64,000 nt of DNA from Amphiura filiformis (Eukaryota; Echinodermata; Ophiuroidea; Amphilepidida; Amphiuridae). Shown here piece after piece: positions 1 to 64,000 of the stretch (positions within the stretch are counted from its first letter, which is position 1; every line of letters starts with the position of its first letter). The stretch covers positions 52,107,365 to 52,171,364 of the forward strand of contig NC_092644.1 in NCBI RefSeq assembly GCF_039555335.1, in the 5' to 3' direction. The notes under the pieces were generated by a model. That model worked only from the letters and a program-made list of their open reading frames with translations. It searched no databases and was not told where the DNA came from. Both the position numbers and the translations under genes were made by a program.

Positions 1-1055
1 CTCATGAAATGTCAGCCCTTATTGAATCAAAATAACATATAAATAATAATTGTTGTATGTCTTTGAAAAATCATGTCATTTTCTTTCTGGTATATACACC
101 ATTGTATGCATTCAGGTAACCCCATTTGAAAATCATACTCCCTGCGTGGAAAATGACAGTCATGTCTTCCAAAGGGGTTGTATGGATTTCAACTGGAATA
201 ACCCATTGTCCATTCAATTGCTGTGATATGGTTAAGATGAGAAATTGTGAGACAATGACAAGACATGATCAGACAGGACAAGACATGATCAGACAGGACA
301 AGACAACACCATTAACATTCTAAGATTGAAGATATCATTGTGTGATGTGTGTGTATGAAAGGCACATCTGAAATTCTTTGTTAGGCAGATTTTGGCGTAC
401 TTTTGAGGCACCCAGTTTTTGGATAGGTCACAAAAGATACTACAACTGCATTTGACAAATGAAGTGCAGCAATTTTGTCTTGCACACTTAATAGACCAAT
501 CGGCCCTCCTTTTAAACAATTGTGTATGGTTTCTAGATATTTAAGTGTCAATAACCATTGTTTTTATAATGGTACCGAAATAGCTATTTTGGACATAATT
601 TTCCACTTTTCAGCACAGATATACTTTCATGACAGAATTCATCTTTGCAACATAATTTCCAAAAGTTACATCATGTTCACCAAACTAGAAATTTGCTGAA
701 AACATATATTTCTGATTGCATTGTGTAAAATGTGACAAAACAAGATTTTGTAAATATTTGCACAAAACAAAAAGGATGTATACAGCACTCTTGACAAAAA
801 TCATAACAGTATTATAATATTTGCATCACAAATTTTGGAACAAACATCAACATGGAATTGGCAGCAAATACACATTTTCAGGTTCAATAGGTTCCTTCCT
901 ACTTTAAGGGTTCAATGTAAGAAACAAGTTACTACAAAATAGAAAGATATATGTAAGAACAATAAGATAATGAAAGGGATATAAAACATGTAAGGTATGA
1001 TGATGTGACGTCAAACTTTCCTAAAAAAAACCCTAAATATGATAGTTTCTCTTAC
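1..1055. other. No gene seen; intron 15 of the CCDC180-like gene
   Basis: AT-rich, with a short tandem word (GATCAGACAGGACAAGACAT, twice) at 265-300. No exon or element recognised. Confidence 0.6.
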
Positions 1056-1181
1056 CGCTTTTGAGATACTACCCGACCTCTCATCAGGAGTGGTTGACCT
1101 CATCTTTCTTCTGGACACTGGTGTAGGCGTTGTCCTCTTGGATCTATCTGCCACCTCCTGCTCACGCATCTGTTTACGATC
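1056..1181 (-). CDS. CCDC180: CCDC180-like exon 15 (residues 596-637), last exon in the window
   Basis: 126 nt, phase 0 both sides, acceptor ATTTAG, donor GTAAGA. Encodes DRKQMREQEVADRSKRTTPT then a basic Ser/Thr-rich linker ending SGSISKA, the low-complexity link after the first coiled-coil domain. I see no further exon in 1-1055. Confidence 0.82.
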
Positions 1182-4100
1182 CTAAATACAACATTATATC
1201 TGTGTTATAATTAAGTGTGTTTTTCTTTGTAATTAAAAAAACATAGTAACTGTTGCTTCAAAAAAAACCATTTCGGTTACGGTGTTGACCCTCTTTTTCT
1301 AGCTCCAAATGGTTTCTTTTGTGTCTTCTGTTCCTGTTTTGTTCGCTATCTCTGATTTTTGTGTCCTGAAGTACACAATAAACTGAGATGAAGCAAATCA
1401 CTTTCTACGGAATATATGACCAGCTCCTACATCCCAAAACACCACCACCAACATCAGGTTTCACCAGGAAGCAGACAAGGAAGGGCAGAATAATTGTTCA
1501 TTCAATTTGAAAAATTACTACATTGTAGAATGAAACTGTCATGTTTAACATCATTTACCCAATATTTCTTGTTTTCAAGACTTTTGTGCACCATATTTTG
1601 ACAATCCTGATGAACTTATTTTCGGGTCTTCAAATATACTTTAAAAAAATACCAATTGTAAGAGATGCTTTCGTTTAGCTGATGTTTCACAACTTGATAT
1701 TAGATCTCACTACACAAAGTCTACTCACACTTGGATGTATTCTGTCTACTTCATAGAATTTACACACGCTGAAATCATATTTTTCTAGTTCTTGTTTCAC
1801 CATGGATGGGTATTGCTTGACTATCTCCATCTGCTCCTTGTGAAATGCTTCATAACTGAAATTCAATAATTACATGGAAAAAAATCATAAATGAACTGAG
1901 CAGCTCTTCAATTTTGTCATGCTTTGGTACTTTCCTTATTATGCAATGCAAACCAATAATGGGGCTGGGTCGGAGTATGATTAACAGAATCGTCAGACAG
2001 AACTAGGTCTGCTTTTTTTTTTTACATTCATGCTAATATCCGACAATAAAGAATGGAAACATGGCAATACCTTGATCCACCTGTGACTCATGCATACCAA
2101 TGCACAGTGTTACTTTGTGCACCCATACAAGGTCTTATGTAGGATTTTAAGGTTTGGGTGCATAAATTTAAAAACCTGGGTGTATACATTAAAGATTTGT
2201 GTACAAAGTATAGGCCATGAGGGCAAAAACTGGGTGTGTATTTCCAAATTTAGGTGTGTAAAACATTCCCTACACCGCTGGCTGCATAAGCCCTTGCACC
2301 CATATGTATCCATGAATCAAGGTGCTCAATTTAATCTGGCACCAATAACTACCAATAGAAAAATTTCATTCACTGGAGAATTAAGGAAGGGAAGCACTAT
2401 AGATGAGTCTGTCGTCAACAGGATTGAATTGTTGTCCACTAATTGCCAATCACCTGTCAGTAAAATAGGCAAGTTACTAATCACCAAGATGTAGGCAGGG
2501 TCAATCAATCTTAAGTAATAGAGTTACAACCAGCAAAACAAGTAATGACTGTGATGAGTTCATCTCAGGGATATCCTTACCTTGATTGGATCTTATCCAG
2601 CATAAGTAATGCTTTCCTCAATGTATCCCCCAGTGTATCCTCACTGCTTTCCTGTCTTAATCTATCCATGATGATGTCCAAATTAGCTTCCATGTCCTGG
2701 TTCACATTGTCGTGATCATGTCGGCATTCCTCCAGCTGTTCCTGCAAGTCTCTCTCACGGCGAGCTAGGCCTAGCTCATGGATATCCCACAGGTGGGCAG
2801 CACCTTGGGAGAACTTGAAGAGAGAGCGTAGTTGTTCGTCAAAGTTCTCAGAGAGCTTCTCCAAGGAGTCCTGTAAAAGAACACAGCATGATGAGATTGT
2901 TAGAAAATCCAACACCAATTGGGCTATTCCAGTTGAAATCCACATCCTCCATGGAAAACATGACCTTAAAGGTGAACCTCATTGAAAATAAAGTTATATA
3001 TCAATGGAAAGCTTATGATGTCAGGAAGCAGAAAAGAATATTTTTTATTTGCCAAACGTACCAGGCTAGACACAATCTCAATGCAAAGATTTGATATTGG
3101 CACCCCCCCTAAATTACAAAACGAAATCGTTCAAATTGGGCGCTTTCGTTGATGACGTCAGCTCGGGGACACACAGTTACTTCCGGGTTTGATTGTAAAC
3201 ACAATGTCCATGCGTTACTGTGGCATGCATCGGGCCAATGTACAAATTCAGTCATTGTCAACTTATTTTACATGAAAAATATCTTCAATAAAATAAGAAT
3301 AACATGAAGGAAACATCATGATCAAATCAAGAATGAAGTTCCTGAATAAAGGGTGTGGATAAAAATGGAAAAAGTGCTGGCCAGGGTGATTTGGGATAGG
3401 CCAAACCATCCACGATATGCATAGGGAATATTGCAGTAAAGCAAGAGCGAAGATTCGCGAAGAACCGGAATGAAAACAGATTGCAAAAATAACTGCTAGT
3501 GCTACCAGTTCAGATCGTCACACCAAGTTGAGATGAACTTATCACAATGAGAAAATGAAGGAATAGAATAAGGTACATGTACAGGATTTTTAATTATTTC
3601 TTAGTTTTACAACCGGTCATGTATGATAGGCGAACTCGTAGATCCATACGGGCCGGGGCATACGTGATGAACTCAGTGACTGACTGAGTCTCCGGGCTGA
3701 GTCTCAGTCGAGTGTTCGGTATCCGCTGACTGTACTGCTTGCAGACAAAATGACCGATTTGATATTCACATTCTGATATTTCCAACTTATTGCTACTTCG
3801 TCAGCAAAATTTATTCCTGTAAATGTTCCAAATATCAAGGAACGATTGATCAAATCAGCTAATACACAGTGCTCCCGGAAGCGAGAAGCGCTAGCGCTGT
3901 TTGGGAATATCCGCCTCGCAGACACCAGCTCCTTGCAATTTCTTCAGTATTTCGCTACTACCATCATCCATACAACAATTACATAGATGTTTTTCTTTTT
4001 CAGTAGGGCTACACCGATTGTGCTATCATCAAGAACTGTGACAGAAATGACAATATTATAATTTAGATTTCAGAATTCCATCAAATAACGGTCTACCAAG

Positions 4101-7100
4101 CCTAAATTGTATTTATAAAGTATTTGTTTCTTTCAATTGGGAATTCATGGAAAGAATATTTTCCATAATGAATCATATCCGATCGGGGAATGATCCAACG
4201 CTAGATATGAAAACCTTTTTATGAGCTGGATTTTATAATGAAATCTTTTTTGATTACTGCAAGACAATATTTTTAGAAATCAGATATTTTAAAATGAATC
4301 AAGATCAGGGAATGTTACTTGATAAGCAAGTATTTAATTTGATGTTTATATTATTATGCCATGACCGGTCACCGGTCGCAGCAAGCATTTGCGCATGGAA
4401 TCGATCACAGCGCGAAATTCGAACTCAATAACCCAATTATACCCAGCCAGTTTCGACTGATTTTGTCCAAAATTTACAGAAAATTTATGTGTTGACAATA
4501 ATTCTATTATTTGCAACTTGAATATTCCTCTAATTTCAAGCTTAATTGCGAAAATGCATGCAAGCAGACTTGATCAAATCCCGGAGATCAAATCTGCTGC
4601 AACACACACCGGACCGCAAGTGCTACCAGAGGACGAACTTGGCGACTCGCTGTTGCGCTATTTCTTCAGCAGCAATTTACGCATCGTGTTCGGTAATCCA
4701 TAAAACATGAATGTTTCACTTTTTCAGTACCGTACACTGATTGTACTATCATTAAAGAATCGTGACACAAGTGACAATATTTTTATTTTTATTTTATTCA
4801 GATTTCAGAATTCCATCTACTAAGCCTAAATTGTACTTATTTTATAATAAAGTATGTTTCTTTCAATCGTGATTGCGTGGAAAGAATGTATTTACCGCAA
4901 TGCGCTAAATATGAAAACCTTTATGGGCTGGATTTGATGAAATCGGTGGGTTTTTATTAATTTTTGATTACTGCAAGACGATATTTTTAAATATCAGATA
5001 TTTTCAAATGAATCAAGAATAGGAATGTCACAAACAAGTATGTAATTTGTTTTTCGATCATGTTTATTCAGTCCATGACATGAACGGCGCGGTAGCAAGC
5101 ATTTGCGCATGGAATTGATCCCAGCGCGAAATTCAAACTCAATTACCCAATTATACCCAGCGAGTTATGACTGATTTTGTCTAAAATTTACGGAAAATTT
5201 ATGTGCTGACAATAATTCTATTATTTCTAATATATATAGAAGGAACCAGCAACTTGAAGATTCCTCTAATTTCAAGCTTTATTGTGAAAATCAGACTTGC
5301 CGGGCAGCTTGCAAAGTACAGGAAGCAAGTCTTGTTTACATGTTTCCGAGTAGGATCACGTGACTGCGAACCCTGAGCTTACGTCACGAGCATTCTCAAG
5401 GTCATAGACGATTGATTTGGGTGCTTTTTGGGCGCCTTAAAAAGACCAAAAATTCATTCATTTTTTAATTTTTCAGCTTTATTGGCCATCAAAAAATCGG
5501 AAAAAATAATTTTTAGTATCCTGACATCATAAGCTTTCCATTGATATATAACTTTATTTTCAATGAGGTTCACCTTTAATCATGAGGGTGAATTTCAAAT
5601 GGGATTTCCTGTATGTGTGACTCCATTTGAAATATAGAACCTGTGTGGAAGATTAAGGTCATGTCTTTTATAGAGGGTGAATAGATTTCAACAAGCCCAT
5701 TGTGTCAGTATGATGTGTAAAAATGTCCCTTGGAAAGTGGTGGCTGGTAGCCTGTTAACAATAGCACTTTTTAATAATTATAATACAGAATTTCTTCTCG
5801 CCCCATACACTGCTTAGCACGTGCAGATATAGCTAGTGTGTGTGCGACGTCTTGTGGTTAGAAAGTCACATAAAGCCGTTGGTCCTGTGTACAGAAAGAG
5901 TAAAATCCTGTGCACGTTAAGTGTCAGAGCTATTCAAAGAAGGGGGGGCCATCCCCAGTTCTGATATCTGCAATCAATCCTAGGTTCCAGGATCAAGTGT
6001 TGGCGAAATGTGGCATATCGTCACCCTCATAACCAAAGTGTCTAAGTCATTATTACATGTTTCTCATTTGCAATTTTGATTTTCTGAGTAATAAACCCAT
6101 AATTAATAAAATTTCCAGCCGCATTCTTCATTAACTTGTGGAATTCATCTCAAAATTGCAAATGAGAAACATGTAATATTGACTTAGGCACTTTGGTTAT
6201 GAGGGTGACAATATTATAAAAAGTCACCCTGCCGACCGAAAATAAAAAGAAGAACTACCAGCAGGCAAAAAAGCAAGAAAGATTATTTGCTTGTCCACAG
6301 ACCACTTTTGGCAGAAACGCCTTTTTAGCTCTTTTTGTCCCCAAAAGGTTGGAACGTTTAGGACAGATGGTTGGAATAGGTCAGGCAAATAATCTTTTTT
6401 ATTGTTTGCTTCAGGACACACACTAGGAAAGTTCCTTGTGGCAGCACTACCATTAAGTATCTTATTTCTATTTTGAAATACTGTGTATAATACTTACATC
6501 CATCTGTTCAAGTATCTCTTCAAAGACCCTCTGTCGTTCACCAATCTGAGGCAAGAAATGTTGCTCAATGACATCCAGACATCTGTCCTCATCACATACA
6601 CCAGATAACATCAACTCTTCCTGTAACACACAAAATAAACTGATAATATGCATTTATTCCAAACTGGGATTATGGCATGCACTGAGGCCTTTGAGTGAAG
6701 AATGAGTTATTACAAAATGTGTGTAATTGGTGAAACAATTTGTGCTGTTTAGTGATGTGAAGCAACACTCTTTACAGGGGCATTTCATGATCCACAGCTT
6801 CATCCCCCCCCCCCATTTTTCTGAAAAAAGTTTTTATACCACTTGAAACCTCTGATTACATATTGTTTATGTACAAAAAAATTCTTGCAGATTAAGGGCT
6901 GGGGTATGAGCGACCTTGAAGTTCCGGTATCTGGAGGGGGGAAGCAATGAGTTACCCCAAATCACAGCGGCAGGTAGTGACTGGGCCGCCGAGTGCTAAT
7001 ATATATTTATTTTGGAAGGTTCGTATTTGTTTTAAATTTTGGGGCGTTTTTCCAAAATTTGATATTTTGGTCATATTTCAAAAAGCGACATGCCAAAGAC

Positions 7101-10100
7101 AACTCTCTGGGCACATAGTTTGTTATTGTTATTGCAGTTCTTTTCCACATACCTACGTTAACATTCGATTGGGTGATTTACTAATATTATATATTTTATG
7201 ACTGCAATTTGGCGTTTTCAATGCGTTTTACACGTATCATGAAATTAACGCAAATATCTAGTCACGCTGCTTTTAGAATTTTTACCTGATCGTCGGCTTT
7301 TGCAGGCAACAGAATGCAGATTGGGTCACAATAGATGTCGTATTCCTCTATGTGGTTCACTCATTGATAAAATGAGTTTGCATTCCTTGTAACAACACAC
7401 GCATTGCCGTCTGGAAACCGGGTCTGGTACTGATTTTGGGACAGCCAATAGACTTCAGCGCCGTATCAAATCTCATAAAAACCACACGACTGACGACTAT
7501 GTGTTTATGTTTCCCTGACGAAAGCTTGTGTCTACATCTATTACTATACTTCTTTGGAAGCGTTGACCTTTGACCATTCTTTGTATAACGCCTGATATGA
7601 CCTTGATATGTTAAGCTTGATTGGGTACGTTATAGCATCCATTTCATTGAGGTGTTAGGACTTGATCAGTAGATAATACTTGCAGGGATACAATAGTTTA
7701 ACATGGTGTGTGAGCATGGTGAAAGACTCATTATTGATTAGGCGGACATATTAAAGGCACAGGTCCTTTGCGTGTATAGCAGAAAATTATAATAGAATGT
7801 GTGAATAGAATGTTTGGAATTTTGCAACTAAAATACTAACTGCATTCTGCATTATGTATTTATTTATTTATTTAGGCCTATGCCTATTTATTTATTTACT
7901 GACTTATTTATTTATTTTATTTATTTGGTATATTAGTTAGTAGGCCTAGTTAGTAATATTCCATGATAGGCCTACGTCGGTTTATTATTGATTGTTGATA
8001 ACTTGACAACTTGATTGATTGATCGATTGATAGTCATTTCACATTATATTCCTAGTTTATAGGCCAATTTGAATAACATCGTACATTAGATAAATAGACC
8101 TATCAGTATTGATTTATTCTATTCAGCAATATCAAGGATTACTATCAAACTTCTCAAAGCTGATTGTCAGTTGGCTCAGTGGTAACGCAGTAGGTTTTAC
8201 AACACAGAGGTCCCGGGTTCGATTCCCACCTCTGCCTATTTTTTGCAAGGCTGAGAAAAAAATGAAATTTCTGGACTGCAAACTTATTTGGCGTGCGATC
8301 TGAGCTGGTCCTTTTCTGGTGGCTGTGTCTGTTACAGGCACACTCCCTCTGCATCCAAACCAGGTTCACGCTCATTGCACCTCCCTTAAATCATTTAGCA
8401 AAAATATTGTCAAATTTGTATTTACGTTCTGGTTAACAGAATTTTGTTTCTAGGATGCTTTACAAAATGGTGGGGGACTAAAGTAAAAGTAAATTACCTG
8501 AGATTACAACCAACATTAAACCCTAAACTATAAATTTTATGCTTCTTGGATACGGGGTGAATTGTAATGCCTCCAACGTGTGGGGCTGTTTCACTTGGAG
8601 CTACTTGTTCCCAGATGACATGTGATTTTTAGCCCATCACATTTTGGTCTTTAATAAAAAAAAAAAAGGAAAAATATGACATTTCACATGATTTCACTGA
8701 TTTTCTGAGACACAACCTCCCCCCCCCCCTTACCTTGTGCTTGTCAATTTGTTCTAAGCATCCCTTGCAAACAGCCTCATAATGCTGATGTAATCTGCCT
8801 AGGTATCGTACATGTAATTGTTCTATCTGTTGACACACCTCAGATATGTCCTTGTTCCACTGATACACAGCTGTCTTGGTGGAATTGGGTGGTTTCATTT
8901 GTCTGGGAAACAAATATGATGGATTATTACAATGTTTACTTGCCAAGGAAAAATATTCCTGTTACAACGTTTTGAATGCATTTTCTTGCAGGGACTGCCT
9001 TAAGAAGAGCCAGAGCAATCGCTCTCTTCTGCTCTCCTTAAGTTAAATCTGATATAGGAGTGATTCTTAGCTCTTCTTAGTTGACAATACTCTCATTACA
9101 TACTATTGTAAATGCTCTAAAAAGCTCTCATTGAAGGCTCCAGGAGAGCAATTTAATGCTCTCCTGCAAATTCTAAAAGACAGTCCCTGTTCTTGCTGTC
9201 TTGTTTCTTATTACTTTATGTTGTATGCTGATGGTTGGCTTTGCATATTTTGAAGGAGCTGCAAATATCCCAAATTTGATGAACCAAAGTGAACTAAGAT
9301 AGTTTCTTTGAAATTACTTTAGTTCAAAATTCAGGTAATTTTGCCAAATTCTGGAAATATTTTTGAAAATTTTATAACAAAAAACAATGAAAAATTGGCA
9401 CTTTTTCCAGAGTTTTGAAGAAAAGCACACTCTAACAATAATCATTGTTGTTAACAGCTAACAGAAGAGCAACATTTTTATTATTTGAGAGTTAATTCCA
9501 AACCATTTTCACCATAGTTGAGAGATTTTTTACCTTAGTGAGTTCAAGAGAGCCAGTCTCTTATGGTTCAGTATCTTCTGCTCACTCTGCATGTCTTCTA
9601 GTAACACTGTCACACCAGGTGGGTCAATTACTTCTTGGCTTTGCATATATTCCCTGCAATAACAAAAATGACAAAGAACACATCAACTACAACATCAGGA
9701 GAAGGGTTTACTACATATATTTGCTGGTTACTTCTCTTATGGTTACTCAAAATGCAGAGCTTTGCCTCTTTTTGTTAGGAATCATTAAACAAATCCGGAT
9801 TTAAAGATTCCCAATTGATTGAGGTCAGTTCTTGTTATGATTTAACAGCCTGGGGACATCAAAACCCTCATCAAAATACTTGAAAAACTAGCAAACTAGA
9901 GTGAAAATTGCAAAATGAATGAACAATGTATCATTTTTGATGTGCGCATAATCACATGCGTCCGCTGCATCCAGCCAGTAACTAGCTCTGTGTGAACGTA
10001 TCATGGTTGAGTGGCACAAACACGGGTGTTCATCGTGCTGTGCTTATTAATCTAAAAGTCCGATTGCACATGTAGTAAGTATGATAAAACATTAGTATGC

Positions 10101-13100
10101 ACATTTAACTGTCCATTTTAAGATGTTGGACCTGCCTATCTTCTATGACATGATATAGTCATTTCCCCTCTACATTTTGATCAGAACTTACGTAAACTGC
10201 TTGATAGCTACATCTGTATTGAGCTGTCTCCAATCAGCAACTCTTGTCTCCCAAATTCTGTGATGGTTCTTTTCTCTTTCAATATCACTCTTCATCAACC
10301 TATGTAAATTAAATTAAACATATATTATAGTCACACACTTAACTCTTTAACACAAGAAACTTTATTTTTGTCAACCTTTTCCTGAAAAACATACCATAAT
10401 CTACTAGGAGTGGGATATCAATATAAAAAGGCTGGATTTTGAGTCATATTTTACAGTTTGACAAACCCTTCTCCATAATTTGAAATACTGATCTCAGTTG
10501 TAGAAAAAACAAATACAGTGACTAATTGTGTGAGATCCAGCTCAACATTTTCTTATTAAGGTGATGGCAAACACATTTGACAGGCAATGGAAGTACAAAC
10601 ATTTTCCCTATAAAACTGTCAAAAAACTGGACAGGGATCTGATAGAAAATATATAGCCAAGTGCATCTTATATCCTTATTATCAAAATTGACTAGATTGT
10701 GAACATGGGATACATTAGCTGCTCCATGTAGCAGTGTTGTAGGTCTTGAGACTACAATCAACGAAAAAAGTCTTGGAACGCTTGCGTGTAAATAACGGAA
10801 AACTGTCACCCCCTCTCCCCTGTGCAATGTTGAGAAATGCCAATGTCTTCAGCGGTTCCCCAATGTGTTCCAACATTGCTTGATGGGGAGAGGGGAAGGG
10901 TAAATCATTGTTGTAGATGTCATGTTTCTATCCGAAACACAATATAGGTCATTTCCATGAACATAAGAAATTCTGCACGGAATCTTGACAGAGTGTGCTA
11001 AGCGTTCCAAGGACTTTTTTCGTTGATTGTCTCTACCGAATGCAAAATATTTCATCTAAATTTTGTTTTTTTCTCATAACTCAAAAACGGAATGTCGTAT
11101 GAGCTTCAAATTTCACACGATTTGAGAGTGGATTACATGCTTTGCAATCATAATAAAATTGTTGATAAAGAATTTGGTTTATTTAGGGAGTGGTCACCGA
11201 AAACACCCCAGGTGCTAAATTACACACGTTTCATAATTATAGCTCTAAACTGCTCTAAAATGTCGTTTTTGTCCATAGCTCAAAAACAGAATGTTGTATG
11301 AGCTTCATGTTGAACACGATTTGAGAGGGGGTTATATGCTTTGCAATCATAATAAAATTGTTGATACAGAATTTGATTTATTTAGGGAGTGGTCTCTCAA
11401 AACACCCCATATGCTAAATTACACACGTTTCATAATTATAGCTCTAAACTGCTCTAAAATGTCGTTTTTGTCCATAGCTCAAAAACAGAATGTTGTATGA
11501 GCTTCATGTTGAACACGATTTGAGAGGGGGTTATATGCTTTGCAATCATAATAAAATTGTTGATACAGAATTTGATTTATTTAGGGAGTGGTCTCTCAAA
11601 ACACCCCATATGCTAAATTACACACGTTTCATAGTTATGGCTTTAAACTGCTCTAAAATGTCGTTTTTGTCCATAACACAAAAACAGAATGTTGTATGAG
11701 CTTCATATTGCACACGATTAGGGAGTAGATAATATCCTTTTGAATCATAATAAAATTGTTGATAAAAATGTTGAGTTATTTAGGGAGTGGTCACTGACAA
11801 CACCTCCTATGCTAAATGACACAAGTTTTGTAATTATGGCCCTCTTCTGTATGATACTGAGTCAATTTTCGTTTTTGTCTCATAACTCAAAAACACTACA
11901 AATGAATTTTTCAGTACAATATCACAATGTTTTGCAACATGTTTTCCAAAATGTTTTTTTTTTTTTATTAAAACGTTTTGCACCCTTTATGATATAACCT
12001 AACGTGTTAAATTTATGTTTTTCACTAAAAAACCAAGAGAATCAGAAAGATTATGATGTAACAATTTGAAACAACTCATTTCTGAATATTATTTATAACA
12101 AAATACGCTTTGCGATGAGAAAAAAATAAAATAAAAAGAAACAACAATTTAATACACTTAAAGAAAAAGTATAGACCACCATTGGGACTCGAACCACACA
12201 TCAGTCAATAGCCAATAGGTTAACATCGGAGGACTAATCCACTCATGCGCTGTCATTGCACAAGCGAAGTAACAAGTTTTGTTCTTTTATAGTAGTCAGG
12301 TATCGGGAAAGTGTAAACTTGTATATAGAAATGGTAAAGTGTATCAATTTACCATAATGACAAAATGGTCAAAATACATTTTTTGTTTTAGGCGCATCTC
12401 AATTGGTATAGCAAACGTTCTTTAACATTTGCTATACCAATTGAGAAGTTTTAATGCAAAAAATGACATTTTGATCTTTTATTATGGAAACTGATAACAC
12501 TTTACCATTTCTACTATAAATAAATTTACATCGTTTTCCGATACCTGAATACAAAAGAACAAAACTTGTTACTCGATTATGTTTAAATGGCAGCGTATGA
12601 ACGGATTAGTCCTCAGACTGATAACCTTTTGACTATTGACCGATGTGGTCCTCAGACTAATAACCTTTGTCCCATTGGTGGTCTTTTTTAAAAGTATATT
12701 CAATTGTTGTTTTCTTTTTTCTTTTTTTGTTTTTTTTCTCATCGCAAAAGCGTATTTTAATATAAATAATATTCAGAAATAGTCCCAAACAAAAATGTTT
12801 GGTAGACTCATAACCGGTGCGATCTTACCTTTCCGATGTTGATTAAGATACTTCTTGCATCGATCCCGAGATGCGGAAAAACCAATAGTCATTTTGTCCC
12901 ACATAAATGAATAAATAACAAAACCCCCGATCCCCAGTGGACTCACCCATTCGGTGACGTCACACACGATAATCATCCCTTATCCGACTTGGGCAGCCCC
13001 TACTCGGCCAAACTTGTAGGGCGGCGGGGGTCGAGATAATCAACATCGGAAAGGTAAGATCGCGACGGTTATGAGTCTACCAAACATTTTTGTTTGGGAC

Positions 13101-16100
13101 TAGACTCAGTACACCGGTCGATCTTACCGTTTCGATGTTGATTAAGATACTTCTTGCATCAACATCTGAAAGATCGATCTAGCAAGTAACCGACGGATGG
13201 AGGTACAAGATTGGCCAGCATCTGATAAGGATCGGGAGAGTGGGTAGCATGGTAATCGCGAGGTCAAACTATTTCCCCCCCTCCCGGCCGGGAAACAGAA
13301 AGACTACGTGAACAGACAAAAACCCCTGAACTGAAAGTTCAGTGGTTAAGAATAGAAACACTGGTTCTTACCATGTTGGAATTCTGAATGTCCGCAAAAC
13401 ACCTGATACCCAACCACCATATTATCTCCGAGAATAGCCCTGGAGAACTTATCGCCTGGTCGTTGGTTTACGCTTTTGTAGTAAACCGTGGAAAAGGACG
13501 ACGGGTTCTTCCAAGACACAGCCTGACAAATCTCTTCAATGGGGACCCCCCTATGGTAGGCCCACGAAGATGAGATAGATCTGGTTGAGTGGGCCTTGGG
13601 CGGGCGTCTTTTGCCGCCCCGAGTCCACCAACACCTGGACCAGCCACCGTGCCAGAGTCTGTTTAGCGGCTGGACCGTGCGGTTCTGGGCGTGAGTGATA
13701 AATAAGCGGTCATGAGCCCCTCTTAAGGTTTGTGTTCGGCCAAGGTAGTGCTGTAGCGCCCTCACCGGGCACCACAACCTGTCTTCGGCTATTGACGAAC
13801 CCTGCCCAATACTGGGTAGGAAGAGGGGCGAGTGTCGGAATGTACTTCGCTCATTTTTGCAAGGAAATCCGGCGAAGAAACAGCGTCGCTCCGTTGTTAG
13901 TAATCACGGAGGCTGACTTGAGACTGCGTGCAACTCTGAGCAGCGCCGTCCGAAGCCAACGCCAGAAGAAAGGCCGCCTTAAGAGTGGCGTATTTAAGGG
14001 TCGCTTTTGACAGGGGCTCAAAGGGGACCCTTAATATACTCCAAGACTGTGTTGAGGTCCCATGGAGGGACCACCTTCCTTTCCGGTGAGCGCTCGTTGA
14101 ACATACCGTCGAGAAGAAGACTTAGGGACCCATCTGAATTGATAGTCGACCCGTCTTCAAATCCCGATGAATCGAGAGAATGGCTGACTTATAGTTGGCT
14201 ATCGTTGCCTGCTGAAGTCCTGACCTGAACTTTTCTGTCAGAAAATCTGCCACTAGAGGCACAGGGGCTCTAGTGGGAGATGTATTTCTCTCATCGCACC
14301 ATGCGTAGTAGGGAGCCAAAGCGCTGACTATACGCACGGAGGGTAGACTCTCGTCTACCCCCGGCGATAAGAGAAGCAGCTTCTGATGAAAAGCCTCCCT
14401 CCGCCGCACGTTCCCTGATAAGGGCCATGCAGCTAACTGCAGGTGCTCTAGTGGTAGACTTGGTACCTCTCCTCCGGGCATCCGAAGTAGATTTGGTAAC
14501 TCGGGGAGTACTCGCGGCTGTGCCGCTAGTAGATCCACCATCGGTCGAAACCACAGGTGTTTCGGCCAGAACGGTGCTATCAGAATGACGTTGCAATCTC
14601 CCTCCCGATCTTGGTCACCACCCTTGCGAGCAGTGAGATCGGGGAAAGCGTAAGCAGTCATTCCTCCCAGTCTCACGGACAGAGCGTCCACGGCGAATGC
14701 CTGTGGGTCTGCGACCCTCGAGCAGTACACCGGCAGCTGATGATTGCGATGAGATGCGAACAAATCTATCGAGGGGTGGTACATCACCTCGAAGATCGTC
14801 TGGGCGACCTGCGGAGCAAGGGACCATTCTGTAGGTCCCGACACCTTTCCTCGTGACAGATCGTCCGCGAGGATGTTGGTGACTCCGCTATGTGCATCGC
14901 TCTCAACGTAATCTGCCTGGCCTTGCACCACCCTATCAGGCGTGGTGCGTGCAGGCACAACCGTGGTGACCTGGTGCCCCCTTGTCTGTTGAGGTAGGCC
15001 ACCACGGTTGTGTTGTCCGCTTGGACAACGATATGAGATCCACGATCACCTTCTCGAAATGCTGGAGAGTTCTCTCCACTGCCCAAAGTTCGAGAAGGTT
15101 GATATGGAACTCCGTCTCCGTGGCCGACCATAGGCCCGAGACTGAGTCCCGTGGATGTGGCCCCCCAGCCCAGCTTTGGCGCGTCGGTCGTCACTACGTG
15201 GCCACCGCTGGTGCAGGGAACCTGACACCTTGAGTCAAATTGGGCTGATGGGTCCACCACCAGAGTTCTCTCGCGCGATCTCCGACATCGGAACCGCGAG
15301 GGATATTGGGTGACGACTGGGCCTGTAAAAGGCTAGAAGGTGTAGTTGTATAGGCCTCATGTGAAAGCGGCACGATGCAGTGCGAGGTCTACCATACTGG
15401 CCATAAGGCCCAAAACCTTCATCCATGCCACAGCGGGTGCTCCCTCTGACTCGGCCAAGAGTCGGGCACACCTCGCCATGTTCGTCACCCTCTCGGGTGA
15501 GGCGCCGCGATCCCTCCTTGAGGTTGATCTGGGCCCCTAAGAATAGTGGTGTCTGCGTCGGGACCAAATTGGATTTCTTGGCGTTGATCAGAAATCCCAG
15601 GTCCGCACCGTCACGGACTACTAACTCCACGAGACACTGTGTCTCCAGTGGGGGTGCGTCCGTAGAATGAACCAATCGTCCAGGTAGCAACACATGTTGA
15701 CTCCCCTGCGCTTCAGATGCGCTGCCACCTCCTGACCAGGAGTGTAAACACTCTGGGGGAGGTGGACAAGGCGAATGGCAGGCATCGAAACTGGTAAGTT
15801 TGACCCTGTACCTTGAAGCGTAGAAACCTCTGATCTTGAGGTGCGATCGGAACATGCAGATATGCGTCCGAGAGATCTAGCGATGCCGCCCACATACCCT
15901 TGATGGGGCAGGCTAGCACCGAAGCGAGAGTCTCCATTCTGAACCTCTTGGGCCTGATGAACTCGTTCAACGGCTTGAGGTTCAGAATGGGCCTCCAGTC
16001 GCCGGTCTTCTTTGGAGCCAGAAAAAAAGTGCTCCAAAACCCCTTGGTGAAAGGGGGGTAGACCGGGACAATCGCTTTTCGCGGAGAAGCTGAGTGACCT

Positions 16101-19100
16101 CTGACAGTAGTGCCCGACGCTGGGGGCCGTCTGGCGGCACTACCGTGGACCTCTGAATCGTGCAGGCGCACGAGGGTGGCTGGTAAATTCCAGCCTGTAA
16201 CCCCCACTGACCACTGACAATACCCAGGCGCCCGGTGAGATGGCATGCCATCTCTGGGCGTACTGCAACAAGCGACCGCCCACCGGGGGAAGCCCCTGTG
16301 GGAAGTCCAAGGCCTGGCGGCACGGGCTGTCGACCGCCGGGCCCTCAGGACCGATCTGGTTTGCCACCCTTAGAAGAACGGCTCTTCTTAGGGGCTTGCC
16401 ATCGATCCAGCACTACTCTTGCGCTTCCCAGATTTTTGGGAGGTGCTGGAGTAGCCTCGGCTCAGGTGTAGTCTGTGGTGCGCGTCCTGCTGAAGCGGAG
16501 CTGGCGCTGAAGAACGCTTAGAAGACTTCTTCTTCTTGTGCTTCTTCTTCGCCTTACTGCCCTTCCCTTGGTTAGGGCAGCCTCTGACTTCTTCAGAGTG
16601 CTCTCATTGGTGGCCTTCTTTGCCCGGTCCTCCACCGTGGCGCAAAAGGCCTGTCCAAAGAGTAGCCCCTGTCCCACCGAGTCTGACTTCTTCATTGCTT
16701 CAGCAAAGTCGGAGCCGTAAGTTGACTGGAGGGACAGACAGGCATTCTCCGGCGGCGAGATGACATCCTATGGGCTAGGCCCATAGAACTCTCGTTGAGG
16801 TTAGCTGTTAGCACCGCTAACAGATTAACCTCGCGGAAGAGTTCTGACGCGTTGCCCGTGGTCGTTCGCTACCTTCCTACCGAGGTGCTCGGCAAGCGTG
16901 GTAGCGACGCTAGAGACTCTGATAAGCGAGCGTGCTCGCTTATCGATGAGCTTTAGCTCCTCCTCCCACTGGGGGGGAGAACGACCCGTGCGCCTTGGCC
17001 GCTAGCGGCAGGCGCTTGGCAACGTCTGGATCCATGTCAGGGACCCTGAGGTAGGTTTCAGTAGTCCTCCTGCGAAACACGCAGTGGAAGCGTGCAAGCC
17101 CGCGGCGTCGAAGCTCCAGCGAGCCTGACAGCCCCTCTGAAACCTACCCTTGAGGTCCGCCGGGAATGCAAGTGCAGGCGACCCTTGTGTGGACGCGCTA
17201 GCTGGGCATCCTACTGAAAAGATGCCCTGGTCCTCCTGAACGGACTCCTCCTGAGAGAAAGCCAGGCCCAAACCTTGGGCCACACGGCTCATCACCTCAG
17301 CGGTGTCCGCAGGCAGACCATTGCTAGCGAAGTTCCTCACGGGAAGCGGGGAAGGATACCTGAAGCTAGCTGCACAGTCTCATCAGACTGTGAGTCGCTA
17401 CTGGTTTCATCTTCCGACTCCTTTCCCTCGCCTTCAGACTCTGACTCACTCTCTGATGAGGAAGAGATCTGACGACGGGCATCTGAAGGTGGACAGGGAG
17501 GTGTCGCCACCGTGTGGCTAGCCAACTGAACACCAGCAGAAGAGGGAGTACTCCCGCTAGACCCCGAGATGCTAGCTATAGCACCCGGGATCCGCGACGC
17601 TCTCGCTGCTGTCGCCCTAGCCATAGCAGTGTGCGGCCTACCCTGAGCTGTATCAGGGTTAGCCACTCGCCGCCGGGTTGGGTAACAACTGGTGGTACTG
17701 CTTGCCCAACGCTAGGCGGCACTTGCCACGGTGCTAGACCGTGGAAGAAACCACCCTGCGGCGGATACCACGGGGCATACCCTGTTGGTAGCTGACCCTG
17801 AAAGGATCCGCCACCAGGGAAACCCCATGGGAGCGGCAGTACCAGTACCGCCTCCCCCTGTTGCCACAGAGACTGTGGTAACCAGGACAGTACTGCGGTA
17901 CCTGCGTGGTTGTAGCGTAGGTGCCCGGTAGGGCTCCCGGCTGCGTACCACTGTACCCATGCCTCACAGCGTTCCCGCTAGAGGATCAAGCCGTGTGTAT
18001 GGGTACCCGCTATACTGGCTGTCCCTTGGCTAAAAGGAGCTTGCCTAGTATCACGGGTAGCTGAGCGTGTATACCCTCGATCAGTCACCTCGCTACCTGA
18101 ATAGGCAGTATCAATCAATGGAGCCATGCTCCGCTGAATAGATAGTGATCGATCATAAGAGGGTAATTGACCCATTGACTGTAATGGATCACCACGCTCT
18201 GCTGGCTCTCGAGGACATAAGTGGGTTGTTGATCAGCCAGGCTGTTCAAACTACCTACCCTAACCTCTTGAGCCTCGCCCAAGGTCGCTGTGTGTGGCGG
18301 ACCACTCACGGCAGCTATGGGCGCGTGCATAGTGGCTACCACTGAAGTCAAGCCGTAGCTCGTCTCGGTAGCTGCCACTGTTTGCACTTGGGTCGCTGTC
18401 CCGTGAGAGACTGCGAGCCCACCCCCGGTATAGCCGCTAGCCAGTCCCGGAGGACAGCCGGCAGCCATTCCAAGGCCCAGGGAATCACTCGGCGGTCCCA
18501 CCATGGAACGCTGCCGTGTGACAACCCCAGTTGGTTCTGCTAAGACTACACCCGAAGCGTTAGCCCCGGTATCGTCTCTGCTAAACCCATGCACGTTTTC
18601 ATTCGACCCTTGCGGGGAACGAAAAGCGTGCTGCGTGCCGTGGATCAACCCAGGCAAGCCCGGGGTTCCACTGGTACGCTGCGTGCTACAGACCGGCCGA
18701 GGCAAGTCCGCTGCACGCTGTATGCTAGGAGTCAACCCAGGCAAGCCCGGGGTGCCCTTGGCATACTGTCCGTCGCCGGCTACTTCGCGGGTGCTAGACC
18801 CGCTCGTTCGCCAGCAATAGACGGGTGTCCACCTGCAAGAAACTCGGTAGAGATCTCACTGGTAGACTGGTACTCGCCTGTTAGGGCAAGTACCGCCCTG
18901 CTGCCTGCTACTAGCTTAGACGTTAAGTCAGTGCTTTCGCTGGCTGCTAGGCCTTCGGGCTCGCTATCAGTCCCCGTAGGGTCCGCCTGCTTGCCCGGGA
19001 CCCGAGCCCCAGAGGTTACCTTAGCTTGGCCCTTGCCGGCCGCGCTAGTACCTACCATATCAATCTTACCTGTAGGCTTCTGTTTCTTAGTCTTCGTCTT

Positions 19101-22100
19101 CTGTCTGTGTCGAAGACCCAAAGCGAGCGCTACTTTCTAAATCGTCAAGTGGATGTCCGATAAGCCTATGCAAAAGGAAGCACACTTATTTGATTTAGAG
19201 CAATCCCTGTGGGTGTAGCAGAGTGGATGCGGGTCCCACTCTGCCACAAGGGAAGGGCATGATTGACAAGGCCTGGACATTGTAGTAATCGGGGAGCGTG
19301 TAGCACTACCCCCGAACACAAGCTCAAGCCCAATAAACAGACCCACACGCACAGTGGCTGACGCTGATGTAGTGGTATGATATAAAAATATATAAACAAA
19401 GGGATGAAAAACTGAAAACCTTTTGGGTATAGATTTGTCAGGCTGGTCCCTTCGGAAACCCACCGAACTCTTAGCAGTAACTCGTCATCAGACGCGTACT
19501 GAAAGATATAACGATAGAGCACACCATAAACATAGCGTAAAATCACTCACCATACATGTATACACAGTACTGTACAAACATCTATTGTAACTTACTAGTC
19601 TGCTATAGTTGTTTTACGTGAGAACAAAAATAAAATGGCGTCCTAAAGGCGGTTATTTTGAAACGTGTGTTCCGTGATCTAACGGAAACACTCATACAAG
19701 CTAAGTTTTTGGATCGTTTTTGTCACTTTTCTAGTCGAAAAATGTCGTCAAAACTATCTCCCTAGCGTACTATACTGGTTGGTTTTTACCTCAGGTGTAA
19801 CAAACAAACTGTATATCTCTTTTTTTTGTTCGTAATGATACTTAGCGTTGGTAAAGAAAAATCCACACGTCTATCTCATCTAGAAACCAAGGAGGATAAG
19901 GATGATTATCGTGTGTGACGTCACCGAATGGGTGAGTCCACTCGGGGATCGGGGGTTTTTGTTATTTATTCATTTATGTGGGACAAAATGACTATTGGTT
20001 TTTTCCGCATCTCGGGATCGATGCAAGAAGTATCTTAATCAACATCGGAAACGGTAAGATCGACCGGTGTACTGAGTCTGAGTTGTTTATGCATATTTAT
20101 TTCAATTCAAATTGGTAAACTTAACTGTTAACAAATTTGATATATGAAACGAATGTTTCATTCCTTTTGCAATAAAACATTTTCAATTGGTATAGCAAAT
20201 GTAAACGAACGTGACGCTTCGTGAGATGCGGCCTAAAAACATAAAATGTCGCTTTTGGACCATTTTGTCATTATGGTAAACTGATACATTTTGCCGTTTC
20301 TACTATAGAGTGCTTGCATGGAAGATCATTAAGTTCAAACCATCCTAAAGACACGCTCCAGAGGACATGCAAATGCACGGAGTACAATACCAATCACCTG
20401 TTTAACTGGTTTTGATCAAGTAATTCTTTGTACTCTATGCATTAGCATATCTTATGGAGCGTGTCTGGAGGATGATTTGAACCCATGACCTTTCGTGCAA
20501 ACACTCTATACAAGTTTACACTTTCCCGATACCTGACTACTATAAAAGAACAAAACTTGTTACTTCGATTGCGTAAATGGCAGCGTGGCGTGAAAGCGGA
20601 ATAGTCCTCAGACTGATAACCTTTTGACTATTGACCGATGTGAATGGTTCGAGTCCCAGTGGTGGTCTTTTTTTAAAATAGTATATTCAATTGTGTTTTT
20701 TTTTTCTTTTCTTTTTTTTTTCTCATCTCAAAAGCGTGTTTTAATATAAATAATATTCAGAAATGAGTAGTTTCAAATTGTTATATCATAATCTTTCTGA
20801 TTCGCTCGGATATGCCTATACTCAGCATACACAAGTTTTAGAGAAAACATTTACATGTTGGGTTATATCATAAAGGGTACAAAATGTTTTAAGTTTTAAT
20901 AACATTGAAAATATTTTGGAAACATGCTCCAAAGTATTGTGATATTGTAAAAAAATGTATTTGTAGTGTTTTTGAGTTACTGAGACAAAAACGAAATTTG
21001 ACTACAGTAGAGAGCATAATTACTGAAACTTGTGTAATTTAGCATAGGACGTGTATTCAGTGACCACTCCCTGAATAACTCAACATTTTTATCAACAATT
21101 TTATTATGATTCAAAAGGATATTATCTACTCTCAAATCTGGTGCAATATGAAACTCATACAACATTCTGTTTTTGAGTTATGGACAAAAGCGACATTTTA
21201 GAGCATTTTAGAGCCATGATTAAGAAACGTGAGTAATTTAGCATAGGGGGTGTTTCCAATGACCATTCCCTAAATAAACCAAATTCTTTATCAACAAGTT
21301 TATTATGATTACAAAGCATATAATCCACTCTCAATTCGTGTGCAATTTGAAGCTCATACGACATGCCGTTTTTGAGTTATGAGACAAAAACGAAATTTAG
21401 ATGAAATATTTTGCATTCGGCAGAGACAATCAACGAAAAAAAGTCCTTGGAACGCTTGCGTGTAAATAACGGAAAACTGTCACCCCCTCTCCCCCGTGCA
21501 ATGTTGAGAACTGCCAATGTCTTCAGCGGTTCCCCAATGTGTTCCAACATTGCTTGATGGGGAGAGGGGGAGGGGAAATCATTGTTGTAGATGTCACGTT
21601 TCTTCGCAAACACAATATAGGTCATTTCCATGAACATAAGAAATTCTGCACGGAATCTTGACAGAGTGTGCCAAGCGTTCCAAGGACTTTTTTCGTTGAT
21701 TGTAGCTCTCGGTCTCAAGACCGTCTCGAGACCTGGTTTTGCAGGTCTCGGTCTTGGATATCAAGGTCTCAGTCTCATGCAAGCATCAATTTGAATATTG
21801 CATATTATTGACATCGATTTGATGCCGATGATCGACTACAACACTGCCATGAAGACAGCCCTAAATTGTGCTACGTTTCAAACACAAGTCCACACAGATC
21901 TGCATTTGAGTTTAACATTGATGTGGGTTCTTGTATCTCATGTACACTGCCCCATTAACTAATCCAATGAACCTACCTTGCAAAGAGGTCACTATATGCC
22001 CTCCTATTATTGAGTATAGTTTGATTGATCACTTGCGATTCTTTTTCTATAAGTCTTTGGACATCTGGAGGCATCTGATACGCAATCTTTTCCAGCTTCT

Positions 22101-25100
22101 TGGCATAGTCCTTTAAAGTGCTTCGTATCTGGATGTGAATAATAAAATCAAAGCAAAGTAGATTAAGGTAGAACAAAACAAATGACTATTATTGTATCAA
22201 AATAATTGAATTTATAGTACTAAGATTGAAACAAAACATAGTAGAAATATATTAATGATGTAATGATGGTAATACATACAAGTAATAACTTTAAATTATT
22301 ACGTTTTCAAAATCTTGCATCCAAAACCTTTGTACATATTAAAATTTATCAGTCTCGCTAGAGTTTCAAATATCGCGCCTGACTTTGTCTCGCTTCGATA
22401 TATGAAAACTCTAGCTCGTATAATAGATTCACATCCAATTTTATATATCAAACCATGTATGACAAACATAATAATTTTCTTTTCAGTTCACACCTTATAG
22501 CATAAATTACTTTGGATATACTGACAAAATCAAAAAAATTTGAAACTATAAAAGTAATAGTCATACAGCAATATGTAAAAAAATCCTTGTCACTTATTGA
22601 AGTCCAATTCAAAAATATCCAATATTAATTCTCCATACAGTAATTAAATTAAAAACAAAGACAAAACTCACCCTAAATAACCTGTCAGATTCTATCTTAT
22701 TAACCGTGTGGTCCATCTTCTCTATCCATTGGCGTCTTACTATAGACTGTTCTGATACTTCTTCCCATAGCTGATTAAGAGCTGCCAATGAATATACTAT
22801 CAGATCCTGCAATAAAATAGAATCATCAGTATTATTAGTCACACAATTCATAAACGAGTAAGAAGTTGATATGCAGAAACAACATGTTGAGGAAGCAGAA
22901 GAAAGAAGAAAATTGATGAGATTCATTAAAAACCTCACTTGCCTATGTACATATTCTAGCTGAGTGTTCCCATACACATTCACTTCTCTTATAATTATAA
23001 GTGCTGACACCCCTCCAATAGTTTAGATTATGATTATCTAAAAGCCAGGCTATAGTGCAACATCTTTGTGGGCAATTTTCCCTGTGACAGATGCTGCGTG
23101 TCCAGTTCTCCATAACAACTTCCAGTTCTCGATCTTTCCGCTAAGTGATTAGCTTTGATCATGCTTTGTTCTCCTTCTCAATGTTTTATGCAACAGAAGA
23201 TGCTGAGGCAAATGTTAGCGGCTGTGGAAGACACACTGGTGGAAATTAGCTGCTGCATTGGTCGCAATGGAAAATTACCCGCAAGACATTGGAGTATAGC
23301 TCAGCCTCAAGGCTGTCCCTGATGCATATTTATTTTCTGCAATGATAATGGGCCACAATATGCTACACCTAACCCTAAACCCTAAGGTCCATATGCACAA
23401 AAGAGTTAGACCAGGTCTAAAGTTAGACCTGGTCTAAGCAGAATTTGGTTCTACCAGAATGGACCTTTACTTCCTTCCGAAAGTAGCTAGCAAATTTTAA
23501 AGATTTAAATGCAAAGTTCAAAAATAATACAAAAGAACTTAAGAAAATGTAAAGGAAACTGCCCTTTTTCCTGGTATTAAATTCCACTTAGACAAACTCT
23601 TTTGTGCATACATACGGACCTAAGGGTTGGTGGTATTGTGGCCCATTTATGGTTGAAAAAAGAAATTAAGCATCCCTGAAAAGGAAAATAGATTGGCTAT
23701 TTATAACATCTTGATTTACCTTATCATCTGCTATTTTCTGCAACATCTTCTCAATTTCTGAAAGAGGTAAATGATATATAAGGACATGAATGGTGAAGTT
23801 GCATCCAGGACAAGAATAAAACTTTAAGGAGGCTGTGTACTCTCAGACATGCATGTAGTAAAAGTGCAATAACTTTGTAATTATTCGTGGAAGACATATA
23901 AAAGTATACATTTTTATGAAGGCAAGACATCAATAAATCTTAATATAACTAGAAGGCTATATATTTGTACACAAATACGGCTATACCCGCATGTACCCAA
24001 ACTTACAGTCCTTATTTGCTGAGGACTTAAAATAAAGAAATTGTAAAAAGTCGCCCAATTGGGCAGAAAATGTGTAAAAAGTGAAAGTCCAAGTCACAAG
24101 CTCTGAAATGGCCCAAAAAGGCTGTTCCGTATAATTTACATACTCCCTCTGAAATGGCTGTTCCATTTAATTTACATACTCCCTCTGGAATAGTTTCCCT
24201 GAATCATATTGCATAGCCTCACTGTGAGTAAGAGAGACTGACAACAGCACCGTATGGAGAATAAGAGAGACGACGCCACTGTGAGGTGACTTATTACAAT
24301 TTCTTTATTTTAGGTTGCACTGATCGTAGCACTTAAAATAAAGAAATTGTAAAAAGTCCCCTCACAGGGGAGTTGTCTCTCTTATTCTCCATAGGGTGCT
24401 GTTGTCAGTCTCTCTTACTCACAGTGAGGCTATGCAATATGATTCAGGGAAACTATTCCAGAGGGAGTATGTAAATTAAATGGAACAGCCATTTCAGAGG
24501 GAGTATGTAAATTATAATGGAACAGCCTTTTGGGGCCATTTCAGAGGGAGTATGTAAATTAAATGGAACAGCCAATGGGTATGTAATTTAACTGGAACAG
24601 CCTTAACGCTTCACGCTGGTATTTCCAATTATGATAATACGATCTGTCTGTTTAGTCCTACGTGTGTGGGGTGGATGGGTGTGTGGGTGTTAGTAACAAT
24701 ATACTTCTCAGGAGCTATCTGTGTACATATTCTGAGCCCGGAAGCTGCTTTCTTTGATGAGAAACGGCCGGCCCTTTGTTTTAACATTTGGGGCCCTGGG
24801 GCCCAATATATATGACTTATGGGGCTCATGTACATATGTTAAAGTATGATTCTCAAGTGCTATCAGTAGACTCAAGCTGGGCATTGTAGCTGCTTTATAT
24901 ACTGAGTAACGGCCGGCCCTATGTTTTAGCGTTTGGGGCCCTGGGGCCCATATTATGTGACATATGGGGATTATATATACATATGACAATATAATACTAA
25001 AGACCTATCTGTGTACCAAATCTGAACCCTGTAGCTGCTTTATTTACTGAGTAATGGCTGGCCCTATGTTTTAGCATTTGGGGCCCTGGGGCCCATATTA

Positions 25101-28100
25101 TGTGGTATATGGGGCTCATATGTACATATAACAATGAAATTCTCAGGTGCAATCTGTGTACAAACTCTGAGCCCTAAAGCTGCTTTAACTGATGAGAAAC
25201 GGCTGGCCCTTTGTTTTAACATGTGGGGCCCTGGGGCCCATATTTTTTTACTTATGAGGCTCATGTACATATGTTGAAGTATAATTCTCAAGTGCTATCA
25301 GTAAACTCAAGCTGGGCATTGTAGCTGCTTTATTTACTGAGTAACGGCCGGCCCTATGTTTTAGCGTTTGGGGCCTTGGGGCCCATATTATGTGACATAC
25401 GGGGGTTATACATACATTTGACAATACAATACTAAAGACCTACCTGTGTACCAAATCTGAACCCTGTAGCTACTTTATTTGCTGAGAAACGGCCGGCCCT
25501 TTGTTTTAACATTTTGGCCCCTGGGGCCCCTAGCCTTGTAAATCTGGGGCCAAAACGGGCAAAAGGCACATCTACAACTGAGGGCCCATACATATGCCAT
25601 GTATGAGCCCTAGTGATCTTGTACTTTTAGAGCTAGGCTTGTCAATCTGTTGCACCATATTGTAACATTTGGGCCCCTGGGGCCCATAATATATAACATA
25701 TGGGGCTCTTGTATATTTGTAAATAGAGTTCCCCTAGGGCTATCAGTGTACCAACTGAGAGCCCCGAGGCTGCTTCATTTGATGAGAAGCAGCGTGCTTT
25801 GTATTTTTCACATTTGGGCCCCTGGGGCCGTGACCTTGACCTCTGGGGCCAAGATGGGCAAAAGGCACTTCTGATGGGTAGGGCCCATAAGTGTACCACA
25901 TATGGGCCCCAGGGCCTTTGTAGTTTTAGCGCTAGCCTTGACAGAATGATGTGTTTGATGGAGAAGGAGAAGGAGGAGAAGAAGAAGGAGAAGAAACCAA
26001 AGGATAACAATATACCCGTCCATGCTTCGCATGCGGGTATAAATACAGATTTGGGGTAAAAACAACAATTATGAAGAAAATCACAAAAAAGTGAGTTTTC
26101 GCAATATTTATTAGGTACATCATAACAAAAAACACTCTTTCCAAAATATTTTTTTTTGTTTTTAGTTTAAAGTGGTCACATTTTGCACTTTCATCGAATC
26201 TCGCAGGAGAATGCAGCAGTTTTTATTTTTCTACCTTACATTACATAAACATCAGGTAAATCCACGGCCCCTTGAGAAGTTTGAGCGTAATCCATTCATA
26301 ACTTGATATTTAAATCGGGGGAAAGAACTTGAAAAACTCACATTTTATAAGCTAAAAGCGGAGCCATTTGACCACTAGGTTTTTGTGCTTCCGTGGTGTT
26401 TCCATAAGATGCGCCACGATGCAGATAAGCGTCGGCGTATCGTAAGCGTATTTGTGCGTTAACAAATTGCGCGACACATAACGCGATCAGTTGTTGCGCT
26501 TGTGCGTGTATCCTGCTGGTACAACAAAGATTTTCTTTCCTTTTCAATTTCAAACACAAGTGGAATAGTGAAATAAAATCCTTAAAATATTGCAGTTGGG
26601 GTTTACAAATCTGGATTTTCATTCCTTGTATTTATAAAAAACATAACAAAGTACAAATATATCAAAAAAACTCAATTTTGCGAAAGAAACAATGTCTAGA
26701 GTACACAGCCGCGTTAATTGTGACAAACTGATGGTATTTTATTTGCAAGATACTCCTAGTTTTGACTTCTGAATAGAAAATTAATTTAGTTTTTAGAGAA
26801 AATAAATGTGTGCCAAAGGTGAGACTAGTGGCGGTACCAAGAATTTTTTCGGGGATTAAGGGGTAAGGTGAATTTCATGGGGGGTTACTGGGGGCAAGAG
26901 TTCTGACTGGGGGCATTTGATGAGATTCATTAAAAACATCACTTGCCTACTTACAGATTCTAGCTTTTTACTAACCTTTATCATTCTTCTCAAGTTTTTG
27001 TATTATTGTTTCTCCTTCAGCTTCTATTTTAGGCTCAAGATCCTGGTAAATGCAACACAAAAGAAACCTTATTTGTACCAACATCATTGTTGCCACAGCT
27101 ACTTAATGTTTAAAAAAAAACATTATCCAGGAACACTAAAATAAAATTTCTTTCCATTTTACATGTTAAAACATGATAAACAAGAATAGTCTTGTTAATT
27201 ACTTGATTGACATCACTAAATCTAATTGTTTTAGTTATTAATCACAGATGTGTGAAAGATTAATCCCATTTTCAGCAATGTGTTACAGTATACAGTAGTT
27301 CATGGTCTCTAGTTCACCTCAAGGGAATATTTTGTCCCATTTATTGACTGCTCATAAGGGAAATGGGACAAAATATTCCCTTAAGGTGAACTAGAGACCA
27401 TGAACTACATGTATTTTCCCCAAGATGAACCCGAATAAAGAGCAGTCAATATTTGTTTTATAACTCTTAATTAAAAGCAAATGTTCAGCCTCAAAAATTA
27501 TTTCTAAACAATGAGCGACAATATGATCGCCAAAGATCAATCTGTATCAGATTGATCTACTGAGATCCCTATGTAGAGCAATGCAAAAAATCCCATATAA
27601 GTGAGCATTGACCAGTGATTATGTCATCAACAGTCAATATAGTCAATTAGATTTATTATCTTGTATGATAAAACAATTATTTCTTATGGAAGTTTTTGCC
27701 ATGTTAGAAAATACCACCTGGGGAAATAAAATTATGAAATATTATATGGCACAAAATTCAGTATCTACCCATCAAAGGACAGGGATATTTTAATATCATT
27801 CATAATCTTACATCTGCAATCAAATGAAGCTCCTGGTGCATATCTTCAATTGCTTCCTCATGTCTCAACCGACGACTTTCAGCTATCCTTTCAATGGTGT
27901 CAGAACCTCTTTTTTCAGCTTCTGTATGAAGGAAAAATCCAAAATGTGTCTGAAATAGTATGATGTTGTAATCTTTCTTATCATTGAACATTCTTAAAAT
28001 TTCGAAGAGTGAAAATAAGTTGTATTGTATAAACCGATACAACAAAGCTCTTTAAAATATTACAAATCAAGTAGATTTTATGTGGTTTCTCAAGAGTTTC

Positions 28101-31100
28101 TCAGAGTTCTCACAGTAAACAGGCCTTTTCAGTGCAGTGCTGTTCTTGGCTGATGGCCATTTAAGTTTTAGATGCCACAGTAAAAAGGTCTATTCAGAAC
28201 CTGGGCTTCTTTGCTGCTTGATCAAGTAACAAACTGAGAGTGAAGTGAACTACCGGTATACAATATTTTAAGTAGTAACTAACTTACCCACACTATCAGC
28301 AAGTCCTCTGACCTCCCTCGCAGCTAAAGTTGATACATGTTAAGTAGCACGCTCTACCTTTCTTTCAATATCATGCCTGTAGAATAGACACATATTTTTT
28401 GTTTGTTTATTCTCCTGTACTAGATAGGTGTTCAAATGTTTAAAGAGTTTTGATCTTCATCTCAGAGAGAAACAAACTAGTGCAGAGAGCCACAAAGACA
28501 TCACATTCACAGATGTACAGTACGAGAGACAATCTTAACACAATACAATGACATACAAAGATGTGGAAATCACAATCAGAACCTCAAATTAGAAAATGAG
28601 AAAGAGCATGTATGAGGTAGATAAGAAGGAATTAGAAAAATATGTGCACATGCATTAATTGTATTTTATAAGTCTCATTGACACTGTCAATCTTACCTAT
28701 AGAGTACAGGGTTTTCTGTGCCATGGTCATTGGGCAAACTTTCCAGCCACTCTATCTGCCTTTCTGATAACAGGCTTTCTCCCATTGTTTTCCTGCCATC
28801 GTGGACCAATGGTACTGACAATGTTTTGAGTTGTGTTGGCTTGGCCTCGGCTTTGGTTTTCTCCAAAGAATTAACAAGTTGAACCTAAAATAGAAAATAA
28901 TATTTATAAAAAATATTAAAATCAACCTGAATCTATTCCCACTGAATCCTATTCCCATGATTTCCAAGATACACTATCATTATCAAGGTACATTATCATT
29001 ATCAAGGTACATTTGCATTTTTGATTCATGTGTTTCTAATTTTTTTCCTACAGTTTCTACTTTTTTGGGTGTAAGGCCAAGTAAAAAATAAAACATGTTT
29101 CACGTCCGGGTTTTCTAAAAAAAGGAGGAGGAGGGGGCTTTTTATTTTCTATCGCAAAATTGGTGTAAATACCCACACTTAGAGCTGTTTTAGCGTATAC
29201 AATAATGCCTGGAAAAAGAAGGAGGCCCTTTTTTATTTGTTGTTCTGAGAGTTACACCCCCTCCAATGATCACAAAACCTTCCTAAAATGTTTCTTGTAT
29301 CTTAACAAGGCTATAGAAAGCATTCCAACTTCCTAGACATATTTTTTGAAAAGTTGTAACTGAATTTCAAAAAATTAAAATATATTTGAGGAAACCTCAA
29401 AAAAGGAAGCGGGAGGGGAGGGGATGTGAAACATGTTTATTTTTTTATTTTGCCTAATATAGAAACGGTGCCAAAATATCTGTGCCAAAAATCACTTGCC
29501 CCCCTTTCGAAGTTTCGACCTGCCAAAAATTGCTTGATCCCCCTTTCGACCTGCCAAAAAATGCTTGCCCCCCCCTGGCCTTGGCTAGCCCGAAACATCA
29601 TGGCCCTGTTCCTTCCTCACTAGGGCCATGAATGCCCTACGTACGTAAAAACGGGGCACCGAGAAAACACGTCGCGGTGATGACGTCACACTGACAGCAT
29701 CTATTTATAGGAAGAGTTCAAAACACGGCGACGATAACAGTCACAAGTCTGGTCTTTTACATCCTCAAATGTGCTCAAAATTTCCGAACATGCACCAAAT
29801 ATGTTTTGTTTAAGTCTCATCTTCACGTGAGGAATGGTAGGAAGTGGTATTTATGAGAAAAAGTGGTATTTTATGTGTACCCTGGACCAGATATACTCAG
29901 GAGTCTCAGACCTTCGTGACGGAGAAGGACAGTGGAAATCGAGTGACGGAGGTGTGAGTACCTCGGCTAGGCCTTGGCCTGCCAAAAAATCTTTGCCCCC
30001 CCATATGCATTGTATAATTCACTACCCCTCAGGGTACACATAATTAATTGCACCACCCCTAGCCTAGCGAGGTTGGTCTAAAAGTCAAGATCACCGATAT
30101 TTTGCCTAAAAAATTTAAAATTGTAATTGTAAATGCATTCCTTCCTGGAAATGGAATGAATCATAATCAAGTTAAGACGTCAGAGACGGTAACCGGACAT
30201 TTCATCCCCTCGCATTTTCATCCCCTGGACATTTCATCCCCTCATTTCCCCTGGACATTTCATCCCCTCATGTTAAAACGCTATTGTAGCGTTATTTGAG
30301 AGTGACAGTAAATAAAGATTGCATATGAATATAATAATTGTTTAGGATCTTTAGAAAGAAATAATATAAGGAAATTAATATTTATTTAAAATTAGTCTTA
30401 TTTATCCAATGTATGCACCGTGTTCTGTATGAGCTATCACCAGCTGATCACACGTAAAAATCGATCGATGTTGAATGGCAATAGTGCAATGAATTTACCT
30501 ATTGAACAGTGTGTGTAGGCCCCCTACACGGATGATTCTAATTCAGTATCACGCCTAGTTATTATTATTAAAAGTATTATTATTTTATTATTTTACCGGG
30601 TACTAGCGGGTAGGCCTATCGTCAATATATTATTATTAATATTTTTATTATTATTATATATATTATTATACTTTGTTTTTGTTTTTTTTGTTGATATTAC
30701 TAGCCTGGACTATTTAACTTAGCTAAAGTGTATTTCTTCGCTTTCTTCCTGTTATTTATGTATTTATTGTGTATTGTATAGGCTGTTTATTTATTTATAA
30801 TTATTATAATAATTTATGTATTTATTATTTATTTTGTTTGTTGTTTATTTATTATTATTTACTTAGTTGTTCATTTAACAAAATTAGTAGGCCTACATTT
30901 TTATGGGAACCATGTATCTGTAAATGTTATGTCATGTGGATAGTATGTTATATTATTAGATAGTGATAAAAGATAATAGCATCAAATATGTCTGCATTCG
31001 CTACTTGCACGGTTCCGCCATTATGCACTATGTGCGGGGAGAGCCTCGAACTGGCAGCATACATGAATGGGAATTGAACTAGTCATAACGTTATGTGTAA

Positions 31101-33779
31101 GGTTACATAATTCTTCCTTTCATGTATGCTGCCAGTTCGAGGCTCTCCCGCACATAGTGCATAATGGCGAACCGTGCAAGTAGCTTAATATAGGCCCAAG
31201 GGATGGTTCATGGCAATATTTTTGTATTGTCCACTTGATGAGGTGATTAGATTTAGTGCAATGTCATGTTATACAATAGGAACAATAGCCGTCAACCCGA
31301 ATGGTTACAGGAAGTTGAACTCTTTCATTCAGTGGAATCTATACATATAACTATATTGCCAGTTTTAGTTGCCCAATTGGGCGACTTTTTACTTTCGTCT
31401 CGCGACAAACAAAGTGCTCCCGCCATTTCGCGACATTTTGGCTACTTTGAAAATCTCACCCGTGAAATCCATTAAATATTGGACGATTTTTGAAAAGCCG
31501 ACTTCATAATTGTTAAATTGGATATTCTGTCATAGTCAATGGTCCTTCAAAACAAAACCTCCAAACAACTAATTCAAATAAAAAGAAAACATTCTGTGGT
31601 TAGTGTGCATCCAAGTATGACAATGGGAAACAAATTAAAGTTGATACACGAGCAGGGAGATAACTGATATAAGGGCTTAATCCCCATGATTATCCTTAGA
31701 ATATTCCCATATCAATTCTCACAAGTTTCTCTTTTCATGTAGATTCACTTGGGTTTATTAAAAATAACATAACAACATGTCGTTCCATGGCTCTGGGGAG
31801 TGGGGCAGTGGCTGAAAATAGGTTAGTCTACATTACCAGTCGTTATCTTTTTTTTTTTTTTTTTTTTGAAAATCAACTAATTTTACAAAAATGCATGATG
31901 TAGGCCTACGAAAGAGGTTGTTTTGGGGTTAATTAAAAATATCACTAACTACATGACATTATACATTGGCACAGGGCACGGGGGCGATGAAAATAGAAAA
32001 TAGCTTAGACTACCTTACCAGTCGTTATCCATGGACCCGGGAGGGTGTTCTGGGTTGATTGATTGAAAGTTGACTGAACTTAAAACTCATGGTTATAAAA
32101 AAATTTGTATAGAAAGGAATGGCAGGCCTATACTATTTTTTATTTTGATCAGCAAGAAAGTATACAAAGTGCTCCCGCGATTTCGCGACATTTTGGCTAC
32201 TTTAAAAATCTCACCGCGAAATCCATTAAATATTGGGTGATTTTTTAAAAGCCGACTTCAAAATTGTTAAATTGGATATTCTGTCATAGTCAATGGTCCT
32301 TCAAAACAAAACCTCCAAACAACTAATTCAAATAAAAAGAAAACATTCTGTGGTCAGTGTGCATCCAAGTATGACAATGGGAAACAAATTAAAGTCGATA
32401 CACGCACAGGGAGATAACTGATATAAGGCTTAATCCCCATGATTATCCTTAGAATATTCCAATATCAATTCTCACAAGTGGTTAAAGACGACAAAAGTGC
32501 CAAGCGGGGGGCATCTACTATTTCCATGTTCCATGGCTCTGGGCAGTGGCTGAAAACAGGTTAGTCTACATTACCAGTCGTTATCTAATTTTTTTTAATT
32601 TAAATTTAAATTTTAAATTTTACAAAAATGCATGATGTAGGCCTAGGAGGGGGTGGGCACGGGGGGAGGGGGGTTGATTGATTGAAAGTTGACTGAACTT
32701 AAAACTCATGGTTATAAAAAAAATTGTATAAAAAGGAATGGTAGGCCTATATTATTTTCGATTTTGATCAGCAAGAAAGTATATTCGCAATGTATAAGGT
32801 TTCACATAAATTTATCATGAAATAAAAAAAAAAAATCGGTTTTGTAATGACAATTTGACTTTATCAATATACAATAAACAGATAAATAGTATTAAAAATG
32901 TACTAATTTTGTTAGATAAATTAATTAATTAATTAATTAATTAATTAATTAATTAATTAATTAATTAATTAATTAATTAATTAATTAATTAATTAATTAA
33001 TTCATTCATTCATTCATTCATTCATTAATTATATTAAATTATTTTATTAATTAATTAATTAATTAATTCATTCATTAATTAAAAAACAAACAATACATAA
33101 TAAATACATAAATAACAGGGAAAAAAGAGAATACACTTAACATAACATAACAATAATTAGTCTGAGCTATCAACAAAAAAAACCACAGTAAATAATAATA
33201 ATAATAATAATAATATAACAATATGCCTAATAATATTAACAATAATAGTAATATAATGATAACAATAGTCACAGTAATAACAAAAGATATAATGCGTATG
33301 CACTGTTCAATTTAGTAAATTCATTGAATGTATAAACTATTATTAACTGTTAGTCTATTATAGGCCCTGCTGCCATTCAACATTGATCGATTATTATATG
33401 TGTGGTCAGCTGGTGATAGCTCATACAGAACACGGTGCACACATTGGATAAATAAGATTATTAATTTCCTTATATTAGTTCCTTCTAAGTTCAAGATTCT
33501 AAACAATTATTATATTCATATGCATTCTTGATTCACTGTCATGACTGTCACGCTCAAAGAAGCGTTTTAACACGAGGGGATGAAATGTCCAGGGATGAAA
33601 TGTCCAGGGATGAAATGTCCAGGGATGAAGTGTCCAGTATTCTCATAAACATGTAAACATGGGGGGTAAAAATAAAGAAAATAAAAAAACTCCAGCTGCA
33701 GCTCACTCACCTCTGCATCAAATATTTGTCTATATATTTTCCCCGAAGGTACAACCCTTACAGCCTGTATTTCTGCCAT
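1056..33779 (-). CDS. CCDC180: CCDC180-like coiled-coil protein, 5' 15 exons (gene runs off the window start)
   Basis: Fifteen exons on the minus strand join into 637 codons with every splice phase matching: 33779-33711, 28884-28697, 28376-28288, 27921-27812, 27042-26976, 23757-23720, 22806-22672, 22128-21977, 10299-10192, 9653-9534, 8902-8734, 6620-6498, 2870-2581, 1855-1729, 1181-1056. Donors are GTAAG/GTGAG-like and all acceptors AG. The product is almost entirely charged heptad-rich helix; residues about 100-590 match what I recall of the N-terminal coiled-coil domain of CCDC180 (Pfam DUF4455), including the LWDIHELGLARRERDLQEQL stretch and the short N-terminal VPSGKIYRQIFDAE motif. CCDC180 is a poorly understood protein of ciliated and testis tissue in animals. 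The last exon seen ends on a good donor, so the C-terminal half lies outside. Oddity: codon 98 (exon 3) is TAA. Introns of up to 11.7 kb are packed with mobile elements. The family call is recognition from memory, not a search. Confidence 0.82.
1729..1855 (-). CDS. CCDC180: CCDC180-like exon 14 (residues 554-595)
   Basis: 127 nt, acceptor TTTCAG, donor GTGAGT. Encodes YEAFHKEQMEIVKQYPSMVK then QELEKYDFSVCKFYEVDRIH. First codon completed from exon 13. Confidence 0.87.
2581..2870 (-). CDS. CCDC180: CCDC180-like exon 13 (residues 457-553)
   Basis: 290 nt, the longest exon seen, acceptor TTACAG, donor GTAAGG. It carries the diagnostic GAAHLWDIHELGLARRERDL run and the NQDMEANLDIIMDRLRQES run, then a helix ending in LLMLDKIQS. 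This exon decided the family assignment. Confidence 0.92.
2970..5575. mobile_element. TTAA-flanked 2.6-kb DNA element with about 57-bp TIRs
   Basis: The ends AGGTGAACCTCATTGAAAAT... and its reverse complement are nearly perfect for about 57 bp, and both sides are bordered by TTAA (2966-2969 and 5576-5579). TTAA duplication with AGG-type ends fits Kolobok-like elements (piggyBac ends usually start CCC). Inside, a block of about 700 bp is tandemly duplicated (about 3990-4710 and 4717-5300; shared words include TTTCAGAATTCCATC and GCAAGCATTTGCGCATGGAA). No transposase is visible, so it is non-autonomous. Confidence 0.8.
3990..5300. repeat. Internal tandem duplication of the 2.6-kb TTAA element
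   Basis: Two diverged copies of roughly 600-720 bp. Each copy starts near TTTTTCAGTA, passes through CTAAGCCTAAATTGTA and ends near ATTTCAAGCTT. The first copy includes a GC-richer 61-codon open frame (4518-4703) of unknown meaning. Confidence 0.6.
5846..5940 (+). repeat. SINE-like dispersed repeat fragment
   Basis: Carries the word AAAGCCGTTGGTCCTGTGT, related to TAAGCCGTCAGTCCCGTGTG at 37650-37680. Looks like a short, diverged piece of the same SINE or LINE-tail family. Confidence 0.35.
6020..6209. mobile_element. Small foldback MITE, 190 bp
   Basis: Ends GTCACCCTCATAACCAAAGT and its inverse form arms of about 60 bp with a few mismatches around a central AT-rich spacer. It sits in the intron between exons 12 and 13. 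Confidence 0.7.
6498..6620 (-). CDS. CCDC180: CCDC180-like exon 12 (residues 416-456)
   Basis: 123 nt, phase 0 on both sides, acceptor TTACAG, donor GTAAGT. Encodes EELMLSGVCDEDRCLDVIEQ and HFLPQIGERQRVFEEILEQM then D. Confidence 0.88.
6775..6960. repeat. Fragments of two TTAA-family ends
   Basis: GGGGCATTTCATGATCCACA (6778 on) matches the right end of the 34-39 kb element in inverted form, and TTAAGGGCTGGGGTATGA (6893 on) matches the right end of the 35,377-36,027 element. Both are truncated. Confidence 0.55.
7000..8150. other. No gene seen; intron 11
   Basis: AT-rich sequence with an ATTT-type microsatellite at 7855-7925 around AGGCCTATGCCTA. Nothing else recognised. Confidence 0.6.
8158..8400 (+). 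repeat. tRNA-derived SINE-like sequence
   Basis: A perfect Pol III A box (TTGGCTCAGTGGTAACG) and B box (GGTTCGATTCC) lie about 45 bp apart. The expected 7-bp acceptor stem does not pair and the T stem has mismatches, so this is a tRNA-like SINE head, not a tRNA gene. The body after about 8240 is unrecognised. Confidence 0.55.
8734..8902 (-). CDS. CCDC180: CCDC180-like exon 11 (residues 360-415)
   Basis: 169 nt, acceptor TCCCAG, donor GTAAGG followed by a long G run on the minus strand. Encodes QMKPPNSTKTAVYQWNKDIS, EVCQQIEQLHVRYLGRLHQH and YEAVCKGCLEQIDKHK. Confidence 0.88.
8989..9189. mobile_element. hAT-like MITE, 201 bp
   Basis: Ends CAGGGACTGCCTTA and TAAAAGACAGTCCCTG form TIRs starting CAGGG, typical of hAT. 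TTCTTG flanks both sides (8983-8988 and 9190-9195). The inside is rich in GCTCT repeats. Confidence 0.7.
9534..9653 (-). CDS. CCDC180: CCDC180-like exon 10 (residues 320-358)
   Basis: 120 nt, acceptor TTGCAG, donor GTAAAA. Encodes EYMQSQEVIDPPGVTVLLED and MQSEQKILNHKRLALLNSL. The (E/K)(F/Y)M-S-E-V-PP pattern is typical of the family as I recall it. Confidence 0.87.
10192..10299 (-). CDS. CCDC180: CCDC180-like exon 9 (residues 284-319)
   Basis: 108 nt, acceptor ACATAG, donor GTAAGT. Encodes LMKSDIEREKNHHRIWETRV and ADWRQLNTDVAIKQF; the split T codon is completed by exon 10. Confidence 0.87.
10755..11029 (+). repeat. End module M, left copy (275 bp)
   Basis: Begins CAATCAACGAAAAAAGTC and ends in its inverse (GACTTTTTTCGTTGATTG). 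Nearly identical to 21427-21702 and in the same orientation, although the adjoining arms are inverted. Confidence 0.75.
11090..11885 (+). repeat. 199-bp tandem repeats, about four units
   Basis: Units begin near 11090, 11289, 11488 and 11687 and contain TTTGCAATCATAATAAAATT and TTTAGGGAGTGGTC. Units 2 and 3 are almost identical; 1 and 4 are diverged. The similar 69-codon open frames in each are a by-product (199 is not a multiple of 3). Confidence 0.8.
12075..12780. repeat. Palindrome with tRNA-like segments
   Basis: Arms 12075-12410 and 12420-12780 are inverted copies around a centre near 12415. Each holds a degenerate tRNA-like stretch; the best version is at 20560-20670, with B-box-like GGTTCGAGTCC. 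The right arm stops at the DIRS border. Confidence 0.65.
12781..12986 (+). repeat. DIRS left inverted terminal repeat
   Basis: From CCGGTGCGATCTTACC inwards it matches the complement of the right end through TGATTATCGTGTGTGACG. The outer AGTCCCAAACAAAAATGTTT is specific to this end. Confidence 0.88.
13032..13165. repeat. DIRS internal complementary region (ICR)
   Basis: The first half (about 13032-13103) is the complement of the left terminus and the second half (13104-13165) of the right terminus. They meet at GTTTGGGACTAGACTCAGTA, which represents the end-to-end circle junction. Confidence 0.88.
13346..14121 (-). pseudogene. DIRS tyrosine recombinase, catalytic part (frameshifted)
   Basis: The Arg motif RRCSELHA (near 13930-13955) appears in one frame, and AHSTRS (H-x-x-R, near 13577-13594) and the YY tyrosine region (near 13480) in another. 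All catalytic elements are recognisable, but at least three frame breaks separate them. Confidence 0.78.
14122..14958 (-). pseudogene. DIRS methyltransferase-like domain and start of tyrosine recombinase
   Basis: Residues about 30-160 of this 278-codon frame read NILADDLSRGK, PSIDLFASHRNHQLPVYCSR and VILIAPFWPKHLWFRPMVDL, matching the Dam-like methyltransferase region usual between RNase H and recombinase in DIRS elements. Residues about 210-278 (YYAWCDERN to TIANYKSAILSIHRDL) are the helical N-terminal part of the recombinase. A frame break follows. Confidence 0.75.
14784..15260 (-). pseudogene. DIRS RNase H domain
   Basis: Contains VVTTDAPKLGWGATSTG (about 15197-15150) and VQADNTTVVAYLNRQGGTRS (about 15026-14965), the Asp-containing motifs of DIRS-type RNase H. 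It overlaps the methyltransferase/recombinase frame that follows. Confidence 0.82.
15235..16323 (-). pseudogene. DIRS reverse transcriptase (frameshifted)
   Basis: The minus-strand frame ending at 15713 holds GFWSTFFLAPKKTGDWRPIL, NLKPLNEFIRPKRFRMETL, SLDLSDAYLHVPIAPQDQRF and LRFKVQGQTYQFRCLPFALS, the classic DIRS RT fingers-palm order. The catalytic YLDD (about 15675-15686) is in a second frame and GFLINAKKSNLVPTQTPLFL in a third, so there are at least two frameshifts. Confidence 0.9.
16390..19121 (-). pseudogene. DIRS gag-like region (broken)
   Basis: Starts MGLRHRQKTKTKKQKPTGKI on the minus strand and runs through several open pieces in different frames (18780-19121, 18115-18744, 17337-17666, 17002-17340, 16462-16695). 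Composition is Ser/Gly/Thr/Pro-rich with a basic stretch near the end, consistent with a gag-like protein. No zinc knuckle was recognised. Confidence 0.6.
19890..20079 (-). repeat. DIRS right inverted terminal repeat
   Basis: Inverse of the left ITR, ending in GACCGGTGTACTGAGTCT. The outermost nucleotides differ from the left end. Confidence 0.88.
20985..21380 (-). repeat. 199-bp repeats in the opposite arm, about two units
   Basis: Inverted counterparts of the repeats at 11.1-11.9 kb. Only two units are kept, so the arms differ in repeat number. Confidence 0.75.
21427..21702 (+). repeat. End module M, right copy (276 bp)
   Basis: Same order as the left copy (TIR, CACCCCCTCTCCC, ACAATATAGGTCATTTCC, TIR). 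On the minus strand this copy leaves a 113-codon open frame that is broken in the other copy, so it is probably not coding. Confidence 0.75.
21977..22128 (-). CDS. CCDC180: CCDC180-like exon 8 (residues 233-283)
   Basis: 152 nt, acceptor ATCCAG, donor GTAGGT, ends phase 2. Encodes IRSTLKDYAKKLEKIAYQMP, PDVQRLIEKESQVINQ and NNRRAYSDLFAR. The next intron is 11.7 kb and holds the composite element with the DIRS copy. Confidence 0.88.
22672..22806 (-). CDS. CCDC180: CCDC180-like exon 7 (residues 188-232)
   Basis: 135 nt, phase 0 both sides, acceptor TTGCAG, donor GTGAGT. Encodes DLIVYSLAALNQLWEEVSEQ followed by SIVRRQWIEKMDHTVNKIES and DRLFR. One of the most recognisable segments of the domain. 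Confidence 0.88.
22915..22965. repeat. About 50-bp duplication, copy near exon 7
   Basis: GATGAGATTCATTAAAAACC... recurs at 26919-26972, next to the exon 5 donor, with few differences. Confidence 0.65.
23720..23757 (-). CDS. CCDC180: CCDC180-like exon 6, micro-exon (residues 175-187)
   Basis: 38 nt, acceptor TTTCAG, donor GTAAAT. Encodes EIEKMLQKIADDK. Too short to show as an open frame, but its phases (1 in, 0 out) bridge exons 5 and 7 exactly and the sequence is coiled-coil-like. Confidence 0.72.
24110..24600. mobile_element. Foldback element with terminal sub-repeats
   Basis: Arms 24156-24286 and 24358-24492 are inverted copies (for example GAATCATATTGCATAGCCTC). The outer parts are made of repeats of AGAGGGAGTATGTAAATTA plus AATGGAACAGCC, more numerous on the right. 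The centre has AAATAAAGAAATTGTAAAAAG on both strands. Confidence 0.7.
24650..25960. repeat. 145-bp satellite array, about nine units
   Basis: The palindromic core GGGGCCCTGGGGCCC recurs near 24789, 24935, 25081, 25226, 25373, 25515, 25672 and 25816, a spacing of 142-157 bp. Each unit also has CGGCCGGCCCT-like and GTAGCTGCTTTAT words. It lies in the intron between exons 5 and 6. The minus-strand open frames here are by-products. Confidence 0.85.
26000..26900. other. No gene seen; intron 5
   Basis: Flank of the satellite. A short GC-richer stretch at 26360-26520 gives a minus-strand open frame without recognisable features. Confidence 0.5.
26919..26972. repeat. About 50-bp duplication, copy next to exon 5
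   Basis: Near-identical to 22915-22965 up to GATTCTAGCT/TATTCTAGCT. It ends within a few bases of the exon 5 donor. Confidence 0.65.
26976..27042 (-). CDS. CCDC180: CCDC180-like exon 5 (residues 153-174)
   Basis: 67 nt, acceptor TACCAG, donor GTTAGT. Encodes DLEPKIEAEGETIIQKLEKN then DK, ending phase 1. About 50 bp of intron next to its donor is duplicated near exon 7 (see repeat pair). Confidence 0.78.
27290..27412. mobile_element. Short hairpin MITE
   Basis: Arms of about 50 bp, GTAGTTCATGGTCTCTAGTT... and inverse, around a 13-bp loop, nearly perfect. Confidence 0.7.
27812..27921 (-). CDS. CCDC180: CCDC180-like exon 4 (residues 116-152)
   Basis: 110 nt, acceptor CATACAG, donor GTAAGA. 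Encodes a charged helix EAEKRGSDTIERIAESRRLR then HEEAIEDMHQELHLIAD. The first codon is completed by the single G left by exon 3. Confidence 0.85.
28288..28376 (-). CDS. CCDC180: CCDC180-like exon 3, contains an in-frame TAA
   Basis: 89 nt, acceptor CTACAG, donor GTAAGT; phases fit both neighbours (2 in, 1 out). The frame reads HDIERKVERAT, then TAA at 28342-28340, then HVSTLAAREVRGLADSV. Helix-like coding character continues on both sides of the stop, so a C-to-T change of a CAA codon is the simplest explanation. Skipping this exon would shift the frame, and using the internal GT and AG as a 34-nt intron would also shift it. Confidence 0.75.
28340..28342 (-). other. In-frame TAA stop at codon 98 of the CCDC180-like gene
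   Basis: The + strand reads TTA here. In the only phase consistent with exons 2 and 4 this is a stop codon. All twelve downstream exons keep intact frames and splice sites, so the gene has not otherwise decayed. It may be a null allele or a single-base assembly error. Confidence 0.75.
28697..28884 (-). CDS. CCDC180: CCDC180-like exon 2 (residues 24-86)
   Basis: 188 nt, acceptor TTTTAG, donor GTAAGA, ends phase 2. Encodes VQLVNSLEKTKAEAKP followed by a linker and a WLESLPND segment ending NPVLYR. The reading frame is open throughout. Confidence 0.85.
29455..30060 (+). repeat. Degenerate short repeats (CTGCCAAAAA...TTGCCCCCC)
   Basis: Three or four imperfect copies of CTGCCAAAAATTGCTTG plus a C run lie at 29470-29580, with another at about 29978. 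Probably the tail of an unrecognised element. Confidence 0.4.
31008..31178. repeat. Near-perfect hairpin inside the foldback element
   Basis: Arms of about 50 bp carry GGCAGCATACATGAA and GCACTATGTGCGGGGAG with their inverses; the loop is about 65 bp. Confidence 0.75.
31395..32780 (+). repeat. Direct duplication of about 0.6-0.77 kb
   Basis: 31405-31725 recurs at 32166-32478 with about 95% identity by eye (CAAAGTGCTCCCG to CAATTCTCACAAG). The following blocks (GTCTACATTACCAGTCGTTA and GATTGATTGAAAGTTGACTG) repeat in the same order. Confidence 0.75.
32920..33072. repeat. (TTAA)n microsatellite with an ATTC-type patch
   Basis: Long uninterrupted TTAA/AATT repeat, then several ATTC units, then TTAA again. 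Confidence 0.95.
33711..33779 (-). CDS. CCDC180: CCDC180-like exon 1 (start codon, residues 1-23)
   Basis: ATG at 33779 preceded by ACACA. It encodes MAEIQAVRVVPSGKIYRQIF then DAE and ends on donor GTGAGT in phase 0. Joining to exon 2 gives DAE-VQLVNSLEK, continuous with the family's N-terminus as I recall it, which supports this start. A foldback element ends about 70 bp downstream in intron 1. Confidence 0.78.
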
Positions 33780-34074
33780 TGTGTCAGTTTTTTGTTGGTT
33801 TGTTTATCACAAGCAAAACCACTGAATTACCAAACCACTATCAGTTCATTGCAGTTCAGTTGTCATGTCTGCTGAATTCAACAGGCTTCCGTTCCACGTA
33901 TATGATGATACTTTATTTTCATGAAAATGATGCTTAAGATTTTGACATCATTAAGCGAATATTGTGATAGCGATACCAGATATTCCACTGGATATGCTAG
34001 AATTAAAGTAAAGTTTTAGAATAGGTGTAAATTATGGTGAAAACGTATCAAATTTACACCCTAATTCCGAGACT

Positions 34075-34087
34075 GTTTCCAAGCAAC
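34075..34087. promoter_or_regulatory. Possible RFX X-box-like motif upstream of the CCDC180-like start
   Basis: GTTTCC, a 1-nt spacer, then AGCAAC. Against the RFX consensus GTNRCC-(0-3)-RGYAAC, one half is perfect and the other has one mismatch. It lies about 300 bp upstream of the ATG at 33779. RFX factors drive ciliary genes, which would suit CCDC180, but one imperfect motif is weak evidence. Confidence 0.25.
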
Positions 34088-34466
34088 AACAAACTGAGTT
34101 TCCAGTGCTGAGCGGTAAACGATACTCGGAGACGTGACTGGTTCAGCCAAACACTGATGATGGTGCATGGCTTGAGCACATCAGGCATGTCCTGATGGCA
34201 GTGATGATATCAAATAATTTTAATTGATTTGAAATTCGCGATTGGCCTTTAATACAAGAGTTACAAGTTTTATCATGCACATATCCCCGGGCACATATCA
34301 AGTTAAAATTTGATTAAAAAAGTCCAAAGTTAAAGGAGTATTTCGTGATCCTCTTTTTATGACATTTTTCAGTACATATCCACGAAAAAAGCATATTCCC
34401 AAAATTTCAGTTGATTCCGATTTTGCGTTTGCGAGTTATGCATGATTATGTCATGTGTATTAAAGG

Positions 34467-35260
34467 TGACATCCCGCTATCTCTAAGGTCCGCTATCTCT
34501 AAGGTTCGCTATCTCTAAGGTTCGCTATCACTAACGCGTAAAGTCTATGGAGACAGAATCCCGCTATCTCTAATAGAGAAAAGGGTTCGTTATACCTAAA
34601 AAAAGGTCCGCTACTTCTAAGGTTCGATATCACTAATTTAAAATAAGGTTCGCTAGTTCTAAGGTTCGATATCACTAATTTTAAATAAGGTTCGCTATCA
34701 CTAATTTAAAATAAGGTTCGCTATCACTAATTTTGAATAAGGTCCGCTATCACTAATTTATTGAAGGTTCGCTATCTCTAAGGTTCGTTATCACTAATTC
34801 CAATAAAGGTTCGCTATACCTAAGGTTCGCTATCACTAATTTTAAATAAGGTTCGCTATCCCTAATTAATTAAGGTTCGCTATCTCTAAGGTTCGTTATC
34901 ACTAATTTCGATTAGGGTTCGCTATACCTAAGGTTCGTTATCACTAATTTTAAATAAGGTCCGCTATCTCTAATTTTAAAAAAAGGTCCGCTATCTCTAA
35001 TGTTAAAAAAGGTCCGCTATCTCTAATTTTTAAAAAGGTCCGCTATCTCTAATTTCAAATAAGGTCCGCTATCTCTAATTTTAAATAAGGTCCGCTATCT
35101 CTAATTTCAAATAAGGTCCGCTATCTCTAATTTCAAATAAGGTCCGCTATCTCTAATTTTAAATAGCGCCCGCTATTCCTAATTTTATATAAAGCCCACT
35201 ATACATCTCTAATTTTCAATAAAGTTCGCTCTTTCTGATTTAAATTAGCCCACTATCTCT
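34467..35260 (+). repeat. Short-repeat array, GG(T/C)(T/C)CGCTATCTCTAA type, forward
   Basis: About 25-30 copies of GGTTCGCTATCTCTAA or the CACTAA variant. Some are back to back (16-17 bp period); most carry a TTTTAAATAA-like linker (about 27-31 bp period). Copies decay towards 35200. Confidence 0.9.
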
Positions 35261-35376
35261 GACTTAAAAGTTATTTTAAATAAAGCGGGAAAGGCGCCCT
35301 CGAGTTGAATAGTTTATACGGGTGAAAATATACACATAAAGTACACGAACTCTTTAAAAAAAAAGCCGTTTCTTAA

Positions 35377-36027
35377 GGGATCCAAAATGAGCGTTTATTG
35401 CGTTTCGACAGTATTTTTTTGTGGGACATGAGAGCACCTCAGACCTATCGAATTGCATTCTGAATACGAAGCATGTCTTTCTGATATCAAATAATTTTCA
35501 TTTTTTAAATCACAATATAATACAAATTTTATGACAAATTATAAAAATTTGATATTTTCAGATTTTTGATATAACAGTCCTCGAAGTAAATTTTATAAAT
35601 CTAATGATATATTCTTAAAGTGTATGTAGCAGGAGGAAAAGCCGACGGTCAATTGAAAATTTTGACCTTTCATATTGAAGATATGGATTTTTCCCAAAAA
35701 GACCTAATTTTTTTTGGTGTTTTTTTTTAAAAAATTCATATCTTTAATACGAAAGGTCAACATTTTCAATTGATCGTCGGCTTTTCATCCCACCTACATA
35801 CACTTTAAGTATAAATCATCAGATTTATAAAGTTTACTTCAAGTACTGTTAAATATCAAAATATCAATTTTAATGATTTGCCATAAAATGTATTAAATTG
35901 CGAATTTCAAAAATCAAAATTATTTGATATCGGAATGACATTCTTCATATTCAGAATGCAATTCGATATGTCTGATGTGCTCTAATGTCCCAAAATAAAT
36001 ACTGTCCAAACGTTCATACCCCAGCCC
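35377..36027. mobile_element. TTAA-flanked 651-bp foldback element (nested)
   Basis: TTAA at 35373-35376 and 36028-36031. Two arms of about 300 bp meet near 35715, sharing TTGACCTTTCATATTGAAGA-type words in inverse. Ends are GGG(A/C)T... type. Relatives: half a copy at 59763-60125 and a diverged piece at 40020-40180. Confidence 0.78.
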
Positions 36028-36369
36028 TTAAACACACTAAAACTAAATTACAAGATAAAGTAGTCAATAGATAGAGAATTTTGTCATGCATATTTTCATG
36101 GCCTGCTACTATAAACTTGATGTGGGAGTTACCACCTGTTGATGGAAGCAGGAGGCTGCGGTCTTCGGATGGCTGGTAAAGCTGCCAATCTGAAGCCTGA
36201 TGTGTTATTGATGTAACTGCTTTATGGTAGGATGTTCCAAATGACACTGACCCCAAAGTGACCCCTTTTGTTGGGAAAAATCCTTGTTTTCCTTTCCATC
36301 ACATGTTGTTTGGAAGATATAAATTGCATAAAGGACCCCCTGTTCTGATTTTGATGATATCAATGATAT

Positions 36370-37535
36370 ATTTAAAGATGGAAGTAACTCGACGTATGGC
36401 CTAAAAATGCGACGACCCCTATTTAGCACCTAAAGTCTGTGGAAAGGGTTTTTTTGGGTGGTATGTACCATTTAAGGAGCATTTCCATGCGTTTTCGTGT
36501 CTTTATCTACTTAAAATGCACGTGAAAAAATGAGGACATCCACAAGCGCGTGCATGGACGCCACCAGGTTTTTCGCTGTACGTGCGTTTGCCGGGAATAG
36601 GCCTACATTCATTTCCAATTTAATAACAGCTCCGATTTTGGAGGAAGCTAGAAACCTTTTAATATGAGTAAAGAAGGGTTTAAAAATATAGAAAACAATG
36701 TTTATTGGTGTTTAAATTACAAAGAGACTTTTCAATGTTATTGTTAGCTGTTTTAACTATTTTTTTTGTAATTTAAATTCAAGTTTTGGCCTTCAATTTT
36801 GATTAAATTGCATAAAAATTAAGGTTTTTTTAAATAATTCATATAGGTATCTAGTTTGCTCTATCTATACCAATGTTTAGTGTGTTCCAAATTATTACTA
36901 ATAATCAAAGTTGAATTTATATTAAAAATTTAATTTCAAATAGTCAATCATCACATTTGCTTATTGGACAAAACGGGTTAAATCCGATGCTGGATGGGTG
37001 GGATAGGCCTGTTTGTGTTTCAATTTTTGATGATAGTACTTTTATTCCTAACATCTATTGATATCTTCATGAAAATTGCAAATCAGCAACTATAATGCGT
37101 TGAATTCGCCAGCGTGTCTAAAGTATATATATAGAAGAAAATAACCCAAAAATTAATGATTGTGAAGCAGTTTCCGGCTAAAGTTTATCACGCCTATAGT
37201 CCCAACTTTGCATAAAATCGTGTTTTACAGCTCTTGTGAATGTGATCTCTATCAATTTGAAAATAAAATGCGAAAATTTGAGCAATGTTTACGATTATGT
37301 GCGCATGAACATACGAGTTCAAAACGTGGTTAGCAGTCAGATGTAGGGTCTAAATACGGGAAAATCTGTCGCTAATTTTCTTAAAAAGTAGGCCTAAACC
37401 TAAAAATGTGGTATCATTTTCAGATATGCGGTATTTTGTTCTGATTTATGATATCAACAATATTATTATAAAGTTGGAGGTAACTCGACTAATGTCCTAA
37501 AACGCGACCCCCTATTTAGCACGTAGATTTAGGGA
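36370..37535 (+). repeat. Direct-repeat pair, about 110 bp, 1.1 kb apart
   Basis: GTAACTCGAC(G/T)(T/A)ATG(G/T)CCTAAAA ... CCCCTATTTAGCAC appears at about 36340-36447 and 37435-37535. The 1-kb sequence between is unrecognised. Confidence 0.5.
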
Positions 37536-37614
37536 AAAAAGTCTGAAATTAATTGGCAACTTCTGCATATTAAATTCAGACTTCCGCTCTCCCCATGGTT
37601 CATTTAGAATTGGG

Positions 37615-37820
37615 TAAATGAATCATGAAAGTACTCCGTCCTTCGGAGGGGACGTTAAGCCGTCAGTCCCGTGTGCAGAGAGCCATACCTGTATATGTAT
37701 TTCGCAGCCCGTCCCGGTGTTCAAATGGAACCCAATGGAAATAAGCTTCAATAGAGGCTTTCTTGGGTTATCCAGGGTTGTCAAAAACCCGAACAAATCA
37801 AATCAAATAAAACAATTAGC
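37615..37820 (+). repeat. SINE-like fragment with AAATC-type tail
   Basis: Contains GGGGACGTTAAGCCGTCAGT, CCCGTGTGCAGAGAGCC and ends in CCCGAACAAATCAAATCAAA. Related to 5846-5940. The 3' tail form suggests SINE/LINE mobilisation. Confidence 0.5.
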
Positions 37821-37904
37821 ATAGTTTATCGTAGAGGGCAGTACACAGCCCACTGTTTTTTGCCAGGCTTATTGACAATAATCGTGTGGTATTGCATATC
37901 GTAT

Positions 37905-37995
37905 GGATTCCCCATCTCTTTTCCCCTCCTCTCCCTATCTCCCCTCTCTTTCCCCTTCTCTTTTTCCCTCTCTCTCTCTCTCCTTTTCCCTTCGC
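37905..37995 (+). repeat. Pyrimidine-rich CT tract
   Basis: Almost pure C/T on the + strand for about 90 bp, ending in CTCTCTCTCTCT. Confidence 0.85.
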
Positions 37996-38576
37996 TAGGG
38001 CGGGGCCCAAATAGCGCTAGGGGGCGCAGGGTCTGACTGCATTCAAGTAGCACCACCCGCCAGGCAGCTACGCCACTGGATCAGAGAAGATATTCTCTGG
38101 TTTGATCAAGTAAAATAGGGTGAATAAATTATGATGCATCAAATGGCTTCAATTGGAATTAATTTCCTTAATTTTGGACAATTTTCCAATTTTTAACTTC
38201 CTCAGACACCTCCCCCTGCATAGACAATAGTGGATAAACAAGTCGCCGATTTCGTTTTTGTCACCCGGTACTTTGTGTTTAACACAATTATTTTATAGGC
38301 CTACAATTATAACAGAAAAAACTTGTGCCAAAATGGTCCACCAAATGACTTTAATTAGGTCTTCATTTTAGAAAGGTTTCTCACTTCTTAGGGGGACACA
38401 ACATACATGTATATCCCCAACACCTGAGCGCAACGCGATCGGCTATCAATTGTAGGCCTATACTGGTACGCGACGGTGAACTGATTCAAATCTCTTTCTG
38501 GGTTGTTCGGACCGGACCAGTATACGTACTAGCGATCTTGCAAACTTTATCATGTTTATTAAAATAAAATTACTGA

Positions 38577-39356
38577 TCATAGCGAACCTTACAGTAAATT
38601 AGAAATAACGGGTCCTATTTTAAATTAGATGGGCCTTATAGCGGGCCTTATTTTTAATTAGAGATAGCGGGCTTTATTTTAAAATAGCGAATTTTATTTT
38701 CAATTACAGATATGAAGCGGGCTTTATATAAAATTAGAGTTAGCGAACCCTATTTGGAATTAGAGACAACGAACCTTATTTGAAATTAGTGATAGCGAAC
38801 CTTATTTAAATTTAGAGATAGCGAACCTTATTTAAAATTAGAGATAGCGAACCTTATTTAAAATTAGATATAGCGAACCTTATTTAAAATTAGAGATAGC
38901 GAACCTTATTATAAATTAGAGATAGCGAACCTTGTTTGAAATTAGAGATAGGGAACCTTATTTAAAATTAGTGATAGCGAACCTTAGAGATAGCGAACCT
39001 TAGAGATAGCGAACCTTAGAGATAGCGGACCTTATTTGAAATTAGAGATAGCAAACCTTAGGGATACCGGGATTGTTAAAATTAGAGATAGCGGACCTTA
39101 TTTTAAATTAGTGATAGCGAACCTTAGAGATAGCGAACCTTCAATAAATTAGTGATAGCGGACCTTTTTTTAAAATTAGAGATAGCGGACCTTATTTAAA
39201 ATTAGTGATAACGAACCTTAGGTATAGCGAACCCTAATCGAAATTAGTGATAACGAACCTTAGAGATAGCGGACCTTTTTTGTAATTAGTGATAACGAAC
39301 CTTAGAGATAGCGAACCTTAGAGATAGCGAACCTTAGAGATAGCGAACCGTAACCG
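38577..39356 (-). repeat. Short-repeat array, inverted counterpart
   Basis: The same monomer read from the other strand (TTAGAGATAGCGAACCTTA and variants), with the same two periods. It faces the 34.5-35.3 kb array across 3.3 kb. Confidence 0.9.
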
Positions 39357-39619
39357 TATTAAACAGTGCTCCATAGACAATACGTTGTAATTTCGTTCTG
39401 GTAGCTTCTGGTGCACCAGAACGAAATTCAAATTTCGCGATATCTTTGCTAAACGAATTAATCTGCAAGATATATTTTAGCTTATTTTGTACATAAACAT
39501 TATGTAGCCAGAGTATTCCAGTGATATAAAAATCTCAACTTTTTTTGAGAAAAGTGGGGGGATGAGGCTGTGGATCACGAAATGCCCTTTTAATTTAATC
39601 ATATTTTTTATCAGTTTTT

Positions 39620-39955
39620 TTTTTAAGGTGGTCTAATTTTGTGACTAATTTTGCATTTTCCTCAAAAAATAACTACACATGCACTGGTAACAAAAGTTAC
39701 TAAGGGGCAAGGAATCCAATTACTTCACTGAAATTTCAGTGATTCAAGACAAGTCTTGTCTTGAATCAAAGTGGTTCATTATATATGTTAAGAAATTATG
39801 TACCGGTACATTCTCTACCTCTTTTCTTATCATATCGCTACGGTCTTGAGCTGAAATTCCAGTGTAGTAACAGTAACTTTTGTTACCAGTGTTATTATTT
39901 TTGTAGAAAAATGCAAAAATAGTCACAAATTCATCAAGCGGTGTAGTCATAAATC
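39620..39955. mobile_element. Diverged palindromic MITE related to 44512-44863
   Basis: AAGGTGGTCTAATTTTGTG at the left and CACAAATTCATCAAGCGGTG at the right are degraded versions of the ends of the 44.5-kb MITE; inner arms share TGCATTTTTC and GGTAACAAAAGTTAC. Confidence 0.5.
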
Positions 39956-39959
39956 TAAT

Positions 39960-40742
39960 GATAGGCCCTATAGGCCTAGTGTAGCTGTAGCTAGCTGGGA
40001 TGGGATGGAAAAGACCATGAGTTGAAAATGTTCACCTTTCATATTGAAGATAGATAATGCATTTTCCCCCAAAAGACATTTGTTTGGTGTTGGAAAAAAC
40101 ATATAGGCCTATCTTCGAAAGTCAAAATTTTTATTTCATAATGATGGTCTACTTTTCATCCCGGCTATAGGCCTACATTCGTTGGTTCCATCTTGTTTCT
40201 ACAGATTGCTACGAACTGATGTGCATATCCCTGGGATTCAAAGTTTTGAGGTAAGTTTTGCTCATTTTTAGACTTAAATCACTAAGATTGAAAAAAAAAA
40301 AAAGAATGATTAGTGAATGATTAGGTTTGCAAAAGTGAAATTTGCAGTTGCATTCGAGTTTTTATCACGAAAAGCTTTGCAACTCGGTAATCAAGCATTC
40401 GACAAATTTTGAAACTGGGACTGACCCTGCCCACCCCTTTTGGGACCGTAATTTTTGCCGCCCCCACCCATTACGTTCCCAAACTTTTATGACCCCTATC
40501 CCCCATGTATTTCTGAACACTCCGTATAAGGACTAATAAGGTCATGTATCGTCAAGTTTTATAGCCCCGGAGTTTAGCCTACGTGGAAACCTGAGGTAGG
40601 CCTAAAAGTAAAGGTAGAAAGACTCAACTGAGTGACTCAAAGAATGTCTTGAAGGAAGCCTGAACTTAAAAAATAGACTCAAAAACCGTCGACTCGAAAA
40701 TGAATGTAAATAAATAAATAAATAAGTAAATAAGTAAATAAG

Positions 40743-40797
<55 letters not shown>

Positions 40798-40859
40798 ATA
40801 CGGTAAATAAATAAATAAATAAATAACTCAAAGAACGAAAGAAAGAAAGAAAGAACTTC

Positions 40860-40899
<40 letters not shown>

Positions 40900-41140
40900 A
40901 TTATGAAAGCAAGAAATAAAGAAAGAGAACTTTAAAGAAACAGGGTTGTGTGAGAGTAGACTATACTTTATCAAGAGAGTAATCAAAGATAAAGGAATCA
41001 AAGAAAACAAAAAAGTAAGAAAAACGCAAACTAAAAGAGGAGTAGCCTATCATCATGGGGGGCTAGTTTTGAAAAAGTGGACGGGGTTGACGGGTATTGA
41101 AAAGGTTATAGGGGCCTATCATAGGCCCTAGGGCCCGGGC
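39960..41140. other. No gene seen
   Basis: Contains a diverged foldback fragment (40020-40180) and the microsatellites listed separately. Confidence 0.5.
40700..40905. repeat. (AAAT)n / (AAAG)n microsatellites
   Basis: Adjacent runs of AAAT/AAGT and AAAG units. Confidence 0.95.
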
Positions 41141-41144
41141 CTAG

Positions 41145-41575
41145 GGCCTACCGTAAAATGGGGTAACTTCGGTCAGCGGGGTAACTTTGGTCGGTCAAAT
41201 ATATTTTTTGTAATGGTCATATTTTCATACAGCAATATTGTTTTTAGTCATAGGCCTATTTGGTGTTAATTTGTTGAGACATATATTTGGAAGAAATAAT
41301 AGTCGATTATGTCCAATATCCTCAAAATTTATGAAAAAATCAGGATTTTTGACCAAAAATGAGCATTTTTTTACATTTTTTTTTCAGAAAAAAAAAATCG
41401 ATATTTGTGAGCCAAGATGTGTGCTTATGATTAATTGTACAAGGGGTCAAATGTCACAAAAAACAACAATTTGCCCATATACAGCGAAGATCAATTTTTC
41501 TGATTTTTTTCCTTCATGGAATGTATACTCTGACCAAAGTTGCCCGGGGTAATAGCCCCCCTCCCCCCCCATCGA
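41145..41575. mobile_element. Possible MITE with GGGGTAACTT ends
   Basis: Left GGGGTAACTTCGGTCAG and right TCTGACCAAAGTTGCCC are imperfect inverted ends about 400 bp apart. Confidence 0.4.
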
Positions 41576-41810
41576 AAAACTTTTCTTGGCCTCTTCACTA
41601 TCGAAATGCAATATTTGTCTATTGCCCATCTCTACTTTTTAATCCCAATTAACATGGTTAAAAGGTCGAAGTTGATAGTTATAATCTGGATTAATGAAGG
41701 TCATAGTAAGTTCATAGTTCACAGAAATTACATGACCGGCGAAAGAAGTTTGCAAAACTGCATGAAGTGTGAAAGAAAGTCTTGTTTTCTCTAAAGTAAA
41801 CTTCTCCAAG

Positions 41811-42657
41811 ATGTCTGGCGATCAACCACAACCCTCTCCACAACCCTACCAGACTCACCAGGTGGACCCCAGACATACCCAGGGCGTGGTGGGCAGCAAG
41901 AACCAGCGCAATACCGGTACACTGAAAGCGAATTACAGGCAATGAAAGAATGCCGATCGGAAAGCTTTTGGTACCGATCGCTTCCACTTATGGTTAGTGG
42001 TGCTTTACTAACTAAATACTTGATAAACCGTGGGGTTCTAACAGTACGATACGGCTCTCTACCGAAGATGATAGCTGGTGGCGCAATTGGATACTTTGCA
42101 GGCATTTTCTCGTATGTAAATAAGTGTAATGAAAAGATTATGAAACTGGAAAACTCGCCATTGGCCGACATGCTTCGTCAAAGAAAGTCTGGCGTGCGCA
42201 CACCCATGCCAATGCCAGCACCAGGGTCCAGTATTCCCCACCCCCAGTAGGGGGAGTTTACAACGCAGATCCTAGTAGTGAATTTGGTGGTGTTCAAGTA
42301 AGTGGTTATCAGTCGGATGACGCTCACGTTAACATGGACATTGATACCAGCAATGTGAAAAGAATAGATGACTACCAAGAACTACCTCAAGAAGAACAAA
42401 CTGAGCAAGCCAAAGCAGAAATGACTACCACATATCAAGAGCTACGTAGTAAGAACAGGTCACAAAGGCCGATATATCAATCTCAGTATGCTCCGCAGCA
42501 ACCATCTCAGCAAGGTCAGCCTGGAAGCTATCAATGGCAACCTCAACAAAGCAGTCCTCCAGCAAGAAGCCCACCACAGAGGAAGTCTCAAGATGATGAT
42601 GAGTTCTCACTAGGAAGAAAATCACGCAAGAATAAATATGGAGATGATTGGGAATAA
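41811..42657 (+). pseudogene. OCIAD1: Intronless OCIA-domain protein copy (OCIAD1-like) with two frame breaks
   Basis: A single uninterrupted exon-like block reads through the whole OCIA family length (about 280 codons) if two single-base frame breaks are allowed. Frame 1 starts MSGDQPQPSPQPYQTHQVDP; the first break lies near 41865-41890. Frame 2 holds the domain: YTESELQAMKECRSESFWYR, a first hydrophobic helix, YGSLPKMIAGGAIGYFAGIF, then YVNKCNEKIMKLENSPL. The second break is near 42225-42247, next to C and G runs; frame 3 continues GVYNADPSSEFGG to the conserved TTYQELRSKNR and the terminal NKYGDDWE. OCIAD proteins are mitochondrial/endosomal membrane proteins (complex III assembly, STAT signalling). 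No introns means a retrocopy is likely; two indels in a C-rich context could also be assembly error. No poly(A) tract or target duplication is obvious. Confidence 0.8.
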
Positions 42658-43011
42658 TTTGCACAAACTTTTTTAGTTGAAGATTTGCTATGATTTAATT
42701 TTAATTGATGCTGTTAAAAAGTTGTATAAACTCATGTAACTTTGAAAAACAAAATGAAACATACATGTAAATGTCAGTCAGAAAATACACAAAGTCCTTT
42801 TGCCATCTAGTATCTCATATCATGGCATCGGCAAGTAGGGCCCGGGGCAAGAAACAAAATTGGAAAATTGGTGATGTGCAGCCACATTGAATCTCATGTT
42901 CAACCCCACCTTGCCCAATGACCCAGATTTGCTGTCACCAAGCTTCAAGTGACCCCCAGTTTAAATAGTTCTGAATAGTGAGGAACACCCCACCTTCGCG
43001 TCCCTTATCAT

Positions 43012-43320
43012 ATGGGTGTCTATCGTGCTACGGTGGGGAATGCTTACGTACATTTCCCCGATAGCGAGTCCGTTCCACACAAATTCATTGGGTGCGACAA
43101 CAAAACTCGCGCGCAGTGCGCTGTGTCATGTTGGCTCCCGAATCTCCTAGCATGTTGTGCAGATAGACTTACTGGGGACCATCACGATCTTCCGCTACGT
43201 GTTTCAGGAGTACTTATTGTCCAACTTAGTGAAGAGCAAGCAGTATTCCGTTTAAAAAATGTCAATATGATAACAGTCAATGTCTGTGCTGACGAAACTA
43301 AGTTGGACGTGGACAACTAG
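43012..43320 (+). other. Unassigned 102-codon open frame
   Basis: Open from ATG at 43012 to TAG, richer in GC than its surroundings, and 350 bp downstream of the OCIA copy. The C-terminal part (EEQAVFRLKNVNMITVNVCA then DETKLDVDN) looks protein-like, and a possible acceptor TTTCAG precedes GAGTACTTATTGTCC. I do not recognise it; it may be a degraded last exon or chance. Confidence 0.15.
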
Positions 43321-43520
43321 TTCTGAAGAAGTTATCAGCTCTTACTAGATGAAGTGCTTCTCATTTCAATGTGTGTATGGTACCGGTGTTCTGAAATTCT
43401 GAATATAATTTACAATACCTGGAGTGTAAAACAACATTGTATTTTCAGATTTGGAATTGTAGGTCTTACACTGTACATGTACCGTTGGCCTATATTACAA
43501 GTAAAAAGCCTTGATGATAT

Positions 43521-43907
43521 TACCGTAACCACTCGGGTATAAGCCCACCCCCTAGATGGCAGATTTCGCTTCAAAAATGGGGGGTGGGCTTATAACCGGG
43601 GAAGGGCTAGTGCTTGAATTTAAAAATAAGAACAATCATCCCCCATTTGTACATGTATATGCCCAATGTACCAGTAATTTATATCATTTTAATATGTCAA
43701 TTTCTTAAAATTACAAGTGTGGAATGTTAATTATCAACTGATATATTTTCATATTTGTTCTTAAATATGAGAGCCAAGTATTGATTTGATTTTAAGAACT
43801 TGACCAAAATTTAGTACTGGGCTTATACCTGAGTGCACCCTTGTTCCCAGAATGTTTTGAAAAATAGGGGGTGGGCTTATAGCCAAAGGTGGGCTTATAC
43901 CCGTAAT
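43521..43907. mobile_element. MITE with GGGTATAAGCCCACC ends
   Basis: CGGGTATAAGCCCACCCCCT at the left and GGTGGGCTTATACCCG at the right; the motif is duplicated inside each end. A degraded relative (TATAGGCCCACCCC) is at 46388. Confidence 0.7.
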
Positions 43908-44283
43908 AATATAATAATAAAGCTTTATCACTTTGTAATGCAAGGGCATTATGAATGAGAAGACATCACTTATCTGCACAAGACTAAGTGCAATCTATTA
44001 CTGTTTTGCTTGCAATGCTAACTCTTTTGAACCTGTTTTGAACACAATGTATTCTACAGAAAGTAGCCCTTGTGTGCAATATTTTGGCATTTTGGTATAT
44101 GGGGCTATTCATGAAATTTCCCATTATGTGTATCACTGTCAGTCAGTGTACATTTAAATATTTATAATTGTCAAGTATTGACTAAATGTTGTACATGTAA
44201 GTACTGTAACCACACAGTATACTTTTTAAAGCAAATAAGCCTACCCTTAGTTTTCATTCCATAGAGGAAACAAGGGTGCACTA

Positions 44284-44508
44284 TAAAAGAAGAAAAGGTT
44301 TTTTTTAGATCAAAAAAACTGATACCTAGAAATATTTCAAATCCTATCAGGAATCTTGATCAGTCTGGTGTTTCTAATTCTACATGTTTGTAGATGCGTG
44401 TACATGTAGAAACATCAGAGTGATCAAGATTCCTGCTATGAATTGAAATATTTCTGAGTGAGTATCAGTTTTTGATCTGAAAAATAGCCTAACCTTTTCT
44501 ACTTCATT
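44284..44508. mobile_element. Palindromic MITE, 225 bp
   Basis: Arms of about 105 bp (GGAATCTTGATCA and GAAATATTTC words in inverse) around a TGTAGATGCG loop. It abuts the next element. Confidence 0.65.
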
Positions 44509-44511
44509 TAA

Positions 44512-44863
44512 GGCGGTACTACACCCCTGTCCAATTTTGTGCCTATTTTTGCATTTTTCTCAAAAATTATAGCGCATTGGTGACAAGTAAGATATGTATA
44601 TTATAGGGGCAAGGACGACAACTACTGCACTGGAAATTTTATTTCGGCACAGACAGCAGTTGTGGAGTTGCAGTCAAAAATGAGGGAAAACCAGTATTTG
44701 ATCAATAAATCAATAACTACTTGCCTTGAGTTGCTGAATTTTCAGAGCAATAGTTGTAGTACTTGCCCCTACAACATGCATATCTTAATTGTCACCAATG
44801 CGCTGCAATTTTTGAGAAAAATGCAAAAATAGGCACAAAATTGGCCAGGGGTGTAGTACCCCC
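44512..44863. mobile_element. TTAA-flanked 352-bp MITE
   Basis: TTAA at 44508-44511 and 44864-44867. Ends GGCGGTACTACACCCCTG and CAGGGGTGTAGTACCCCC, extending as about 60-bp arms (AATTTTGTGCCTATTTTTGC). Confidence 0.85.
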
Positions 44864-45200
44864 TTAACTATGAACAATTAATTTGTTTTTTTCAAATCGA
44901 AATTTTAAACACCTGTCTGTCTCCTATAAGTCTGTATAATATCTACCTCGAGTCGCACTTTGAAGTTTAGCGTGTTCTGCGTTAGCTTAGCGTTAGTGTC
45001 GTTACTTGGTGCGAGTCGTACATACTTGTGCAAAAGTGAAGAGTTAAGGGTGCACTGACTGCACTCCGCTACAAGCTTGGTAGTAATTTTGGCTAATTTT
45101 GATGTGATCAAGCAAAATTAGTTGGAAGTCAGAAATATTGATTTTGAGACATCATAGCCAAACAAAGAAAGTATTTCCTATTGTTTTGGGAACTCTTTAA

Positions 45201-45483
45201 GGGGCTATCATTTTCTTTGGAAGGGGGTCTCAAATTTACAAAAAGTTGGCATCAATAAAATTGCGACCCCCTATTTTGGCAACAAAAATTTTATGACCCC
45301 CACCACCGAAAATTGTATTGAAATCAGTCTTTTTGAATGAAATAAACACACTATCTGTGGTCATCTTGTGAATCCCTACATTTTGGTCATCAAATATTTT
45401 ATGACCCTCCCCTATTTTCTTTCCAAAAAGTTATGATCTCCCAGTATATTTGGGACCCCCTTCCGAAGAAAATGATAGCCCCC
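45201..45483. mobile_element. MITE with GGGGCTATCATTTTCTT ends
   Basis: GGGGCTATCATTTTCTTTGG at the left; inverse CCGAAGAAAATGATAGCCCC at the right. Inside are two GACCCCC...TTTTGG blocks in tandem. Confidence 0.75.
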
Positions 45484-45639
45484 TATTGCCCCTAACTGCT
45501 CATATCTTATGAACTGGTTGTCCAAATTCAATGGGATTTTCTGCAAAATGTACATAGCTTTGCAAATGCTGTTTTTAATCCTATAAGAAATTGAAAATTG
45601 AATATGTCCGACTTCAGACTCATTTTGCTTGATCACACC

Positions 45640-46830
45640 ACAATTAAGTTCTTAAATTAAAAACCAAAAAAAAAACCCAGTAAAAATTGACATTCCATAC
45701 TGTGTTGCTGGACAAGGAAAACCATGTATTTGTATGTAATTGTAAAGGTCAAATGCTAAACCTCATAATGTGATATGTGGACCCCAATATCAATATCAAA
45801 ACCTCATAACATTATGTACAGTTTTGGTCAAATTCCTTTTTTGAACTATTGATACAATTACAACTTGTTTCCATGCTAATTATAAACAAATTTATAAGTG
45901 TCTGTAAATTGTTTTTATAACAAAAAAACTAACACCATTTGCTACGGATATCCTATTAGTATTAATTTTAAACAGTTTTCTGTATCTTACGTAAAAATAA
46001 CAAATTGTTATGACATGATCTGTTCCATTGAGGCCAAAGGAGGCAAATTTGAAATTGAGATAAATGCAAAAATATGGAGTATTAGGAAATAGGTATCACC
46101 AAGTATGCTACACCTTGGGTGTTTCAGTATATGATAGCCTAATATAATAAAGGTAATAATTATAATAGTAGGTCAATTTTCAAAAATGCCTCCTTTTGCC
46201 TCTGTGGACCAAATCATATCATATTATATTTTTTTCATTGGGAGCCCATATTTTACGTGAGGTTTTTCATGCCCAGGGACTAAGTAATTAATATAGTCCT
46301 AGATGATAGATATTACTGCTTCACTGAGCATGAACATTAATACAAATTAGGAAGATTTACAAAAAAAAAGTACTTGCCCTCCCTGGTTATAGGCCCACCC
46401 CCCCCCCCCGGCCCCACCCCAATTTTGGAGTCGGTCAAATCTAGGGTGTGATTTACTTGAGTGGTGACGATAAGTGCCTCATACATGTAGCATCAGAGTT
46501 TGATTTTGTGACTGACAATATATTATGTCTGTGTGAAACACTTTTAAAATTGTAACAGGTTTGCTCAGTCACGAATCTGCTCAGTCACAAAAATATTTAC
46601 TATGAAATACAATTTGCTCAATTTATTGTGGTATACTGTAAAGTGTGACTTATAAAATGCTTAAAATTCACCCTCAAGAATATACATGCGTGGAACTTTG
46701 TTTTCATTTTATGGCAGATTGTTACAAATGATTGCTTGCAATAAACAGTACACATGTATCTGTGTATTTGAGAAGATATAAAAGTTACCAAAGGTAAAAA
46801 ATAAAAGATGCATCAATTGAGTGATTTAAC
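45640..46830. other. No gene seen apart from the small MITE near 46.1 kb
   Basis: AT-rich; a C run at 46390-46410 lies in a degraded copy of the 43.5-kb MITE end. Confidence 0.5.
46015..46215. mobile_element. Small MITE with GGAGGCA ends
   Basis: TGAGGCCAAAGGAGGCA at the left and TGCCTCCTTTTGCCTCTG at the right, imperfect inverted ends about 150 bp apart. Confidence 0.45.
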
Positions 46831-46832
46831 AC

Positions 46833-47090
46833 ATATGTGACTCCTCGCCACAACTGAGCCCGGATGTCGCCAGTGCCACTATTGAGATATGCTCCATCGA
46901 ACTTAACAATAAACAATAGGAAAGAAAGGATTTATTGACTGTTTTATTGATTTTCACTACTTAAATGTCAAGTACTATAGACATGATATACATCATTTTA
47001 AAGCTAATTTCAAGCAGAATATTTTGGTTGAATATCTCAAAAATGATGATTGGCTACATCCGGGCTCAGTTGTGGCGAGGAGTCACATAT
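46833..47090. mobile_element. MITE with 35-bp nearly perfect TIRs
   Basis: ATATGTGACTCCTCGCCACA... at the left with its inverse TGTGGCGAGGAGTCACATAT at the right; 258 bp. Confidence 0.85.
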
Positions 47091-47289
47091 TGTTTGATAT
47101 GTTGTTCTTTTTAAAGTTAGTTGAAATTGCTTTGGGACTTTGGGGTCTTGACTTTGATTGAATGACGACATTTCAAATGACATTGCACCTCAACTTCAAA
47201 AGTTAAAGGTCTGCAATATTTTGGTTCCTTCCCCAATACCAGACTACCCCATGACAAAAGGACATACTGTGTTACTGGCATTTTGATAA

Positions 47290-47543
47290 ATGTGACCCAT
47301 CACATCAAAACCTACCACTTCGCGGCTGGCTTCATTGGCAGATAACAATGAAAGAAGATGAGAAAATATAAAGAAAATAAAAAGAATTCTGAGCTTGTTT
47401 TGCCTCATAAAACATATTTACTGTATCTGATTGCAACAAGTAAGGTGTCATTTTCAAGCCAAAAACAGCAGTTTATCCTAGTGTTTAAATCTCCATTTTC
47501 ATTTCTGCCGCGAGGTGGTCTGTTTCGATGTGATGGGTCACAA
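47290..47543. mobile_element. MITE with TGTGACCCATCACATC ends
   Basis: Left TGTGACCCATCACATCAAAA and right GATGTGATGGGTCACA; the arms extend to the CGCGGC core, about 36 bp. Confidence 0.8.
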
Positions 47544-47858
47544 ATTGTTGCTGTGTACCATGTATTACCAGTGCTTTTTACATACATACTATCAACCTGT
47601 CAGTTTATCCATACTGCTTTTTTTAAAATAAAAAGCAGACAGTTTAAAAAAAAGTTCTGACTGCTTCACATATTTGGTTTTTTCCCTCAAAATCAACAAT
47701 GTAATCAGTAACCTTTTGCCTTGGAATTGGAAAGGAAGCATGCAGTGATGAGCACTTTTTTACTACCAGCTAGCTTGTCTTCCACAAAAAAATAATTAAT
47801 ACACAATCCAAAATCCAAATGAACAGAAACATGGAATTTGACATTCTCACACATGTGT

Positions 47859-48482
47859 TATAAACACAGCCAAAAAAGAAAGTCTCCAGTAGTTCCATCC
47901 CCATTTAATCAGATTTTGATGAGTTTATGGCAAAATAATTTATATAATAATTTTCTATACACTTTCCTGCAGATTGATACCAAATTTGATATCAAAAGTT
48001 TAATCATCATGAGCAAAGGAGCGTTGTTTGGAAATTTGTGCAATTTTAAAATGACAAATTACTGAATTGACCACGCAAAAATCAATGCATGGTATCAGCT
48101 TATTATGTGGCCTGAAGCATGCCCGACAGGAATCATTGTACCCTTGCCTGTGCACAATTGAAAGAGCGGGTATTTGATTTGCATTTTGATATGCATGGCC
48201 AAACCTTTAACCTGCCGGCCTATTCAGGCGACGTAATTCTTGACACTCACGCTAGCTCTGCTACGTGATACAATTCCCCTATGTCATTTTTAAAATTGAA
48301 CTAATTTCCAAACAAATGTTTCTATGCTCACGATGATTAAACTTTTGATATCAAATTTGGTATCAATCTTGAAGGAGAGTGTATAGAAAATTATTATATA
48401 AATTATTTTGCCATAAACTCATCAGAATCTGATTAAATGAGGATGGAACTACTGGAGACTTTCTTTTTTGGCTGTGTTTATA
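47859..48482. mobile_element. Foldback element, 624 bp
   Basis: Arms of about 200 bp (47859-48060 and 48285-48482) share AAACACAGCCAAAAAAGAAA and GATACCAAATTTGATATCAA in inverse, around a 220-bp single-copy centre. Confidence 0.8.
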
Positions 48483-49130
48483 TGCTATTTAATTAGTACT
48501 GATTCATTGTGTGTTTACTAGGCTTATAGATTTATAGCTAAAATCAGGGATTCTCAATAGCAGTAAAAACAAATTAGTTTGATCACTGTGGTTTGATCTT
48601 TCGATCGACCATCAATGCTTGTTCGATTCCGGGGAGTTGATCCTTATTATTTATGAAATCAATTAATTGACTATTGTTAATTATGATAACATATATGAGT
48701 CTAGTATTTATTGATATTGACCAATATAAATTAAGCATTAATTCTCATTAATTAGTTGTTAGCTCATTAATAACAAGCATCGAAGCAGTATTGACGGCTG
48801 ATCCAAAGATCAAACAAATTTGGTTCTGGTGCCTTAGGTGGGCCGAACCTATGGTGGTTGACCCTGAGCAGCTCTGAAACCATAACAATGCATAGTTGGG
48901 CCCCCAAACACAGATCTTTGAAATTTGTTCCCCTCTGTAGCTCATTCATTTATGAGCAATATAATTCAGGAACCCTGGTATAGATAAATATTTTTTTAAC
49001 TAGTACTACATGTATTTAAAAATACATCTCAATGTATATACAGCTTTAAACCCGCAAACACAAAAAAAAAAAAAAAAAAAAAATTTTCAAAATTTTCCCT
49101 GGTACATATTATGTCATATGGTATATATAG

Positions 49131-49427
49131 CAGAGAAGATGCCTTACCCTTCCCAGAATCCTTTGCAACATGACACATCACCTCACACAACATCAAATGA
49201 CTCAACTATTCCAGATTCCCTTTGTTCTCATGTTGAGAATAGACATAAAAACATGGGTCAAAAGTCAAGCAATAATCATATTTTTTAAAATCTGGATGTG
49301 GGAAGTGCTCTGTTCATTGAGGTACTTTTTGTCACTAGTATAGGCCCATGTTGCACAGGATAGCAAATCAGTACAGAAAATTGAAATGAAAGAAATGCAT
49401 TGTGGGGAGTGTAAGCTATCTTCTCTG
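49131..49427. mobile_element. MITE, CAGAGAAGAT family, copy 1
   Basis: Ends CAGAGAAGATGCCTTACCC and ATCTTCTCTG; shares GTTGCAC, GATAGCAAATCAGTACA and GCATTGTGGGGAGTGTAAG with copy 2. Confidence 0.75.
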
Positions 49428-49857
49428 GATAAAAGTCGTGTCAATTTGGGCAAATTTTGGCAGCTTTGGCCACTGAGCCCCTGGGTGCACTCCATAGTTC
49501 CCTAGGTGCACTTCCACTCCATTGGTTGAAGATATCTGGGCTTATTGACATTACACAGCTAACTACAGCTTCATTATGAATGGTAAAGAGGTTATAAATA
49601 GAATGTTGTTTGATCCTTCATGTAATTATTTCTTGTAAGCTAGTCCTAACTCTAATCCTTGCCCACATTTTGTGTATAATTACATGAAGGAATACCCTAG
49701 AATTTTCAAAATGAAATAATGTACAACATTCAAAACTAAGTTAAAAACTACAGGCTTACATAAATATAAAAATAATTCCACAAAATTTGATGATTTATAG
49801 TGTAAAGGAGTACACTGGCACCTCAACAGATAATTTCAAAAAATGTTTCCAAAAAGG

Positions 49858-49984
49858 TTGCACCGAAATTCCTTCCCACAATGCAATAAGTGTTTTGCAT
49901 AACAATAGATACAGTTCGGAGGTTAGTCAATATTCTTTGTTATGCAATACGCATACTGCATTGTGGGAAGGAATTTTGGTACAA
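49858..49984. mobile_element. Short palindromic MITE
   Basis: AATTCCTTCCCACAATGCA and inverse about 60 bp apart, with an inner TTTGCATAACAA pair. Confidence 0.7.
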
Positions 49985-50443
49985 ATTTGACTCCCGGTAG
50001 AGGACCCTAAATCCGCGTATTACATCACTAATGTGTTTAACTAGTCAAAGAAGTAAAAGGATACCAAATATACTACATGTAACTCTTATTATTTTGTTTA
50101 CACTGCTTATGGATCATCATGCTGCCACACCTTTCCCTCACCAGTGTGACCCACCTAGTATGCAATTTTATGACTGATTAAATTATAACCCTGTGAATTA
50201 TATAAATTTGTATAGAATTGTCAACATTTGGTCAATAACTGACACTTTACACCCTGCTTGCCAAAATATCCTTACACTTAACACCCTTTCAACATTCCAA
50301 ATGTTTTTTGTGGAAGAGCTTACTTGCCATGCTTTTACAATTTGGTGGATAAATAAAAAAAGTTATCCCAAAATTCATGTCCCCTTCTGACCTGTCAAGA
50401 ATTGGTCCCTCATTTGATTCATCCCCAAGTTTACTGCACATCT

Positions 50444-50860
50444 TATATAGGATCCACAACTTATAAGTTTCCCCTAACACTTTTTGAAATATATCAAAAA
50501 AACTTTACGAAATATTTCAGGTGTGTGTAGCCTTATTTGTTTTACACATGTGGGCCAATTTATCATAGCGTCACACATCATTGCGTCCCGGCATTGTGTT
50601 TAGTCACAATGGTTCAGTATGTAAAAAAGGCTGTTTTAAAGTGGCATCTGAGTCCATAGGAGTCAACTCTCAAATAATACAGTATCACATTTTTGTTAAT
50701 GAAAACCTGTGACTGAATGCAATTATATATGATGCTATAAATTGGTTCACAAATCAAATAAGGCCACACATACCTTGTTACATTTTTACATTTGTAAAAT
50801 GTTTTTTGATTTAGCTCAAAAAGCATTAGTGGGGGACTTATAAGTTGTGGATCCTATATA
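50444..50860. mobile_element. MITE with TATATAGGATCCACAACTT ends
   Basis: TATATAGGATCCACAACTTA and its inverse are perfect for about 25 bp, 417 bp apart. Confidence 0.82.
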
Positions 50861-51164
50861 GCCCATTGGCCACTTGAGAAATATGCTATACACAATGTGT
50901 GACAACAAAGCAAGTGAAAATTATGTGTTTTTGTAACCTGTCAAGTAATTTGCAGTATTCATTCAAGGAAAACTAGCTTTTTCTCAGATCTTACTAACTT
51001 GCTTTTCATCTTTTGGTCAAAATTGACTTTCCTTGTTTGGGGAGTGGTTTTGTGCAAGTGTTGTGACGTATGTGTGCACATGTACATGTATGATAGGCCT
51101 ACTCAACTGCAAATGCCCCATTTGCTGGTCTTGGTGTACAATAGGATCGCGGGTACGATCCATG

Positions 51165-51232
51165 TCAATTGTCCTCTTGCGACTTGCCATGTGGTATTAG
51201 TTTGTGTCCATTCACTTGTGATTCAGATGAAC
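51165..51232 (-). CDS. Tentative last exon of the CARD gene
   Basis: Acceptor TTCACAG followed by a frame that fits the phase left by exon 3 and encodes SSESQVNGHKLIPHGKSQED then N and TGA. There is no homology evidence; phase match and a clean acceptor are the only support. Confidence 0.25.
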
Positions 51233-54200
51233 CTGTGAAGTAACAAGAACACAATATGATGATCAGTTGGAATCATAGAAGATTACATCACTGTTCCTTT
51301 GCTCAAAAATGTGTTGAATCTCAGAATAGGTACTCAGAATAGTTCCCACACAATATGAGGACCATAAATACAAAAAGATAATGGAACAGCTCAATACCCT
51401 ATCTCACTCATCTACTAAATTATACTGGGAATTCCAATTCAATGAACGCAGCCTTCAACAGGTCCGACCATGGATACAATGCTAACCAATCACGAATGCG
51501 TTGGCATGGTTGGATTCACTTCCGCGTATTACTCACACACAATCGCACACGCGGGCGTACATCGCGCAGTGTACGCAATAAATCGTCACGCTATTGAAAG
51601 CTGCGTTCATTCAATTGGAATTCCCACTATAGTGCATTATGTTCATATTCAGCTGGTGAGTTTTAACTGTGATTTTATGACAGCATTTTTATCTTGATGT
51701 ATCCAATTTGTTCCTTATATGTGCAATATTTTTGTTAATGTTATTTATTAATTACTCTATCAGAGAAGATATCCTACCCTTCCCAAAATTCTCTGCAACA
51801 TAATATATCACCTCATTTCACCAAATGACACTCCCATTAAAAATGGCGTCAATCCGGCTTCAAATGGGGAGGGGGGGCATTCAACCCGAATTGTCAAAAG
51901 GTGGCTGAAAGAACAAAAATGGGTCATTTTGCCGAAAGGTGGGTAGTGGGTGTGGGGGACACTTCCCCCACCCCTCCAGATTGACGCCCATGCCTTGCCC
52001 ATTACTTTGTACAGGTTCATTGGATGTGTTCTATTCACATTTTCATCACTCTCAACCCATGTTGCACTAGATAGCAAATCAGTACAAGAAATTTAAATGA
52101 GAGAAATGTATTGTGGGGAGTGTAAGATATCTTATCTGGTGTTTACTAGCCAGATGACATTGTTACCTTTTGTGGTAAGATTTGACAGCACCTCAAATGA
52201 TGGGGGTTTGCTTGGATTGAATGGTGGTCTTTCTGGCTCCAGTGATTCCTCCGAGATGATAGTATCTATATCATCATCTTCTGTTGGTTCTCTACAGGAC
52301 TCTGATCGATGGATAGCTATTGATCAGGAAAAAAAACACCAAGATGTTAAAATTTGTCAAGATTTTTAATATTATGGGGGTCTGTGGGCAACAATGTTGC
52401 CATGAATTGGCAAAACTATAGCATCTTTGGGCTGAAATGGTCCATTATAATATCATTGAGAACAAAATACCGGTACCCTGTTGTTTTCTCAATCATGGGG
52501 CTTCGCAGGCTTTCTTTGGGAGTAGTTAGCTTTATTTATTTATATAAATGTTTTATAAGGCCAATTACAATTGATTCTTAGTTTCCTGTTTCCCGCCGCG
52601 TCCAAAGTAGAGAATTTCAAAATATTTAATTATTTTATTTATATTTTCGATTTTCTCTTTAAAAATAACTTTTAATGACTACCATTTGCTACTTTCTGAC
52701 TTTGATCATATATCATCTATAATGATGAATAAACATAGAACCTAATTGTACCATTACTTATGTATAAAATCAAACATAGTACTTTAGTAGTAAAATAATT
52801 AAATGCATGCTCCTTGTCAAAATGGCTTGATGTAGGTTGCGACCACTTATTTTAAAATAAAGAAAATAAAAGATAATTAATAATTAAAAGTCGCCTCATC
52901 CCTGGTTTTCAACCATGAAACAGGAAACTAAGAATTAATTGTGAAGGGCCTAATAATAATAATAATAATAATAATTTCACAAAATGTCCAGACTCATTCT
53001 GGTTGGAATACTTCGGATCAGTGCTTGACCAGGGAGGGCCTGCTGCATGCATGCTGATATGCTGTGGGTCATCAGGGATTGTGAAACTTATTGCTGACTC
53101 CAATGATCATCCATGGCATACTATGTTCCAATGCATGGCGGCATAGCATCATAGGGGTATGGGGTGGGGTTGGGGATGTTTCACATGCCCCCCCCCTCAA
53201 TCAATTGCAAAATTTAGAAAATCCCATACGAAAATAGCTGAAAAACGGCTTGTGCCCCCCCCCCAGTTAGACCCGGTGCCCCCCAATCATGGTCGGTGCC
53301 CTCCACTGCCATGTTGTGGATTTGGGAGTCTGAAGTCAAATAGAAAATCAGTCCCAAATAGTGTACTAGTGTAACATTATGCCCCTTGCTTATTTGTAGC
53401 TCCATCTGCTTCGGATGTAGGTATTTCCCACACCCTGCATTGGATGCCACTTACCATCTCGTACATCAGGTCTGTTGCGTTTCTCCTCCAAAGCCATATT
53501 CAATTTTTTTATCACAAATTCTTGAGTTTTTTCATTCAATAACGCCTCCATGAATGCTAAATAAGCTTTTGGTCCGCCATTTTTTTCTAGTTCATCAATT
53601 AACTTGTTCACTTTATCTTTGCCAGTTACTTGACTTTCAATAGTTTCTTGTCCTTCAAGACTCAAGACTTGTTGTTGCCTTAGATATGGATAATGTCTGG
53701 AGGGGGTTATCGTCTTGCACAAGAAATCTCTGTTCTCATTCAGAACCTGTAGGAATCAAATGAAAATGTATAAACTCTATTGTCTCTGATACCAAATGCA
53801 AAATTAGTTTGTATTCAATAATGTACATGCTTTTAAAAATCAAAACAAGCAATGTTATGATTTTACACTCCCCTCATGCATAACCTGTTAGGAGTGATCC
53901 AATAATTATATTGTTATAAAGGAGATAGGAAGGTGCAGAAAAATTGTCAGGTGACAGGTGTATTACATATATGTGAGATGTGCGATTTTACATTTTAACA
54001 TTTTGAAAATAACTTTCAAAGGTCTAGAGTTGTTTTCTTTAAACTTCCGTGGTCGGGGTACGCGCTGGTGAATTGCGATCGCGTAGAAGTGTCAAGGTCG
54101 CCTACTACGCACCGTGCCAAAGGCCATTGGGTCACCCGGCTTGTTGTCAAGTGCGTTGATCAGCCAATCAGCGTGATTGTGTATTGCTTTTGCGTTTGAA

Positions 54201-54756
54201 CGCTCGTATACGCGATACGCACAGGCACGACCACGGAAGTTTAAAAAAACCAACTTTACTTTTAATAGAAACACAAATTTCTGAACATTAATTCAGTTTA
54301 AAAAAAAGAGAAGAGAAAGGAGAAGAAGAGAAACGCCTGTTTGCACATATTTTGACTAAATTAATCTCATATTTGGCCAAATTTTGGCGCGCTTCGCACG
54401 ATATATCATGTTATATTTATGTTTCATGATCCTTTAGCTCACCAAGAAATTTGCGCCCCCAGGTTGCTGAAGTTCTGAATACGCGCCTGGAATATATGGC
54501 ATCCATTTTGAGAATTCACACCCCCCCCCCCACACACCACAACCCCACACACAAATTATGATACATTAAACAGTATAGCGCAGCTTATAGCAACCCCTCC
54601 TGCTTTGTTGACATGTATACTGACACACTGTTGGTCATCGATAAAAGAGAATCAATCGACGAATACGAGTATATTCTTATAATTACCCACCTCCATTTGC
54701 ATGTTGTACAAACGTTCATCAAACTCAAATTTACTACTCCTGTTTGATCCGGCCAT
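51165..54756 (-). CDS. Small CARD-domain protein gene
   Basis: Three firm exons (54756-54691, 53746-53455, 52301-52167) join in phase, and a fourth (51232-51165) is phase-compatible and ends in TGA, for about 186 residues. Residues about 10-107 look like a caspase-recruitment domain: helix DERLYNMQMEVLNENRDFLC, then a segment with LSLEGQETIESQ, then DKVNKLIDELEKNGGPKAYL followed by AFMEALL, the usual helix 4-5 pattern of CARDs. CARDs are homotypic adaptors of caspase and innate-immune signalling. The acidic tail after the CARD (EPTEDDDIDTIISEESLEPE) is low complexity. No caspase, NACHT or death domain is visible on this strand nearby, so it may be a CARD-only adaptor, or the 3' exons may be unrecognised. 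No specific family symbol is assigned. Confidence 0.65.
51421..51631. mobile_element. MITE with TGGGAATTCCAATT ends
   Basis: TATACTGGGAATTCCAATTC and AATTGGAATTCCCACTATA form about 30-bp TIRs; GC-richer centre. It lies just beyond the tentative CARD last exon. Confidence 0.8.
51761..52138. mobile_element. MITE, CAGAGAAGAT family, copy 2
   Basis: Same ends as copy 1 with extra interior sequence. It stops 28 bp from the CARD exon 3 donor. Confidence 0.75.
52167..52301 (-). CDS. CARD gene exon 3 (acidic/proline-rich tail)
   Basis: 135 nt, acceptor GATCAG, donor GTAACA. The split GAG codon joins exon 2 in phase. Encodes SCREPTEDDDIDTIISEESL and EPERPPFNPSKPPSFEVLSN then LTTK. A MITE ends about 30 bp past the donor. 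Confidence 0.62.
52302..53454. other. CARD intron 2; no further exon seen
   Basis: AT-rich, with a short TAA microsatellite at 52950-52975 and C runs at 53190-53280. Confidence 0.5.
53455..53746 (-). CDS. CARD gene exon 2 (core of the CARD)
   Basis: 292 nt, acceptor CTACAG, donor GTAAGT, ends phase 1. Encodes most of the CARD fold, with VNKLIDELEKNGGPKAYLAF as the clearest signature, ending in EEKRNRPDVRD. The frame is open across the exon. Confidence 0.78.
54043..54240. mobile_element. TTAA-flanked 198-bp MITE in CARD intron 1
   Basis: TTAA at 54039-54042 and 54241-54244; perfect ACTTCCGTGGTCG TIRs; GC-rich centre with CGATCGCG-like words. Confidence 0.8.
54691..54756 (-). CDS. CARD gene exon 1 (start codon, residues 1-22)
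   Basis: ATG at 54756 in a good context (TGTCATGG). Encodes MAGSNRSSKFEFDERLYNMQ then ME; donor GTGGGT, phase 0. Upstream 54757-54948 is free of other features and probably holds the promoter. Confidence 0.7.
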
Positions 54757-55904
54757 GACAGACAAATTTCTACTCTTAATTTCGGAAGCGCAGTTTACAG
54801 AAACAGCTGGACAGTGCATACCCCATGGAATACCCGGAAGTTAATGGGAAAATCCCAAATGACTCACAAATTGTCTCGTTACAATTTAGAGGGCGCTATA
54901 CGACTTTACGACAACAGCCCTGGACAACAGCATCATAACAGCAGCAGTATATGAAGAGCTTATTTCCAAACCGTGTTAAGTCCACCCACCTTCAAAATTG
55001 AGATTTTGATGAAAATGGGTAGTGAGTAACTAGGGCTATCCAGCAATGTGTTTGGTTTTTCCCAAAATTAGTCAAGTTCCGAAATATTGACACACAAAGT
55101 ATCGATTTTTTTCCAATGCAGTTTTGTAGCAAACTGTGCACAGTGCACAGTGTCGACTTCCTATTCGATAAATATAAATTTAATACTCCGTTGGTGAGCG
55201 ACGGGCGACTGGTATTTCACCGAACGCAAGAAAAGGAGTTCTATCTGATTGGCTAGCATAGCAATCGATCGCTTAGGTCGCTTAGTAGTCAACTATAAAC
55301 TCAAAACTGAGCATCGTATTCAATTCGATTGAAATCGATATTCTATTATTGCCGTAGATAAAGAGAGTAATAGTGTGTCAATAATGTACATTGTATTGCA
55401 GCTGGATTTTACATGCATTCTTTTATATAAATTTTTTCTCAAAGAGTTGAATATGATCAAAATTTTTACTCAGGATTTCAAATTTTTTACCCGCAAATTG
55501 CAGTTAAACATATCCACAGCAAAATACCGGTCCTCACTAATTAGTGTATTTAATTTCCAGTTAGTGTATTTAAGATAAAACCTGACAACAAATAAATTTT
55601 CTTGCAATAGAAATATCATATGGGATACTGATATGGTAGGCCGCAACCGCCACAACGGAGCTGGATATACGCGTAGCTGACTTTTTGCTCCGTGGAGCCA
55701 AATTGACCAATCATGATCATGTTAGAGTTTTTCATTACTCGGAGGTAAAACTGACTAATTAAGTACGACTTACTCATTACGTGAAGCGAATTTATTCATT
55801 AAGAATTTTCCAGACGAGCGTCACGTAGTTGCAAGATATCCTCGGTCACGAAAGTTATGATTCAAAAAGTAGTTTATGAAAAGTACGAACTGACTTATTA
55901 TTAA

Positions 55905-56611
55905 AGGGGGGTAACCCTATTGGTTTTGGATATGGATTGTCTTTAAAATTACATAATAATATCAAATATCGCCTCCTTTATGCTGCTTTGTGAAAAAACG
56001 AGAGCATTTTCAGCGTAAATGTGAATAAATAGCCAAATTTGCAATCCAATACCTTGGTATACGTGAATTGCATTCTGGGCAGGCAATGACGAATGCTGAC
56101 ATGCTGTACAATGCCCGGCCCGTATTGAACGGAAAATGTTTTTTTTCGTACCGTTTCAGAAAAAAGGAAACAAAATATATTTCCCCTTGCAATATGTACA
56201 TTTCAAATGAATATAAAAAAGTTTGGGTAAAATGGAGAGGAAAAAAACCCTTCCGATACCGGGTTTTGAACCGGGTACCTCTCGGGTAAAAACAAACGCG
56301 CTAGTCAATTGAGCTATTTAGCACACCACGCTTACTGTTGCCGTTTTCATAACTATATACGGCGCAGCGTCTTGCGGTGACTGATATTTCGTTCATAATT
56401 CCCTCCCAGAATTCCAAAGTATTTACCATTGTTTACAAACTGGTATACCTGTAAAAACCGCTGTGATTCATGATTTCTCCGGAAATACATCGACTTGGAG
56501 CGTCAAATTTCAGGATAGTAATGAGAAAAATAGTATCTATTATGTGATACCAAAACCTCATCAACAATGAAAAAAATCGGGGGATGATGCTGTCGATCGG
56601 GTTACGGACCT
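55905..56611. mobile_element. TTAA-flanked MITE with tRNA-like segment, copy 1 (707 bp)
   Basis: TTAA at 55901-55904 and 56612-56615. Ends AGGGGGGTAACCCTATTGG and, inverted, AGGTCCGTAACCCGATCG. Closely similar to copy 2. Confidence 0.85.
56250..56335 (-). repeat. tRNA-like segment in TTAA MITE copy 1
   Basis: Minus strand: A-box-like TAGCTCAATTGACTAGCG and B-box-like GGTTCAAAACC in correct order and spacing. The T stem has a central mismatch and no acceptor stem is evident, so it is not a functional tRNA. Confidence 0.6.
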
Positions 56612-56790
56612 TTAAGATGGACATGCACTCATAAGAAACTCATACAGTATTGTACATAACTATATAGCTAGGCAGAGTGGTGGTAAACTATGCACACAGT
56701 TCTGCGATCTGCAGTGTATCGCCGGGAGCTAATTTGTATAACTTGCGCGGTGTCCCTGCGGAATTCGACCTTCAGCAAACTGCAAACCAC

Positions 56791-57482
56791 CCAGCAAACA
56801 CAAAAACGTTTTAAAAACGTTTAAAAAAAGTTATATTTTAGCTTTTGGTTTAGGTAAAAACGTTTTTATAACATTAAAATGTCGGGTTATATAAAGGTCA
56901 TGATAACGTTTTAAAACGTTTTGTATGAAAACACCCTACAAGAATATTTTTAAATGTTTTCAAAAAATGATATTGCAAACTCTTTTTGCAAACATTTTTG
57001 CCAAATATTGTGTCAATACTTAAATAACATTATGTTAAAATATTTGAACCCAGCAAACACAGAAATGTTCTTATAATGTTTTTTTCAAAACATTTTAATA
57101 ACATTTAAATGTCGGGTTATATAAAGGTCATGAAAACGTTTTTAAAACGTTATTGAAAATATTTTGGGCAAACATTTTTCGCAAAATATTTTTTCAACCC
57201 CAAAATAACATTTTGTTTAGAATGTTTTGTATCAAGTTTTCAAGAATGTTTTTGTTTTTTTATTAAAACGTTTTTATACCCTTTATATAACCCGACATTT
57301 AAACGTTTTCTGTAAAACATTTTTGTTTGCTGAGCAGTAGATTATCAAGCAATGTTTTTCAAGGTTATGAAAACGTTTTATACTATTAATATACCCTTTA
57401 TATAACCCAACATTTAAACGTTTTCTGACAACATTCTATAACCATTTGCGAATGATGTCGAAAACGTTTTGTGTTTGCTGGG
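56791..57482. mobile_element. Non-autonomous element with CCAGCAAACAC ends
   Basis: CCAGCAAACACAAAAACGTT at the left and AACGTTTTGTGTTTGCTGG at the right. Internal copies of CAGCAAACACA, GTCGGGTTATATAAAGGTCA and AAAACGTTTT are repeated in both orientations. The superfamily is not assigned. Confidence 0.8.
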
Positions 57483-59660
57483 CAGTTCGGATTTACTTTA
57501 TATACTAGTAGTAGGCCATACATACTGTAGTTACTGTCCGTTTTCCTATACACAATACTCAGTGCGCTCACCATTGACGCGTGACCTCTACAAATAGTGT
57601 ATGTTAGAAGTATAGGCCATTGCCTAGTTGACGTCACTACTGTGTAAAAAATAACCGGCCAATATTTAAAGTATTCTCTGAAATTCTAGAAAATATAGTT
57701 TTGTAACATGTCCTAAATTTTTAGCTAATTTAGGTGTTTGGAAATATTGGTACTTTTGTACCAAAAAATATGAAGAAATTATTTCTAAACCGTGTTAAGT
57801 CATTAAGCTTCTCATTTTCAAGAACGCTGGTTAACAATAAGCAGACTATTGTTTCATTTCGTAAACAAAAGCCCACAGTACTGTTACCTTGCGTTCGCTT
57901 TATAATCGTTCACCCAACTGAAACTATAATACCAGCTCATTGCTCATTGCACAGGTAAAACAGACACAAGTGCAGTATGTATTTAACCAGAGAAGATCTG
58001 ATGTAACATAGTTGAGCCGTTTTCATTGAGTGTTATCTTGGTTTAATAGCTTTTAATAGGGTTTAAGTCCTTCAAAGGTCGTGGTGAGTTCTACTGTAGA
58101 CATGACTGCATCATGCTTATTTTAAAGTCAACAACATTCAACAATATGATCACCGTGATAGTATGAGAGTATCAGTACCGTGGGTGTCAGTGATCCTGGC
58201 CTGACACAGTAGACAAACAAACAAACAAACACGCCACACACATGACACATGCATGCAAGGTAACATTGACTATACACTAATCAAACAATTGTATTGATCC
58301 TGTACAACTGGTCGTGGTTTATTTACAATCGATTCATTTAAAATCCCCATAGTAAACATTAATTTTGGCAAGAGTTTTCTCTCTCTGGAACGAGGATGCA
58401 TCCACTGGCTCCGCGTAATGAAAAGATCTAACATGATTGGTCAATTTAGCTCCGCGAAGCGAAAAGTAAGCTACGCGTAGTGAGCTCCACGTTGTGGCGG
58501 TTACGGCCAGCCATATATTGATCATGCGAAAATCGTAAAACATAGAATAGAAACAGTGTGGCAGGCGCTCAAAATCTCAAATTGCAAGTTGCACGGCCTA
58601 TCTCGAATAAAATCACCATGCGTAGTTGTTGAAAAACGTGAGGATTCATCGTACTATCACGGCAATTTTTAACACGAAGATATAGGGATGATGACGGTGT
58701 GCTGTGTTAAGTCCACGAACACTGCCCTTGTGGGCAGCTTGTAGGCAAGTAGCACGGCATAGGGCTTCCAATAGTTAATCGCCAAAGTTCTTGTTTGGTC
58801 CTGAGACTAGTATACATGAATTTGGTCTGCATAAAAAGTTGTTGTTGTTGTTGTTGTTGTTTTATATTTTATAGGCTTAGTGTGTATGGGATTTCTGAAA
58901 TATTTGATAGATACCTCCAGAAAGACATGAATAGGGTGGGAAGGGGGAGAGGGAAAGGCTGTGATGGTAGAATTAATGTTAGAGGATGGTGGTAGAGTTA
59001 GTTTTTGATATTATTATTTTGAATGATTATCAAAATGTGCTACTAAATTCAAGGTATAATTTTAAAGTTAAAGGTATAAAAAAACTTAGGACTTAAAAAC
59101 TTACAACTGTCAATATGAGATAAGTGTGGCAGCATGGGGGAGGGGAAATATTTGTGATGTGATAAAACAAGTGGATATTTCAGGTCATCACTTATTGTCA
59201 GTGAAATGATGATTATTCAATTCTGAGAAATGCAATTCAACTAAGTTTTAAATTTTGAAGTATTTTAAACGTCGAATTTTGGTAAAAAATGGGCAGCAGG
59301 AGGGGGTTTGAGATGCAAGGTGTTTTGTGGCAAAATGGTGTTTTATAGTAGAGAGAATCACATTTTGTATGTTTTTGATAAATTTTAAAGACTAGTTTGA
59401 GTTAGTTCTGTGTTACAGATACTATGTTTTGTGTCAAAATGTGTTAAGTCCATGCCAGAAATTGCGTTTTGTGTCAAAGCGTGTTAAGTCCATGCTATTT
59501 TTAAAACAAATTAATTCATAAAAAAAAGTCAAAAGTCTCTAGATTTTAACTTAACATGTTTTTATGGTCCTATTATGTCACCTTCACTTCACTGTAATTT
59601 TATAGAAATCGAACTTTTTTTCATTGCCATAAAGAAAATTCCTGATTTTCTTCAAAGTGA
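57483..59660. other. Interior of the 4.75-kb TA element; no gene seen
   Basis: Holds repeated GTGTTAAGTCCA words, a short (CAAA)n run at 58213-58230 and decayed inverted arm sequence. No open frame of interest. Confidence 0.5.
58837..58862 (+). repeat. (GTT)n microsatellite
   Basis: A run of about eight GTT units. Confidence 0.9.
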
Positions 59661-59762
59661 ATCTTGTGGACTTAACACGGTTTGGAAATAAGCTCTTCAT
59701 ATATAATCAGGCTACCTTCGCAGGTAGGTAGAATTTATTTATTTATACTTTCTTTAAGACGG

Positions 59763-60125
59763 ATCTGGAATGAGCGTTTCGACAGTATTTTTTACCCGGG
59801 ATTTTTTATGGAACATGAGAGCACCTCAGACGTATCGAATTGTATTCTGAATACGAAACATATATTTCTGATATCAAATAATTTTCATTTTTTGAAAATC
59901 ACGATACAATAGGCCTACAAATTGTATGACAAATTCCCGGGACAAATTATAAAAATTTGATATTTTTCAAATTTTTGATATAGGGCCTATAACAGTCCTC
60001 GAAGTAAATTTTATAAATCTAATGACATATTCTTAAAGTGTATGTAGCTGGGAGGAAAAGCCGACGATCAATTGAAAATTTTGACCTTTCATATTGAAGA
60101 TATGGATTTTTCCCCAAAAGACCAA
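59763..60125. repeat. Half copy of the 35.4-kb TTAA foldback element
   Basis: Matches 35385-35705 from GAGCGTTT(C)GACAGTATTTTT to GATATGGATTTTTCCC, with small insertions (GGGCCTATAAC). Confidence 0.8.
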
Positions 60126-60376
60126 TTTTTATCAATGAAAACACTGATCTTCCTGGGGGCCCTGCAAGAGCCGAACATTTACAAATATACAACTTAAATA
60201 ATATTTAGGCCTATACTGAGTACATGAGGAAAAATATACATAGTTGAATATGAAATAATTATGAGTACATTATGAACTTATTATGCTGATTAATTAAATT
60301 ATCTTGGTTGAGGTGCACAATGTAGTATTCTTAAGCATGGAGAGACTCATTGTATTAATAGTTACTACGAATCTTA

Positions 60377-61728
60377 CGAGGGGCAGTCAGTATGTTTTAA
60401 GAGTGGACTAGTGACATCATATGTGGATTGTTTTCATGGCATTTCTCAATGATTACATAAACACTGTACCTTTGTCTTTCAAGCAACACATGTAAAAATT
60501 ATATCATACACATGATTACGTAACAGCATTAGCATAAAATCAATATACTAGGGACACTGCCAAATCACTCAAAAAGGCGGGCTTTTTAAATTACAGCAAA
60601 GACACGTGTTTAAAATGTCCGAGAACAGAGAAAGTACACGGGGCATAAGGCTAGTTTTCGGCAGGAATAAATACTAGGTCCTCAGTTTGCATTTGGTAAA
60701 ATATGAGACTTGTCATTAAACTGTGGTGGAAATGGGAAGTCTGGAAACTTCAACAACTTTAGGGCTTGAATGGAAGCAAAATTATTCTGCAAAAATGGCG
60801 TTAATGAAAAAGCAGTTATTACAAATGACATTAATTATCTCCAAAATGAAACAGACTAAAATATAATGACTGGTCACGTGTGAGAGCTAGTACTCAGTGC
60901 GATGATAACTGGTGCAAATCAAACAATAATCTGCGCATGCGTAGGTAGGATGACCGATACAACATGGTGGAAATGCACGAAAATGGCAAAATTCCATGTA
61001 AATAGGGCCTAAAATATTACAAAATGCTATGAAAATTTTAATTTAAATATTTATATGAATTTTATGGATGATCTCAACCTGAAATGAACAGAAAAGTTTT
61101 AAAAATAAATTTCTTATTAAAACGATGGCCTCTCTCTCCGTACCACTACTTTTTGTATAAATGTAACAATGGTAGAATAACAGTTATATTTTAAACATGG
61201 ATTCAAATATTTTCTAGGGAGTCTCCCGTTTTAATTTGTGGAGATTAGTCAACAGAACTGGTGAAAAAAAAAAAATTTCCACGTTTGCTATTTTTGGCAA
61301 TATCAAGATTTGTATAGAAAGACAAATCTTGTTTTTGTCAAAAATAAGACATATTTGACCAGGCATTTTAAGCAAACTAAAACCTTTACAGCCCAACAAT
61401 CATGGCTTAATGAACTGGTAGTTTGTGTTCTATTACTGTTCCAAAAGGCAGCATTCTCCATTCTTTAATTCCCGAGAAAATATAAAAATACCACAATACC
61501 TCATTTCAGCCTCTCATTTCCTTTAACAAAAACGACGATTTCACCAGGTGACTCTAGACCATTGATTTTATGCTAATGCTGTTACGTAATCATGTGTGTG
61601 ATATAATTTTTGCATGTGTTGTTTGAAAGACAAAGGTACAGTGTTTATGTAATCATTGAGAAATGCTGTGAAAACAATCCACATATGACGTCACGAGTCC
61701 ACTCTTAAAACATACTGACTGCCCCTCG
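60377..61728. mobile_element. TA-flanked mariner-like MITE, 1.35 kb
   Basis: TA at 60375-60376 and 61729-61730. Ends CGAGGGGCAGTCAGTATGTT and inverse; TIRs of about 168 bp. The CGAGG start and TA duplication fit Tc1/mariner. The about 1-kb single-copy interior has no transposase. Confidence 0.82.
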
Positions 61729-61739
61729 TAGATGGAAGA

Positions 61740-62544
61740 TCATATCCATATTTTAACAGCTCTAACATTAAAAGTACGTTTACCAGAGTTTGAGTTCCAT
61801 TTTGGTAGATAAAGCATATTAGAAATTTGGCCTCTGGTTGCAACATTATGTACATGTGTAAATGTAAGGTTAGATGATAAGTAGGAAGGTGCTTGATCTT
61901 TAATACATTTTAAAACAATAACTAACAAATGAGTTGACAAAATAATTCTTTCAAGTCTGTTCTGGAGGATTTGGAGAGAGTTTGCAAGTTCTCTAGAACA
62001 ATATGACCATACAGGGTTGCAATAATCAAAATGGGGTAGTGCGAGAGCATTTGCCAGCATGGTCAGAGTTGACTGTGGAAGATAATACTTAATACGATTT
62101 ATGACACCACATCTTTTAGAAATATTTTTAGAAACATAGTTGATATGGTTAGACCATGTTAAGTTTGAATCAAATATAACACCAAGGTATTTAAACTGGT
62201 CAACTTTTTCAATGGTTTGATCACAATAACTTAACTTAACATCATCAAATTTAGATAGAACATGCCATGTACCAAATATCATAAATTTGGTCTTTTTGAT
62301 ATTCAAAGTCAAGTGGTTTTTTTGAAACCAATCAGCAATATTATTCAAATTATTTTCAAGATCAGTTTGAAGTTGTGATGCAGTTTCTGAAGAACAAAGA
62401 AGGGTAGTATCATCAGCATACATCACAGATTTACATGATACACTTTGTGGTAAAGTATTTACAAAAATTATGAAGAGAAGTGGTCCTAAGATAGACCCTT
62501 GAGGTATACCTATGTTTACAGCTTTAAAGTCAGAAAGAACCGAG
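61740..62544 (-). pseudogene. LINE reverse transcriptase, C-terminal half
   Basis: Open from NSVLSDFKAVNIGIPQGSIL through the catalytic YADD to QILQNRLERIIL and GKRTFNVRAVKIW. It ends at a TGA created by a one-base shift just before the nested TA element. Confidence 0.85.
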
Positions 62545-62548
62545 TTAA

Positions 62549-63351
62549 AGGGGGTAACCCTATTGGTTTTGGATATGGATTGTCTTTAAAATTACATCAT
62601 AATATCAAATATCGCCCCCTTTATGCTGCTTTGTGAAAAAACGAGAACATTTACAGTGTAAATGTGAATAAATAGCCAAATTTGCAATCCAATACCTTGG
62701 TATACGTGAATTGCATTCTGGGCAGGCGAGCAACAACAACAATTCCCGTTCGTATGACGAATGCTGACATGCTGTACAATGGCCGGCCCGTATTGAACGG
62801 AAAATATTTGTGTTTTTTTCGTACCGTTTCAGAAAAAAAGGAAACAAAATATATTTCCCCTTGCAATATGTACATTTCAAATGAATATAAAAAGGTTTGG
62901 GTTAAAAATGGAGAGGGAAAAAATCATCCGATACCGGATTTTGAACCGGGTACCTCACGGGTGAAGCATGATGCGCTAACTAATTGAGCTATTCGGCCCA
63001 CTACGTCCGACGTGGAAGTTTTATAAATATATACGGCGCACCGTCTCCTCAGCAGTTAGTGTGGTTCGCTTTTTTCACAGAATGTGTATGACGCGAAACC
63101 AAAGTAGCTGTTGAGGAGACTCATGATTCGCAATTCATTCCCTACCCAGAAATCCGAAGTAAGTTTTAGTATTTACAAACTGGTAGCCTGTAAAAGCCGC
63201 TGTGTTTCATGATTTCTCCGGAAATACATCGACTTGGAGCGTCAAATTTCAGGATAGTAATGAGAAAAATAGTAGGAATCATGTGATACCAAAACCTCAT
63301 CAACAATGAAAAAAATCGGGGGAACGATGCTGTCGATCGGGTTACGGACCT
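62549..63351. mobile_element. TTAA-flanked MITE with tRNA-like segment, copy 2 (803 bp)
   Basis: TTAA at 62545-62548 and 63352-63355. Nearly the same sequence as copy 1 with about 100 bp extra. It interrupts the LINE open frame exactly at TTAA. Confidence 0.9.
62930..63015 (-). repeat. tRNA-like segment in TTAA MITE copy 2
   Basis: Same position and orientation as in copy 1, with TAGCTCAATTAGTTAGCGC-type A box and GGTTCAAAATC B-box-like sequence. Confidence 0.6.
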
Positions 63352-63355
63352 TTAA

Positions 63356-63810
63356 AATTTACACACTGATTTCTATTATTCAAATAAGATTTCAACCATT
63401 CAAGTTCATATCCGTTAACACCATACATACAAAGTCTATTTAAAAGTAGATTATGATTTACAGTGTCAAAGGCTTTCTTCAAGTCAAGAAAAATAGCATC
63501 TATGGCAGGACGATTATTCATATTTTTCAAAATATAATCTTGAACATCAAGTAAAGTAGTGGCACAAGAATGATTATAACGAAAACCAGATTGACTTGGT
63601 GAAAGAATGCCTTTGACACTGAGATAGTCATAAAGTTGATTATGAATTGCACGTTCAATAATTTTGAAATGATAGGTAGAACTGATATAGGGCGATTGTT
63701 GCCAATAATCACCTTTATCGCCATCTTTGTATACACTCTTGTTCCGGCAGTTAACAGTCGCCAAGTATAAGAAGAAAAGTTTAAGATTTTTAAACAATTA
63801 ATGTTCAAAG
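63356..63810 (-). pseudogene. LINE reverse transcriptase, N-terminal half
   Basis: Contains SQSGFRYNHSCATTLLDVQD and FLDLKKAFDTVNHNLLLNRL. Two compensating frame breaks near 63680-63720 separate the KDGDKGD, RPISVLPIISKL and IIERAIHNQLYDYL segments. The open part ends at the TTAA insertion. Confidence 0.82.
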
Positions 63811-64000
63811 GCGTGATTTTGTGCTTAATCTGCAAAGTTTATCGTATGTTAAAAGACTGTTAAACTCGAGCGTATAAAGGTGGTTATTGTTTGTTACGTT
63901 AAAAGGCGTTAAACTGTGTAATGTTTAGTGGAATTGTACTTTACCTGTTTAACGATACATCTCGCGCCACGGAATTTTAACCAATTATTGTTTAAAATGA

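Follow-up and report, generated by a model that had tools for sequence, protein, structure and literature searches.

The window considered here, a 64-kb stretch of DNA analysed as a whole, contains an element of 5.26 kb (nt 34330-39593, including the TTAA site at either side). Just inside each of its short terminal inverted repeats (TIRs) lies an array of a 16-bp core sequence, GGTTCGCTATCTCTAA, and the two arrays are oppositely oriented. A further copy of its right end, in degenerate form, is present in the window (nt 6772-8433). The features are as follows.

6772..6895, + strand: second right-end copy, first part (74% identity); the similarity begins exactly at TTAA (here TTAC)
8386..8433, + strand: second right-end copy, continuation (83% identity), with no array after it
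34330..34351, + strand: left TTAA (34330-34333) and 18-bp TIR, AGGAGTATTTCGTGATCC
34352..34470, no strand: left flanking domain, from TIR to array; no detectable similarity to its right counterpart
34471..35262, + strand: left array, 33 units of GGTTCGCTATCTCTAA at up to 5 mismatches (26 at up to 2)
34872..35001, + strand: 130-bp block, inverted, 128/130 identical to 39148-39277
35183..35222, + strand: inner border, beginning TTTTATATAAAGCCC; right-arm counterpart at 38694-38733
35373..36031, no strand: nested palindromic TTAA element of 659 bp, its own ends (TTAAGGG...ATGARCG) alike at 11/18
36032..38560, no strand: middle domain; none of the 10 scanned ORFs gave a credible Pfam match
38573..39349, - strand: right array, 31 units at up to 5 mismatches (27 at up to 2)
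39148..39277, - strand: 130-bp block, 128/130 identical to 34872-35001
39350..39571, no strand: right flanking domain; palindrome in subterminal position at 39389-39428
39572..39593, - strand: right 18-bp TIR, AAGGGCATTTCGTGATCC, and TTAA (39590-39593)

Structure of the element

The 18-bp TIRs between the TTAA sites are identical at 15 of 18 positions, or at 19 of 22 when TTAA is counted (nt 34330-34351 and 39572-39593). A TTAA-anchored match of at least 15/18 was absent from 1000 Markov shuffles of the flanks, the best of which reached 13, and an unanchored match of at least 19/22 arose in one of 1000. These values bear out the preliminary description of nt 34334..39589 as a TTAA element with TIRs. 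The left and right flanking domains, which separate TIR from array, show no detectable similarity to each other, as 213 of 300 shuffles scored equally high.

At up to two mismatches the left array has 26 units, all on the + strand, and the right array 27, all on the - strand, in agreement with the 25-30 oppositely oriented copies per end that had been proposed. Each side has 28 units at up to three mismatches, and there are 33 on the left and 31 on the right at up to five. Outside the arrays this last cut-off does no better than chance (26 matches, against 33.3 expected for the window), which makes the few innermost units the least certain. The two period classes noted previously were recovered among the unit-to-unit spacings (n = 62): 18 have no linker (16 bp), 31 have a 10-bp linker (26 bp) and 13 are of other lengths. 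The 10-bp linker is AT-rich and has the consensus reported before, TTTTAAATAA. From the outside inward, the left array passes from 16-bp tandem units through alternating 16/26 spacing to mainly 26, and the zones of the right array follow in the same order. Cores of the CACTAA type have a linker after them in 17 of 17 cases and other cores in 27 of 45 (Fisher p 0.0013, a nominal value, the units not being independent). A first-harmonic signal for phasing of the cores was absent at 10, 10.5 and 11 bp. The length of the linker is close to one helical turn, and nothing is drawn from this match because tandem copies are not independent.

The CpG at core positions 5-6 is retained in 61 of the 64 units, possibly as a result of constraint. 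Heterozygosity is 0.125 in the core and 0.232 in the linker (31 units), a difference that is not significant (permutation p 0.077), so core constraint is not established. Common descent and homogenisation could also explain both the equal zoning and similar copy number of the arms and the kept CpG.

The two arrays are not unrelated: they form the homologous arms of an inverted repeat that is imperfect and itself repetitive inside. The arms are complementary at 85% over 260 nt and at 98% over 130 nt, and because zoning, inner border and rare linkers are common to both, together with the block matching at 128/130, they are not independent. The linker TTTCGATTAG and the border TTTTATATAAAGCCC have one occurrence per arm and are absent from the rest of the window, while the 9-bp and 11-bp linkers appear once in the linker list of each arm, as short strings that recur elsewhere too. 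Their order is swapped between the arms, which implies block duplication or exchange, and 80-bp windows within the arms reach 95-97.5% identity, which indicates local duplication. Foldback elements have long arms, inverted relative to each other and tandemly repetitive inside, on either side of a middle, and the anatomy of the arms directly supports the fold-back structure that was one of three earlier suggestions for the arrays. The arms differ from those of a typical foldback in that homology is not continuous from the very end: the flanking domains are dissimilar after the 22-bp end, and such non-homologous domains between TIR and array count against a continuous foldback TIR.

Related sequences and coding content

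A nested TTAA element (nt 6892-8389) splits the second right-end copy. That this copy starts exactly at the TTAA boundary counts for the reading as an element, and since it lacks an array, the array may be dispensable or this copy truncated. At up to three mismatches the core has one lone match outside the arrays in the whole 64-kb window, at nt 1340 (Markov expectation 0.3 per window), and a second array of the core is not present elsewhere in the window. An autonomous partner or an intact second copy was likewise not seen in the 64 kb. The preliminary description was to be given up if the arrays occurred independently as ordinary satellite and the TTAA ends were not shared by other copies; within the window there is no independent satellite array, and there is one degenerate right-end copy. 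Searches with the core and the ends returned 3 stretches from IMG/VR and 28 from GTDB. Comparison of the full element with each of these 31 loci found neither the element nor the array in them, the best E-value per locus being 0.002 to 1.0 and the longest alignment 40 bp. One of the loci, from Thalassotalea (L014), was inspected by eye; its tandem repeats are degenerate and lie next to a tRNA-like gene, and its matches to the core are coincidental.

Ten of the 40 stop-to-stop ORFs of at least 40 aa in the element were scanned against Pfam. The sole line returned for these 10/40, Gram_pos_anchor (E 0.21, 12 bits), is below the cut-off of 20, and no transposase was found among them. Of the 25 large ORFs of the window, the 10 that were scanned likewise showed no DDE transposase of the type that has THAP and H2CH motifs. 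The earlier statement that the element has no coding capacity holds for the 10 of 40 ORFs scanned, and a missing transposase is expected of a non-autonomous copy. The nested 659-bp TTAA element has relatives at nt 59737-60130 and about 39950-40160, and a search of IMG/VR with it returned 0 stretches. Rfam matches (E <= 0.1, nt 34300-39700) fall only in this nested palindrome and none in the arrays, all of them below gathering scores; the microRNA matches, also below those scores, look like generic long-hairpin matches.

Classification and alternative explanations

A TTAA target, found here at nt 34330-34333 and 39590-39593, is common to Kolobok and piggyBac elements, which are separated by the 5'-RR...YY-3' termini of the former (PMC9587614). 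The termini of the present element are of this kind (AG- on the left, AA- on the right). TTAA and 5'-RR at both termini therefore support the Kolobok type considered at the outset, and favour it over piggyBac. The terminal AGGRR of the T2-MITE/Kolobok group (PMC6004289) is matched by AGGAG on the left and not strictly by AAGGG on the right. Membership of the piggyBac superfamily, or of another group with TTAA targets, would fit the target site, and the transposase that could decide the class was not found, but the ends (AGGA and AAGG) are not of the CC[C/T]T type described for piggyBac (PMC2872659) and the 5'-RR feature speaks for Kolobok, so that we regard this assignment as improbable.

The element is probably a non-autonomous cut-and-paste transposon of the TTAA/Kolobok type that acquired a foldback architecture, and its arrays may multiply transposase sites. 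There is, however, an appreciable minority chance that the arrays play no part in binding and are neutral. In that case slippage and unequal exchange would have tandemly amplified a segment of an ancestral TIR, in what is otherwise the same Kolobok-like element. The local duplication in the arms (80-bp windows at 95-97.5% identity), the non-significant difference in variability between core and linker (p 0.077) and the related right end without an array in the window all agree with neutral arrays; so does Xenopus Xmix, a T2-MITE with an amplified internal segment, Xstir, whose account mentions no binding role in the text consulted (PMC6004289). The equal order of zones and similar copy number in the two arms, and the core CpG kept in 61/64 units, argue the other way. 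An ordinary satellite, fragmented or inverted, with fortuitous TTAA ends is very unlikely: arrays of short units can be satellites, and the unanchored 19/22 match did arise in 1/1000 shuffles, but the 64 kb has no other array and a lone core match elsewhere at up to three mismatches, the TTAA-anchored TIR was unmatched in 1000 shuffles, and the second copy has the same right end from TTAA onward. Little credence can be given to a replication feature, another of the three earlier suggestions, or to a transcription feature (an origin, an insulator or a source of dsRNA from the inverted arms): a transcript of the long arms could fold into a hairpin, yet the Rfam matches, all sub-gathering, avoid the arrays.

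The transposon reading envisages short TIRs, followed by long homologous arms of 16-bp cores with an optional 10-bp AT-rich linker, and then a middle without detected coding sequence. An autonomous relative would supply transposase in trans, with cutting at TTAA, and the element has presumably been mobile. The DNA-binding domain of the transposase, which in Kolobok is usually a THAP zinc finger (PMC6004289), would recognise the subterminal core; its presence in many copies at each end would raise local occupancy and specificity. By analogy, binding of such a THAP transposase to the core arrays, also among the three earlier suggestions, is plausible. The arms would change length in both directions via slippage and unequal exchange, and would copy each other through fold-back gene conversion or gap repair.

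Comparison with known elements

The preliminary description knew of no family with this layout, a view that does not stand, as Foldback, Galileo and Tetris have internally repetitive long TIRs. Those of the sea urchin TU elements are also internally repetitive. TU and Drosophila FB have inverted arms with short tandem units, as here, and, unlike here, longer target duplications that are not TTAA; Galileo is not known to target TTAA. Subterminal short repeated motifs that bind transposase are known in maize En/Spm and Ac/Ds, and similar short motifs are described for hAT Buster1. These belong to other superfamilies, have fewer copies and are not known to have long homologous arms. For Tol2, the title of a paper states that a highly repetitive subterminal sequence is essential for transposition.

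Galileo of Drosophila is foldback-like and has long TIRs with internal tandem repeats, as here, but belongs to the P superfamily, unlike the Kolobok-like ends of the present element. Its repeats expand and contract independently in each arm, and one unit measures about 210 bp in the F subfamily (PMC3573991), far above the 16/26 bp found here. The THAP domains of Galileo bind sites in these repeats; of the four repeats, just the first two contain added sites, and transposition was not observed in vivo (PMC3688188). The precedent for multiplied binding sites is thus on a smaller scale than the arrays here. Tetris of Drosophila virilis has TIRs of flanking, outer tandem-repeat and inner domains, as here, and is similarly non-autonomous with a middle lacking coding capacity; its repeats are 220 bp, and an autonomous source was not found (PMC4079207). 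It differs from the present element, in which the flanking domain of one end is unlike that of the other. The Kolobok superfamily, including the Xenopus T2-MITEs and KolobokP, shares the TTAA target and 5'-RR ends, but the accounts consulted describe no facing subterminal arrays (PMC9587614, PMC6004289), and the long terminal repeats of KolobokP are direct, not inverted (PMC9587614). CMITEs, the TTAA MITEs of corals, form tandem arrays ascribed to slippage; these consist of whole small MITEs with piggyBac-type CC[C/T]T ends, facing subterminal arrays not being described in the text consulted (PMC2872659).

TU and FB are both counted as foldbacks, and it has been suggested that foldback arms originated more than once, in separate lineages of transposons (PMC4079207). 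The layout itself is known from Foldback, Galileo and Tetris, and its combination with Kolobok ends was not found among the papers listed in searches of the open-licence PMC literature. A literature search with the letters of the core motif gave matches that, by their listed entries, were judged unrelated. It is conceivable, if rather doubtful, that the element represents a lineage of Kolobok whose ends are no longer recognised through the short TIR but through a large subterminal array, continually homogenised and comprising about 60 THAP sites. Such a lineage would have converged on the state of Galileo, and its arms would copy one another by fold-back conversion. If so, the element would be the first foldback-type Kolobok known to us. 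The role of the repeats in foldback arms has been tested in few cases, and a TTAA/Kolobok-like element whose ends each carry about 30 short units at regular spacing would provide an independent test of transposase binding against drift.

Ends and Arrays of the TTAA Element

The 5.26-kb TTAA element (34330–39593, TTAA sites included) is bounded by the two ends listed below, and the coordinates in the preliminary description were exact.

Features of the element and of related TTAA elements (window positions)
34330–34351: left TTAA and 18-bp TIR
39572–39593: right 18-bp TIR and TTAA, in reverse arrangement
35373–36031: palindromic TTAA element nested in the main element
59737–60130 and about 39950–40160: relatives of the nested element
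6772–6895 (74% identity) and 8386–8433 (83% identity): second copy of the right end
55901–56615: more distant TTAA element with AGG ends (AGGGGGGTAACCC / AGGTCCGTAACCC)

The TIRs (AGGAGTATTTCGTGATCC and AAGGGCATTTCGTGATCC) are identical at 15 of 18 positions. No TTAA-anchored pair of at least 15/18 arose in 1000 flank shuffles (best shuffle 13), and the observed unanchored end match of 19/22 was reached in 1/1000. Similarity was not detectable between the TIR-to-array stretches of the two ends, 213 of 300 shuffles scoring equally high.

Inside each TIR lies an array of a 16-bp core (GGTTCGCTATCTCTAA). At two mismatches or fewer, 26 units are found on the left (all plus strand) and 27 on the right (all minus strand), consistent with the facing arrays of 25–30 units first described; a lone unit at position 1340 is the only other in the 64-kb window. 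At up to five mismatches the arrays hold 33 and 31 units; this looser threshold yields only chance-level matches beyond them (26, versus 33.3 expected in the window), so the innermost units are less certain. The two period classes noted earlier were also recovered: among 62 unit spacings, 18 have no linker, 31 have a 10-bp linker and 13 one of another length, in agreement with the periods of 16, 26 and 42 bp reported by Tandem Repeats Finder. A linker follows all 17 units ending in CACTAA versus 27 of 45 others (p = 0.0013, nominal only, as array units are not independent).

The two arrays are homologous arms. From the outside inwards, both show a few direct 16-bp repeats, alternating 16/26 spacing, mainly 26, and the border TTTTATATAAAGCCC. 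Within the window, this border and TTTCGATTAG are found only in the arms, once in each. A 9-bp linker (TTTATTGAA) and an 11-bp linker (TTTTAAAAAAA) each appear once in the linker list of either arm, in reversed order, these short strings also being found elsewhere on the minus strand. A 130-bp block (34872–35001 versus 39148–39277) is identical at 128/130 positions, including an 80/80 stretch. Along the eight best diagonals listed, the remaining windows of 80 bp that pair one arm with the other show 92.5–93.8% identity. The shared zoning, rare sequences, block and swapped linker order suggest a common, already repetitive ancestor or sequence exchange, followed by rearrangement.

Coding Content and Related Elements

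Pfam searches of 10 of the 40 ORFs of the element returned a single line, Gram_pos_anchor (E 0.21), under its cut-off. A hairpin in the nested palindromic element (35638–35784) matched several Rfam microRNA families, all below gathering scores. The window has 25 ORFs of at least 120 aa. Ten of these were scanned, and six gave hits: DUF4455, OCIA, CARD, two to reverse transcriptase and one, below its cut-off, to a tyrosine-recombinase. The other four gave no hit, and no Kolobok transposase was among the ten. The genes of the window are of animal type. The reverse transcriptase and sub-threshold tyrosine-recombinase matches mark a retroelement spread over several frames (13346–16369), presumably DIRS-like. 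Tandem repeats of 199 bp occur at 11058–11837 and 20967–21398.

Similarity of the 6772 copy to the right end starts precisely at the TTAA boundary. This copy is interrupted by another TTAA element (6892–8389, own ends 12/18 alike), the main element's right end being the uninterrupted version of the site. A tRNA-like stretch was seen by eye within the insertion (near 8170–8240); ARAGORN found no tRNA in the window. The second copy (6772–8433) has no array beside it and no convincing partner end, the nearest by sequence (21986) having 7/22 mismatches, which suggests a remnant or array-less relative. An end of the 55901–56615 element (own ends 13/18 alike) shares 20/30 positions with the main right end, against at most 17 for unrelated TTAA-anchored positions, and one end of this family recurs at 63355 (28/30). 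Scans of GTDB and IMG/VR for the core or ends gave 31 loci, all isolated motif matches; in one, a Thalassotalea contig, degenerate tandem copies around a tRNA-like gene carry a core-like motif, a coincidental resemblance unrelated to the element.

Affiliation and Possible Array Function

A TTAA target combined with 5'-RR termini is described as separating Kolobok from piggyBac (PMC9587614). The element shows both, its ends starting with AG and AA, and lacks the piggyBac terminal motif CC[C/T]T (PMC2872659). The preliminary description knew of no family with such a layout, yet foldback-type architecture is already known from Foldback, Galileo and Tetris (PMC4079207, PMC3573991). Its combination with Kolobok-like ends was found in no paper of the open-licence PMC literature searched; the passages checked in papers pairing Kolobok with subterminal or with foldback describe no such layout. 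A family of this kind might be listed in Repbase.

THAP domains are usual in Kolobok transposases (PMC6004289), and those of Galileo bind sites in the tandemly repeated parts of its foldback-like TIRs, multiple sites being proposed to supply specificity; Galileo has only a few such sites, confined to two of the four repeats, and no transposition was detected in vivo (PMC3688188). The sequence lends modest support to the arrays as putative binding sites: the core CpG is retained in 61 of 64 units, but variability does not differ significantly between core and linker (p = 0.077). Neutral amplification of the arrays is a serious rival. Given the Kolobok-type ends, the THAP domain of Kolobok transposases and the Galileo precedent, we propose that the arrays may consist of amplified sites to which a transposase binds, in an element that is Kolobok-like and non-autonomous.
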